Of a stretch of DNA of 64,000 bases, positions 1 to 64,000 are shown piece after piece (the first letter of the stretch is position 1; each line of letters starts with the position of its first letter). Source of the stretch: Apoda limacodes (lineage: Eukaryota > Arthropoda > Insecta > Lepidoptera > Limacodidae). A program made the position numbers and the translations under genes. Location of the stretch: the NCBI GenBank assembly GCA_946406115.1, contig OX291547.1:16807001-16871000 (forward strand), given 5' to 3'. The notes beneath the pieces are model-generated. The model did no database searches. It was not told where the DNA came from and saw nothing but the letters and a program-made list of their open reading frames with translations.

Positions 1-560
1 CGATACATAAAATTATAGATGAAATTTATGTTGCGTGCATAAAAAAGTCAGTTTTTTACGGATAAAAAACGAACCGCTGGACCGATTTATTTCAGACTCC
101 TTTCAGATCTAAGTCATGACGTGGCGTATCGATTGATATGTCATCAGAGCGATTCGGTCCAGTAGTTATTGAGGAATCGAAAGCCAATATATGTCTACAT
201 ATATACATACATACGTACGTACACACACACAGACATCACTATAAAAATTATTGCAAATGAAACGTAAACGTAAAGAAAACACAAAACTTTCGATTTCGAT
301 TTTCGGACCTATTCCAATAACTTCTCAAGAGAAGTTAATATCCATTATTCATTTTATATTAATTTCAATATTAATTAATTTTAATAATTAATAATAAAAA
401 TATATATAATAATATATTTATTATACAATAATAAATAATAAAATAAGATTTTTACATTTTTAGGGTTACGTAGCCAATTAGATAAAACGAAACCCTGATT
501 ATATCTACAAATAGTTAATTCAGATAATTTTTCATCAATTCAAAAAAATTGGTCTTATGT
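1..560. other. No gene recognised
   Basis: AT-rich intergenic DNA with short TA and CA runs. I see no exon, RNA gene or complete repeat here. Confidence 0.5.
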
Positions 561-564
561 GTTT

Positions 565-660
565 CTTTTTTAATACCACCAGGGTGGCAAACAAGTTTAC
601 AGGCCGCCTAATACGAGTCAGTTAGCCTATAGACTCTACACGCTTCACCAGTGGCATTAC
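565..660 (-). repeat. Decayed CR1-type LINE 3' end
   Basis: The segment starts with ACCACCAGGGTGGCAAAC and keeps the 'accgcctaa...gcctat..ac..' pattern. It matches, in the same orientation, the better preserved copies near 38905, 52745 and 54085. It lies directly upstream of the LINE at 706. Confidence 0.55.
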
Positions 661-705
661 TTAAGCGTTGACTGTTTAAATAGAATTTTATTTCTCTAAA
701 GATAA

Positions 706-2019
706 CATAATTTTTCCCTGCCTAAAATCTCCAATCCTACCTCTCCTTCCCACTTTCGGCCAATTTCTATCTTGCCATTTTTATCAAAAGTGTTGGAGGC
801 GTGCGTGAATCGTCAGTTTTCCAGTTTTATCTACAACAACAACATTCTGAATCAATATCAATCTGGTTTTCGCCCTGGCCATAGCACTAGCTCAGCTCTT
901 CTTAAGGTCACAGAAGATATTAGACTGGCAATGGAAGACACTAAGGTTACTGTATTAGTACTAGTTGACTTCAGAAACGCGTTCAACACCGTTGATTATG
1001 ATATACTTCTATCTATTCTAACTAACCTTAATATTTGTCCTAATGCTTTAAACTGGTTTTCATCCTATCTTCATGGCCGCCAACAGTCTGTTCGCATAGA
1101 TCAACATTCCTCTGAATGGCGCAATCTTTCTGCCGGAGTTCCTCAAGGAGCAATCCTTTCCCCGCTTTTGTTTTCTATTTTTATCAATTTTATAACTAAC
1201 CTTCTCAGCTGTACTTACCACCTTTATGCCGATGACTTGCAACTTTACACAAGCACTTATATCGGAAACATTACAGAAGCCATTGATAAAGTTAATTTAA
1301 ACCTTGGTTACATTTCCGATTGGTCCCGCAGATTTGGGGTGACTGTGAATCCGTCCAAATGCCAAGCTATTATCGTAGGTAGCTCAAGGTTACTCAGTAG
1401 GATTGACTTAAGTACTTTGTCACAGATATACTATTAAAACACTATAGTACCCTTTACCTCTAGTGTAAAAGATCTGGGTCTATGTATAGACAATACTTTT
1501 AGTTGGCATGATCAAATCGCAGAAGTTAGTCGAAAAGTGCTAGTACAAACTCTAATCATTCCCATAATTGATTATGCTGATGTTTGTTATTTGGATCTGA
1601 CCCAAAATCATCTCAATAAACTTGATCGTCTCCTCAATTCTTGTATAAGATTTATTTTCAACTTAAGAAAATTTGACCACATTTCCCAATACCGTACTCA
1701 GCTTGGCTGGTTACCTATCCGGGAACGCAGATATACTAGAATTCTATGTTTTCTTTATACCATTTTAAATAATTCTCAATCTCCTCCATATTTAAAGAAA
1801 ATGTTTCAATATCTTCACTGTTCTCACGACAGAGAGCTTCGTTCTTCCTCTAACATGCTGCTACGTTTACCTTCACATCGTACTGGTTTTATTTCCAATT
1901 CTTTTACTATTCAGGCAGCACTACTCTGGAATGCGCTTCCTAAAAATATAAAGGAAAAGCCTTCCCGAAATAAATTTAAGCATTCGCTATACAAATACTA
2001 TTTAGGCTCACCTTTATAA
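706..2019 (+). pseudogene. LINE ORF2 reverse transcriptase, interrupted
   Basis: The reading frame opens with FRPISILPFLSKVLE, the usual RT start, and contains the palm signatures QSGFRPGHST, DFRNAFNTVD, GVPQGAILSPLLF and the catalytic YADD. A TAA at 1435-1437 interrupts the frame, and the same frame then continues to 2019 with the LINE C-terminal region (CIRFIFNLRK, QLGWLPIRERR, WNALPKNIK). About 20 residues seem to be missing between SRK and LVQT compared with relatives. It therefore cannot encode a full enzyme. Known family: jockey/CR1 superfamily; the exact clade is not assigned. Confidence 0.85.
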
Positions 2020-2338
2020 ATACTTTTCAATGAATCATATGCAGTACCTATATAGCAATATCTATGTACATATTTAAATATGTATTTATGTATGTGTATG
2101 TATGTATATTTAAATATATATTTACGTATATATTAATCTGTGTATTTATTTAATTTATGTATTCAAATCCTATACTGTATGTTACGTTTATGTTAGTAGA
2201 TAATAACCGTTCCTACTTAAACAACTACCTTAAGCTTTCTGCATGACCCTAAGGTCGACTGGTAGATAATGCCTAAGGCATTAAGTCCACCTATTGTATT
2301 TTAGTGCAATAAAGTGTTTAAATAAAAAATAAATAAAT
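706..2338 (+). mobile_element. 5'-truncated jockey/CR1-type non-LTR retrotransposon
   Basis: The copy begins inside the reverse transcriptase domain, runs through the ORF2 C terminus and a ~270-bp 3' UTR, and ends in an AATAAA-rich tail of AAAT repeats at 2320-2338. The 5' truncation and simple-repeat tail are those of a target-primed insertion. No endonuclease or ORF1 part is present. A target-site duplication was not clear. Confidence 0.8.
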
Positions 2339-2781
2339 AAAATAATTCGTTAATTACTTAAATAGATAAACTGACGTCTAATTACTAGAAATACTCCGCA
2401 TGCTTTTCCGTGGTTTACCACGGGTACAGCAGGAATCATTTTAAACGAGTGTCATAATCTGCTTTTCTTTCAACAACGAGAAAATTTGATTTAAACAAAA
2501 AAAGCAAAGTATTTGATGTTTCTTTAATTAATTTTTAGCGAGTTATTGCTTCCGAAGCTTATCATTTAATATTTATATTTTATTCTAAATCATACAAGTT
2601 TTAAATAACATTAAATATGTTTTAAAAATAAAATAATCTAAAATAAACTAAGAATAAATACCAATGTCTAACATTCCGCCTAAGTTGTAAAAATCTACAA
2701 ATATCGGTTTGTGCGTTTGAAGGTGGATGTTGAAAATTCCTTGGATTTAGCTCGTATACGTATGCGTTATCACCCTTTGGC

Positions 2782-3105
2782 AAAAAGGTTGTAGAGTATA
2801 TTGCTAGTTTTGTTGTTCATCGGATTCTAAAATCTTTGAAATGTGAATTGGAGCTTCGAAATGGTATTCAGAATAAAAAACTGAAAAAGGAATATAACAC
2901 AGCGTTTCTTCTCCGTAAAGTGGTAGCACCATTAAGGGACCATGATCTTTTCAATAATATACGGTTGCAGAACATAGAAAATGACGACATACGTCATTTA
3001 GATAAATTAATAAAAGCTGTTGCAGAGAAATACTTTGATACACGTATAACATTCATAAGAAAAGTATCAAAGAAAAGTATTTCTAAGAAGCACATATTAA
3101 AATGA
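2782..3105 (+). pseudogene. Possible THAP/P-element-like transposase C-terminal remnant
   Basis: An open frame reads KVVEYIASFVVHRILKSLKCE and then a basic, helical tail rich in K, N and I. The YIA.FV.....LKCE pattern resembles the C-terminal part of THAP/P-element-like transposases. No catalytic region is visible upstream and the frame starts within repetitive AT-rich DNA, so this is at best a fragment. A chance open frame is the main alternative. Confidence 0.3.
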
Positions 3106-6037
3106 GCCAATAATTTTTTAATATAATATTTTATTAAGGGTGCTTTCGTTAAAATCTAATTATTCGTAAAAGACAATATGTTTTTGTAAATTTTTTTAAC
3201 TATCGCATTAAGTTTTTCTTTCTGTTATTTGTGTAGAATAGAAAACTACTACTATTTTTAACAAAATATAACATCAACAATACTAAATTATACAAAATTT
3301 TAAGAATTTTTTTCAAAGTTTGTAAGTCGCGCACATTTATTTGTGTTAATCGGGAGTTTGTATGGCAGGTGGCCCGTTTACCGAAAACACTCTGAAAGAG
3401 CTTTTCGGATGAGAGTCAATTGTACAAAGACGGAGTTTAAATTCTGTAGTTCTTTAGTATCTTTTTAATATACTTAATGTTTTAAAAAATCTTAGCACTT
3501 AGTTTTTTTAATATATTGCCATAAACGTGTACATTTTTGTAATTTTTCAGAAACAATTTAAAACTAGCAAAAAATTACAGTATTAAATTATCTAGAAATA
3601 GTTAACTAATAATTTCGCAATATCAAAACTGTGTAGGTTTATGTGATTCCTGGTATTGGAATTATAAAAAGAACTGCTTGTATGCCAAAAAGATATCAAT
3701 TATGAACTAAAAAAAAACAATTTTCTATTTTGTGAAAATTAATTCCACCTATCGCATAGTTTTGACATATTTCTACTACACTATTAGGAATAACCCATAT
3801 AATATCTCCGTGATAGAATATAACTACTTACCTCTTTCAACATATAATTAGGACAAACCACAAAGTTTTGTTCCATTTATAATACACATTTTAAATTAAT
3901 GCAAGTCGAATATTTCATTATGCTTCGGACTTCATACAGTTGCTTAATCATTTCGCGTCCATTTCTATAAAGTCCTTGACTCCGTCACGTTCAACAGTGT
4001 AATCCCACATTAAATACGAATTCAACTAAACCCTTGTGTTGTTAGATAATGTAGTGTACTAGTTACTACTACCACATAATTGTACGTTGAGCGTTGCGAT
4101 TCGTCCGGCTTTTGTTTATTTTCTTGTATCTTTCAGCCTGTGAGGGGAAGTCAAGCAAGAAACGTAACGCAAGTTCACGAAAACACTCATTTAATTTAAT
4201 AGGAAATATCAGACGAAGCTAATACACATATATAGGTATTCGGTAAAACAATTTTTGTCGAGTTAAGGCCCGGGCCAATAATACATACCATCACAACCAT
4301 CAAAATCGGTGTTTTGTATTCCCCACTTTTCTTTTCAATCTCAACCGAATCGTATAGAAATTCCTGAAAGTCAATGAATAATTCTATGTCTATATGTTTT
4401 GTTTTCGTAATAATTAGTTAACATATTCGTACAGACACGGAGAAAAAACTTTAGAAGCTACAAGTAAATAATACTAATAACCACTAAAATATTAGTAATT
4501 CCGAGGACAAGTAAATTACACTGACGGTTACCGATGAGTTTTACTTATTGTGTTTACTGACAGGAAAAAACTAGTCTTGTTGGAATAACAGTGTTGTTTA
4601 CTAAAAACAAGTAAAATTTAATGGAATCCAAATAAAGTATAACACGCTTTCAATCAGCGTTTAACGATACGAGTTAGTCCTGATGAAGCTCTGTGATGCG
4701 AAGCGTACACAGTTGATAATAACTGTGTCAGTGTACCTGGTAGACGAAGGAAGGGTTCCGCGAATAGTGCGTCAAATCTGTTCAGCTCAGACATACTATA
4801 GTGAGGTTTTTTTTTCTATCTACTGTCTACTCTTGTTGGCCGCAGATGGTCTTTACAACTACACGCGGACTAACTTTTGCTGCGGTGCTGCTTGCACTCT
4901 TCAGCGAAAAGTTGGGGCGGCTTGCACAAGGTGTCCTAGACACGAACCTCGGCTTGGGCAACCGCTCTTAGAAACTAAAATTTGTATCATGCTAAATTTT
5001 ACCGCCGTTTCGGAAAATAGCAAACGCGTTCTGAAGAGAAGAAACGGCAAGAAACTCTTCAACCCTCGCCTATTATTATTTAAATCTAACTAGTCGAAGC
5101 ACCCGGCTATATTAGTGTGTGTGTGTGTGACCGCCTTGACTTGTGTTTCGGTATGTCGGTATATATGCAAACTGTCGAAAAAACTTCGATAGCGCGATGT
5201 AAGACGCGTGACGTCAACCTTAAGTCGTGGCAGTACGATATGATGTTTGTTATAAGTAAACTTCACTAATTCTTAGACAGGTGTGTGTAAACGTTAATTG
5301 GCCTTCACTATAATGACAAGTAGTGTTTTATCTGACCAATTTAATAAAACTTTTTGTAATCTTTAGTAAGCTTTATTTGTTAGTATTAAATTACCCTACT
5401 CATAAAATCAAGAAAAATTTTATAGGATTTGAAAAATTCTGTAATCCGAAGTACAAATTATTAATTACGGAAATGAATAAAACTATTTTGTTGTTATTAT
5501 TTTATGGAATTAATAAAATGTACTTAAATTTATATTGTTTTGTAATTTCCAGAATTTTTTTTATAAAATTAATAAAATTTAGTATTCACGCATTTTAATA
5601 AACAGTTTTTTTAATTCGAACAATATTTTTTTCTCAGTGGACCACATCTGAAAATGTCATAAAAAAGTCAACTTCTTCGACTTTTGTAGGTAGTTATTTA
5701 TTATTTTTAAAAAAAAATTATAAAAGCCAAAAATACAGAAATAGGGACTGTGTATTTCTATCATAATAAATAAAATATAATGGTCTAATGCCAAAAGCCA
5801 GGAAAAAAACAGGAGAATACGTTTGTATGGGGAAAAGCAGCCTTATATTTCCTCTTAACTAACCTTAACTTGTAAAACCTATACTCGTTTAACTTGTAAA
5901 ATTATTAAAGTAACTGTGCTGTTAAATCAGGATTTTAGAAAAAGTGAAATATCTAAATAAAAAATTATAACAAGTACCTACTCATCAAAACTTGGTTAAA
6001 AAGATCCCGGTGCCAGACGCCTTCGTTATGCCCAGGC
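3106..6037. other. Intergenic DNA, no gene recognised
   Basis: About 2.9 kb of AT-rich sequence without convincing exons. The stretch near 5030-5055 (aagaaacggcaagaaactc) resembles the LINE 3' tail repeat at 41275. Short GT runs occur near 5115. Open frames here have no domain signal. Confidence 0.5.
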
Positions 6038-6043
6038 TACATG
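6038..6043. repeat. Target-site duplication, left (TACATG)
   Basis: This 6-bp direct repeat immediately precedes AGTAGAGGG at the left tip of the palindromic element and is identical to 12889-12894. Six base pairs is the duplication length made by Polinton/Maverick integrases. Confidence 0.88.
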
Positions 6044-6057
6044 AGTAGAGGGCATTC

Positions 6058-6345
6058 GTTGGTTCTGGCGCACTACCCTCCAACCTCAACCCCTCGCCTA
6101 GAAAAAAGCTCACCAAGTTTTCTGCTTTGTACGACTCGCGCTTGACCACTCTCGAAACATCGTTGGTTCTGGCTCACTACCCTCCAACCCCAACCCCTCG
6201 CCTAAAAACTTTTCTGCCCCCGCACGACTCGCGCTTGACCACTCTCAAAGCCACCCCTGTGTCTGGGGTGTGGCGACTCTCGCGGTTGACCACTATCAAA
6301 ACCACTCCCTGTGTCTGGGCTATGTCGACTCACGCTTGACCAAAA
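6058..6345 (+). repeat. Subterminal minisatellite, left arm
   Basis: Diverged tandem units of about 100 bp start GTTGGTTCTGGC, pass through CCTCCAACC and CTCGCCTA, and end in GACTCGCGCTTGACCACTC. The last units are shortened and joined to TGTGTCTGGG blocks. The open frame across this stretch is a translation of the repeat, not a gene. Confidence 0.8.
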
Positions 6346-6837
6346 CTACTGCGTGACGTCACAGTGGCTCCTGTGTATAACTTGTTTCTTTGTATCATTA
6401 TCGTAATGGGTCTATCATGTTTTTCCCGTTCAAAATTAAGTTATTCTTATTTAATTACAATGATGTTGGTGGTGACATTCCAAAAACTAGTCCCCCGAGG
6501 GTGTATCTCAAGATTTTAGGGGTGTGTCCACTTACGCTTTACAAAAAATTAACCTGGAGACGTGTCGGTTCACGCTTGACATGACTTGACATGTTATACC
6601 TACAGAAAATCTTAAATTCAAGTCGGTCGAAGTTTAAAGGGAAAAGCTGATAATAGTGTTAAAGATTTACAACTAGCATCGACGTCAACATGATGTGTCA
6701 AATATGTGATTTACAGGTTAACCAAAGATTCTATGCTCAGCACTTACGATCTAAGTAACACAAATAGAAATGTCTTATTCTTAATCATAATTTACTTTAT
6801 GTGTCTGTTATATCACTTGTGAAGTATTTATAGCATC

Positions 6838-8912
6838 AATTGAAGAATCAATACTATTTTATTATTCATGCAGATTTTGATCAGGAAACAAAAGATTTAA
6901 AAAATTCTTTTGAATTTTTAAATTTGTCTATTAGGAATTGGATAAAAATTGGTGAATTAGAAAATTATTCAGAACCTTTAAGTGATGACATTAAAAATAA
7001 AATGTGTAATGTCACATAGTGATTTAGAAAAAAAAAAGAAAATGGTAGACCTTTAAAAAAAAACAGTTCTTAGAAATGCATGTTAATAAGTTCAATCCCT
7101 TACGGGGATCTTCGTATATTCGTAAAAAAGAACGATCAACAATGTTTTAAGTGGACTATATCCTGCAAATACACATTCCGATAGTGTATCATCATACTTT
7201 AGCCATCAAAATAAACTAACCTTTAATAATATTCAGTTCCCAATCAAATTATCTGATATACCCAAGGTAGAAAAACAAAATGACATTAGCATTAATATGT
7301 TTGAATTAGAGTTTAACAAAGAAAAAAAAACTTTACAAAATGTTCTAATTAATTACAAATTAACTTATTATTTTTAAACAATGGTTGAAATGGGTTTTTA
7401 ATTAATCACCAGAAGCATGACTGTGCTCAAATTTTTACTGAATAACTAGGAATTCATAAAAAAGAAAAATATTGGTTTAATAGGGAAACAAATAATGATG
7501 AAATCTATTTTGATAAATTTCAAAGAATATTAAAATTACATTTTATAATATATGCAGACTTTGTAGCTCATTTAAAACCCGTCGCCTATTGTATCCCTGA
7601 TCCATCGAAGTCATATACGTAAACAATACATGAACATGTAGTTTGTTCTTATGGATACTATATAAAATGTTCATATGATGATATACTGTCTATATACAGA
7701 ACATACTCAGAGCCTAATTGTACAAAAATGTTTTGAAAAATGATATTAGCAATATACATAGGATAAATTGTTTTCAAAAATGTCCACTTTCTTTAACTAA
7801 TGAAGAGAAGGATAAGACAATCGCAATTATGTTATATTAGGTGATGAAATCACAGTAGACTATGACTGGAATACTAGTAATTTTAGAGGTGTTAGTCACG
7901 AATTATTTAGTAGCACAAAGTATCGTGTTCCATTTTTCATTCCTATTTTATTTCACAATCTAAACAATTATGATGCTCATTTTATTGTTCATGCTTTGAA
8001 TTTTAAAGATTGAGAAATAAAAATAATTCCGCAAAATAAGTAAAAATATATTTCATTCTCATATAAACCTAATATGTCGTATAGTTCATTTGCGGTTTTT
8101 AGATTATTTTTAATTTATGATCTACTAGAGTTTAGATATATAGATGTTATATAAAGACCAATTTGCAGAATTAAGAAATCAATTACAAACGAATTTTAAT
8201 AAACTTATTAGGAAAGGTGTTTTTCTTCATGAATTTGTTAATTCTTATGAGTCCTTAAAAATTACATCTCTTCCAAATCAAGACGCTTTCTTTAACTCTT
8301 TAATACCAGTGTATCTAATTATAATAATAAACATGCTCAAAACGATGTCAGCCCAATTTAAATGTAAAAATATGTTGGAATATTCCAATCTATATTTAAG
8401 GACTTATGTTATGCTACTCACTGATATTTCTGAAAACTTTAGAATTTTTTATATCTAATGTGATATAATTGTAATTATTTATTTTCTTCTTTTTACACTA
8501 AGCTGTACACCTATCTATAATATATTTTTTGCCATGCAAAATGAGCTCTATTTTAAAATTAACCTGTAACCTTAAGTACCCTGAACATTTACATGATCTT
8601 AATTCAGATTTACCTTTATGCCTGAAAAACATTGTAAACGGTTATAGTAAAGATAAGAAATTAGTATCAATTTTTTATAATAAAACTAAAATATAATTTA
8701 CTATAGAAATCTCAAACAATGTTTACAACTTACTATGAAGTAAATTAGGGTTCATAGAATTTTACAGTTTAAGCATAGTCCTTAGTTGAAATATATATAT
8801 ACATTTAAATACACAAGTAAGAACTACAGCTAAAAGTGACTGAAAAAAGATTTTTATAAATAATACATTCTTTGGTAAATCTATGGAAAATGTTAAAAAC
8901 GTGAATTTGTGA
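6838..8912 (+). pseudogene. Decayed Polinton DNA polymerase B, left arm
   Basis: Scattered pieces align in order with the intact polymerase at 28144-31899: HADFDQETKDLKN near 6870, MHVNKFNPLRGSSYIR near 7077, YFSHQNKLTFNNI near 7198, then the exonuclease-III region FKCKNMLEYSNLYLRT near 8355, YPEHLHDLNSDLPLC near 8580 and FGKSMENVKN near 8872. Many stops and frameshifts separate them. The frame at 8144-8458 is the longest surviving piece. The enzyme cannot be functional. Confidence 0.82.
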
Positions 8913-9052
8913 AAAAAAAGATATTTATTTGGAGAATTATAAGTCAGTCTATGTATCACAAATGTAAATATTTCACGTGCAGAATTCGAAGTGTGAAACA
9001 CACTATATTACACAAAAAAATAAATAAACTTGTTGTAGACTTATATAAATAC

Positions 9053-9322
9053 TTAACCATTGTTTTTATCTTTATAATATCCAAGTTTCGTTTTATTAAA
9101 GTTTAATAATAAAGTAACTATAAATGTTATCACTAGGATAGTCTGAAGTATCGAAAAAAAGTGCATGGTATAATAATGAAAGTTATACATCAAAATTTTT
9201 ATATTTCCAATATACAAAATCGTAACAAGTATTTCGAGAGTCCTACAGACTTCACAAAAATTAATAAAACTTGTTGTAGATTTATAATTGCTTGATGTAA
9301 TTGCCGAATCTAAAGTTTTCAA
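9053..9322 (-). pseudogene. Polymerase B palm fragment, inverted relative to its arm (left)
   Basis: Read on the minus strand this keeps LMYNFHYYTMH and KTKLGYYKDKNNG. These correspond to LMYEFHYEYMN and KKLGLFKDENNG around the palm C motif of the intact polymerase. The catalytic TDTDS itself is lost. The rest of polymerase B in this arm reads on the plus strand, so the fragment is flipped within the arm. Confidence 0.7.
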
Positions 9323-9362
9323 GAAAATTGTGACAAAAAAAGAGATTTATTTGGAGAACTAT

Positions 9363-9500
9363 AAGTCTACAACAAGTTTATTTATTTTTTTGTGTAATAT
9401 AGTGTGTTTCACACTTCGAATTCTGCACGTGAAATATTTACATTAGTGATACATAGATACGACTTATAGTTCTCCAAATAAATCTCTTTTTTGTCACAAT
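9363..9500. repeat. Palindrome centre: extra copy of an arm segment
   Basis: About 96 bp at the centre (9367-9462) do not pair between the arms. The sequence from CTACAACAAG through CACGTGAAATATTTACA to CTCCAAATAAAT is a direct copy of 9788-9915 and the reverse complement of about 8915-9040. The segment thus exists three times, once at the turning point. Confidence 0.8.
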
Positions 9501-9504
9501 TTTC

Positions 9505-9774
9505 TTGAAAACTTTAGATTCGGCAATTACATCAAGCAATTATAAATCTACAACAAGTTTTATTAATTTTTGTGAAGTCTGTAGGACTCTCGAAATACTT
9601 GTTACGATTTTGTATATTGAAAATATAAAAATTTTGATGTATAACTTTCATTATTATACCATGCACTTTTTTTCGATACTTCAGACTATCCTAGTGATAA
9701 CATTTATAGTTACTTTATTATTAAACTTTAATAAAACGAAACTTGGATATTATAAAGATAAAAAACAATGGTAA
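9505..9774 (+). pseudogene. Polymerase B palm fragment, inverted relative to its arm (right)
   Basis: This is the mirror copy of 9053-9322. It differs by a G-to-E replacement within a shared ILYI.NIKILMYNFHYY stretch and by a 1-bp indel that changes the last residues. As on the left, its orientation is opposite to the rest of the polymerase in the same arm. Confidence 0.7.
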
Positions 9775-9915
9775 AGTATTTATATAAGTCTACAACAAGT
9801 TTATTTATTTTTTTGTGTAATATAGTGTGTTTCACACTTCGAATTCTGCACGTGAAATATTTACATTTGTGATACATAGACTGACTTATAATTCTCCAAA
9901 TAAATATCTTTTTTT

Positions 9916-11992
9916 TCACAAATTCACGTTTTTAACATTTTCCATAGATTTACCAAAGAATGTATTATTTATAAAAATCTTTTTTCAGTCACTTTTAGCT
10001 GTAGTTCTTACTTGTGTATTTAAATGTATATATATATTTCAACTAAGGACTATGCTTAAACTGTAAAATTCTATGAACCCTAATTTACTTCATAGTAAGT
10101 TGTAAACATTGTTTGAGATTTCTATAGTAAATTATATTTTAGTTTTATTATAAAAAATTGATACTAATTTCTTATCTTTACTATAACCGTTTACAATGTT
10201 TTTCAGGCATAAAGGTAAATCTGAATTAAGATCATGTAAATGTTCAGGGTACTTAAGGTTACAGGTTAATTTTAAAATAGAGCTCATTTTGCATGGCAAA
10301 AAATATATTATAGATAGGTGTACAGCTTAGTGTAAAAAGAAGAAAATAAATAATTACAATTATATCACATTAGATATAAAAAATTCTAAAGTTTTCAGAA
10401 ATATCAGTGAGTAGCATAACATAAGTTCTTAAATATAGATTGGAATATTCCAACATATTTTTACATTTAAATTGGGCTGACATCGTTTTGAGCATGTTTA
10501 TTATTATAATTAGATACACTGGTATTAAAGAGTTAAAGAAAGCGTCTTGATTTGGAAGAGATGTAATTTTTAAGGACTCAAAAGAATTAACAAATTCATG
10601 AAGAAAAACACCTTTCCTAATAAGTTTATTAAAATTCGTTTGTAATTGATTTCTTAATTCTGCAAATTGGTCTTTATATAACATCTATATATCTAAACTC
10701 TAGTAGATCATAAATTAAAAATAATCTAAAAACCGCAAATGAACTATACGACATATTAGGTTTATATGAGAATGAAATATATTTTTACTTATTTTGCGGA
10801 ATTATTTTTATTTCTCAATCTTTAAAATTCAAAGCATGAACAATAAAATGAGCATCATAATTGTTTAGATTGTGAAATAAAATAGGAATGAAAAATGGAA
10901 CACGATACTTTGTGCTACTAAATAATTCGTGACTAACACCTCTAAAATTACTAGTATTCCAGTCATAGTCTACTGTGATTTCATCACCTAATATAACATA
11001 ATTGCGATTGTCTTATCCTTCTCTTCATTAGTTAAAGAAAGTGGACATTTTTGAAAACAATTTATCCTATGTATATTGCTAATATCATTTTTCAAAACAT
11101 TTTTGTACAATTAGGCTCTGAGTATGTTCTGTATATAGACAGTTTATCATCATATGAACATTTTATATAGTATCCATAAGAACAAACTACATGTTCATGT
11201 ATTGTTTACGTATATGACTTCGATGGATCAGGGATACAATAGGCGACGGGTTTTAAATGAGCTACAAAGTCTGCATATATTATAAAATGTAATTTTAATA
11301 TTCTTTGAAATTTATCAAAATAGATTTCATCATTATTTGTTTCCCTATTAAACCAATATTTTTCTTTTTTATGAATTCCTAGTTATTCAGTAAAAATTTG
11401 AGCACAGTCATGCTTCTGGTGATTAATTAAAAACCCATTTCAACCATTGTTTAAAAATAATAAGTTAATTTGTAATTAATTAGAACATTTTGTAAAGTTT
11501 TTTTTTCTTTGTTAAACTCTAATTCAAACATATTAATGCTAATGTCATTTTGTTTTTCTACCTTGGGTATATCAGATAATTTGATTGGGAACTGAATATT
11601 ATTAAAGGTTAGTTTATTTTGATGGCTAAAGTATGATGATACACTATCGGAATGTGTATTTGCAGGATATAGTCCACTTAAAACATTGTTGATCGTTCTT
11701 TTTTACGAATATACGAAGATCCCCGTAAGGGATTGAACTTATTAACATGCATTTCTAAGAACTGTTTTTTTTTAAAGGTCTACCATTTTCTTTTTTTTTT
11801 CTAAATCACTATGTGACATTACACATTTTATTTTTAATGTCATCACTTAAAGGTTCTGAATAATTTTCTAATTCACCAATTTTTATCCAATTCCTAATAG
11901 ACAAATTTAAAAATTCAAAAGAATTTTTTAAATCTTTTGTTTCCTGATCAAAATCTGCATGAATAATAAAATAGTATTGATTCTTCAATTGA
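9916..11992 (-). pseudogene. Decayed Polinton DNA polymerase B, right arm
   Basis: Mirror copy of 6838-8912 with the same stops and frameshifts. The longest open piece is 10370-10684 and differs from the left arm by a single Y-to-F change. That shared damage shows the gene had decayed before the arms were duplicated, or that the arms have since been homogenised. Confidence 0.82.
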
Positions 11993-12487
11993 TGCTATAA
12001 ATACTTCACAAGTGATATAACAGACACATAAAGTAAATTATGATTAAGAATAAGACATTTCTATTTGTGTTACTTAGATCGTAAGTGCTGAGCATAGAAT
12101 CTTTGGTTAACCTGTAAATCACATATTTGACACATCATGTTGACGTCGATGCTAGTTGTAAATCTTTAACACTATTATCAGCTTTTCCCTTTAAACTTCG
12201 ACCGACTTGAATTTAAGATTTTCTGTAGGTATAACATGTCAAGTCATGTCAAGCGTGAACCGACACGTCTCCAGGTTAATTTTTTGTAAAGCGTAAGTGG
12301 ACACACCCCTAAAATCTTGAGATACACCCTCGGGGGACTAGTTTTTGGAATGTCACCACCAACATCATTGTAATTAAATAAGAATAACTTAATTTTGAAC
12401 GGGAAAAACATGATAGACCCATTACGATAATGATACAAAGAAACAAGTTATACACAGGAGCCACTGTGACGTCACGCAGTAGTTTTG

Positions 12488-12878
12488 GTCAAGCGTGAGT
12501 CGACATAGCCCAGACACAGGGAGTGGTTTTGATAGTGGTCAACCGCGAGAGTCGCCACACCCCAGACACAGGGGTGGCTTTGAGAGTGGTCAAGCGCGAG
12601 TCGTGCGGGGGCAGAAAAGTTTTTAGGCGAGGGGTTGGGGTTGGAGGGTAGTGAGCCAGAACCAACGATGTTTCGAGAGTGGTCAAGCGCGAGTCGTACA
12701 AAGCAGAAAACTTGGTGAGCTTTTTTCTAGGCGAGGGGTTGAGGTTGGAGGGTAGCGCGCCAGAACCAACGATGTTTTGAGAGTGGTCAAGCGCGAGTCG
12801 TACAAAGCAGAAAAATTGGTGAGCTTTTTTTTAGGCGAGGGGTTGAGGTTGGGGGGAAGTGCGCCAGAACCAACGAAT
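12488..12878 (-). repeat. Subterminal minisatellite, right arm
   Basis: Mirror of 6058-6345 with one additional unit of about 104 bp next to the tip, which accounts for the whole length difference between the arms. Units end with GCGCCAGAACCAACGA towards the element end. Confidence 0.8.
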
Positions 12879-12888
12879 CCCCTCTACT

Positions 12889-12894
12889 TACATG
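12889..12894. repeat. Target-site duplication, right (TACATG)
   Basis: This follows CCCTCTACT directly and is identical to 6038-6043. Confidence 0.88.
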
Positions 12895-13017
12895 CCAATA
12901 CCTCCCGCTGATTTTCCAGGTCGTGTTTTTACGTATTTTATCCAAAAATCCATTTGTTACTTCGACCGCCAAGACCCAAAAGTCTGGCTTTTTAGCGGTT
13001 AATTCCTTTTGCCTGAT

Positions 13018-13264
13018 TTTAGGGTTCCGTACCCAAAGGGTAATTAGCGGAACCCTATTACTAAGACTCCGCTGTCCGTCCGTCGGTCACCAGGCTGTAT
13101 CTCATAAACCATGATAGTTAAACAGTTGAAATTTTCACAAAAGATGTATTTCTGTTGCCGCATATAACATCAAATACTAAAAAACAGAATAAAATAAATA
13201 TTTAAGGAGGCTTCCATACAACAAACGTGATTTGTAAGTCCGACTCGCACTTGGCCGATTTTTA
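13018..13264 (+). repeat. Dispersed lepidopteran repeat (GGGTTCCGTA...CGCACTTGGCC family)
   Basis: It starts TTAGGGTTCCGTACCC, contains GTCCGTCCGTC, GGCTGTATCTCAT and TTGAAATTTTCACA, and ends ACTCGCACTTGGCCGATTTTTAA. Related copies lie at 42972-43292 and 52156-52580 and in the arms of the foldback at 49398-50620. Non-coding; transposition class not determined. Confidence 0.75.
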
Positions 13265-13504
13265 AGACATGGCAACGCTACATACATTTATATTGTACTT
13301 AAACCGTACTTATATCTACAGAGTTCATTTTGTTAGTTATTGACATTACAATATCTGGCTTATTTTGCTAGGTATTATACCTACTTATCAACCTCATGGT
13401 GCAAAATTATCTTACTAGAGGGTAAGGTTTCAAGTAAAAATCAGATCACCATCGCATTTTTTGTTTTCCTTTTTTTTTAAAAAATCTTTTTTATTTAACC
13501 TTTT

Positions 13505-13592
13505 AGACTTATTGACTTATAGATTTACGAACCGATGGCGTAGTGACATTCATAAGTGCTCAATTATTGTAGCCTAAACTGAATAAATTATA
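13505..13592 (+). repeat. LINE 3'-tail fragment
   Basis: The stretch AACCGATGGCGTAGTGACATTCATAAGTGC...GTAGCCTAAACTGAATAAA is the reverse complement of 41165-41260, where it ends a LINE oriented on the minus strand. Here the tail is on the plus strand. Confidence 0.65.
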
Positions 13593-13599
13593 TTGAAAA

Positions 13600-14079
13600 T
13601 GAATTTGTATAACCACTATTAAAGTGATTTGTTTCAGTTTTGCTTTATTTAACATCCAATAAAACGAATATTAAAGCAAATTCTAAATAAATAATAAAAT
13701 AGTTTTTGAATATGTAATAAACTATGGATACTGCGAGCATTAATATTATTAAATGTTCGTCGGAACTATTGACATTCGTAATACCTCTGACATCTATTCG
13801 AGAATAAATGTCGTGGTATTGTTTACTATTGTATTTATCTTAGATTTTAAACAAGACAAAAAGACCTCTCGATCGTCTATTGCAGAGACCTATAAAAATA
13901 TGCCCAAATAGAGAGGTTTCCCATGTTGTTGATTTTTTATTACAATACAAAATGTATGTGTGAGTAACTCTTACATAAGATTTTAACACAAAACGCTTCA
14001 AAGGTACATTTTTTTTAATATGGGAATGGACTTTTGAACGTAACCGTACTTACAACTGAATTATTTTATTTATTTTTAG
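13600..14079. other. No exon recognised upstream of the esterase exons
   Basis: The esterase signal peptide and first exon(s) should lie at or before this stretch. A short frame from 13753 contains a hydrophobic run but has no donor in the phase required by the exon at 14080. I could not place the first exon. Confidence 0.4.
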
Positions 14080-17000
14080 ATTAAAGTTTATACGAAGAGT
14101 TCAGGACTCCCAGTTGAAATATACTTTGGGGTCCCATATGCTTCACCACCGACTGGGAGATTCAGATTTTCTGTTAGTACTTACCTTTATTTAACAGTAT
14201 AGCCTGATGAACTTATAAAAACATCAAAGGCAAAATAATAATTTCATCGTTAAATTTAAGGCGCCAGAACGTCACTCAGGTTGGAAGCGTACATTCTTTG
14301 CTCATCGAATGCCACCGCGATGTCCACAAGTTAGCGAAGGTGAAAATAGTTACTTTAGTGAAGACTGTCTCTATCTCAATATATGGACGCCACGGGTTAG
14401 AAATTCCATATTTTCTTGAATATGTTTACTTTTAACATAGAGTTAAAAATATTGTAGCAACTGATTTTAAACAATTTTCTAGATAGAGCGCAAACGACAA
14501 ATCATTGCCTGTCGTTGTTATTTTATACACTGAATCGTGGATTCGAGGAGGGGTTTCATTGCCATGTCAAGAATTAGCAGCAGAAGGTGTAGTAGTAGTG
14601 ACGGTAATGTACCGCCTTAATTTACTGGCCTTCTTCACGTTGCAATCGAAGGCTGCACGCGGTAATCTTGCGCTGCTAGATCAGTACCTGGCATTACTAT
14701 GGGTGCGAGAAAATATAGGAGCCTTCGGTGGTGATCCCGCTATGATTACCCTCCTAGGACACTCTGCAGGAGCTGACAGCGTGCTGCATCATATATCTTC
14801 TTTGCGATCTGTTGGTATGTTCAAGAATTATTTATTTTGTAGATCTTTTTAATTGGTTTTTTAGTGTTTCGAGAAAAGGAAGAAAGGTGGTAGGCCTATA
14901 TTTTTTGAGTCCTCCTGATTTAAATTGGTAGCATTTTGTTTGACCCCATAATGTACATTATGTGCTTAATGTCAATAATTTGACTAAAGAGATGAGCTAA
15001 CATTTTTGTTCAAATTGTAATGAAAAGTTAAAATACTTGTCTTTAAATATGAAACAGCAAAGCTTTTTTGGTAGTAGGTTTAGTTACAGTGCGACCGGTC
15101 GAAGAATGCGTTCCTGAAACCTGTCAATTCGTCATGACTAGTGATGTACAATAAATAACATTAATAATATTTAGTAACGTTATTTATTGCATTCACTATT
15201 CACTGGCCGAGTACAATGCCATTGAGCTAATGCTACTGGCTGGTGGTACGGGGGAATTCGGAGAACGCGATGACCGTACTCCAGAGCCAACTCATTTGTC
15301 GGCTTATGGTCATTGAATAATTTCACCAGCTCTGCTTTTAGCCTTTATATATTTGCGTCAATGCCACTTTTTTGCAGCCAAGCCACCAATTCCTCTTTTC
15401 TATTAGCTTGGGTAGGTGCTTTATTTTGTTGCACCGAATGATAAGGGGCGTTATCCATTAATATAACTGAAGGCTCTGGCAGGCCTGGTAGCAACACATC
15501 CTGGAACCACTCCTTAAATGAAAACCCATTTCTTTTCTTCGTGGTAGTCAGTAGTGGTATTTGACTCAAATGCCAATAAACCGTTTCCACGAAACCATAC
15601 TTCGCACAACCAGCGTGGCATATTATAAGCCGTGCTCCTTTACCCATTGGCACTTTCAACGTTGACGATTGAGTGTCATCTGTCCAAGAACGAGAAAGCG
15701 TGTGATTGGCGTTCAGCCATTTCTCGTCGATGAAAACGACATTGTCCCAATTATTGATTTTTGTCGCTTCTCTTAAAAAAGTAATTCTTTTTAAAATTAT
15801 GTCATTTCTTTCTCACGGAATTTTCCTTTAGTCTGTTTTTATTATATTGAAATCCAATATCTGTCAAAATTTTAGATAAAGCAGTTTTGCCTCCCCTAAA
15901 TAAATCAGCTGCTTTCAAAGATGGTAGAAGCATCGACCTATTAAGGTACTCATTCCTGGAATAATAAATTCCTTATTGCATCGGCGAATGTATGTTATAG
16001 GTTTTGTACTGCGTTTTTTTTTTGGTGTTCGTAAAATATTTTCTTCGATGCCAGATGAACCGAACTTTTCTTTATATACTCCAAGTGCCTGAGAGATGCG
16101 TTCTTGGACCTGTTCGACAGGAATTAAAGGTCCGCCATTTTGCCTTTCGTGCTTAAAGTAATCTTGAATTAGTTCACGAGTTTCACTTTTTAATGTTTGA
16201 CCGCGTTTTGGCATTGTTATTATGCACCAAAAGTCAGATCATGCAGAGGTCAGTATATCAAGAAGAACAGTCAAAATAACAACAATTATAATACACAACG
16301 AGAAACACTGGAGAACGTAGTCTATGCATGCGAGACGACAAGAGACGACTGCATAGAGGAAACAAATACTGCGTAAGACGACTGTTTGTAAATGTCACAA
16401 AATGGCGGTCCCCACAACGCTATTTTGGGTTGCCATTTTTTTACCAGAAATATAAAGTAGCACCTAAGTAATTTTATTTTCAATGTTTTTTTTAATTCAT
16501 CTGACTGTCATTATGACACTAATTTTCTAAAGTTTGGTTTGGGCGTACCTTTATTATATTATTAACTGTATTAAATACTAAGTACATGTATATTTAATAC
16601 GTTTAATACGTTTTTTTTATATTATACCGACAGATTATATTAAGATTACAAAAATATTCGATTATTTTGTCACATTACTGTAAAAACAAACAATTGACAT
16701 AACCTTGAAACAGCGCCGTTTGACGTGGTTTTTTTTACGTCCATGTTTAAAAGCTATTGTTTTTATATTTGTTAATTAAGTTTTTGCAATAATTTTAGCC
16801 CAAAATTAATAAATTTATTGTAAGTTGGCATAATTATTCGAATTTTAATGTTATCACTCGTTAATAAGGTAAATAAAAGATATTTAAAATTTTGAAGTCA
16901 GTTAAAAAACGACAGCAATAATTGCCGTAGTCAATTTTATGACTGAAAATAGAAGCGGGTATTGCTGGCGATAATGTCAATGATAAAATTTATTACCAAT

Positions 17001-20000
17001 GAACCGACTAAGATTACGAATTACGGCAGATAGATAAAAACAAAATGTTAGCCAATTTTATGCATATCGTGCCTAATGGAAAAGGTATGATGCCCATAGA
17101 CTCAGCATAAATTTCTCAACTTTACTTATTTCACAGGATTATTTCAAAGAGCGGTAGTGATGTCTCCACGAGGAATTTGGAAAATATTGGATGAAACAAA
17201 GGGAGCTACCGCAACTGAACTCGAAAAGATATCCCGTGATATAGCCAATAAACTGGATTGTACTGGGCCATCAGACGATGAAATCTTACAATGCTTGCGA
17301 GCTCGCCCCTTACCGAATATATTATCCTTACTCATGGTAATATTTTTATTAGTAAGGTACTGCCATCTCTGGGCAGATGCACCCGAATACCAGCTTGGCC
17401 CTTTATACTCGGTTCAACGACGGGGTTAGAGCACAAGCCGTATCGACCCCTTAAGCTTGAGGACAGACGTGGCCTCCCTGGGTGTGTTCTACCCCGAACG
17501 CTTAGAATGTGGAATGAGCTCCATGCCAAGGTTTCCTCTAAAGAGTTTTACAAGAAACAAGTTATTAGATTTTTTATGAGTCGGCAACGCGCGTGTTATG
17601 CCTCGGGTGTTACAAGCGTCCATAGACTGCGGTAACCGCTTACCATCAGGCGGTATTAAAGAAAATTTAAACGGTTTTGGTTTTGGCAAGGAAATCTTCT
17701 CAGCTCTATAAGAAATAATACGTACACCTTTTTTAATCATATGGTTCTACGTTTTAAACTGTTATTTCAGAACCACACGTTGAGTGAAGTTTTACAGCCA
17801 GTTTCGGACATTTTCCTGCCGGAATCAGAACAATATTTACCTAATTTGCCTTCAGTCGAACTATCAACTCCAAAACGGAATCTTGCATCTTTAGATTTAC
17901 TTTTCGGGACTACGGACCTCGAATCCATCAGTCACTATGGTAATTAGATGGATTTAATAAATTTTTTTATGGAAGAAGAATAATATGTCAACATACCTAA
18001 ATAAGACTTCTTTTCGCAGGTGACTATAACGAAGAGTTGATAAAGAGAGACACTGCATTTATTAATGAACGTGCCAACACTGTAGTTATACCGGAGCTTC
18101 TGCAAATGTTTTCTTTACACCGGTCAGAATCTTTATCAGTGGTAAGTGATGAAATCCAGAGTTACCTAAATATTCGAACTTAAATATGCAATTGATGAAA
18201 CTGCTTGGTATTTCAATTTCGGAACTTTTACAGCTGTTGCAGGCGATTCGATGGGAATACTGGGGCACTAAGCCTCAAAAAGAAATGAGTATTGAGGAAG
18301 CCGTGGAGGCATTAGCGCGCACGCAGACTTCTGCGATATGGGGAGCAGGCAGCGCGCTGCTGGCAGCCAGGCTAGCCCGTCGCGTGTCCCGCCTCTACGT
18401 TTACCGGTACTCTGCCCCTGGCGTAGACCTTCTTGGACGGCAATCAAATTTTTCTGGTATTTACATTTTTCAGCAACGCTAATATATAAAACATTTTTTT
18501 TTTGATATAACAAAGATCTAGTGAAAAGATTAACCTCGAGCCAGAACTTGGACCTGCAACCCTAAGATTTCACCTTAGTGCTCTGCCAATCAGTTTAGCA
18601 GTTGCGCATAAGCTACCTAGGAGATGTGTGTTTGTTGTTGTTGTTGTTCTACATCCCTCAGTAACATGTTAACTGTCTTACAGGTGCAGTTCATGGTTCT
18701 GATTTAGTTTCTCTTCTGGGATATGACATGATGCTTCAAGTTGCTAGAAGACCACCAACTTTGGATGAAAGAAGAATTTCTTCAGTTTTCCGTAGTTATA
18801 TTGTTAACTTTATCAAATTCGGGTAAAATTTTGTCAATTTATGATATTGTTTATATAGTAGTTTCACAATCCAATATAAACATTGGCGTAAGTAGTAGGG
18901 AGGTTCTATTCGCGGTCTAATTATTTTCATTCGCGTGTGGATCTACTTTATTCGCGATCTAATTATTTTAATTCGCGGTCCAATTATTTTAATTCGCGTG
19001 TGGATCAACTTTATTCGCGGTCTCATTATTTTAATTCGCGGTTCTATGAAATGTTCTGCGTGCAGTGTCAACAATGGTTTTTAACAACAATAGATAATTC
19101 ATTATTTAGTTTGGTTCTTTCAGTTTCTTTTATCTACGTCGTCCTGAGGTTTAATTTTTTGTAAGTCTCTGTGGGTAGCAACGATTTCTGGTAATAATGA
19201 ATTGTAATAACAATAAGACGTTGATTTATTTCTTAAATGCCGTGGGAGGTCCCTGCTAACAGGTTGATACATGTTTTACTACGAAGAGGCGTCATCTTTA
19301 GATTTTTTTTCAATTAAAATTATTTATTTAAGCTCTGTGACAAGCAAATACAGCTACTTACAATGCCAATATGGATTGTGATAACAATAGATAACTTATT
19401 GTTTGGTGTCCTTTATTTTGAACTTAAGCTTTAAAATTAAGACGACAGATTATTTCTTCAATGCACTTCCGAGGAGGTCTGTTAACAATTAGACACATGT
19501 TATCTATAGAAATATTTTCTATTAAAAATATTTATTTAAGCTCTTCGTCATGCAAACATTCCAATACCAATTCATATCGTGTGAGGTCTCTGTCATATCC
19601 TGTTAGAACACGCAAAGACATGTAGGCTATAACCATATATATATAAGGAACCATAGTAAAATTCACACTGCAGTCTTATTCGTGAGTTTCAAAGTTATAC
19701 CTACAGTGTTTTGTGTTCATATTCCATCAAATGGAGGTAAGTTTAATTACTTAATTTTCTCGATAGTGTATGTTTTATTGTTTTTTCATAATGTATGTGT
19801 GTAATTGTTTTATTATTGTCCTGTTTGGTCAAGTGGTTAGTGCAGCTAACTGCGGAGCCAAGGGTCACGGGTTCGAATCCCACAAGGAGCAGGTGTTTTT
19901 TGTGATGATTAAACATTTGTTACCGAATCATGGATGTTGTTTATATGTAGTCTATGTACTGATATTCTATGGTTGTTGTTTCTGGTTACCATAACACAAG

Positions 20001-23000
20001 TTTAATACTTAGCTTGGGGTCGGAACCATCTATGTGTATACGTTTATGTATATTATTTTATAACGGTATTACATAATTAGCGTCTAACCAATAGTTAAAG
20101 TACTGAGTTCCAATATTATTATTTTTTTTTCTCTTATGTGCTTGTAACAGCAATTAATGTGTGTTAGTATATTATTCAATCGAATCAAATAGTGAAGTTT
20201 GTTTGTTTATTGTTCTTTAACCCAGCAATAGAGATTATTAGCACTATAAGGAAATTTTATTAATTTCATTTTTATTAACTTATTGTTTTATAATTTTTAT
20301 TGTTCCAGCCTTTATCCCCGGAAAATTATACGTTAAAAAATTATTACTTTCCTTTGGATATGAGTCAAGAAGAAACAAAAGACTGTACTATTCAAAAAAA
20401 TTTGAAAAGCACAACAAAGCGGAATATCAAAAGTATTGACGCATTTTTTGAAAATCCTAAGAAAAGAAAATCTCAAGCAAAGTCTTCGTGTGTCAGTCAA
20501 GGCAATGAAAATGGAATCTCTTATATTTCTACCAATAATGACGACACAACGTCTGCAAGTCACCTATTAAAAATTGAAATATATAATATGAAAAAGATAA
20601 AGGACATACCAGTTGAACAGCATTGGAAATACGCAGATTTAAAAGTTAAATATTATACACAATCACATGACGACCAGCATTATCTAAGTACCCGGGATTC
20701 CATATATAATATTACAAAACAAATAGCAATGAACTGTGATTGTAAAAAGTTCTTCATTGAAACTAAAGATAAGCGGGGATATTAATTTCATTCATTCATT
20801 TACAACTTCTTAACATTATTAAACTTACTTTTGTACTTTTACCTGAGAACGCCAAAGCTTAAAAACAACAATAGATTTACCCCCCACGCTTCATTCAATA
20901 ACAAGTAGCCATTGTCAGAGTCAGTGTATTTAAAGACGGGCAAAAGACTTCTAGTCAATATTTTCTCACCAGCAAACACCATAGATGTGTTCAAAGATCG
21001 TGAATACGACAAGGATTTGCTTAACATGTGTTTTGAAGCGGAAAGAAAATATTTGTTACTCAATAGTGGTTACTCACTTCCGATATCACAACCATACGAG
21101 GAACGTAAAATTAATATTTTGACGGTGATGGACCAGTTGGAGCAAGAAAGACTTGAAAAGGAAATGTGCATTTCATACACACAAGAAGATTTATCACCAT
21201 CTTTCTATAGTCCTCAAGATTATGTTTAGCTTAAGAATGTAAAACACTGTTTATTTAATAAATAAATGTTGAATTAAAAATATCGTTTTTTATTTAATAA
21301 GTTCCCAACAAATAAAACACATAAATTCATAAATCTATAAGTTTATTTTAAAAAAATTGCTTTATAAAGTGCTCTTAAAATTAGATCATTATACAGAGTG
21401 TTATTTGAAAAAATGTTTACAAAATCCATCATAGAAATACCAATAGATCTCATAAATAGATACACTAAACAATATTCACCACAAACTGATGTATAATAAT
21501 TTTGTATCATTTTTGCATTAAAAAAATATTTTTTAGCGTTCCTTTGCATAAAGATTTTATGATATCCAGTTGGTTTTCGGCCATATGAATCGAAATATTC
21601 ACCGAAACCATTTTTGTCTATGTGAATAGCAATCCAATGAGATCCTGGTTTAGTGTCAGGATCTAAGTTACTTACAATATATGATGGATACGAAATGAAA
21701 ACGGGCATGCGATTTGAAGCAAAAACATTGCATTCTGCTAATGGATTAATTTTTTTTAATAATTTACGTATTTCATAAGTATCCATTACACCTCTCGTAA
21801 CTACAAAAGTTATTTTCAGAATGAATAAAATCATAGCTTTAGAACAATATATATGTTTTTTTAACTATTATAATCTACACTTACATCACGATTTTTATTA
21901 ATTTCTATAATGTTGTCAAATTCTGCATATATAATACAATTTACTGTAGTTTTTAAAGAGTTTTCGAAGCGGACTTCCAATCTAACACTTCCATGTCTTA
22001 TTAGATTCCAATGCGATTGTGAATTGGATGAAAGATCTGGGGTTAAATCAAAGGCTAATAAACAGTATCCATTGGCAAATTCTTCTCTAGATATATCATT
22101 ACCTTCATTCAAAAAATGAATACCAGTTCCCGAATATAAAGTGTGATATGCTGATGTAAATAAACTGCTATCAAATGAAGGTTGCAATGTTTTAGAAGGT
22201 ATTTGTTGGCCATCTACATATAAGCTAAACATATTTAAATTAAAGTTTTGAAAATTATATGGGTTCATATTAAAACTTCCATTAAAGGCTGAATTATTTA
22301 CAAAACCAACTATACATCTTTTGGGAACTTGACCTAAAAAAATATTATCAAGTGTTTTTCCTTGGATTCCTAAAGGTAACGTCATAACCTTGACTTCCGC
22401 ACGCGTTATAGGGTATTTGGCAGTAGTGTTGGCTAAAACTTTTTGATGAGCTAATAACACAGAAGGACTTATCCTAGCCCTTCTTATTAAAAGTGCTGCA
22501 TCATTGATTTGCACTTTTAACTTTAAATCTGTACTAGATGACATTAAGTTAAATGATTCTTTGGTACGTACTAATTTAATACGTAATTCAACACCGTTTA
22601 TCAAAAATTTGTCTTGATTAAATATATCACCATGTAAATGACCAATCAATTCAACTTCCTTGCTATCTTTCGTAAACTGCTGTCTCTTGGTGTAGCCTTC
22701 ATTGCTTTCATCAGCAGAATCCATTTTGTTTGAGGTATCTTTATACCACAAACCACATGTAAGATGTGATTTTTTTGCAGCAGGACCATAATTTAATAAA
22801 GTTTCAATATAAGAACGATAGGCATAGGTGTTGTTTGGTGGGGAAACAAGCTTTTGATTTAGATAAACATCCATTTGATTAAAAAGAGAATGTAACCAGT
22901 TATTAACTGGGGCAACACTTGTCGCTGCAGTTAATACAGTTGAATCATGATTTAAAACTCTAACTTTTAATTGGAGTAATGTATTAGATAAGTCAATATA

Positions 23001-26000
23001 GTCTTCTCCTGTACCAGGAACTTGAAATTCTATGGGACCTTCATCACTCAAAGATGAAATCGGTTTATAATGAATCCACTGACCATTCTCAATGCTTGTT
23101 TGTGTTGTTGGTAATGCAAATAAATCTAATTCAGACTTAGCACATTCACATGAAGTATTATGTAAGAACGACATTATTATTTGTTTAATTTAAGAAAAAA
23201 TATCACAACTATTCTTGTTAAAAACTTTTTTAGTAGTTCTTCTTTTCGTTGCTTTCAGAGCAATGGCTGATCGTTTATTACGTCTCTTGTTTTTATACCC
23301 TGATCCAGTCATAATGCTATCAATTTTACTATCTGCTTTCCGTTTTAAATTACTTGTTGCATCTTTCATGCGAGATTTAATAGAATCATTCATAGGTTGT
23401 GCATTCATCATATCAGACAGGAGACCTACACCCATATTCAATGCTTCTTTACTGACTGCCTTTGCACCACTCGATAGCAACGGAAGTACAGATCTAAACA
23501 ATCCCCCTAAAAAGCTTCCGATTCCATGGCCTCGTTGATATGGGACACCTTTGTAAATGATCCCCACTCCTGAACCAGCTTGATGAGAATAATAACTTTC
23601 ATATGGGCAAATACTATGATTACGATTATGAGAATTCATCTTATTCGTTTAAAATGAAGTTTAGCACACGCAGTTCCAAATTGAAATGGTATTGTTGCAC
23701 CTGTGTTTGTCCTTATATCTATTTCTATAGTATCAAACTCACGACGCATAACAGGTATATAGTGAGCTGGTGTAAACACATTCATTTTATAACCACCGTA
23801 AATATATTTTGTTGGGTCTAATGGAACTATTCGTAATAGTGATGTCATTACATCACCCACAATTTGAGGTTGCACAATATCAAAGTACAAAAAAAGTTGT
23901 GAAGGCAATCCTAAAAACAAATTAACAGGACATTTAGCTATGTTGTTTGCAATTAAATTAGTTTTTGGTCCAAAACCAAGTTAAAGACTTAGCTGTGGTG
24001 ACATCCTTAAAGATAAAATGTTTTTATTTTGGGGTGTTAAAGAAAAGAGTTTTGATGTCTCATCAAAACGAAACTTTATACAATCTTTTAAAAGGGGATT
24101 ACTGTTAAGGGCATTTAGAAGCTGATCAATGTCATCATATGTTGTAGCGGGTATGTGGGTTTTATATTCTGCAACACTTTCAATGTTGTCGACCAATATT
24201 TTTTTTCTAAGATATAGAACATTTTCATGTTCTCTGACATTTAAAATACTAAAAGGGTAATGAAATTCAACTAGTCCTACCAGCCACTCCCCTTCTAATT
24301 TAACTGTTTTAGGAAGCTTCGTCAAAAAGTTTGTTGTTGTATTGTTTGGGAAATAGGTCATTGAACTGTTACTTAACAGAGTCAAATAAAAGCTTTCTTG
24401 ACTCATATTAATTCAATGTTAGATGCTGGAATCCAGGTATTGAATTTTGATGGATAACCTTTCCACTTGACCAACACTTCTTTTATGCCTCTAATATACC
24501 TAAAACTTATGATTTTATCTATTTTGTGCTTAAGGGTGGGGTCGTATAAAACTTTTTGTAGTTCTTTAGCATAAAATGTACCTGATATTGATTCTCCTTC
24601 TAAATCATTAAGTGTATAAACTTTATAAGGCGACCTATGAATAATTGATGATATAACAAATACTTCAGCACTCCAATTAGTTTCATAGCCTTTTTGAAAT
24701 ATATGTTTATGCTTAGTTATTCTTACATGGTCACCAATTTGAAACTTAGGAAGCTCTGGATATATATTTTGGTTTTTATTTTTCCTGTCATATAAATTAG
24801 ACCAAACAGTCATAAAATTACTAGAATTGACGTCACATGGACACATTTTTATACTCGAATGGTAATGTGTGAAATGTATTATATGAATACATCAAATCTT
24901 GCAAAATATCTACATATCTATATGTATTTTTGTGAGTGAAATAACGCCACATTTTCATCTTAAGAGTTCTTTGAAATCTTTCTACAATACTTGCTTTAAT
25001 ATCTGGATTATTCGTTGTGTAGTAATTTATGTTTTTACTCTTAAAATACCTTCTAACATCTTTTGCAACGAATTCACTACCCTTATCAGATTGTATATGT
25101 TTTGGAGTTGCGTTAGCTTCTGTAAATATACTTTCAAAGCATTGTATTGTAGTTTCTGAATTCTTTTTTTTCATACATCTTGCAAAAGCATATTTACTAA
25201 AGACATCAATGACACAGATAATATATTTATAATTATCGTTATATTGACTATAGGTTCGCATATCGCTTAAATCAACTTGCCAAAGGTCGTTATAGTTTGA
25301 TAAAATGTATTTATTTCTAGAAAACTTTCTCTGAACAGGTCTATGTAAAGTATATGTTTCTTGCGCCTGTAACCATTTTTTTACTTCTTTTTTATTCATC
25401 TTTCCATCCATAGCTTGGGTTAACTTATCAATACTACTATAACCAGCTGGATTAGAAACATCATAATATATTTTGTCTATATCTAATACGGTGACCATCT
25501 TTCCCAGTCAATTTTCTTGCTTTTTATATCTTTTAAAGACGTTCTCGGTGTTTCACTACTGGGCGTAGCATGTTTTTCAGGGGGAGAAGTTTCTTTAAAT
25601 TTCTCTATATGTAGTTTCTTAACATACTCCAATGTTGTAGGATTACCGATACAATATATAGGTAAACTTATATCAGTTAATAACTGAGAAAATTCTTCCC
25701 ACCCCCTCGGTTTTGGACGTTTTAGCTGACGTAAGGTATCATTAATCAAATCTACAATATTGGTCCCAGGTATAACCTGCTCATTTATAGTGATTCTCCC
25801 TTGTGTATCCCATTTGACTTTATCATTATTTTCTATCAACGTTTTAATTAGCAGTTCACCTTTTTTTTTAAATGTCCTTGGAATTAATCTCATTAAATAA
25901 AAATAAGAATAGGGCTTATTGTAAACTACGTCCCTCTCTTTGGATGGTGACTGTGTAAGTAATGGTTCAGCTTTAATCTCTTCTTCTTTATATTTTTCTG

Positions 26001-29000
26001 TTAATTCACTGTCATCCGACACCAAAGGCAATTTTAGTGGTTGTCTTTCTTCACCAGTAAAATACAAATATCTTTGTAATGTTTGTGAATAGAGCTTCCA
26101 CTTCTCACGGTCTTCTAATTTCCTACTAAGAATATCCCGCATTTCCTTATCTAGTCGCGACAAGGAATCTTCAGGAATAATTTCTCTACGTTTGAGCCTT
26201 TCTAAGACGTTAGGTTCAATTAATAACATCTTTTTAGCGTTCTCCATTTTCTTATATGACAGAATTGAGCAAAGAACTAAGAACTGCACCCAAAATTACA
26301 GGTAAGAATGCACCACCTTTCTGTATAATTATCTTTTTTCTGAATTTATTTCTTCCTTTAGAAACTAATTTCCTGAGAACCACTTTGTGTTTTTTTAATT
26401 TAGACTTTTCTTGCTCCTTTAAAGGAATTTTACCATGTAAAACATTAAAAATACATTCACAGAGACAGTTTATTTCTTGCTCGTTACAACTTTTTAATAG
26501 TGCCTCACAATACTTTGGTTTAAGTGTATGTAAAGCTTTTAATAATTCTTTATGTGCCTTAACTCGTCTCATTATTATTAATTATTAAAAACATTTGTCT
26601 AAATAAATTTTTGATAAAATAACTGCCTATAATACTGTTGACACTAAACAATTTAAATTCAGGGACCTCAGTGAATATCTCTTCGTTTTTTTATTTGTTT
26701 TTTCTTTTAAATTAATTTTTTCTGCTAAAATAAAATTAAGCTGTTTACAAATATTGTTTAATTCTTCTTTACTAGTTTTTTGTTGTAAAGTTTTGCAATA
26801 CTTTCGTTTCAATACTTTTAATATTACACTAAATGAATTATTATTACACGTTGTTACGGTTCCGTGCATGATGTTGAACTAATTGATATTTGATCCTTCA
26901 TATTACATTTAAATCCTTTTTTTGGTATGTAAACAGTACAAAAAATATTATTGAGTGGAAATATATTACTTTTAAAGCGATACATGTCATTTGTTTTTTG
27001 TTTTAGATCTATCATCAAATAACCATGCGGATCACTAGTGGCATCTTTATAGGCTTCCTCTACAAATTTGGAATTATCAGGAAAAACTTGTCGTGCTAAA
27101 TGGCGTATTTGAGTTCTGTCCCGAGGATTTTTGAAATAAATTATATAAGAAGAGTTTAGTAAAATATCACGTTGACCTTTACCTTGATGAAATAAATTTT
27201 GAGTTATATAGAAAACGCTTAAATTTCTGTGATGGCTCCCTTTAGTAAAAATATCAACAACTCGTCCATCCGATTCTCGCATTAGGTCATCTATAACCAG
27301 TAATTGAGGTTCATTACCATCAAACATATTTAAATCTGGAATTCCTTGAGTGTATATAACATTACTAATATTATACAGTGGCTGCATTTCATCGTAACAC
27401 CAAAATATATGCTTAAAATCTGTGTCACATATTTTTTTAGCGCAGTTTATAAAATTTGTAACAAAATTAGATTTTCCACATCCACTCGGACCTGCTACTA
27501 TAGCTGTAAAAGGGTGTGAGAAATGAAACATCGTTTTTTTAATACGTGTTAGCTTCATAAGGATTTTAAGTCAAATGTCATTTGTTCACATTGAACATTA
27601 GTTTTAAATAAAATACAGTGATACTATAAAAATCATTTATTAAATATTTTAAATAGTAAAATGTAAAGTTGACAAAACAAATAATTAGGGTACCTTTATC
27701 TTTTTTTTATTAAATTAAAACAGTTTAATTCAGGCACAGAGAAAACCAATATACATTGTTAGACATGACTCATCAATACAAAATTAAAACAGTTTAATTC
27801 AGGCACAGAGAAAACCAATATACATTGTTAGACATGACTCATCAATACAAAATTAAAACAGTTTAATTCAGGCACAGAGAAAACCAATATAAATTGTTAT
27901 ACATAACTTATCAATACAAAATTAAAATTAAAATCAAGTAAAATTAGATGAAAATGAACATAACAGTTCAAATTAAAATTAAATAATATTTTAACATAAT
28001 ACAAAAATAATTTTACAACTTCTTTACATTTCTTAAACAATAATATATGTTTTAATGAAACACAGTACTTTTTAATTAGATTTAGTAAAAAAAAAAAAAG
28101 TTTTACAAAAAACAATTCAGAAAGTTTTTACATTATTTTCTAACTAAACATTTTTTAAGCTATAATGACCCCATGCCAGAGTATCGGTAGAATTTGGTTT
28201 TATATACCTTTTGCTATCATTGTAAGATAAAGAAACTTTATTACATTTTTGAGTAAAAATTATATGTTTAATAGATTTAAACCGAAGCATTTTACAAATT
28301 TCATTAGTATTATTAAATAAACAATTTTTGTAATTGTCAATTTTAAAGTTTTTGACAATGCTTTTGTTTATACCCTTTGCTTTAGCAACAAATTTATCTT
28401 CCACGTCAATCGCATACATTTTTGAGCGTAGTCCTACAAACTCTCTAAATATTTTACCATTATTTTCATCTTTAAATAATCCTAATTTTTTTCTATTTAA
28501 CAAAGGTATACCATATTTATTGTTAATTTCATAGTCTGAGGTGTCGAAATGTATGGCAACATCTGATTTAATATCGGAATAAAAGTTTTTTGTAAATACT
28601 TGATAAACTAAACTATCTGTATCTGTGTAAAGTAGTTTTAACCTATTCTGAAACTTCACGTTCATATATTCGTAATGGAACTCATACATTAGCGTTTTTG
28701 ATATATCTAAGATACAAAAACCTAAATAAATTGGTTTGTTATATAACATTTTTACCTTTTTTAATTGTATAGCAACTAATGACTCTGAAAAGATAGATAA
28801 ACTATGAAATTCAGGTCTTGCTAGCAGTGATTGAGCACCTTGAACATTTCCGCGATTCTCCCAATGAGTCACCAGCTTTACATTTACTCTTTTTTCAATA
28901 TTTTCCATAGTTTTACCGAAAACAGAGTTATTCATTAATTTATAAAAATCCTTTTGAACCTCAGAAACCGCCGATGCACGCAGGTTAGTATTTAAATCAA

Positions 29001-32000
29001 TGTACTTTTTTAACCAATCACTTTGTTTAAATTTTAAAATTCTATGCACTTTTAGTAATTTTAGTCCAGTTTGTAAACATTGTTTTAAATTTCGATAATG
29101 TATTATGTAATTATTTTTATTGTTTAAATTTAGAACTAATTTTTTTTCTTTTGTGTTACCAATACATATCTGATCAGGACAAAATGGAAAATCTGAATGT
29201 AAGTCATGTAAATGATCTGGATATTCTAAATCTACTTCCAATATATAACCATATTCTGAGTTATCAGGCACTTGAAAATTAGTATTTATGTCAACCCATT
29301 CAAACTCACTCGTCGGAAGGTATTGTGACATAGCCCAACCATATAGATTATTAGCATCAAGGTAAATTAAATAAGAAGAAGGTAAGTCACTATTATAATT
29401 GTCCATAAAAATATTGTTAGCTTTTGCATAACGGTTACTACATTGAGAAACCCCACCTCTTATTCCTTTTTGGATAAAAGCAAGTTTATCAAAATCTGTT
29501 AAAAGTTCTAACTTTTGTTGAGTATGTTTTAACATGGAATCCCAACTCAATCCAGGTGCAGTATAATACTGTGCAGCATCAAGACCATATGTTTCAAGAC
29601 ATAAATTTCGAAAGTTTTCAAACACATCAGCTAATAATAATACATCAGTTTTTAAATACAGATTAGAATAATCTAACATATTTTTACAGTTAAAATGATT
29701 CCAAACATCATTTGCATGTGCATAGTCCTCGTCAGATACATGCTCGTTATTCAAGGAACTAAAAAAAAATTCTTTTGTTGGTAGTGTCGTGTTTTGTAAT
29801 TTTTCATAGGATGTCATAAACTCATAGGGATAAATGCCTTTACGTGTTAAACGGATGAAATCTTCGTTGTTTGAAAATTTTTTACTAAGTTCATGAAATT
29901 GATTTGTATCAAGATTTTTTGCTAACTGAGAAAGACTACAAGACATGAATTTGAAAGAATCTACAAACCTTAATTTCATAGTACAATTATTTATTTGAAT
30001 GCACTTTGAAAATGATATGTATTTTTCTTTATTTTGAGGTATTATTTCTATTGCTCCGTCTACACTGTTCAGCGCATGTACTATAAAGTGACTATCATAA
30101 TTACTCAAGTTATGCAAAAAAATTGGAACGAATCGCGGGACTTTATAATTTGAAGAGCAAATCGAATGAGCTATTCCTCTATATAAACCCGTGTGTGTGT
30201 CATAATCTATAACAGACTCATTATTTAAATCTTTTTCACAAATGTAACAGGTTTTACTTTCTAATATATTTCTCTCATTCTCGACCGATAACGGTTGAGG
30301 ACTTTTATGGAAACTGTTTTTTTTAGCAATTTGTTTTAAATCATCTACTAGAGACTGCATAAAAACCTTAGCACAGTCCTTTCCAGTATAGGTCCTATAA
30401 GTAGACAGACTATTATCGTACGAACATTTAATATAATAACCGATGCTATATACTTCATGTTTTTGAATATTATTACTAAACGATTTGTTTGGGTCATTAT
30501 CACAACTATGAATTGGTAATAAAAGGGCTTCAAAATCAGCATAAATGACAAATGGAATTTTCAATTTTCTATCAAATTTATCAAATGACAATATATTATT
30601 TAAAATTGGTTCACCAAACCACATCTTTTTTTTGGGAAGTGAATTAGGTAAATCGGTTTTAATGTGATTACAATCAAACCTTTGATGGTTAGTTAATTCA
30701 TTTTGATTTCTAAATATTAACAAGCACCCGTCACAAATATGAACAGCTTCATTTTTTGATGAAATTTGTTTACTAACTAATCTAGATAAATTTTTAATGT
30801 AACAATAATGATAATTAGAACCGGTATTAATTAAAAGTAGATTAATGTGTTTTTGTTTTCGACACTTTGTAAAATGAAGCGGTCCTACTATTTTATTTTT
30901 TTTATTATTTGCATCGTACTCTAAACCAAAGACATTAATACTTACATCATTTAAATTTTCAAATTTATTTATATCCTTCAATTTAACGGGAAATGGAATA
31001 TTATTAAAATTTAATTTATTTTGGTGTCTAAAATATGAACAGACTCTATCAGCGTTATTATTTACTGGATATAAGGCTGAAAGCACAGCCCATTGAAAAC
31101 ATTGGTGGTCATAATTTTTCACATTAATTACCGCTTTTTTGTGTTTAATATCTAATGGTAAATCTATATACGATGAACCACGTAAGGGATTAAATTTATT
31201 AACATTCATATCTATATGTTTAATTGCACGTAAGCTCCAGCCGCTATCTTTTTTTTCAAAATTGGAAATCTTATTTGTTATCTCATTAATAATCATTGAA
31301 AATATTATTTCAAAATCATCTCCACGACAATACACATAGTTAAAAGTTTGGAAATCGAAAGTATTTTTTAAGTCTTTTGTTGGTTGTATAAAATCAGCAT
31401 TTAAATTAAAATTTACTTTTATGACGGTTAATTGATTAATGCAATCACTTATTAACTGAAACAAAGTTTCTTTAATACCTTGGAGAAACGAGTCAGGCGT
31501 CTCGAATTCTACCTGGGCTACAGTTTGTTTTGGGGTTATTCTATAGGTTAATATGCGTGCTCCAAATGCAGTTTCAATTAAATGAACATTTGAAAACTTT
31601 TCATGACATATTATTACATTGTTTTTATGGGAATTACTTTTTAAATGACTAGTAAAATGTTTTTTGTGGATAAAAACTTTACATTGGGGGCATTCAATCT
31701 TATCAATATTTGAACTTACATCTAAAAGAAAAGTAGACGATGCAGCTGCTGATGATGTCGATGGTACTGCTTCAGGGCCACCCCTTGATGTAGTCGCTTG
31801 TGGTTCTGATGTACGAAGTCGTTTTTCCAGTACATTTTCTCCATCTAGAGCAATTTTTCTTTTTCCACCAACTTGGCTGTAAACAATAGAAAAAAACACA
31901 ATTATTATAAAAAATATAACAGAAATATATAATTAGAAATTTAGAACATTATAAATAAGTCACATAAAAAAACCATCTCACGTTTATTTACTATTTTTAC

Positions 32001-35000
32001 TAGAGGTGCAATATGCTATGACCGGTAATAATCCGTCAATTTCATCACCCCCACTGATTAAATGCGTATTACATGGCGTATAATACGGTTTAAAGTCTGG
32101 ATCCTCAATCATTGATTTAGAAAGTTTGCCATTTATAAACCAAAATCTAATATAACGATGGAATCTACTTAAAATAATTGCTTTGTCGAGTAAAATTATT
32201 TCCTCACTAGTAAGCGACCACATTTTGTTAAACTAACAGTAACAATAATCTCAAACCAAAATACATTCTTTTATATGATCCACCCCTCCAATGCTATACA
32301 ATAAGTTGTTACAAATAAAACAAGTCGAGACAAGACAGCTAGTAAACCCAAATACTTACAATGTCTGTTCTTGGTTGTTGCACTGGTGATTTTTTTCTTC
32401 GTGTAGACATATTTTATAGAGCAATTGATCGTATTCATCAATGAGTTTTATTTCTTCCTGTATACAAAGTTCATACAGTTGTTGGTCGAAGTAATCGTTT
32501 TGTAAATCTGAAGCGTCCATGATGATGTTAGTTTGTATAAGAGTATTGAAAGTGAACGAGGTATCGCTTAAATATAACTTGTAGCCTAAGTACCTGTGGA
32601 CGAAGGCGTGAGAAATCTATTGTTGTTTTTAAGCTTTGGCGTTCTCAGGTAAAAGTACAAAAGTAAGTTTAATAATGTTAAGAAGTTGTAAATGAATGAA
32701 TGAAATTAATATCCCCGCTTATCTTTAGTTTCAATGAAGAACTTTTTACAATCACAGTTCATTGCTATTTGTTTTGTAATATTATATATGGAATCCCGGG
32801 TACTTAGATAATGCTGGTCGTCATGTGATTGTGTATAATATTTAACTTTTAAGTCTGCGTATTTCCAATGCTGTTCAACTGGTATGTCCTTTATCTTTTT
32901 CATATTATATATTTCAATTTTTAATAGGTGACTTGCAGACGTTGTGTCGTCATTATTGGTAGAAATATAAGAGATTCCATTTTCATTGCCTTGACTGACA
33001 CACGAAGACTTTGCTTGAGATTTTCTTTTCTTAGGATTTTCAAAAAATGCGTCAATACTTTTGATATTCCGCTTTGTTGTGCTTTTCAAATTTTTTTGAA
33101 TAGTACAGTCTTTTGTTTCTTCTTGACTCATATCCAAAGGAAAGTAATAATTTTTTAACGTATAATTTTCCGGGGATAAAGGCTGGAACAATAAAAATTA
33201 TAAAACAATAAGTTAATAAAAATGAAATTAATAAAATTTCCTTATAGTGCTAATAATCTCTATTGCTGGGTTAAAGAACAATAAACAAACAAACTTCACT
33301 ATTTGATTCGATTGAATAATATACTAACACACATTAATTGCTGTTACAAGCACATAAGAGAAAAAAAAATAATAATATTGGAACTCAGTACTTTAACTAT
33401 TGGTTAGACGCTAATTATGTAATACCGTTATAAAATAATATACATAAACGTATACACATAGATGGTTCCGACCCCAAGCTAAGTATTAAACTTGTGTTAT
33501 GGTAACCAGAAACAACAACCATAGAATATCAGTACATAGACTACATATAAACAACAACACACCTGCTCCTTGTGGGATTCGAACCCGTGACCCTTGGCTC
33601 CGCAGTTAGCTGCACTAACCACTTGACCAAACAGGACAATAATAAAACAATTACACACATACATTATGAAAAAACAATAAAACATACACTATCGAGAAAA
33701 TTAAGTAATTAAACTTACCTCCATTTGATGGAATATGAACACAAAACACTGTAGGTATAACTTTGAAACTCACGAATAAGACTGCAGTGTGAATTTTACT
33801 GTGGTTCCTTATATATATATGGTTATAGCCTACATGTCTTTGCGTGTTCTAACAGGATATGACAGAGACCTCACACGATATGAATTGGTATTGGAATGTT
33901 TGCATGACGAAGAGCTTAAATAAATATTTTTAATAGAAAATATTTCTATAGATAACATGTGTCTAATTGTTAACAGACCTCCTCGGAAGTGCATTGAAGA
34001 AATAATCTGTCGTCTTAATTTTAAAGCTTAAGTTCAAAATAAAGGACACCAAACAATAAGTTATCTATTGTTATCACAATCCATATTGGCATTGTAAGTA
34101 GCTGTATTTGCTTGTCACAGAGCTTAAATAAATAATTGTAATTGAAAAAATTTCTAAAGATGACGCCTCTTCGTAGTAAAACATGTATCAACCTGTTAGC
34201 AGGGACCTCCCACGGCATTTAAGAAATAAATCAACGTCTTATTGTTATTACAATTCATTATTACCAGAAATCGTTGCTACCCACAGAGACTTACAAAAAA
34301 TTAAACCTCAGGACGACGTAGATAAAAGAAACTGAAAGAACCAAACTAAATAATGAATTATCTATTGTTGTTAAAAACCATTGTTGACACTGCACGCAGA
34401 ACATTTCATAGAACCGCGAATTAAAATAATGAGACCGCGAATAAAGTTTATCCACACGCGAATTAAAATAATTGGACCGCGAATTAAAATAATTAGATCG
34501 CGAATAAAGTAGATCCACACGCGAATGAAAATAATTAGACCGCGAATAAAATTGATCCACACGCGAATAAAAATAATTGGACCGCGAATAAAGTTGATTC
34601 ACATATGATCCGCGAGTGTGTAGAGAGCTTTTCCGCGAGCCCCCAATAACCCCCTCAGAGGCCCCTCAAAGTTGAGCCAGTCCCCGTACCTGCCTACTAC
34701 TGGCGTAGAGCTATTCTAGCTATTATAGCTTATACTGTGCTTTTGCGCCTTCTTGACATAGGTAAGTAGGTAAGTACTATAATGTCAGACAGGGTCTGTA
34801 AGTATTCGATATATATATTCATGAGTATCGGATATTTTGATATATAGGTTTTATAAAAAGAAAAGTGAGACCCACTTACTCCCTGAGAGATATAAATACA
34901 ATTACAAGTTTTCAAACAAATAATAAATCAACGATAGATATTTTTAAAGTTTAGACTCTCAAACGTAGTTTAAAAACGTAACATCATTATTTTTTTATAT

Positions 35001-36548
35001 ATTTATTAACCTGACTTGGCAGAGTGGGCACAGTTACCACGGCCCATCATTAAACAGTCACGTACTACGTGGTAGAATAGTTGGACTGTTGGACGATTGT
35101 GTATTGTTGCCAGAAGGAGAAATTTTCTCTTGGGGAAGTTATACAAGAGAAGTTGCTCGTGCGGTACTTGCTACCGAACAAATTTAATATTATTTATGTT
35201 GTGTATAGATATCTGAATAGCAAAAATGTTTTGCATAGGTCACCAGGATTGGATAATGATTGGCAACCATACAGACCAGGTGATGGGCACATGTATGATA
35301 TACGAGACTCTGGGATCAGCATCAATAACAACGGGCATAGTATTAGTAAAGATGTAGCGTTTTGGCTTCAATATCTGCCCCATCTTTCAAATCTTTTAAC
35401 TACATGCGTTCACACAGAACAGCTGACTTATGAGACGAGTGAGTACCTAAGTGTTGTTGTTCTACCATTTTCTAGTGAAGGCTACTTATACGATAGTCAC
35501 GCAGTTACTGCGGCTGCGCAAACAACGGCATCTTATGATGAGAAACAAAGCTACCTCCACAGGAACGAAATATAAAATTAAAATTCATGCAAGCCATTTA
35601 AAACAATAATATAATAATGCCACACACATATGAGCATAGGATAGAGAAGATTTTATAACCATACTAATGTTATAAATGCGAAAGTCTATCTGTCTGTCTT
35701 ACCTCTTCACGCTTAAACCGCTGAACCGATTTAGGACTGAACCGAATTTAGTATGAAGACAGTTTGAGTCCCGACTTTCTCGGGATATACAGTTCAGCAT
35801 ACATTTTTTATCCCGAAAATTTTAAAAGTTCCCGCGGGAATAACTATAACGTTTCTTACTTAATCCTGCCGCAACAGAATATCCAATTAAGCTGAAATTT
35901 TGCACAGAGATAGTTGAAGATAAGGAGAAGGTTTTTCCCGCGGGAGTAATTATAAGCGAATTCAACGATATGAACGAACAAAAGCTGCAGCTATATCTTG
36001 CTATAACAAACTTCTTTAGTATAATCAAGTAGTTGAAGAATCCCAAAATTTAGGGCGGGCGGAGCCGCGGGCAAAAGCTAGTATAATATAAGGAACCTAA
36101 TGCAATCAACCGTGCTTGTGGAGTTCATCCGATCGGTAGAATCTGACCGGGAATCTAACGTATCTGCAGATAGCTTTTTTTCAGAACTTCTCTGTAATTT
36201 GTGAACAATAAACAAAGTTACTAATCTACTTACCTACTTAATAGGTTTTTGCAGTCTGACGCAGAGTCAAACATAGACTGCTTTGAACTGACGCATTTTA
36301 CTAGACAATGCGTTTTCATTTCAAATGAAAACTTACCGTTGGTTACAAGAATATCTATAAAAGATTTAATTTTTTTGAACAAAAACATTTTAGAAAATTT
36401 TGTGTGTGTGTATTTAGGTGAGGGGCGTCTGCGCGGCGGCGTTTTCGCGCTGTGTGGAGTGTCTACGATGCTGTTGGTGCTGCTGTGCGTCACCGTGCTG
36501 CTTCTACGCAAACACCACGCGCGCCGGCTCTCTATTACCGACTTGTAA
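14080..36548 (+). CDS. Carboxylesterase-like membrane protein, 5'-incomplete, intron carries a Polinton
   Basis: Ten phase-compatible exons: 14080-14172, 14261-14395, 14487-14814, 17137-17336, 17771-17939, 18020-18141, 18243-18456, 18684-18822, 35239-35438 and 36418-36548, together about 576 residues. Family marks: EIYFGVPYASPPTGRFRF, SEDCLYLNIW, MYRLN, the nucleophile elbow GHSAG (Ser codon 14763), Glu in TTDLES (17921) and His in GAVHGSD (18692). The oxyanion HGG motif is replaced (VVVILYTESW), so hydrolysis is doubtful. The last exon is a hydrophobic segment, then RKHHARR and the C terminus SITDL, a class-I PDZ-type end. This suggests a neuroligin/gliotactin-like surface protein with a very short tail. 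The 16.4-kb intron after codon FIKFG holds the Polinton, mostly antisense to the gene. Phases match across it. Confidence 0.85.
15190..16214 (-). pseudogene. Tc1/mariner-IS630 superfamily transposase, broken
   Basis: The minus-strand frame starts MPKRGQTLKSETRELI at 16214 with a helix-rich N terminus. After frameshifts it continues with the first catalytic Asp in VFIDEKWLNANH (near 15735) and the second in ILMDNAPYHSVQQNK (near 15465). A stop follows KSGIDANI, yet homologous sequence continues (LEYGHRVLRIPPYH) to about 15245. The third acidic region is not readable in this strand; see the microinversion finding. It lies in an esterase intron on the opposite strand. Terminal repeats were not recognised. 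Confidence 0.75.
16215..17136. other. Esterase intron, no gene recognised
   Basis: Intronic sequence with a short imperfect palindrome near 16318-16360 (tctatgcatgcgagacga.. / ..gactgcataga). That palindrome may belong to the end of the neighbouring transposon. Confidence 0.4.
17345..17668 (+). mobile_element. CR1-type LINE 3' fragment in an esterase intron
   Basis: Reads YCHLWADAPEYQLGPLYSVQRRG, then after a break ...LPRTLRMWNELHAKV...FMSRQRACYASGVTSVHR, the usual C terminus of this LINE group, followed by its UTR (ACCGCTTACCATCAGGCGG). The RT core is missing. It sits between esterase exons 17137-17336 and 17771-17939. Confidence 0.75.
18885..18890. repeat. Target-site duplication, left (GGCGTA)
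   Basis: Six bases directly before AGTAGTAGG at the left tip of the large Polinton, identical to 34702-34707. Confidence 0.9.
18908..19042 (+). repeat. Terminal minisatellite, left
   Basis: ATTCGCG occurs every 15-27 bp, with spacers of the type TGTGGATCAACTTT, GTCTAATTATTTTA and GTCCAATTATTTTA. The repetitive open frame here (SNYFNSR...) is only a translation of the repeat. Confidence 0.85.
19628..19690 (+). promoter_or_regulatory. Probable pol II core promoter of the left repeat gene
   Basis: A TATATATATAAGG box near 19638 is followed 25-35 bp later by ACTGCAGTCTTATTCG, a plausible start region. The first ATG with a splice donor lies at 19731. The same arrangement occurs in mirror image in the right repeat. 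Position-based inference only. Confidence 0.45.
19731..20785 (+). CDS. Spliced Polinton gene inside the left terminal repeat
   Basis: A short exon ATGGAG (19731-19736) ends at a consensus donor GTAAGT; the acceptor TTGTTCCAG at 20308 joins in phase to a 159-codon exon, 20309-20785. The product is basic. It carries SIDAFFENPKKRK, a PIP-box-like I..FF followed by a basic stretch that could be a nuclear signal, and ends in a segment with IKDIPVEQHWKYADLK. The same protein is encoded by the right repeat (32706-33724). The intron holds the tRNA-like sequence. A TATA-like box lies about 90 bp upstream. Function is unknown; a replication-associated nuclear protein is a guess. An alternative unspliced start is the internal ATG before SQEETKD. 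Confidence 0.6.
19819..19891 (+). other. tRNA-like sequence with A and B boxes (left repeat)
   Basis: 73 nt starting TCCTGTTTGG with an A box TGGTCAAGTGG and a B box GGTTCGAATCC at tRNA-like spacing; the start resembles tRNA-Glu. Acceptor and anticodon stems pair poorly, so it is not a functional tRNA. It could drive RNA polymerase III. A mirror copy lies at 33569-33641. Confidence 0.6.
20919..21229 (+). CDS. Small Polinton protein exon just inside the left repeat
   Basis: A ~103-codon frame starts at a good acceptor (CATTGTCAG, ending 20918). It reads SVYLKTGKRLLVN.., IDVFKDREYDKDLL, a middle segment and an acidic tail with MDQLEQERLEKEM, and ends at TAG 21227-21229 with AATAAATAAA about 30 bp later. 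No in-frame ATG stands before the core, so I infer a 3' exon. A candidate donor CTAA|GTACCC at 20687, inside the repeat gene, matches in phase. Resemblance to small Polinton proteins with a T..G.R..V....VF....Y pattern is tentative. Unlike most genes of the element it is on the plus strand. Confidence 0.5.
21343..21786 (-). CDS. Polinton adenovirus-type cysteine protease (maturation protease)
   Basis: The start at MDTYEIRKLL is chosen because relatives begin this way; an upstream in-frame extension of 16 hydrophobic residues exists. About 147 residues. Catalytic His in GSHWIAIHI, the acidic residue in EYFDSYG and Cys in SVCGEYC, in the order of the adenain/Ulp1 fold. It is presumed to process capsid precursors during virion maturation. 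Last gene of the minus-strand structural block, downstream of the major capsid gene. No break seen. Confidence 0.88.
   Translation of the reverse strand: MDTYEIRKLLKKINPLAECNVFASNRMPVFISYPSYIVSNLDPDTKPGSHWIAIHIDKNGFGEYFDSYGRKPTGYHKIFMQRNAKKYFFNAKMIQNYYTSVCGEYCLVYLFMRSIGISMMDFVNIFSNNTLYNDLILRALYKAIFLK
21861..23174 (-). CDS. Polinton major capsid protein (double jelly-roll type)
   Basis: An intact 437-residue frame from MSFLHNTSC, the usual length for Polinton major capsid proteins. Recognisable blocks are ESIENGQW-like TSIENGQWIHYKPISSL, PIEFQVPGTGEDYIDL, WLHSLFNQMDVYLN, YRSYIETLLNYGPAAKKSHL and a C-terminal RLEVRFE...CIIYAEFDNIIEI. These form the two jelly-roll regions of hexon-like proteins. 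It lies between the pVI-like gene (16 bp upstream) and the protease, which fits a late morphogenesis cluster. No stop or frameshift is seen. Confidence 0.9.
   Translation of the reverse strand: MSFLHNTSCECAKSELDLFALPTTQTSIENGQWIHYKPISSLSDEGPIEFQVPGTGEDYIDLSNTLLQLKVRVLNHDSTVLTAATSVAPVNNWLHSLFNQMDVYLNQKLVSPPNNTYAYRSYIETLLNYGPAAKKSHLTCGLWYKDTSNKMDSADESNEGYTKRQQFTKDSKEVELIGHLHGDIFNQDKFLINGVELRIKLVRTKESFNLMSSSTDLKLKVQINDAALLIRRARISPSVLLAHQKVLANTTAKYPITRAEVKVMTLPLGIQGKTLDNIFLGQVPKRCIVGFVNNSAFNGSFNMNPYNFQNFNLNMFSLYVDGQQIPSKTLQPSFDSSLFTSAYHTLYSGTGIHFLNEGNDISREEFANGYCLLAFDLTPDLSSNSQSHWNLIRHGSVRLEVRFENSLKTTVNCIIYAEFDNIIEINKNRDVSVDYNS
23190..23639 (-). CDS. Polinton pVI-like minor structural protein
   Basis: 149 residues. 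It has an N-terminal segment GVPYQRGHGIGSFLGG, a long amphipathic helix (RSVLPLLSSGAKAVSKEAL), a middle basic linker and a strongly basic C terminus (KNKRRNKRSA..KRRTTKK). GIGSFLGGLFR-type proteins recur next to the capsid genes of insect Polintons. The role is inferred by analogy with the membrane-active, DNA-binding adenovirus protein VI. The frame overlaps the end of the penton-type gene by 4 bp. Confidence 0.7.
   Translation of the reverse strand: MNSHNRNHSICPYESYYSHQAGSGVGIIYKGVPYQRGHGIGSFLGGLFRSVLPLLSSGAKAVSKEALNMGVGLLSDMMNAQPMNDSIKSRMKDATSNLKRKADSKIDSIMTGSGYKNKRRNKRSAIALKATKRRTTKKVFNKNSCDIFS
23636..24406 (-). pseudogene. Polinton penton-type minor capsid protein, one in-frame stop
   Basis: The N-terminal part starts MSQESFYLTLLSNSSM and contains GEWLVGLVEFHYP. 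The C-terminal part contains LYFDIVQPQIVGDV, LLRIVPLD, YIPVMRREFDTIEIDIR and ends KLHFKRIR. Both are typical of the single-jelly-roll capsid vertex protein of Polintons. They are in the same frame but are separated by a TAA at 23981-23983, right after MSPQLSL. The stop truncates the protein at 141 residues and removes the more conserved half. Everything else in the frame looks unaltered. Confidence 0.85.
24403..25498 (-). pseudogene. Polinton RVE integrase with chromodomain, one frameshift
   Basis: The upstream frame (25498-24833) holds the catalytic core: Asp in LWQVDLSD, Asp in IQSDKGSEF and Glu in KASIVERF, about 34 residues apart. The downstream frame (24846-24403) holds the C-terminal SH3-like region (FQIGDHVRI) and a chromodomain (ISFRYIRGIKEVLVKWKGYP...TWIPASNI). 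The frames overlap by 14 bp, and the break lies near 24862-24870, just before the MCPCDVNSSNF block. The core is intact, but the full protein is not encoded in one frame. Integrase makes the 6-bp duplication; the chromodomain may guide target choice. Confidence 0.88.
25483..26247 (-). CDS. Conserved hypothetical Polinton protein, 255 aa
   Basis: The start is placed at MENAKKMLLIEPNVLE because relatives begin so, and because the longer frame would run into the gene before it (stop at 26252). It has a charged N-terminal half (LDKEMRDIL, LEDREKWKLY), then YFYLMRLIPRTFKKKGELLIKTL and a region with KWDTQGRITI...PGTNIVDLINDTLR, and a low-complexity Pro/Ser tail. Similar proteins occur between ATPase and integrase genes in insect Polintons. 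Role unknown; a capsid-associated protein is a reasonable inference. It overlaps the integrase start by 16 bp. Confidence 0.7.
   Translation of the reverse strand: MENAKKMLLIEPNVLERLKRREIIPEDSLSRLDKEMRDILSRKLEDREKWKLYSQTLQRYLYFTGEERQPLKLPLVSDDSELTEKYKEEEIKAEPLLTQSPSKERDVVYNKPYSYFYLMRLIPRTFKKKGELLIKTLIENNDKVKWDTQGRITINEQVIPGTNIVDLINDTLRQLKRPKPRGWEEFSQLLTDISLPIYCIGNPTTLEYVKKLHIEKFKETSPPEKHATPSSETPRTSLKDIKSKKIDWERWSPY
26252..26572 (-). CDS. Small basic Polinton protein with hydrophobic C terminus
   Basis: 106 residues, MRRVKAHKELLKALHTLKPKYCEALLKSC..., with a Cys-containing helical N half, a very basic centre (LKKHKVVLRKL, RNKFRKK) and the tail IIIQKGGAFLPVILGAVLSSLL. The Gly-Gly followed by a hydrophobic helix recalls small cleaved adenovirus core or minor proteins; this is inference. 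It is related to the next gene upstream (26627-26869) through a shared LK.KYC..L core and IPLKE/INLKE motif. The stop lies 5 bp before the next start. Confidence 0.65.
   Translation of the reverse strand: MRRVKAHKELLKALHTLKPKYCEALLKSCNEQEINCLCECIFNVLHGKIPLKEQEKSKLKKHKVVLRKLVSKGRNKFRKKIIIQKGGAFLPVILGAVLSSLLNSVI
26627..26869 (-). CDS. Second small Polinton protein, paralogue of the neighbour
   Basis: 80 residues. LKVLKRKYCKTL, NICKQLNFILAEKINLKEK and a basic run match the 106-residue neighbour position by position, but the C-terminal GG-hydrophobic tail is missing. It overlaps the ATPase end by 16 bp. A tandem duplication followed by divergence, or truncation of one copy, explains the pair. 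Confidence 0.55.
   Translation of the reverse strand: MHGTVTTCNNNSFSVILKVLKRKYCKTLQQKTSKEELNNICKQLNFILAEKINLKEKTNKKTKRYSLRSLNLNCLVSTVL
26854..27558 (-). CDS. Polinton packaging ATPase (FtsK/HerA, A32-like)
   Basis: 234 intact residues. The Walker A loop is AGPSGCGKSNF near residue 23, Walker B is LLVIDDLM near residue 86 and the sensor region is VFYITQNLFHQGKGQRD. The fold and length match genome-packaging ATPases of Polintons, adenovirus IVa2-like and A32-like systems. The presumed job is DNA translocation into the capsid. A 69-bp tandem repeat lies upstream of its start, between it and polymerase B. Confidence 0.9.
   Translation of the reverse strand: MKLTRIKKTMFHFSHPFTAIVAGPSGCGKSNFVTNFINCAKKICDTDFKHIFWCYDEMQPLYNISNVIYTQGIPDLNMFDGNEPQLLVIDDLMRESDGRVVDIFTKGSHHRNLSVFYITQNLFHQGKGQRDILLNSSYIIYFKNPRDRTQIRHLARQVFPDNSKFVEEAYKDATSDPHGYLMIDLKQKTNDMYRFKSNIFPLNNIFCTVYIPKKGFKCNMKDQISISSTSCTEP
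27559..28143. other. Polinton intergenic region upstream of the ATPase
   Basis: AT-rich, with the 69-bp repeat array; no gene seen. It separates the polymerase stop from the ATPase start and is the longest non-coding gap of the central block, so it is the natural place for a late promoter or other cis signals. Confidence 0.5.
27713..27915. repeat. Three tandem copies of a 69-bp unit
   Basis: CAGTTTAATTCAGGCACAG starts at 27721, 27790 and 27859; the spacing is exactly 69 bp. The first two units are identical apart from the ends, and the third has several changes. Each contains ATGACTCAT (AP-1-like) or a changed version. Confidence 0.85.
28144..31876 (-). CDS. Polinton DNA polymerase B (protein-primed type)
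   Basis: About 1244 residues from the inferred acceptor TTTACAG|C at 31876; no convincing ATG precedes, so an upstream exon supplies the start (phase-matched exon at 32360-32520). In order: a Cys2His2 finger (CPQCKVFIHKKHFTSH), a CDGC...H finger, Exo I YADFEALL, a Cys/His knot CYICEKDL...GIAHSICSSNY, Exo II NLSNYDSHF, Exo III YSNLYLKTDVLLL, palm A YLDANNLYG, B LMNNSVFGKT and C LLYTDTDSL. All catalytic acids are present and there are no breaks. This replicates the element from its ends. Confidence 0.9.
31984..32520 (-). CDS. Small spliced Polinton gene beside the right repeat
   Basis: Exon 1 (32520-32360) starts MDASDLQNDYFDQQLYE, is acidic, and ends at donor GTAAGT in phase 2. Exon 2 (32206-31984) follows acceptor TTACTAG and reads EEIILLDKAIILSRFHRYI...TSSKNSK to a stop. 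The product would be about 127 residues; no domain is recognised. The first exon can equally join, in the same phase, to the polymerase B acceptor at 31876. A TATATTTAAG box lies about 50 bp upstream of the ATG. A longer unspliced frame of exon 2 starting MWSLTSEE is the alternative. Confidence 0.55.
32706..33724 (-). CDS. Spliced Polinton gene inside the right terminal repeat
   Basis: Second copy of the gene at 19731-20785: short exon 33724-33719 (ATGGAG), large exon ending at 32706, identical coding sequence with the PIP-like SIDAFFENPKKRK. The intron is shorter because of the 36-bp deletion. Beyond the repeat the downstream sequence is different from the left side, so any third exon would differ. 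Confidence 0.6.
33569..33641 (-). other. tRNA-like sequence with A and B boxes (right repeat)
   Basis: Mirror of 19819-19891 with the same A box (CCACTTGACCA on plus) and B box (GGATTCGAACC on plus). The adjacent 36 bp present on the left are deleted here. Confidence 0.6.
34410..34605 (-). repeat. Terminal minisatellite, right
   Basis: CGCGAAT units at 15-27 bp spacing, with more units than on the left. The tip-proximal part 34606-34701 is unique sequence that the left repeat has lost. Confidence 0.85.
34702..34707. repeat. Target-site duplication, right (GGCGTA)
   Basis: Directly follows CCTACTACT at the right tip; identical to 18885-18890. Confidence 0.9.
35657..36082 (+). mobile_element. 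Lep1-type Helitron-like non-autonomous element
   Basis: It starts CATACTAATGTTATAAATGCG, continues with CTTCACGCTTAAACCGCTGAACCG and ends GGAGCCGCGGGCAAAAGCTAG followed by T. The GC-rich hairpin and CTAG|T end are those of Helitron-like elements in Lepidoptera. It lies in the last esterase intron. Confidence 0.7.
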
Positions 36549-37374
36549 TAGGGCACAACAAGAATATATCGGTCATTTTATTACAAACCGTCGAACACGG
36601 CATTTCACGGCAACATTACCTTCTTGTGTCATCTTTTCCATACTGGAGTATGGATTCTTTCCAAAATTGGTGACAAATTGTGACTAAAAATCAAAAAGTA
36701 TTTTGGCAAATTGAGTGAAATTTAAACATATAATGTTAAAATTAATACAAAATGTATATAACTTATGTATTTTATGAAATATCGATTTGGGTAATGTTAA
36801 CAGACGTAAGGTAAAGTTGCCAATGTAGCCGGCGTGGCATCTTTACCTGTGGCTAGGATTGTCACATATTTAAGACATAACTATTACCCTTTGCGGTACC
36901 TACCTAATTTTTTTGTTTAAATAGAAAAAAAACCCAGATACACTCAGGCCTGACACGCTAAAGAACTAAGAATATAAGATATTGATTTAATGCAAATAAA
37001 ATAATACCCAGTAGTCCCACAGAAGTAAAGAGCGTTTGTCAACCCTATATCACTAACTCGTATCTAATATGTATGAAGATTCTACGAAACCTGTGGTAAT
37101 ATTTCCTACCCTGCCCGTGGTAATATTACCTACCCTGCAGTTTTGCCATTCTAAACTGGAGTTTTTTATTAAATCCTTTAAATCTATTCTAAATTCATAA
37201 CCTGTGAGGGCTTCTTTACCAATATTTTATACAACTACTAGTTTAGTTTGAAACCTATTAGCTAGATTAAAATGCCAAAAATGTTAAATTTTACGCAATT
37301 ATTAAAAAGTATAAAACTTTTTTAATTACAAGCTATTCATGTCGAAAGCTAAAAAGATAAATCGACAAATTATT
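36549..37374. other. Esterase 3' region, no further gene
   Basis: 3' UTR and intergenic DNA after the esterase stop. No other gene is recognised. Confidence 0.45.
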
Positions 37375-37857
37375 CCATACTAATATTATAAATGTGAAAG
37401 TAACTCTGTCTGCCTGTCTGTCAGTTATCTCATCACGCTTAAGGGTCAGCTCGGACCGAGACGCCACGCGATGCGGCATTTTTGAGATAGCAACACATGA
37501 TGGACCTTGTTTACTAGACAAAAAGATACAAATTATAGTAAGAGCAACAAAAGTGAGAAGTTACGTGTCGAAGTAGATGCGTCGCGCGACGTTGGGATGC
37601 GTATCTTTTTGTCTATTAAACAAGGTTCATAATGTGTTGCTATCTCAAAAATGCCGCATCGCGTGGCGTCTCGGTCTGAGTTGACCCTAAACCGCCGTAC
37701 CCATTAAGATGAAATTCGGCTTGAAGGTAGTTGCGTCCCAGGGAAGGACATAGGCTATTTAAAAGCGTCACGTTTGAATCTTTTTTTTTTTCTATAATTG
37801 AGGACTTGCCGTTGAAATTAATCCTAGGGTGGGTGGAGCCGTGAGCAAAACCTGGTA
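37375..37857 (+). mobile_element. Lep1-type Helitron-like element with nested MITE
   Basis: Starts CCATACTAATATTATAAATG and ends GTGGGTGGAGCCGTGAGCAAAACCTGG. It is split after CACGCT by the MITE at 37443-37687; rejoining the flanks gives the same order as in the copy at 35657. Confidence 0.7.
37443..37687. mobile_element. Harbinger-like MITE with TAA duplication, nested
   Basis: Inverted repeats of about 88 bp begin GGGTCAGCTCGGACCGAGAC and end GTCTCGGTCTGAGTTGACCC. They are flanked by TAA on both sides (37440-37442 and 37688-37690). A TWA duplication is characteristic of PIF/Harbinger elements. Confidence 0.75.
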
Positions 37858-38904
37858 ATAAACCTACAAGAAAGTTCATTTCTTATTGTTTGATGCCAAT
37901 TTAAACTAAAAACCGTGGTGATGTTGCCATGTTTGACGGTACTTTAAATATTTTTCAACACACTTACACGAAAACTAGCTCTTATTGCACCGCTTTTAGG
38001 TTTATAATGCATCTTTTAAAACACGTGTGCGTTTTATTCTACATAATCATGCTATTGCGATAATGATAAATTAATATATCTCTACAAAATACAAAAAACG
38101 ACAGCGGCGGCGCACGAAAAAGAAATTTGCACGCCATAATTTGTTAAGTAATTTTTTTTGCGCGTGCGAGTGTGTTGAAAAATTTTGTAGGTATGACCAT
38201 TTGACAAACGAGTGAGTTGATTGACACACACTCGGCTCAAAGCAAATTATACCTCGTGTGTAATGATCAACTTACCTCACTTGTATCATAATATAGGTAC
38301 TTATTAATTACCATGTAAGTAATATTCGTTTAGTTTGTTATTTTAAACATGAAATATATTTTTTTCCCATTTGTTTTATTTAAGTCATCGTGTGCTCGTG
38401 TGCTATATCGAATTCCGAATTTACTGTTCGCAGACACAACACGCATGTGATTTTATTATTAATAATAATAATTAATTGCATAATTATTATTATTAAGATT
38501 GTGCGAATGAAGTCGCCAGCAAAACTAGCTAGTAGATAGTAAATGTAGCAAGATAGTAGATGTTACAAAAAGGCTGCTGAACGTAAGCCTTCCAGATATT
38601 TTTCGATAATGGGCGATCCTGGGCCAACTGCATCCAGTGGGTAACTGCGCGGCTAGAACAAAATACACAACAACTAAAAAAAGTCCTAGTTGGAGGGGGT
38701 CGATTTGGCGAATGTCCAAAAATAAAAAAAAAACGATCACCTCTTCTTGCCTTAGCTTGCAGGAGTAAAGACTTAGGAGAAGAAAAAGGAGGCTTTGACC
38801 ATAGAGCACTGGTCTAGTTCGTGTTGGCGCTTGGCAAAGTCAAACCCCAGCGAAGTAAAAATGTCTAATTTTTCGTCTTTTTTTATCTAACTTGACTAAT
38901 GCTG
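37858..38904. other. Intergenic, no gene recognised
   Basis: AT-rich sequence with no exon or recognised repeat. Confidence 0.45.
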
Positions 38905-39290
38905 CAATGGCAACGTGTCGATTGTTATTACCGCATGATGGTAAGCGGTCACCGCTGCCTATGGACGCTTGCAACACCTGGGGCATGACTTACGCGTTGG
39001 CTACCCTTCAAAAATCTAATAACTTCTTTCTTGAAGAACCCCATACAGTAATCCTTAGAGAAATCCTAAGCGTTCGTGGGAGGAAGTTTCTCCAAACGCA
39101 CTGTACGGTAGGGAGCTCATTCCACAACCAACGCGTTTGCGGGAGAAAGTTTCTCAAATACCGCATTGTACTTGACCATTTAGGTTCTAAGGTGTGAGGA
39201 TGAATTCCCTGCCGATGACGAGCGGAGTGATGGTAGAAAGTAGCCGTGAGCATAATTTCGAACAATTCCTCAGAACACTATTTACGTAAA
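38905..39290 (-). mobile_element. CR1-type LINE 3' fragment with internal duplication
   Basis: Minus-strand reading gives LWNELPTV and the family UTR (ATGGTAAGCGGTCACCGCTG on plus). The segment GCGTTCGTGGGAGGAAGTTTCTC recurs about 70 bp later as GCGTTTGCGGGAGAAAGTTTCTC, a local tandem duplication. Confidence 0.65.
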
Positions 39291-39719
39291 TACAATTATA
39301 TACTAAGTACAAAATTTTATACAAATCGTTAGATCTGCTATTTACATGCAACCACACAAAAACTTTAATAACAGTAGTGACTTGATGAGTGAGTGGAAAA
39401 ATGAATTAAAATCACAAATTAAAGTAGGAAAGCAATAAAATTACAGCTAAATTAAATCATTAAATTATTTGTATTATTATTATATAAACACCCTGCCTTT
39501 GCTTATAAAATTTAAGCGAAATATTTCATTTATTCTTTTTCCTATTTCAAAGCACGTCAAACCTTCAAAAGACTTACGGATCAGAAATATTCTATTTGTA
39601 AAATTCCTACACCCCTAAATTATTTGTATGAAAACGTACAAATGAGGCGGCCGAAGATCGACCACCTGATTAACAAACATAAATATGGACATTTTTTTAT
39701 AAATGCGATGCCTAATAAA

Positions 39720-39980
39720 TAAATAAATATTATTGGACATTCTACGCAGGGCCGTCTGGTCCCAAAGTCAGCAAAGCTTATTTTACGGATACCAGGCGTC
39801 GGATGCAAATACATATATATTTTTTGTTTTTTGTAATATAATAAATATACCTACATAGAAAACACCCAGTCTCAAGAAAAACACTAGTAATAAATGTTTG
39901 TCATGTGCGGGAATCGAACCCACGCACCTTGATTTAGCAGTTGGGTGATTATCCAATGGGCCACTGAGCCTTATGAATAA
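39720..39980 (-). mobile_element. tRNA-derived SINE
   Basis: The minus-strand head carries a B box GGGTTCGATTCCCGC and an A-box-like CAGTGGCCCATTGG. The body contains GTTTTCTATGTAGGTATA and GGTATCCGTAAAATAAGC, seen also in the copy at 56800. The sequence is a widespread lepidopteran SINE type. Confidence 0.65.
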
Positions 39981-41097
39981 TGATAGAATCAAATATACAA
40001 TGCATAGGCCTTAAAATTACTTCACAGTTAAGGACGGGTAAAGTTGGATCACTCCTAAGTTTGCTCACCTCTTTGACTTAAATTTTACTGGAAACTAAGC
40101 GGATTTTTCTGTTTTCAATATAATCAAATCCCAAAAGAAATGTCATATTGTATAAATTACTTAAGCAATGACTGTGTTGCTTTATATTCCTTTGGACGTC
40201 TGTCCAAAAACATAAAAAAACCGGGCAATGTTGGTGACTTCCACGGTATTAGATAAGAAGGTATACATATAAAAAAACCACCATCATTTGCATAATTTAC
40301 AAACACAAACAAAAAAAAAATGTGCCACTACTTAGTGTACTAGTCCATTCAACTACTAAGCCCGACGTTGCTTAACTTTAAATATCGTTTCCAACAAACA
40401 AATGTTACTGTTAACTTAATAATATTGCTAGATGGCGTTGTATCGGTGGTTTAAAATGGTAATGGCTTGGGCCCGTCTTACACTTGGCTGGTTTTTATGA
40501 TTATACTTTTGAGTTCACACTATTTGTCAAGGCAAGTTTGATGTTTTTATGTATTACTGTTTCTACGATAAAGCCAAAACAACGAAAATGTGTTTCTTGT
40601 ATGAGCTCCCTGCTTAAAATTTTACGTTTTAACTTTATTTATTATTTTTTTGATAATCACCCATTATCAATACCAGGGATGGCGAGCCTTTATTAATGAA
40701 TATGCCATTTTTTATGAAAATTAACAATCTATGACGTGCCGTCAAAAAATCTGGGTTACTTAATAATAATGGAGAAAAATTAAACGAAATGCTATTAACT
40801 TAAAGCTATTTAGATATTTGCAGCTTGAAATGTTTACAGCAATCGAAATGTTTAATATTATTTGTTTATTAAAGTAAAAAAAAGATAATATGTGATTTCT
40901 GCTGTTGCAAATTAGGTGCTAAATCTCACATTGGGGTCGTACTTTGTTACTAAGCAGAATGGAAGCTTAACTAGAGTTCATTTCAAAAAATGACTTGCAA
41001 GCATAGGTAGGTGAAAAAAGAAATTTCATAAATTATTGGCGTGCCCGAATTGTTTTGTCGCGTGCCACAGGTTCCATGGGTTCGCCATCTCTGCTCT
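39981..41097. other. Intergenic, no gene recognised
   Basis: No exon or complete element seen; one stretch near 41040-41095 (GTGCCACAGG...TTCGCCATCTCTG) looks like a dispersed repeat end. Confidence 0.4.
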
Positions 41098-41164
41098 ATA
41101 CTAATATATAAAGCTGAAGAGTTTGTTTGTTTGAACGAGCTAATCTTAGAAACTATTGGTCCGA
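41098..41164 (+). mobile_element. Lep1-type Helitron-like 5' end, truncated
   Basis: CTATACTAATATATAAAGC.. and ..TTAGAAACTATTGGTCCGATTTC, cut off by the LINE tail that follows. Confidence 0.5.
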
Positions 41165-42790
41165 TTTCAATTCAATTCAATATAATTTTATTCAGATTAG
41201 GCTACAATAATTGAGCACTTATGAATGTCACTACGCCATCGGTTCGTAAGTCTACAGGGCGGGAGACCTTGTACTGAGAAGAACCGGCAAGAAACTCAGC
41301 AAGGGCATTTCTTTTCTCCCTTTCTTTTACAGCGTCCAATTAAAATATTGGAAAATGCCCTCCCTATCATAAAAGGACACTTTCCATTACAAACATAAAA
41401 AAACATGAAATATAAAGCACAAGCACAACATAAAAAAGTATCTAATATAAACAAAAGACAGTTTATGTATTCATCACTAAGAAATAATCAATGTCTTACA
41501 GTATTAATAAACAAAACAAAAAAGTAAGACTAAATACTAAGAATACCAAGAAGTTTGCAAGAGCAGACCAGCCTCCACAGGCGGCACCCGTTCACGAGTA
41601 TGACACATGAATCAGCCATCGCTTCGCTCAACCATGTTTTAGGGAACGTAACGACCCGACACACACGCCACCACCGCAGAGACACTTTGATAAAGCATGA
41701 CACACTCAAGCAACTCCAATAAAACTTCGATTGTACTAGTTACAATGTGTGTAGTAAAGGAACAAAATATAAGAGGAGAAATATTGGAAGGTTCGCAATG
41801 CTTTACTACCGAGCAGCAACGGCAATAAACTCACTAATTAATCTTTTATACATCATATAAAAATACAATATAGCCTTACACTAGGTAATAACATAATATA
41901 CAATGTTTTAAATTTAAAAAAAATAATATTTTAAATGCCCCAATACAAATCAATTAAGTTATAATTTTTCCAACCATTTTTATTATTTATGTATTCATCA
42001 ACTTTGTAATAGCTTTTTTTGACATATATTTTAAATTTATTTGAGGGTAAATTAACCACATGTTCTGGAATTTTATTGTAGAAAAATATACTTTGTATTG
42101 CGAAAGAGCTATGTACCTTCTGAAGACGACATTTTGGAACTACCAATTTATCCTTATTCCTTGTATTAACACTGTGGAGGTCACTATTTTTTGCAAATAA
42201 GTGACAATTTTGGCGTACATACATTATACAAGCAATTTGAAAAATTCTTTTAGTGTTAGATAGCCCATTTATCGAGGAAGGCTAAAGGCTATATATCATT
42301 ACGGTAAGACCAATAGGAGCGGAGCACTAATGAAGAATGTTTCAAAATCGGGAGTTTTTTTTCCTTTTGAGAGCTTCCGCTCCGTGCGCTACGTAAACGG
42401 TTAAAGTTTCGCAAAAATCATGTATGACACAATTGTTCCCCTTTAAGAGTTCTAAAAAAAGTCCGCAAAAGCATATGTCTATATTTTAAGACATAGTGAC
42501 ACGTGACATAGAATGTATCACCTCACTTACGTCTTTAGCCTTAAAATACATAGGTACTTCTTGCCCTACCTCTTCCTCGAGCACCGAGGACCGCGATCCC
42601 AAGATTGATTCTACTTTAAAATGTGCTTTAAATAAATTGGATATTTTTTCAGGTTCACAGACTCCCTCTATGCTAGCCTCTATGCTTTTATAGTATAAAA
42701 TGGTTTTTTTTTCGGTAACGATGATGATTCTTTTGTTTTTAAATACCAAAGTGTGAGCAAGGATTTCGGGAAACTTGTAACCTATTTTAA
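41165..42790 (-). mobile_element. LINE remnant (jockey-like), internally deleted
   Basis: On the minus strand 42749-42486 reads as an ORF2 linker segment (FKAKDVSEVIHSM). Then 42224-41931 reads as an ORF2 C terminus (VVPKCRLQKVHSSF, FYNKIPEHV, SYYKVDEYINNKNGW), followed by a ~0.75-kb 3' part ending in ATTGAATTGAATTG at 41165. The reverse transcriptase core is absent. Confidence 0.65.
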
Positions 42791-42971
42791 TGTTTGAATT
42801 TTAATAAACCTAAACAAAAGTTTACTAATTATACTTTATCGTAAAGAAACAAAGGTCATAAATTTAGTTATAGTAGCAGTAGTAGAAATAAATATTTGTC
42901 ATATTATAGAGAAACTTGTCTTTCGCAAAAAAATAAATGTTGATAAAACAGCTTTATTTGAAACTCCTTTT

Positions 42972-43292
42972 TAGGGTTCCGTAGCAAAATTGCAAAAAAC
43001 GGAACCCTTATAGATTCGTCATATCTGTCTGTCCCCCCCCCCAGTAACTTCTAATAAGAGAATGATAAAACTAAAAAAAATATAAGATGTACGTTACCAT
43101 GCAAACTTCCACCGAAAATTGGTTGGAACGAGATCTAGTAAGTAGTTTTTTTTAATACGTCATAAATCGTAAACCGCAATCTCAAATATAAAAATAAAAC
43201 ATGTTTTTTGTTTATGTTTGTAAAGTACATAAATGGTGGTAGGTACGGAACCCTCGGAGCGTGAGTCCAACTCGCACTTGGCCGGTTTTTTT
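42972..43292 (+). repeat. Dispersed repeat, GGGTTCCGTA...CGCACTTGGCC family
   Basis: Starts TTTTAGGGTTCCGTAGC and ends AGTCCAACTCGCACTTGGCCGG; same family as 13018-13264. It contains a run of ten Cs at about 43034. Confidence 0.7.
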
Positions 43293-43708
43293 ATTGGTTG
43301 CTTCTTAAGAGAATACGATTCGAAGCGCCTCTCAGCGTGCTTCATACAAACGAGTTTTTACTTATTTTTGACATTTCCAGATTAAACACCACGAAATTTT
43401 GAAGACATGTTCTTGTAATAAATATCTAGGTGTGCTATGTGTCAGTTTTCTATTAAATTTTCATAGATCAAAAGTTATACAGGATTCTAATTTTACATAC
43501 AAATGGCTTACAAAAAGATTTCTAGTTAATAAAAATATTTTACAAGATTTTGGGAAACCACAGACATAAGTATTCGGGTTGGGATTATGACTAAGAAATT
43601 TCACAGTGATTGAATTAACGTAATCTAAATTAAGTTAATTTTAAAAACAAATAAGTAAGCTGCGAGGCGCCGCGAATCGTATCCTCTTAGTCTTAAGTAT
43701 AGGTATTG
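43293..43708. other. No gene recognised
   Basis: Intergenic sequence between two repeats. Confidence 0.4.
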
Positions 43709-44446
43709 GTTACATTTAGGGAATGCAATCTCGTTCTCGCGAGATCTCGGCCTTTTTTACCGAGATTGATCTAGGACGAAAAAATGGGCGAGATCTCGCG
43801 AGTTTAACGAGATTGCACTCGAGCATAAAAATGCCTTATTCGAAGCGCGAACTGACAAACAAATCTTTTATTTGATTGGTATTATATGTTGTTAATTAAT
43901 CTGAAATAGCTACTAGATCTACAGAGTAGATATAGTTTTATTTAATTGATAATATCTCAGTTTAATAGTCAACTCTTACTTAGATAATAAGTTTCATTTT
44001 TTTTTTGACTTCTCGTTGTTTTGTTTGTTATAAAAGAACTGTTTTATTACTTAAAGATTGTTTGATATTAGAAGAGAAGATTTCTTTCATTTGTTATTTG
44101 ATAGATACGTACGTCAATGTTTACTATAGAAGTTTATTAAAAATTATAGACAGATACGTCAAACAATGTTTGATGCATAAAAGTCTATTGAAAAAAATCG
44201 TAACAATAAATGTTTATCTTATACCGTATAAGATAAACATACTTTACCTTATATCGTATACTTATAATTTTTATTAATTTTCTCCTAATTTATTCAAATA
44301 TTGTGATTATTTGCAAAAAAAACACACCAAACTGCCAATCTTGCGAGATCTTGAAAATGGCGAGATCTCGCAGTATTGTTATTCATAAACTCGCGGGATC
44401 TCGCTTGAGCCCCAATCTCGCGAGATTTGCATTCCCTAGTTACATT
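43709..44446. mobile_element. hAT-type MITE with 8-bp duplication GTTACATT
   Basis: The element proper is 43717-44438 (722 bp), starting TAGGGAATGCAATCTCG and ending GCATTCCCTA. GTTACATT stands on both sides (43709-43716 and 44439-44446). Eight-base duplications and TAGGG tips are hAT hallmarks. The ends carry repeated CGAGATCTCG palindromes; the centre is non-coding. Confidence 0.85.
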
Positions 44447-45104
44447 AGAATAAGTAGTGTTCGAGTTTGAAGGATGCCGATCATTTCTAGTTGACAACCT
44501 AAAACAGAAAAAATATTTTTACTTGGTACTACACATAGATATAAACGTAGTGAAAAAATCCTATGTCTATGGTACTACATGTTTACTTATTTATATCGTA
44601 AATATTATATAATTTCGTAGACCATCCAACTTTAGTAGTAAAATATGAAAAGAATAACATGGCGAGAGATTAGCCACGGTTTTCTTATTTTCAAAAACTT
44701 AACGTTTCTCCTTAGTCTCTAACTAAATCTTAATCCTAATTGAAAATTTATTAGACGTTTTTAACCTCATTTTATTATACCGGAAATGGGATTCATAAAA
44801 TATCGCGTAATATTTACTATATAACTATTTTATCTTACACGATTAGTTTTGTGGCTGCCATCTCTATTTTAAAGTTCAACGAAAATGAAGATATTTTGTT
44901 TATATATACGTTACTATAAAACTGCCAAGCTTTAGTTCATGTAATATTACCCCGGGGCGGATATTCTTTGGTTGTTTATTAAGTTCATAGTACATCATTG
45001 AATATGTTATTTATTATTGCCACATCTAAGTATATCATCGAGAAATAAATAGGTACGTAATAAAGTGCTATGAAAAATGAAATATCCATTGTTTAGGTAT
45101 TTGA
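44447..45104. other. Intergenic, no gene recognised
   Basis: AT-rich, no exon or repeat recognised. Confidence 0.4.
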
Positions 45105-45301
45105 CGAATCTATAAGGGTTCCGTTTTTTGCCATGACCTTTGTTTCTTTACGATAAAGAATAATTAGTAAACTTTTGTTTAGGTTTATTAAAATTCAAAC
45201 ATTAAATTAGGTTACAAGTTTCCCGAAATCCTCGCTCACACTTTGGTATTTAAAAAGAAAAGAATCATCATCGTTACCGAAAAAACACCATTTTATAATA
45301 T
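45105..45301 (+). repeat. LINE fragment, inverted copy of 42690-43025
   Basis: GGTATTTAAAAAG...GAATCATCATCGTTACCG and AGGGTTCCGTTTTTTGCC are complementary to pieces of 42690-43025. The copy lacks about 120 bp between those pieces and ends where the next element begins. Confidence 0.65.
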
Positions 45302-46253
45302 AAAAGGGCGCGTTCGTTTTGGGATTAAGAGTTCCCACGATTGATACGTTTCAACCTTTTGCTAACGCCAGTTTTGCCACCGACACACCTATCGTTTGTG
45401 TAGCTTTGAAACGTTACTATCAAAATTTATGATTGCAAAACAAAACGAACGGTTGACATACACATACTACGATAAAACACACACACACTACCATAAACAA
45501 TAAGACCCCACATCCAGACATGGGTCTAATGTTTCATTTTTCGGTGGCAAGTGATAAAAATATCAAAAAATTCTTTTTAACAAAAAACAACCGGCTTCCA
45601 AATGGTGCACTAAAAAGATAAAAATAATTACTTATTTCCAAAAATCTGATCTGAATTACCGCTTGAAGTTAGTGTCAAGCAAGTGAAGTGTAAGGAACAT
45701 AAACACCAACTTCAAACTTTAATTCAGATCAGATTTTTGGAAATGAGTAATTATTTTTATCTTTTTAGTGCATCTTTTTGAACCCGGTTGTTTTTTTGTT
45801 AAAAATGTTTTATTTATTACTTTTAAGTGACGAATTGCTTTTTTTTCTTGTACACTCAAAATATTCATACTCGTAACAAAATTTTATTATCATTAACATA
45901 ACACTAGTTCCAAATCCAAAGTAACAAATATTATTTTTTTTATTCAAAAGTTTAAGTTTTACATTCATTACATTAATATGGGACCACCTGGGAAGTATAC
46001 CCTTTTAAATAAAAAAAGAATTTCTCGAATCGGTCCAGGCGTCTTCGAGTAATATATGAAAACAAGGGAGGGAACGTACATAAAAAAGTCCTTTTTTGGA
46101 GTCGGTTAAAAATATCGTAAACGACCTCATGACAGATTGTTACAGATGATACTAAAATTTTGATATTTTTGACACCAATGCAAAACGAACGGATGACAGT
46201 TGAGAAAGTAAACGTAAATAATTTACATCCCAAAACGAACGCGCCCTTTTAGT
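45302..46253. mobile_element. Tc1/mariner-like MITE, about 0.95 kb
   Basis: Perfect ~24-bp terminal repeats AAAAGGGCGCGTTCGTTTTG... and its complement at 46226-46251, with TA at each outer end fitting a TA target. Subterminal copies of CAAAACGAACG at 45438 and 46182 suggest transposase binding sites. A foldback is nested inside. No coding capacity. Confidence 0.65.
45574..45805. repeat. Foldback MITE nested in the previous element
   Basis: Arms of about 85 bp (TTTTTAACAAAAAACAACCG... and its complement ...GGTTGTTTTTTTGTTAAAAA) around a ~60-bp spacer. The small mismatches between the arms are evenly spread. Confidence 0.75.
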
Positions 46254-46385
46254 ATTTTTGTTTAATCTGTGTATTAATTTTCATAAATCGTTATCTGTTT
46301 TTATCTTGTAAATAAATCTTTTATATTTTTACAAAGAAGTTGAATCTTGCATTGACCGGCTCTGAAAACATAATATATTGAGAAA

Positions 46386-48093
46386 ATGGCTTTAGCACTT
46401 CAAAGGCGAGCCAATGTAAGTAATTTGAAACTCAGGCTAAATTACTAGTACTGTTACTACTGAATTAAAAAAAAATGTTTCAATTTAACCATACCTACTG
46501 TCTACTTGTAATAGGAATACTCCAACAATAAAAAAGGAGTAGAAGGGAAAAAAACCTAAGGGGGGCGCTATTGAAAAGGTTCGGTCAGAGTAACTAAAAC
46601 AGGGGCGCAAGAAAAACCCCAACCAGCAAAAGACTTAGTGTGCCCCTTTTAGTAAATCTGACATTGTGATGATTGTCTTAGTATAAGATTGTAATTAATC
46701 TATTTTGTCTATTAATATATTTTAGGTTCGTCTTCCACCAGAAGTAAACAGAATATTGTACATAAGAAATTTACCATACAAAATATCAGCAGAAGAAATG
46801 TATGACATTTTTGGCAAATATGGAGCAATAAGACAAATACGTGTGTAAGTTATTGAATGTTAACAGTGGTTTGTCATTATTTTGAAGGTTCCTATACCTG
46901 ACTCAAAATCTGTTTGCAAATCTTGTAAACATAACCTAACTTTACTTAATATTCACTTTTTCTGGTAATTTAATCATAAATCATTAAAATACTTACATGA
47001 TTACCTTTATTGTCCCATTCTTTAACTGGTTTTCAAATCACGACACTGATTAAACCTAAAATCTACAAAATTCCAAATTTACAATGAGAAATATTATACC
47101 TATTTATGTATATGTTGCATAGACTAACAAAGCGAAAGACGCGCGTCAAGGTCATTTTTGTTTACCAGAATTGCAAATAGATTTTGAGTCAGGTTTAGTT
47201 ATATAGTTATCTTTTTATTCCTTATAGGATAGTTGACAGTACAACCCGTTAAAATTTACTGGGCACTTCACACTATGACATATTTATTAAGGAGAATGGT
47301 AAGGGGTTGCATCCCACCAGGGGCCTAGGTAATTTGCATGAGTAGTAGTGGGTAGATACAATCATAAACAAATAAGTCATAAAAAATTACTGAATGATAT
47401 GAATAGACTTAATGATAAAATACCAGAAGTAGTTGTGTATACCTATCATCCTTTCGAGAAGTTATAATTCTGATTTGTTTAATAAAATAAGACTTTGAAA
47501 ACAAATGACAAGTGAAATTATTGAACCAGTCACCATCATAGCTGGAATATTTAACAAGCTGAAGTAGCAATCAGCATGCCATATTGGTTATTAATCTCTT
47601 GACTGTGAGGCCTCCCATGCCTACAAGAACATTGAAGGGCTTGTATCAAATTCCCCTGCCATGATATTTTCAAAACTACATAAACTACCATAATTATGCT
47701 TATTTTGTTTTGTAGCTTATTAATTATTAACTATTCAATAAACTTTTTACCTGGTAATGAGAATTTTCCTTTTGAAACTCGAAAACCAAAACAAAACACT
47801 GTTACCACTTTTTTTTTTGGGTAAACTACAAAAAGTATCTTATTGTAATGTCTTATTTCAGAGGGAATACACCAGAAACAAGAGGAACAGCATTTGTTGT
47901 TTATGAAGACATATTTGATGCTAAGAATGCCTGTGATCATCTATCAGGGTTCAATGTGTGTAATAGATATTTAGTTGTGTTATACTACAGATCTAATAAA
48001 GCATTTAAGGGAATAGATATTGAGAAGAAACAGGAAGAGATTGACACATTGAAAAAGAAATATGGCATATCTACTGAGGAACTACGTAAATAA
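46386..48093 (+). CDS. SF3B6: Splicing factor 3B subunit 6 (p14)
   Basis: Three exons with consensus borders: 46386-46415, 46726-46844 and 47862-48093, giving 126 residues (the vertebrate protein has 125). The start [19 protein letters not shown] aligns with the family start. A single RRM has RNP2 ILYIRNLP and RNP1 [10 protein letters not shown]. The interface segments ([18 protein letters not shown]) that contact SF3B1 and the branch-point adenosine are conserved. It is a component of the U2 snRNP in the nucleus. An AATAAA lies near 48307. No damage seen; a complete housekeeping gene. Confidence 0.95.
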
Positions 48094-48289
48094 GTTACTT
48101 AAAATAACAAAAAAAAAGAATTAAAGTTAGCATTTTGAACTAAGAATGTTTAAAGACTTTGATTGAAATGTTTCAACAAAAGTGGTATTATCCTTTAAGT
48201 TTAATTTTAATTATAAATTAATTGTAATATCTTCTGATTTTTATTTGTCAATTTGATATAATTTAATACCCTTACTTTGACTGTGTCCA

Positions 48290-49115
48290 CCATAATGCTT
48301 TCAGATCAATAAAGCACAATGAGAATAATAGAAGTCCATATGAGCTACTTGCTGGACCTTCTGCTCTCCACATGTAATATTCGGTCTCAGTATAAGAATG
48401 CACCTCTTGGCTCCTCTGACCACTGTCTCGTCCGGACTCAAGTGCCATGCATTTAATCTAGGCTGACTAATTGGCGTGTGTGGCATTAGAAGTCAGCAGC
48501 CTGGGATGAATTGCGTGAATTGCATGTATCATACCCGTGGAGGCAGCTCTGTTACAGCTTGTGTACTCATAGTCACTAGAACACCATCCCTGTTATTAAA
48601 TGTTTTATTCCTAACCCGCATGTAGCTGCTGGTGCCAATTAAAAACCAAACATGGTTTAATCAATCTCAAAGAAATTTACCTGAAACTGGAATTTGTTGA
48701 ATTCACATTGGAAGGTAGCCTAGACATATTTAGTTGGTACTGGAATAGCAGTCTTCTATCGAAATCTCCATCTTACAGACTGTTCGAGGGATTGCTTTCT
48801 GGTCAGTTTCCACATATTATTTAAGCCTTAGTCAAAACTGAAACCCCACATGTCCTGCCTGCACCCAGATAACAGCTTGTCTCTTATGACTCTGTTCAAC
48901 GAACTGAGAGAATTGTTGACGATTCCGAATTTAGACGGTAGAGAACTGAGGAGAGTTTGCCTCCCTATGTGTGTTCTACCTTATATAAAATGAGCTCTGT
49001 TCTGAGAAATTGTTTAAAATGATGTACACCTATTTTATATCATTGCACCGCTATCGGCAAGGAATTTATCCCCACACCTTAGAACCTAAATGAGCACGTA
49101 CTTAATATTTGTATT
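48290..49115 (+). mobile_element. CR1-type LINE remnant with endonuclease end and ORF2 C terminus
   Basis: SDHCLVRT near 48416 is the last block of an APE-type endonuclease. Later, YDSVQRTERIV near 48890 and a decayed C-terminal region follow, ending in CCTTAGAACCTAAATG. The reverse transcriptase is deleted and stops are frequent. Confidence 0.55.
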
Positions 49116-49397
49116 CGTCTTGTAACTGCCATCACAGTCACTATTAAAAGCGACGATTATTTTGAGCCATTAATTATATTATTCATTAATAAGCACTGTT
49201 GCAACATGCCATAATTTAGGAATTTAAAAATGCTATGCCCTGTTGTTTTTACTAATAAATTGATATTTAACCATTATGAAGTGAGAACAGGTTAATATAC
49301 GTGAAACCGGTCACTCAAATATTGCTTTCCGGTTAAGGTTTCTTCATCCAGTCACCGACATAGCTCGTAATATTAGCAAGCTGAAGCGTTTGTTATT

Positions 49398-50620
49398 CGT
49401 GGTACCCTCGGTCGTACCACGGTTACTTTTTCATAACCTTGGTACCTCAATAACTAGCTACGGTTAGTTTTTTCTAACCCTGGTATAACCGAGTTGTCCA
49501 CCAGAATCCCCTAACACGATTCCCTTAGGGGATCCCAGTGAACTCATCTGTTCACTACTGGTAGTGTTGTTTACAAATGATGACACTACCATGGCACCTT
49601 TCAAATGTTTTAAAGTACAATCATAAACAAAAATACAAAAAAAATCTGGCCAAATGCGAGTTCAGTTGGATCGAAGAAGATTTACGCAGGAAAAAACAAT
49701 TATTTCCCCACAGTAAAAACTGAACGGCACAACTAGTTGGTACGTGGGAAATATAGAACGTTTTTAGTCCCAGGTTTTAGTTTTTTTATACATATTATTG
49801 GAAATTACAGCTATCAAACTAGAATATATCATTGTAACTATTGATGGTAAACTAGAAGTTTCTTTGCAGAAGTAATAAATCTCGAGATCTTGTTTTGGAT
49901 GGCAGCTGTCAAATTAGGAAGGGCTATATCTGCGTAACTATTGACCTTAGTCTTATGTTTCTTTACAGAAGTGATAAATCTCATAGATCTTTATTTCGGA
50001 TGACAGCTATTAAAATAGAAAGGGTAATATCTCCGTAGCTATTGATCTGAGACTAGCAGTTACCTCACAGCCACCTCAATGATAGATCTCATCAAAATCT
50101 TTATTTCAGATAGCCGTTTTTAATTTCACAGCTCTTATTCACAATATTTAAAAAAAATAAAACGCATTAAAAAATGTAAAACGTGGGACTAAAATCGCTC
50201 GAGATTTCCAACTAGTTATTGCCGTTCATTTGGTCTGTGGGGGATAATCGATTCTTTCTGTGTAAATCTTGTTCGATCGAACTCGCACTTGGCCGATTTT
50301 TTTTTATTTTGTTCATGATTGTACTATAAATGATTGTGCCATGTGTCACCATTTGTAAACAGTGTAAAGGCACAAGATTAGTGATATTTACAGGGGATTG
50401 TGATGAACAAGTGAGTTTACTGGTATCCTCTGGGATCTGGGATGGGTGTTAGGGCATTCTGGTGGACGAACCAATGTTACTAGGGTTTGAAAAAACTAAC
50501 CGTGGTTCCATCGAGGTACCAAGGTTGAAAAACTAACCGTTGTTCCATTGAGGTATCAAGGCTAACCGGTTAAAGGAAAGGAACCGTGGTATGACTGGTG
50601 GCACGACTGGGGGTACCACG
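49398..50620. mobile_element. Foldback element with long inverted ends
   Basis: The left arm (49398 to about 49800) and the right arm (about 50150 to 50620) are diverged reverse complements. They begin CGTGGTACCC, pass through CCACGGTTA, TCCACCAGAATSCCCTAACAC, TTTACAAATGRTGACA and TCGGCCAAGTGCGAGTTC-type sequence, and enclose a tandem-repeat core. No coding sequence. An end fragment of the same family lies at 62920-63165. No target-site duplication was found. Confidence 0.65.
49805..50130. repeat. About 110-bp tandem repeat in the foldback core
   Basis: Three diverged units share ACTATTGA..., AGAAGTAATAAATCTC and GATGACAGCTATCAAA-type blocks. Confidence 0.65.
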
Positions 50621-50624
50621 GACA

Positions 50625-50815
50625 ATATACGAGCTGAAGTGGCAGTGGGTTGATAAGTTCTGCCGCGTACCGGAAGGCGAAGCGTGGAATGACCACGAGC
50701 CCGGTGGACTGACGCCCCTAAAATGGTGGCCAGTTGAACGCGAAACACCTACAGAGGATAGGAAGACTCATGGCCAGATGGACCTAAATATGCTGATATG
50801 ATGATAATTAAGATT
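50625..50815 (+). repeat. Possible RTE-type LINE 3' end
   Basis: ELKWQW near 50633 and GRLMARWT near 50760 resemble the last conserved blocks (W.GH.., GRP..RW.D) of RTE-like ORFs; a TGATATGATGATAATTA tail follows. Confidence 0.4.
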
Positions 50816-51843
50816 CAAATGTAAAAAATGAAAATGCTTAAAACTTTGGACAACGTTTATTCTTCATGTGCAAGATATTACATATTTTGTGTCAATTAAC
50901 TAGCAGAATTGAGCTAAGCTGCATTCAGAAGGTTCGAACTGAGTACGAAAAATACTACAGTGTAGGCTATTCACGGAAAAAGTAAAAGATACTCAATCAA
51001 AAATTTGACGGCTCAATATTTTTGTTCATTATTAGTCTGCTTTATTAGAAATCGGCTGTACCTTCTGAACACATCTTAGTCATAGAATCTATTAATTTTA
51101 AAAACAATTTAGTATGTATGTTCTAAATTGACTGAGCCACAAAACGTAATGTCGAAAAACGTTTATGCCATATTTTAGATCTTATTTATTTTTAAAAGTT
51201 GATCAACAACAAGTTATTTTATTCAAGCTTTCGATTGTGTTGCATTGTCATACAAATGTAAGTACGTATAAGCTATAAGGTTGTAAATGAATACACCTAC
51301 AACTTTTAGTCAACGCGATTACGACAAATTACGCTTCATACTAATGTATGTCATTGCTGTCATATATTATGCTTTAATAAGTAAATAATCTACGCTTTAA
51401 AATAACCTGCTAGGTAACTGACAAGCGGAAGCTTTATTGATAAACCAGGTGCTATCGACTATTGTATATAATCTGTATTACCAAATAGGTTGCAAAAGTG
51501 TAATGTGAAGCAAACAAAATGTGACTAACTATTGTAGAAGCATTGTTTTAGCAAATAATATAATTGCTATAAAAGACTAAAACTAAATAAAATGGACATT
51601 ACTTGTATGTAATTTAAAGTGATACCTAATTTAATCACGGAATCTAATCACATACAAGTATATAAGAGTATTTTTTGACTTTTTTATCACTTTTAATTGT
51701 TAAAACTAAGGTAGGTAAGAACAATATTCCTAAAAATGACTAACATAACAAAGAATAACAAACATAATGCTTAATTGGCTCACATCGATCATTGTTACAT
51801 TGAATAAATAGGATCTGGCAGGTAAAATATTTTAAACGACAGC
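50816..51843. other. Region downstream of the TDRD7-like gene
   Basis: Likely 3' UTR and intergenic DNA. No other gene or repeat recognised. Confidence 0.4.
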
Positions 51844-54800
51844 TTAGGATGTCGAAGAGTGTCGTGCCCTACCCTCTGAGACTAATTGCTTATTTAGATA
51901 TATGTCCTCGTCGGTGGAGGTGTCTATGAGGTCAAGTGTGAGTAGGGGTTCATTGGGATTTAAGGGGTCCTTGCTGACGTCCTTGCAGATGCCAACGAAT
52001 TGCTGTTCCACACATAATTCTTGAAACCTAATGCAGTCTTCTACTGTCCAGTCTTGATGAAGGGGCCACACATCTGTTAACAACAACATTAATAAATAAA
52101 TAATTGCTGTAAAGTTGAGAGTTCTTTACTTTTATGTTTCTTCACTATTTTTCAAATTAGGGTACCCAAAGAGTAATGAGCGGAACCCTATTACAAAGAC
52201 TTCGCTGTCCGTCCGTCCGTCCGTCTGACAGCAGGCTGTATCTCATGAACCGTGATAGACAGTTGAAATTTTCACAGAAGATGTATTTCTGTTACCGCTT
52301 TTACAACAAATACTAAAAAAACATGATAAAATAAATATTTAAGGGGGCTCCCATACAACAAACGTGATTTTTTTGCTCGATATTGATAATGGCACAGGTA
52401 GACGCTGAAAATATTCACAGAATATTTTGTAACATAGTCACTTTAAATAATAAATAACTAAATTATTAAAAAAAAATTTAAGGGGGGCATACAACAAACG
52501 TGATTTTTTTGACGTTTTTATAGATAATGGGACGGAACCCTTCGTGCGCGAGTGCAACTCGCACACGGCCAATTTTTTATATTTCTCCCCCTCTTTTTCT
52601 AATTGATACAATTTACTTTTGTCTACTTTTTGACTACAAATAAAAATAAGATATAATTAAAATATTCGTTTGAGCGCGACCATACTACAAAACTTCACCT
52701 ATGAAAAATATTTTATATATATATTTATATATATTTGATGTATAAAGCCAAGATGGCAAACAAGCTTATGGTCCGCCTGATGCAAAGCGGTCACCGCAAC
52801 CTATGATGGACGATTGGAACACCGGGGACATTACTTGCGAATTGCAGACTATTTAAAAACCTAATCACGTCTTTCTTGAAGATCCCCATATTGTAGTCCA
52901 TGGAAAAAACCTTGACAGGGAGCTCATTCTACAATTTAATCGTTCGCAGTAGTACTCTTAAACCGCAATGTACATGACCATTTAGGTTCCAAGGTCTGCG
53001 GATGGATTCCTAGCTGTTGGCTGCGAACAAGCGATGCGGTGGTAGAAAGTAGCCGTGAGCATCCACTGTGCATGACCATTTAGGTTCCAAGGTCTGCGGA
53101 TGAATTCCCAGTTGTTGGCTGCGAACCAACGGTGGTAGAAAGTAGCCGTGAGCATCATTTCGAACAATTTCTCAGAACACAGTTCACTACACAAGTCAAC
53201 AATTTTTTCAGCTCTTCGATGAACCGAATCAAAAAGGCTAAGCTGCTATCCGGATGCACCTCCCCAGGAAGGCTATAGTACTTCATGTGGGGCCGGACCT
53301 GCGACTTATAAAGCAACCTTTGCCCCGAGCTGAAGTACTGCTTCTCTACCTTGAGTACACTAAGTTTTTTGGACACCAGCCTCACATTGTATTTCAAATT
53401 ATCTCGGAACTGAATGTCGCTGGAGACATCAACAACAAGGACCCCAAGGATCTTAGAGATGGCTAAAGGCGTGTTCTTGAATTGTGGAACGTCAAAAAAT
53501 GGGGTTTTTTCATACTTGTCTTCAAAAGGTTGAATCGGACAAAGTTCTCTTGGAAAGGGTGGTCTTGATTTTCGCAACAACATCTATGCAACTCTACTCC
53601 ACATCGAAACAAGGGATATTGGCACAGCCCGCGTTATAAGTATCTCCGGTATTATCATCTATGCAATGTATGTTGTCGATTAGAGTTGATAATGATTCCT
53701 ATTCCTCATAATGTAGATTTTGATGTAAGCGCATGTTTGAATCAAACGGGGAAACTGGCCAAGGCTTTATTTTACTGCATCAGAAACCCTGACAGTATGA
53801 AGCTGCTTTCAAACCGTTATTATAGTAATCAGAGTGCACTTTCTGATCAAGTGTATAATAAGTCCGCTAACCATAAAGTCGCGCCTTGATGGCTTGTGGA
53901 GGAAGAGAGTGTGCCAGTGCCGCAGAAGGGGGCACAGGCCGGAGCTCTTTATTCGCAAACAGCGCCAGGTCGCCAAAGTCGCAAAAGTACACCGACACCG
54001 TCTCCGTCGATACGGAACCCGCCACTGTTACCCTGTTCACACAAAATTTAAATAATCTTATACTGTTCAAACTTTTTTTTTTTTTTTTTTATACCACTAA
54101 GGTGGCAAACAAGCCTACGGTCCGCCTGATGGTAAGCGGTCACAGTAGCCTATGGACGCTTGCAACACCAGGGGCATCACTCGCGCGTTGCCGACCCTTC
54201 AGAAATCTAATAACTTCTTTTTTGAAGAACCCCATACTGTAGTCCTTAGAGAAAACCTTGGCAGGGAGCTTATTCCACAACCCAAGCATTCTTCTTGCAA
54301 CATACTTTCTTGCGTTCTCAGTGGTATGCATGTACTTTAGCGAAGTAACTTCCTATAAAAGCAACACTGACTATCATTTGTGCGTGGTAAAAACAAGAGC
54401 AGGTATTGTTATATACGCAGCTATATATGAAATAAGGAACTGATTAAATAGCTGATCATTGCTGCCAATTTAAGAGGGTACCTTATGCGCTTGAACATCT
54501 GCCATTTAGGGATCGAGCTGATATGAATGAATGAATGATATGAATACCTGTTAGCTGGTCTGATATTAGCAGAAACGTGATACTATTAAATTTTATTGAT
54601 AGAAAAAAAAGTTAACGGAAAAAAAATCACAAAGTTACCAGTAGTTTGATTTTTATAACGGTACAAATAGTTAAGCTGTAATTTAAGCTGAGTTTCATAT
54701 TCGGTGTTGTACGCAAAATTGCAAAAATTAACCACAAACAAAACGTCTGAATTGTACGTACTTACCTGTACCAAGACGCATCTTTTTCGTAATAGACAGT

Positions 54801-57800
54801 ATATAATTCTCCACTAGCAGGTTTAACAGGAGCATCTGCCTCTGAAAATTTAGGACATTCAGCTTGCAACGTAGCCATCATTGTCTGAAGCGTATGCCTC
54901 GTGCTATTTGGTTGTACCTATAGACAAAAAAAAAACCAGCATTCATTATGACCCAAGGAGTTTTTAATTTTTTCACATTCGTCTGTATATCACAGCCTTA
55001 TAGTATAATATTATCTAATACATAAATCGACTCCATATCTTAAAATTATCTAAAATCATGAAGCTTTCTAACAGTTAAAGCATTTTTCACATCGGTCTAG
55101 TGGTAAGGGAGATCACTGTCCACATATTATTTGCATACATTGCTAAAAACACTATAGTTTGATATCTTCCAATAAGGATAGGTAATTTTGTACTTATACT
55201 TATTAACACTCGGCATCATTAACCCGTGAGTAGGCGCGCCCTAAAAAGTTACACGAGTAGGCGCACGTGAGCAAAATGCTCACTGTCCCTTAAATGACTT
55301 TAATTGTGAAAAAAAAGGAATCATACTATAACTTTTGATATTTTTATAAATTATAAGTCTTATATTTGTAAAATAAAATGTTTTATTAGAATTATATAAC
55401 AAAAATGCAAACTTATGAATAAACTAAAAATTTTATAGACTTTGGCCTCAACTTTTGGCTAAAAAAAAGAAACAAAAAAAAATATCTTATCAAAATTTAA
55501 ATTTGAAACAATAAATTCACTCAGTTATATAATATTTATACACGACAAATAAGCATAAACAATAAAACAAATTTAATGTATGAAAAAAAAATACTTACAC
55601 GAGTAGTCGCGCGACGAGCAAAATGCCGCGCTACACGATGTGCTGCGCACAAACACTTATCTACGTGATCGCAGCGGCACTGAGCGGCACGTGAGTCCCG
55701 TCAGGGGGGAGGGGATGAAAAGTTAGGAAGGTACTGTGAAGCTCGTAGGGCTAGATCGTCGCTAAAGACGAAATTAACCGCAAAAAAAAAATTGCGTGAG
55801 CTAAATGCTCATAGCGTGCCTTCTCACGGGATAAGAACAATGGCCATTCTGGACTAGGAAAAACTGATAATCGAGTCTTGGAATAACACTTGTACAATGT
55901 CACAGTATAAAATAATTGTAATTGTTGAGCATTGTCATACAATTTTTAAGTTAGAAGAAATTATTTAAGCTGTAAGTAAAATTAAGTTTGCTATAGTAAG
56001 CTACAGCTGTAGCTATAGTTATAAATTATATAAAACCGATAGCCACTCACAACAAAGTTCCAAGGGTTAGCAGCCATGGCGACGTAAACGTCGAAACACT
56101 TTCCAGGGGTGGGGAGGGACTGCGGCGGCGGCAATGTATTAGAGGGCGAGTGGATTCTCTCTTCCCCTAATACACTTCCCGCCACACTATTCGCACCGCT
56201 TGACAAGCTGCGGAAGATGCGCTCTTTCTTCCTATTCAATACTTCCACTCGGTTTGTCATCTCCTTTTCTTTCTCTTTACTCTTTCCGCTAAAATACAAA
56301 TGTAGAAGTAATGTTAATACAGAGTACCTAAATTTACATACTATCTACTGTTGTCATATGACGCCAATCGTCGTTAAAACAGTCGAGTCCGACAGTACAG
56401 TACCTCGAACATCCTCCAAATTGCACTGGGCTAGTAGCATGGTGGACTATGGTTTAACCTTCTTTGTCTAAGGAAAGGCCTGTAGTCCCTTGCAGTGGAA
56501 GTATGAGGAAAGAAAATTGCGAGCACAGCCCGGTCATTCGGGCTGTAATTATACCTATATATATCAAAATACTATCTAGACCTTGTTTGTTCGATCAGAA
56601 TATACTATGACAGAGATCACTTAAATATTAAATCTGACGCTACTCGAGTCGTGGCAATAGCTCATCAGTGTAAACTCGGGTGTTGATCTATGATTAGAGT
56701 TGATTGGGACGCTCTACTCATCAGACCTGGCTTTTAGAAGAGTAGAAAATAAAATTGGCGGTTTCTGAAAATACACGAGCATCTCATTCAAAATATTAAT
56801 AATAATAAATAATTTTAGGCAGCGCTATCGAGTCCCAAATTAAGCAAGACTTGTATTAGGGATACCAGATAACGGATACAAATAAACCTTATTTTTACAT
56901 ACATAGAAATAAAAGTGTGGACTAAGCAAGAAACTGTTTGATATGTAGGTCTAATTTTGTACGAATTTCTCAGTCGTTAATGATTTTTAATTTTTTATTA
57001 CCATATCTGCAACAACATCAGATCTTGTAACTAATCCGGAAAAATCTATTCCTATGGGAACTCTTGGTCGGCAAGGAATCTTATATTCTCTTTATCGATC
57101 ACTGTGCCAAAAACCGGAACAATAGGAAAACAAACACAAAAAAATAAAAAATAAACTAACCATTTCATTTATAAATAAGTTATTTATTAGGACTAAAATA
57201 CACAGTGTACTCACAGCTGTATAAAGTCGTACTCCATGACGATAGCATTATTGACGGAGGCGAGTATGTTCTGCGGTCCAGTGCGCACGAACAGCTCGAC
57301 GTGCGGCGGGCCCGGCGAGAGAGGCGCGCCGGGTGCAGCGGGCAACGCGCGACACAGCACACAAGTATCCAACACCAACTCGCGAAGTCGCGCCACCATG
57401 CCGCTCGCCACACGCTCCGCCGTACCCAGACGTACTTGGATAGCCTATACAAGTATAAATGATAATTACACAGAGCGCTTCTTACTGACGCCTCCTTTCA
57501 TTATGTAATATATTTTTATCATATTTAGCAACAGCCTTACCTGATGTGGGAAAGAATTTAGAGCATTAGAGAAAGACTGTAGAGGCACAAGGGAAGAGAG
57601 AGGCGCACGTAGAATCAGTCCACTGTCTACAAGCTGAGTCCGAACCGTGCCTTCGCCGTCCAAACCGCTTATTATAGTACAACGCACCCTGGCAAAAAAA
57701 ATATTAATAATCTCAGTCACAACGGTCACTGGATATACATAATACAACTACTACTACAAGAAGATGCACACATGCGCTAATGTGTATGTAATTAATAGAG

Positions 57801-60800
57801 AAAACTGCCTAGCACAGCATAAAAAAAGAGTTATGGTCCCGTAACTCAATGTTACGCAGCATGTTTAATATTAAGCATCTATTTTTTCTAAATAAACTTA
57901 TTTTCTTTAATGTGTCTTATATTTTCAGTGGAACATAAAATCTTGTATGCTTGTAATTGGTATTTTAACACTCGCACCAGTTGTTACGAGCGAAAAACGG
58001 CTCTGATATTAAAATTACCTTCATTTTGTGACAGTTGGATAAATGCCTACTACGCATTTGTATTATAATTAATTTTTAATTTTTAGTATTTAAAATAAGA
58101 AGCTATCGTTGTATGCATTGAACAGCTTTGCTCATACAATTCTGCTGTTTTTTTTTTATTATGCAACTGTCGGATCAGCTCTTCCTGTTCGTAAGATGAC
58201 GTACCAGTCACCATGCAATGTGCGCACGATGTAAAGCGTGGCGGTGTTGGGCGCGGGTGCAGCAGGCGCGGCTGGCAGCGGGCGACGGTATGGCCCCGCC
58301 GTGAGCAGCCCGAGAGCTTCGCTGACCAGTGCCGCGACGCCTGCGCGCGTCACCCACATCCTGCCCTCCTCCGTCACGCAGCCCACCTCTACTTCGCAAG
58401 GCTTCTGTAACACACCATGTCAACAAACATAATATAACTACAAAAACTCATCGACTGACTTACGCCTACCTATACTTAATATAATGTTTACGCAATTTCG
58501 ACTCGTTATATGTACCTATGTATTTAAAATGTGTACGTACAAGTCATGAATATTAAAAATCATTGATATGTGTGTGTGTGTATATATATAAATCATCTTT
58601 TTTTTGGGATCGGGTATCGGCTTGTTATTTATCAAAAATAATTATTTTTGGCACATTTTCTTAAAAAATACTTTGATTTTGATGAAACTAAGTTCTCAGA
58701 TGTTTTCTAGGTTCATAGGTGCTGAATTCAAATCTTTAATTGGTTTTTAAAATTCATGATGGCGTATCCACTATGGTTTCCAGTCCAACAAAGAGACGTT
58801 GCTCACGCGGCGGTGGTTGCTGCCAAACAGTTTATTGCATTCCATATTCGGTACACTTCCTCAAATAATAATGACTAACAGAAAAATTTTGCGCATTTTA
58901 CTTTTTAGTCTGTGTTAGTGGTCAAAAACTTTTTTGATAAAGTATGAATTTATAATATTGCAAAGTCGTCGAGAGAAAATATAAATGTAAATATATTTAT
59001 TTTACAAAATATTCTATAGGTTATGGGAATTTAAGTACATTTATTTATTATATGTTAAATCATTTAAATCAGAAGCGTATCTCAATATACGTATTAATTC
59101 TATCTGTTTGTAAAATTTGAGTATATGCAAAAAAAAATGTAAAAGCTTTTGACATGGATTAAAGGTTCAAAATTTCTGATGACGTCGGTCACCGCAACTG
59201 TGCGAGTGCGACAGCAAATATTTATGCGCGCGCAACAGAGACTAATAATGACCGGTCACTGTATGAAATTCTTCGTGCTTCGCGTCCGTGCTTTAGTATG
59301 AAGTTTAATGAAGATTACCTGTGTGATAGTGAATGCGCCAGCCATGCAGAAGTCATGTAAGATTTCGTTATTGATGTTGAGATCTCTTTGCGTGGAGGTG
59401 TCGTAGAGCACGATCGCTACGGAAGGGTCAGCGGGATCGGTGCGCGCACCCGGCGCCGCCACAAAGACCTCGCCCGAAAGCCGCCGCCGCACCAGTTCTG
59501 CACCTATCTCGCTTGCCGCTAGCTCCTCCGCTCCGTCTAAACGGCACAGGATCGCCTACATTGTTCAAAGCAACAAATAACTTACATTGTATAGCAGATT
59601 TGATGAGGGCCGTAAACTACAATTACTTTTTTCCCACGATTCATATAGCCATTTAGACAAATATCAATAAAAATTTTGCGAGTAACGAAAGAGCATGGTG
59701 TATTAAAATACCAACTTCGTATACAAGTGACAAAATTGTATCTACCACTGAGAAAATAAAACACATATTAAAGAAAATAAATTTAAATGAAAAAAAAAAA
59801 TATTTTGGTAAGTTTGATCCTCAAAATTAAACACACTGCATAATATTGAGTAACGGGACCATGACGTAGATTGTTGAAATTTATTTGCACGTTCTTCAAA
59901 ACAAAGCTATGAAACATTCTTCGGGAATAATGTTTTTGGTACATTTTTAGATTTTCGCCATTTATAAAAATCATCGTAGCATTTTTAACCGACGAAAGAA
60001 AAAGAGGAGGATCTCAATTCTATTGTATATTTAATGGACGTTCGGGCATGACTTTGTACACAGCACTCCAATTTTGATCATTCTGTTTTTGTTGGATATT
60101 TAAAATAAAAATTCTATCCCCAACATGGGTGGAAAAATTGGTGGTATTTTATTTTTTCTACTGAATTTTAGTTGTTAACCGATTCAGTTCAAACTTGACA
60201 CACCTATGTAGTTCTGATGACACACCACAATATAATGGAAATCTGGAGGAGCTTAAGATGTAGACGGAAGACAGTTAAGGGAACTGTTCAACGGTTTACA
60301 ATAGCTTTTTTTTGGACTTCTCGGGACCTTTGACTAGTTATAAGAATCTTCTAAATATTGTTTTCTTATTCGAGTAACATTTTTTGCAAGCCTACCTACA
60401 TAACAAAATAATTATAAAAATCTACACGACTAAAAAACAAAAAATTTATAAAAAAAAAACCCTATTTAGTTTTGCCACAGACTAAACTTCGCATTACAGA
60501 TACTTATGTATATATTTAGTTATCTATAACAAGTTGTTAAAACGTTTAATAAACTTCATCCTCTGCTCCCACGCAGATAGATGAAATGAATTATTCAGAA
60601 CAATGACGCGTAGTTGCAGTATCCAAGACGCAGCCAGATGGCTTGCGATATTTGAGCTCCCGAAGTGTTGTGGAACCGCCCTGTGCAACCCGAACTTAGC
60701 CAACTTGACCTAGGACGGAAATAGGGGGCAAGGCGTGAAAAAAAAAATGTCGCGAGGTTTTTGAAACAGCGGTTGCCTGAAAGTGTGTACGCTGTTTATA

Positions 60801-63738
60801 ACATGAAATTTCAATGCCATCCCCGTGCGAAGAAAAAAAAAATATCAGGCAGCCGCTTGACAATTAGCATGCTTGCTTTTCATCACATGCAGACTCTGGA
60901 AACAAATTCCGCCCCGGCGGAAAGCAAATTTTGTTTCATAACCAACTAACGTCGTTTGTTGGTTTGTTGATTACTTATCTCATTTAAGAGCTAATTAGGT
61001 AATGCTAATGTAATGCTAAAAAGCTTAGGATATTTGTATGTGATTACACACTATGTAAATACGATAAACTGTTGTACTATAATATGTTTAATGGTTTATA
61101 TTATATGGTTTGATAATTGTATTAGCGTGTCAAAGGTTTGTATCTATCTGATAGAAAGTACGTCAGTCGTAACTTGTACAAACGTGTTACTCGGTCAATA
61201 CATGTACATTAGTGAGCGAATAATAGGGTAAGACAGAGATAGGTATTTAGATGTGACAGGGATGCAAATACAAATTGCGTCAAAATAAAAAAGAATTTGA
61301 TTGGTTGCGAAAATAAAATTAAAAAGCACGTCGCTTTGCGGCAAAAATTACGCGACAAGTGGCGGTGTGTATCTTCATAGATGTGAAAGCACAGAAATAG
61401 TAAACTTTACCTATTTTTTTTATCTATTCTGATTCTTTTTACTACGTGTTCAATGTGTGTATATGCACAACCCATGTAATTTGTTATCGTTTACAAATGG
61501 CGGGCGGGCCAGAACCTACCCTTAAGAGCCCGTTTGGCTGACCCACTTTGGCAAAATCATTTTATGGCTGCCAGAATTACTAAAATACTGTTTTTCAGGC
61601 CTTTTCAATGGCACTTACAATTCCTATACTAAAAAAAGTTAAGCAGAAATGGGCCTGTAATATAATGATACATTAAGTCACTGTCTCTGGTACTATACGT
61701 TCTTATACTAACATGTTAAAATATAATGTATACGTAGAATTCTTACCTGTGCTGGTAACTTTCGGAATTGCGGTTCAAGAATTTTGATATTTTGAACGGA
61801 AACCATTTCGTCATCACCATGGTCGCCTAAAAATATACTAGCCGTATCATCTTCAATTTCTAATATTTTCGCACGTTGCCAGCCACCATCGTCTAAACTA
61901 ACAGCGTACCTAAGAAAAAGGCAGTAAATCATCAGATGTAATTAATCAATTATATTATAATGAATATACAGGGGATCACTTACCAAGCATTTTTGATTAA
62001 CATAGCCTTATCAACGACAGTGCCGGAATGTTCGTAATAATTATTCATTTCGATAAGAAGACTTTCTATTTCGTCCTAAAATGTCATTAAAATATAATTA
62101 TGTTATGGTTATATATGTTGTCTTCTAACAAATCAAATTAATTGGTAAACTTACGCTATATTGTGGTCCAATTATCCTTAGCCATATTTCAAGTGTTGAA
62201 TTGGCAACAGTTACAAATACATTCCAAAAGTCATCTTTAGGAAACAATAATGGCGGAAGGTCACTATCTATGGTATCATCAAATACAGTTTCGATAATCA
62301 GTGGTGAGATAGTCTACAAAATAAACATATACATAACTATCTGAAATATAAAGCATTACAAAGTTTAATAAGTTAAGTTTTAAGTTGAATTACAATATAC
62401 CTTGTTTGGAAGAAGTACTAATAATCCATTAACAACTCTTTCTTTAATTATTCGAGGACAATTCTCGATAAGTTCTTGCCAGTTCGAAGGCAAATTTTCT
62501 TTATACTTTTCTCTGAAATATGAGATCGTATTTAATTTTAAATGTTCCAGTTTGTCTTGAATTGGTAAAAGAGGTATATTATTATATCGCTGGTCTTTCA
62601 TTTTATCGCTTATCACTATAAAGCAGGTCTTTAAACGACTTATTCATACTAATATTATAAATGCGAAAGTAACTCTGTCTGTCTGTCTGTTACCTCTACA
62701 CGCTTGAACCGCTGTAGCGCTGCAGGTTTTTTCTCTATAATTGAGGAGCTGCATTTGTATCCTTCACCGATAACGCAGTATAGGGCGAGTGGAACCGTGG
62801 CCAACAGCTAGTAGGACATATATAAAGCCATCTTAATCCAGATACAGTGCTATTAGATGCAGCAGTGGTGCGGTGACGGACTGACCACCTGTCACGCAGG
62901 ACTGAAGTGGTCGATTAAACCGTTTTTTAACCGTAGTACACCCAGTAGTACCACCAGTAGTACCACGGTTACTTTTTCCTAACCGTGGTACCCCAGTGGT
63001 ACTTTCTACGGTCTAAAACCATGACGGATAGCCATACAGCGTTGGCTTAGTAGTAGTACTCCGTTGGCACAGTTTCGGTACCTCTTAAAACGGTATGAAC
63101 CGTCAGGTGTCGTACGAAACTACCTTTTCGGTCTGAAATATCGGTTTAAGCCATAAGTAGCCCTATTTATTATTCCAATGAAATTATTATTGGTTCCAGT
63201 TTTCTGCAGTCTACCTATGTATTATTCTATACAAATAATAAAGGTTTTCTCTAAGAACTACAGTTACTTAAGAAAGAAGTTTTTTAGATTTTTGAAGGGT
63301 CGGCTATGCGCGAGTGATACCTCTGGTGTTGCAAGCGTCCATAGGCTACGGTGACTGCTTACCATCATGCGGACTGTAAGCTTGTTTGCCACCTAAGTGG
63401 TATAAAAAAAAAAAAAATTTACTTGTAAGCACGTGCACGTGTTTATTTCGCTTTCTAACAAACTCCAATGACGATTATTTACAAGAAAACAAAACAAAAT
63501 AAATGAAAAATTATTAAAACCTGTATAAATGGGGGATAGTACTGGCCCAAAGTCCAGCCTCGTGTTCAGATACCAGATCTGCGAGACAAGATACAGCTTT
63601 CTCGTTTGAAGAGGTTAGTAAGCCCTCAACCTCAGAGCTCTCTATCGCAGATATTAGTTTTACTGCTGCAACTTCTTTTGCCGACTTCTCTGATGGTGAC
63701 ATAGTTGGGTATGTGTTAGTAGAATATAGAGTTCCGAC
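51844..63738 (-). CDS. Tdrd7: Tudor-domain protein of the TDRD7/Tapas type, N terminus outside window
   Basis: Thirteen phase-matched exons: 63738-63521, 62608-62401, 62313-62155, 62075-61984, 61909-61747, 59555-59319, 58404-58205, 57688-57541, 57444-57215, 56288-56051, 54917-54766, 54032-53872 and 52073-51844. The first visible exon (VGTLYSTNTYP..EKSAKEVAAVKL) looks like the end of a dsRNA-binding fold; the next may be LOTUS-like. Three extended Tudor units follow; the third is the most canonical (VYVAMAANPWNFV, YYEKDASWYR, VSVYFCDFGD, GICKDVS). The first two lack some aromatic-cage residues. Known TDRD7 proteins act in germ granules with piRNA factors and bind dimethylarginine through Tudor domains. 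The GC-rich middle exons contrast with AT-rich introns. TDRD5 is excluded by its single Tudor domain. Confidence 0.85.
52156..52580 (+). repeat. Dispersed repeat, GGGTTCCGTA...CGCACTTGGCC family
   Basis: In the last TDRD7 intron. Starts TTAGGGTACCCAAAGAG and ends CGAGTGCAACTCGCACACGGCC; it contains four GTCC-type units and duplicates CATACAACAAACGTGATTTTT. Confidence 0.7.
52740..53640 (-). mobile_element. CR1-type LINE fragment in a TDRD7 intron
   Basis: Minus strand 53583-53155 reads ILGVLVVDVSSDIQF, SKKLSVLKVEKQYF and LLYKSQVRPHMKYYS, the thumb/C-terminal part of the family. The UTR with repeated TTTAGGTTCCAAGGTCTGCGG follows; that stretch and its neighbour GTAGAAAGTAGCCGTGAGCAT are tandemly doubled at 52980-53155. 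Confidence 0.75.
54068..54340 (-). mobile_element. CR1-type LINE 3' end in a TDRD7 intron
   Basis: Minus strand reads LGLWNKLPAKVFSKDYS, FFKKEVIRFLKGRQRASDAPGVASVHR (shown in two pieces) and the UTR; the poly(T) at 54069-54089 on plus is its A-tail. Confidence 0.8.
56800..56935 (-). repeat. SINE fragment, same family as 39720
   Basis: GCGCTATCGAGTCCCAAATTAAGC and GGGATACCAGATAACGGATAC match the 39720 copy; the tRNA-like head is missing. Confidence 0.5.
58405..59318. other. TDRD7 intron, no further gene
   Basis: AT-rich intron with a TG/TA microsatellite near 58567-58590. Confidence 0.5.
59556..61746. other. TDRD7 intron, no further gene
   Basis: 2.2 kb, the largest intron of the visible gene. 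No exon, RNA gene or complete transposon recognised. Confidence 0.5.
62645..62811 (+). mobile_element. Lep1-type Helitron-like element, short copy
   Basis: CATACTAATATTATAAATGCG start, TCTGTCTGTCTG, CACGCTTGAACCGCTG, end GAGTGGAACCGTGGCCAACAG then CTAG. In a TDRD7 intron. Confidence 0.7.
62920..63165. repeat. End fragment of the foldback family at 49398
   Basis: GTACCACGGTTACTTTTTCCTAAC and repeated GTGGTACC blocks match the foldback tips. Confidence 0.55.
63235..63415 (+). mobile_element. CR1-type LINE 3' end
   Basis: FFRFLKGRLCASDTSGVASVHR-like reading (split by stops), the family UTR and an A13 tail at 63402-63416. Plus strand, in a TDRD7 intron. Confidence 0.7.
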
Positions 63739-63807
63739 CTGCGGGAAGTAAATTGGTTTTTAGTGAAAGGTATGCAATATGTTTTAATTTAGGAATTACT
63801 AGGCAAA

Positions 63808-63990
63808 ACGGTGGTGGCCGAGGGGTTTAAATTTCACTTTACGTCCCAAGTGGCGGAGGTTCGAACCCCGGGGTCGGCGTGTACCAATGAGTCTTTTCTT
63901 AATTTCTCAAGTACACTGATTAATTTATTCACACCACTGGCTTTTCGGTGAAGGAAAACATCGTGAGGAAACCTGCATACGTCAAGAAAA
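63808..63990 (+). mobile_element. tRNA-headed SINE
   Basis: The head has an A box TGGCCGAGGGG and a B box GGTTCGAACCC. The body ends with GGTGAAGGAAAACATCGTGA and GGAAACCTGCATACG, a tail found in many lepidopteran SINEs. It reaches the window edge in an A-rich run. Confidence 0.75.
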
Positions 63991-64000
63991 AAAAATGACG

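Follow-up and report, generated by a model that had tools for sequence, protein, structure and literature searches.

In Foldback and Galileo transposons, the long foldback arms contain tandem arrays at their ends and towards the centre, and adenovirus genomes with a symmetric left-end duplication are likewise known. Intact vertebrate Mavericks are reported to be 12.7-24.6 kb long and to have terminal repeats of 46-1,447 bp (PMC8097293), and a palindromic hAT-derived MITE has been described in cod (PMC12368964). The incomplete particles of adenovirus are reported to show a left-end bias (PMC12090768). Moreover, for fold-back inverted duplication in yeast, 11 bp with a 6-bp spacer, or 5 bp with 35 bp, is stated to be enough (PMC10622511), and repeats of 5-9 bp with 3-12 bp spacing have been given in another account of fold-back (PMC7999016). 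No palindromic Polinton was reported in the titles and abstract openings of the papers listed by the literature searches.

In this study, a stretch of 64,000 nt from Apoda limacodes (Lepidoptera; Limacodidae; assembly GCA_946406115.1, contig OX291547.1, 16,807,001-16,871,000, forward strand), referred to below as the window, was found to contain a 6,845-bp palindrome at 6044-12888 whose tips (AGTAGAGGG) are Polinton-like and whose 6-bp target duplication is perfect. The original prediction, that a whole Polinton-type palindrome with its own TACATG duplication was present, was confirmed at 6038-12894. The window element is not unique: it belongs to a family with many copies, most probably non-autonomous Polinton derivatives of palindromic (foldback-type) structure, so that the phenomenon extends further than had been claimed. 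The features are as follows, in window coordinates:

6038-6043, no strand: left 6-bp target site duplication TACATG
12889-12894, no strand: right 6-bp target site duplication TACATG
6044-6052, plus strand: left tip AGTAGAGGG
12880-12888, minus strand: right tip AGTAGAGGG (CCCTCTACT on the forward strand)
6044-6342, plus strand: left terminal tandem array, G+C-rich, of 104-nt and about 52-nt units
12486-12888, minus strand: terminal tandem array of the right end, exceeding the left one by a single 104-nt unit
6044-9367, plus strand: left arm of the palindrome
9461-12888, minus strand: right arm of the palindrome
6690-8909, plus strand: decayed Polinton-type PolB relic of the left arm (P0016 residues 75-1013, in pieces)
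9919-12138, minus strand: PolB relic of the right arm, its outer limit placed by arm symmetry
8904-9045, plus strand: X block of the left arm, belonging to a central unit of about 422 nt that is tandemly repeated in other copies
9783-9924, minus strand: X block of the right arm
9056-9278, minus strand: inverted PolB fragment of the left arm (P0016 residues about 1059-1154), without the YTDTDS motif
9549-9772, plus strand: inverted PolB fragment of the right arm, coordinates placed by symmetry
9360-9367, plus strand: 8-bp inverted repeat TATAAGTC, left edge of the spacer
9461-9468, plus strand: 8-bp inverted repeat GACTTATA, right edge of the spacer
9368-9460, no strand: unpaired 93-nt centre, which matches arm sequence within 8948-9045 almost exactly in inverted orientation
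41462-41772, minus strand: empty-site paralogue for another copy (L021), differing at one of the six target bases

The arms had been described as complementary from the tip to near the centre, and positions 6056-9367 and 9461-12772 indeed form a 3,312-nt pairing, interrupted by 6 substitutions and two 1-nt indels. Beyond the paired arms there are an extra 104-nt terminal repeat unit at the right end, which differs from the next unit at 6 of 104 positions, and tips that are unlike at base 10. Apart from this extra unit, only the spacer is unpaired (93 nt of 6,845), and the inverted repeats form nearly the whole element, as in a foldback-type structure. The tip reads AGTAGA and the termini are inverted; a 19-base tip pattern with at most three mismatches occurred at two places in the window, which are the two element tips (chance expectation 0.02).

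With Polintons/Mavericks, the element shares inverted termini, a 6-bp target duplication, broadly similar AGTAG tips and, as a relic, a PolB whose named relatives with at least 62% identity among those listed are Lepidopteran. Unlike them, it represents a palindrome family without a working gene, in which the inverted repeats take up almost the entire element and two-armed copies span 4.8-10.2 kb. In addition, the tip AGTAGA does not exactly match the (AGT)2 or (AG)3 given for vertebrate Mavericks (PMC8097293). An apparently complete Polinton lies 6 kb away, with tips AGTAGTAGG and the 6-bp duplication GGCGTA, and the N-terminal part of PolB faces the tip in both this Polinton and the window element. 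Very long inverted repeats, internal tandem arrays, the near lack of a middle and a non-autonomous nature are shared with Foldback/Galileo elements and palindromic MITEs, whereas the tips, the target duplication and the source gene are different. Snap-back defective genomes, such as those of adenovirus incomplete particles, also have both halves from one end and replication genes supplied in trans; the present family, in contrast, is integrated, inherited and multi-copy. Finally, fold-back inverted duplications have a short inverted repeat at the centre as well, but the product here is a mobile element and the spacer is longer (93 nt).

The original prediction had called for a genome search for the same tips with differing 6-bp duplications, and further copies were found when the 800-Mb genome of the same species was searched with the arm and with the terminal repeat. 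After the matches had been merged into loci by hand, there were 31 loci on 17 contigs; besides the window itself, the arm search had yielded 23 of them and the terminal-repeat search 7. A long inverted duplication (inverted self-match of at least 1 kb) was present at 28 of the 31, and a centre bounded by inverted repeats with 92-94 nt between them at 9 of 24. All 21 two-tipped loci carried matching 6-bp duplications, as did, judged by eye, three loci with one damaged or lost tip, and every one of the 24 duplication sequences was different. Furthermore, the proposed check for empty sites yielded a paralogue of the L021 site that aligns to the joined flanks without gaps for 311 nt (90.7%); for the window copy, a paralogous empty site extended over 44 nt only. 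The matching, mutually different duplications at 21 of 21 loci and the ungapped paralogue demonstrated that the element integrates as a unit, as had been claimed, whereas the other possibility raised, growth of a single Polinton's inverted repeats in place, was not supported.

The PolB relic was found at all 31 loci, which indicated derivation from an element with a Polinton PolB. In the window element this relic has 18 stops and several frame changes, its largest gap is at residues 773-894, and the YTDTDS stretch is absent; the working protein-primed PolB of an autonomous Polinton/Maverick is thus missing. The two arms share the stops, as predicted, and 16 of the 18 recurred in all arms that had no gap at the position concerned, among 43 arms from the window and the 23 arm-search loci; 6 of the 18 fall in a weakly aligned stretch with 27% identity. 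The polymerase was therefore dead before the family spread. Moreover, similarity to the rve integrase of the neighbouring Polinton was found at 0 of 31 loci, and the same was true of three further proteins of this Polinton, which may or may not include a capsid protein. As a control, the integrase query and the three further protein queries each recovered the neighbouring Polinton itself. Because a dead PolB relic is present at all 31 loci and the neighbour-type integrase at none, the family spread in trans, in agreement with the proposal that the palindrome had been mobilised in this way.

Arms were taken from matches that spanned 1,000 query nt or more; of the 44 obtained, 43 with more than 60% coverage were kept and L018_R was dropped. 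The two arms of an element differed by 0-0.24% in 18 of 19 measured pairs, and on this basis the family was judged recent. The subfamilies are 2-3% apart, yet the arms of each element stay together. For example, the arms of L038_39 are free of mismatches over 2,844 nt, with 1 gap, and those of L042 have 1 mismatch in 1,850, while both elements lie 2.6% from the window arm. In the arm tree, 15 branches reached an ultrafast bootstrap of 90 or more; none of these split the arms of one element, and 9 of them joined exactly the two arms of one element. When substitutions alone were counted in 18 elements (L034 and elements without two long arms being left out), an element that carried a shared variant had it on both arms in 164 of 169 cases, and four of the five exceptions were different alleles. 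The lengths of the terminal arrays were also correlated between arms (Spearman 0.73, permutation p 0.0002; 14 of the 21 two-tipped elements). These data showed that the arms evolve in concert. Less similar arms were seen in L034 (0.79% apart) and in L037 (26 mismatches in 2,600, exceeding its 0.59% from the window arm). In 8 of the 14 elements the two terminal arrays had a length difference above 10 nt, and the central arrays were often unequal (about 2 versus 8 units in L019_20), so equalisation is incomplete or the arrays change later.

The reading that we prefer, with a probability of roughly 0.77, is that palindromic Polinton derivatives are copied and inserted in trans by autonomous Polintons and that their arms are re-equalised by fold-back copying. 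In each copy, the polymerase-side end of an old Polinton, including the tip, the terminal repeats and much of the dead PolB, would be present twice in opposite orientations, the two being joined at a short spacer within a small central repeat array. The protein-primed polymerase and the integrase of autonomous Polintons would act in trans and leave the 6-bp duplications, although no helper Polinton with AGTAGAGGG tips was seen among the sequences recovered. Both arms correspond to the polymerase-side end, that is, to one parent end, as in snap-back genomes. Most likely, a displaced single strand ending in the polymerase gene would have folded back on TATAAGTC/GACTTATA and been copied back as far as its own tip to give the palindrome. 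This snap-back origin, already suggested by the original prediction, fits the central 8-bp inverted repeat and the concerted arms and is a step that we infer. Subsequently, fold-back copying or repair of a hairpin, during replication or transposition, may keep the arms near-identical, since either arm can template the other. More tentatively, and at slightly less than even odds, the family could be a copy-back (defective-interfering type) Polinton genome that is now heritable, self-regenerating and parasitic on autonomous Polintons, with a truncated strand that folds back in each cycle and rebuilds the missing arm, so that one tip and one arm suffice. Its transcripts would then be long hairpins matching the polymerase sequence, which might silence the helper too.

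Another explanation shares everything else with the preferred one, and the odds of the two overlap: the palindromes spread unchanged, and arm identity comes from gene conversion after insertion, not from the replication or transposition cycle. Among 69 element-private variable sites, 30 were changed on both arms, as conversion would give, and arm-to-arm conversion is reported for Y-chromosome palindromes (PMC7999016). However, the other 39 private variants were on one arm, compared with only 1 of about 165 propagated variants, and the lengths of the terminal arrays track between arms too. Conversion as the source of arm identity is considered rather unlikely.

Much less probable is an origin in a different superfamily, in which a foldback element picked up a PolB fragment and moves with an unrelated transposase. 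The long arms, with tandem arrays at the ends and in the centre, look like those of Foldback/Galileo, the tip AGTAGA has no exact counterpart among the known Maverick motifs, and the palindromic hAT-derived MITE of cod is a described parallel (PMC12368964). Against this, the AGTAG tips and 6-bp duplications match those of the neighbouring Polinton (AGTAGTAGG, GGCGTA), the N-terminal part of PolB points to the tip as it does there, and the tips are similar to those reported for vertebrate Mavericks (PMC8097293). The possibility that an ordinary Polinton was made palindromic in place, by a break that folds at a short inverted repeat, copies the left arm and switches into the right terminal repeat, is very improbable. 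It would suit the extra right unit, with its 6 of 104 unlike positions, and the different base 10, and a fold-back with a switch at a repeat has been proposed in yeast (PMC10622511). As a general explanation it was refuted by the other genome copies, with centres of the same type at 9 loci, long inverted duplications at 28 of 31 and 24 different target duplications. In addition, nearly all other tips have G at base 10, which makes the C at the left tip of the window element a private change, and base 10 was dropped as a mark of two different Polinton ends. An assembly artefact from hairpin reads or collapsed repeats was rejected as barely credible, since the target duplications match exactly at the tips and the copies have different flanks, arm differences and positions on 17 contigs, although 3 of the 31 loci (L021, L031 and L036) contain a 200-N gap and the judgement was made from the assembly.

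To our knowledge, no Polinton transposition intermediate has been caught so far. Recent palindromes whose arms stay equal are indirect evidence for a fold-back, protein-primed, single-strand stage, for the testing of which the family is a natural mini-replicon. The family also illustrates how a defective viral genome could turn into an inherited element; what its copies suggest is that a genome that had broken and folded back on itself went on to succeed as a heritable parasite. Such a palindromic class can escape present searches; one survey, for instance, limited its set to insert sizes of 6-80 kb (PMC12220804).

With regard to minor observations, an ARAGORN scan of the window gave no tRNA. 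Two matches of a 17-base terminal pattern among the IMG/VR viral contigs had no further similarity to the arm and were taken as chance. The neighbour PolB alone as query gave no match in IMG/VR, and an alignment of 15 PolBs gave two loci, with no inverted repeat of at least 60 nt in the stretch examined. At E 0.001, the neighbour PolB had no match in Pfam. It is therefore named after its homologues, and a source terms some of these DNA-directed DNA polymerase. Among the best 120 of 7,921 homologues, the top-scoring one was from a lacewing (50% identity), and the named ones with at least 62% identity were Lepidopteran, including Plutella, Bicyclus, Cydia, Pieris and others.

The palindrome at 6044-12888 is one member of a family of Polinton-derived elements in the A. 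limacodes genome. The original prediction of a palindrome with a 6-bp duplication at 6038-12894 was confirmed by TACATG on both sides, by the two tips, by the pairing of the arms and by the 19-base tip pattern, of which the window holds two occurrences where 0.02 are expected by chance. The features of the palindrome and of a neighbouring element are as follows:

6038-6043: left target duplication TACATG, followed by the tip AGTAGAGGG from 6044
9368-9460: central spacer of 93 nt, flanked by TATAAGTC (9360-9367) and GACTTATA (9461-9468)
12889-12894: right target duplication TACATG, preceded by the tip CCCTCTACT, which ends at 12888
18891-34701: apparently complete, recent Polinton with tips AGTAGTAGG, duplication GGCGTA and a 1,251-aa PolB
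24403-24846: chromodomain ORF of this Polinton
24833-25498: rve integrase of this Polinton

The two tips of the palindrome differ at base 10. An inverted-repeat scan of the window paired 6056-9067 with 9761-12772 and 9063-9340 with 9487-9764, and alignment of the halves over 6056-9367 (3,312 nt) showed 6 substitutions and two 1-nt indels. The outermost part of each arm is a G+C-rich terminal tandem array, with one extra 104-nt unit at the right end; inward of it the sequence is A+T-rich and is the relic of a DNA polymerase of Polinton type. Both arms show matches, in pieces, to the PolB open frame of the neighbouring Polinton. Relative to P0016, a homologue of that PolB used for residue numbering, the relic covers residues 75-1013 piecewise (largest gap, 773-894), with several frame changes and 18 stops in 725 aligned residues, of which six fall where the alignment is weak; behind it lies an inverted fragment (residues about 1059-1154) without the YTDTDS motif. 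Among the matches listed, homologues of the neighbour's PolB with a species name and at least 62% identity were lepidopteran, which points to a lepidopteran host; the highest score of all listed matches went to a lacewing protein (50% identity). Over 1,793 compared positions, the core inverted repeats of the neighbour show 6 differences, and one indel in addition. Its right end (34571-34701) holds about 140 nt more than the left, directly behind the shared tip, much as the palindrome has an additional 104-nt unit at its right end. Within its inverted repeat, beside the indel between the two repeats, 19824-19899 appeared tRNA-like by eye; ARAGORN found no tRNA in the window.

The assembly (800 Mb, 31 contigs) was searched with the left arm, which recovered at least 24 loci including the window, and then with the terminal 657 nt, which added at least 7 paired loci and 7 single ends; these counts are lower bounds, because both searches score best candidates only. 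Inverted self-matches of 1 kb or more were present in 28 of 31 loci, the others being L015 and L029, which have lost one arm, and L036, which stops at an assembly gap. Identical 6-bp duplications bordered all 21 two-tipped loci and, judged by eye, three loci with one damaged or lost tip (L018, L019+L020 and L026). The duplications of these 24 loci all differ from one another, so that the predicted further copies with differing 6-bp duplications were indeed found. Two-tipped copies measured 4.8-10.2 kb, except the one-armed L029 (3.95 kb). The joined flanks of L021 matched window 41772-41462 over 311 ungapped nt (90.7%, one of six target bases differing); this stretch is a paralogous empty site for L021, inside a repeat. 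For the window element itself, the match of its joined flanks to an L013 flank covered 44 ungapped nt (38/44) with a single TACATG. In L018, L019+L020 and L026, one end has a tip unit shortened, by an estimate made by eye, by some 63-88 nt and adjoins the exact target duplication with a tip remnant of none, AG or AGTA; these ends were perhaps shortened before or at insertion. In L025 and L027, a second AGTAGAGGG tip lies about 146-164 nt inward of the outer tip, in mirror image on both arms.

The polymerase relic was present in 31 of 31 loci. In the 43 arms compared (24 loci), sixteen of the 18 stops occurred in every arm without a gap, and the other two in 41 of 42 and 22 of 41 arms; the seven single ends carried the same relic with stops in the 1.3 kb of interior that was read from each. 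Thus, the polymerase was dead before the copies spread, and the copies were replicated and inserted by something else. Matches to the integrase of the neighbour, and to three other proteins encoded by it, were present in 0 of 31 loci. The shared stops and the missing integrase matches support the predicted mobilisation in trans. Polinton machinery would be the natural candidate for the mobiliser, because in 6-bp duplications and AGTAG tips the family agrees with the neighbour and resembles vertebrate Mavericks, for which a role of the repeated end motifs in jumping-back initiation is proposed (PMC8097293). None of the family loci recovered combined AGTAGAGGG tips with intact genes.

Variants were compared in the 18 elements whose arms are both long. 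Of 169 carrier cases of variants common to at least two elements, 164 had the variant on both arms, and four of the remaining five were different alleles at one site; element-private variants lay on both arms in 30 cases and on one in 39. In a maximum-likelihood tree of the 43 arms, none of the 15 branches with ultrafast bootstrap of at least 90 split an element's arms, and nine grouped an element's two arms with nothing else. In six copies at a greater distance (L038_39, L040-L044), the difference was 2.0-3.1% from the window arm and 0-0.54% between a copy's own arms; those of L038_39 align over 2,844 nt with 1 gap and no mismatch. Furthermore, terminal-array lengths were correlated between the arms of an element. 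Had both arms been copied unaltered, a mutation on one arm of a parent should have stayed on a single arm in its descendants, which was hardly ever seen. The simplest reading is that the arms are re-equalised during replication or transposition; conversion after insertion is a possible source of the same arm identity. Equalisation does not appear to be full, however, since central arrays often differ in size between arms, 8 of 14 elements have terminal arrays that are more than 10 nt apart in length, and the arms of L034 and L037 are less similar.

By descent, the family is a Polinton derivative, and in the way it works it is comparable to a copy-back defective genome and to foldback elements. 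A palindromic MITE derived from hAT is already on record (PMC12368964), so non-autonomous palindromes are not in themselves new. No report of a palindromic Polinton was found among the papers listed in a literature search of titles and abstract beginnings; one survey, which retained insert sizes of 6-80 kb, would probably have dropped such elements (PMC12220804).

With respect to origin, a Polinton polymerase may start at a tip and displace a strand, which, if it ended in the polymerase gene, could form a hairpin at a short inverted repeat and copy itself to its own tip. The product would be a palindrome with two working tips, which an integrase could insert with a 6-bp duplication, and subsequent rounds could go through the same hairpin. 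The short inverted repeat TATAAGTC/GACTTATA, where a strand could fold back, is the kind of structure on which fold-back priming depends; repeats of 5-11 bp are used in yeast (PMC10622511, PMC7999016). For fungal linear protein-primed plasmids, there are reports of replication intermediates shaped like a panhandle and of long inverted repeats of the flanking DNA (PMC1864894). The 93-nt spacer repeats, in inverted orientation and almost identically, arm sequence within 8948-9045, and family-wide the centre is an array of about 422-nt units of variable copy number. Of 24 loci examined for it, the spacer measures 92-94 nt in nine and 154 nt in three; in L030-L033 the middle is longer and asymmetric, and the remainder differ or are truncated. 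A centre is thus inherited in many cases and remade in some. In the L019+L020 palindrome (contig C12, 26.58 Mb), the central 422-nt array is strongly expanded and lopsided, with about 2 units against 8.
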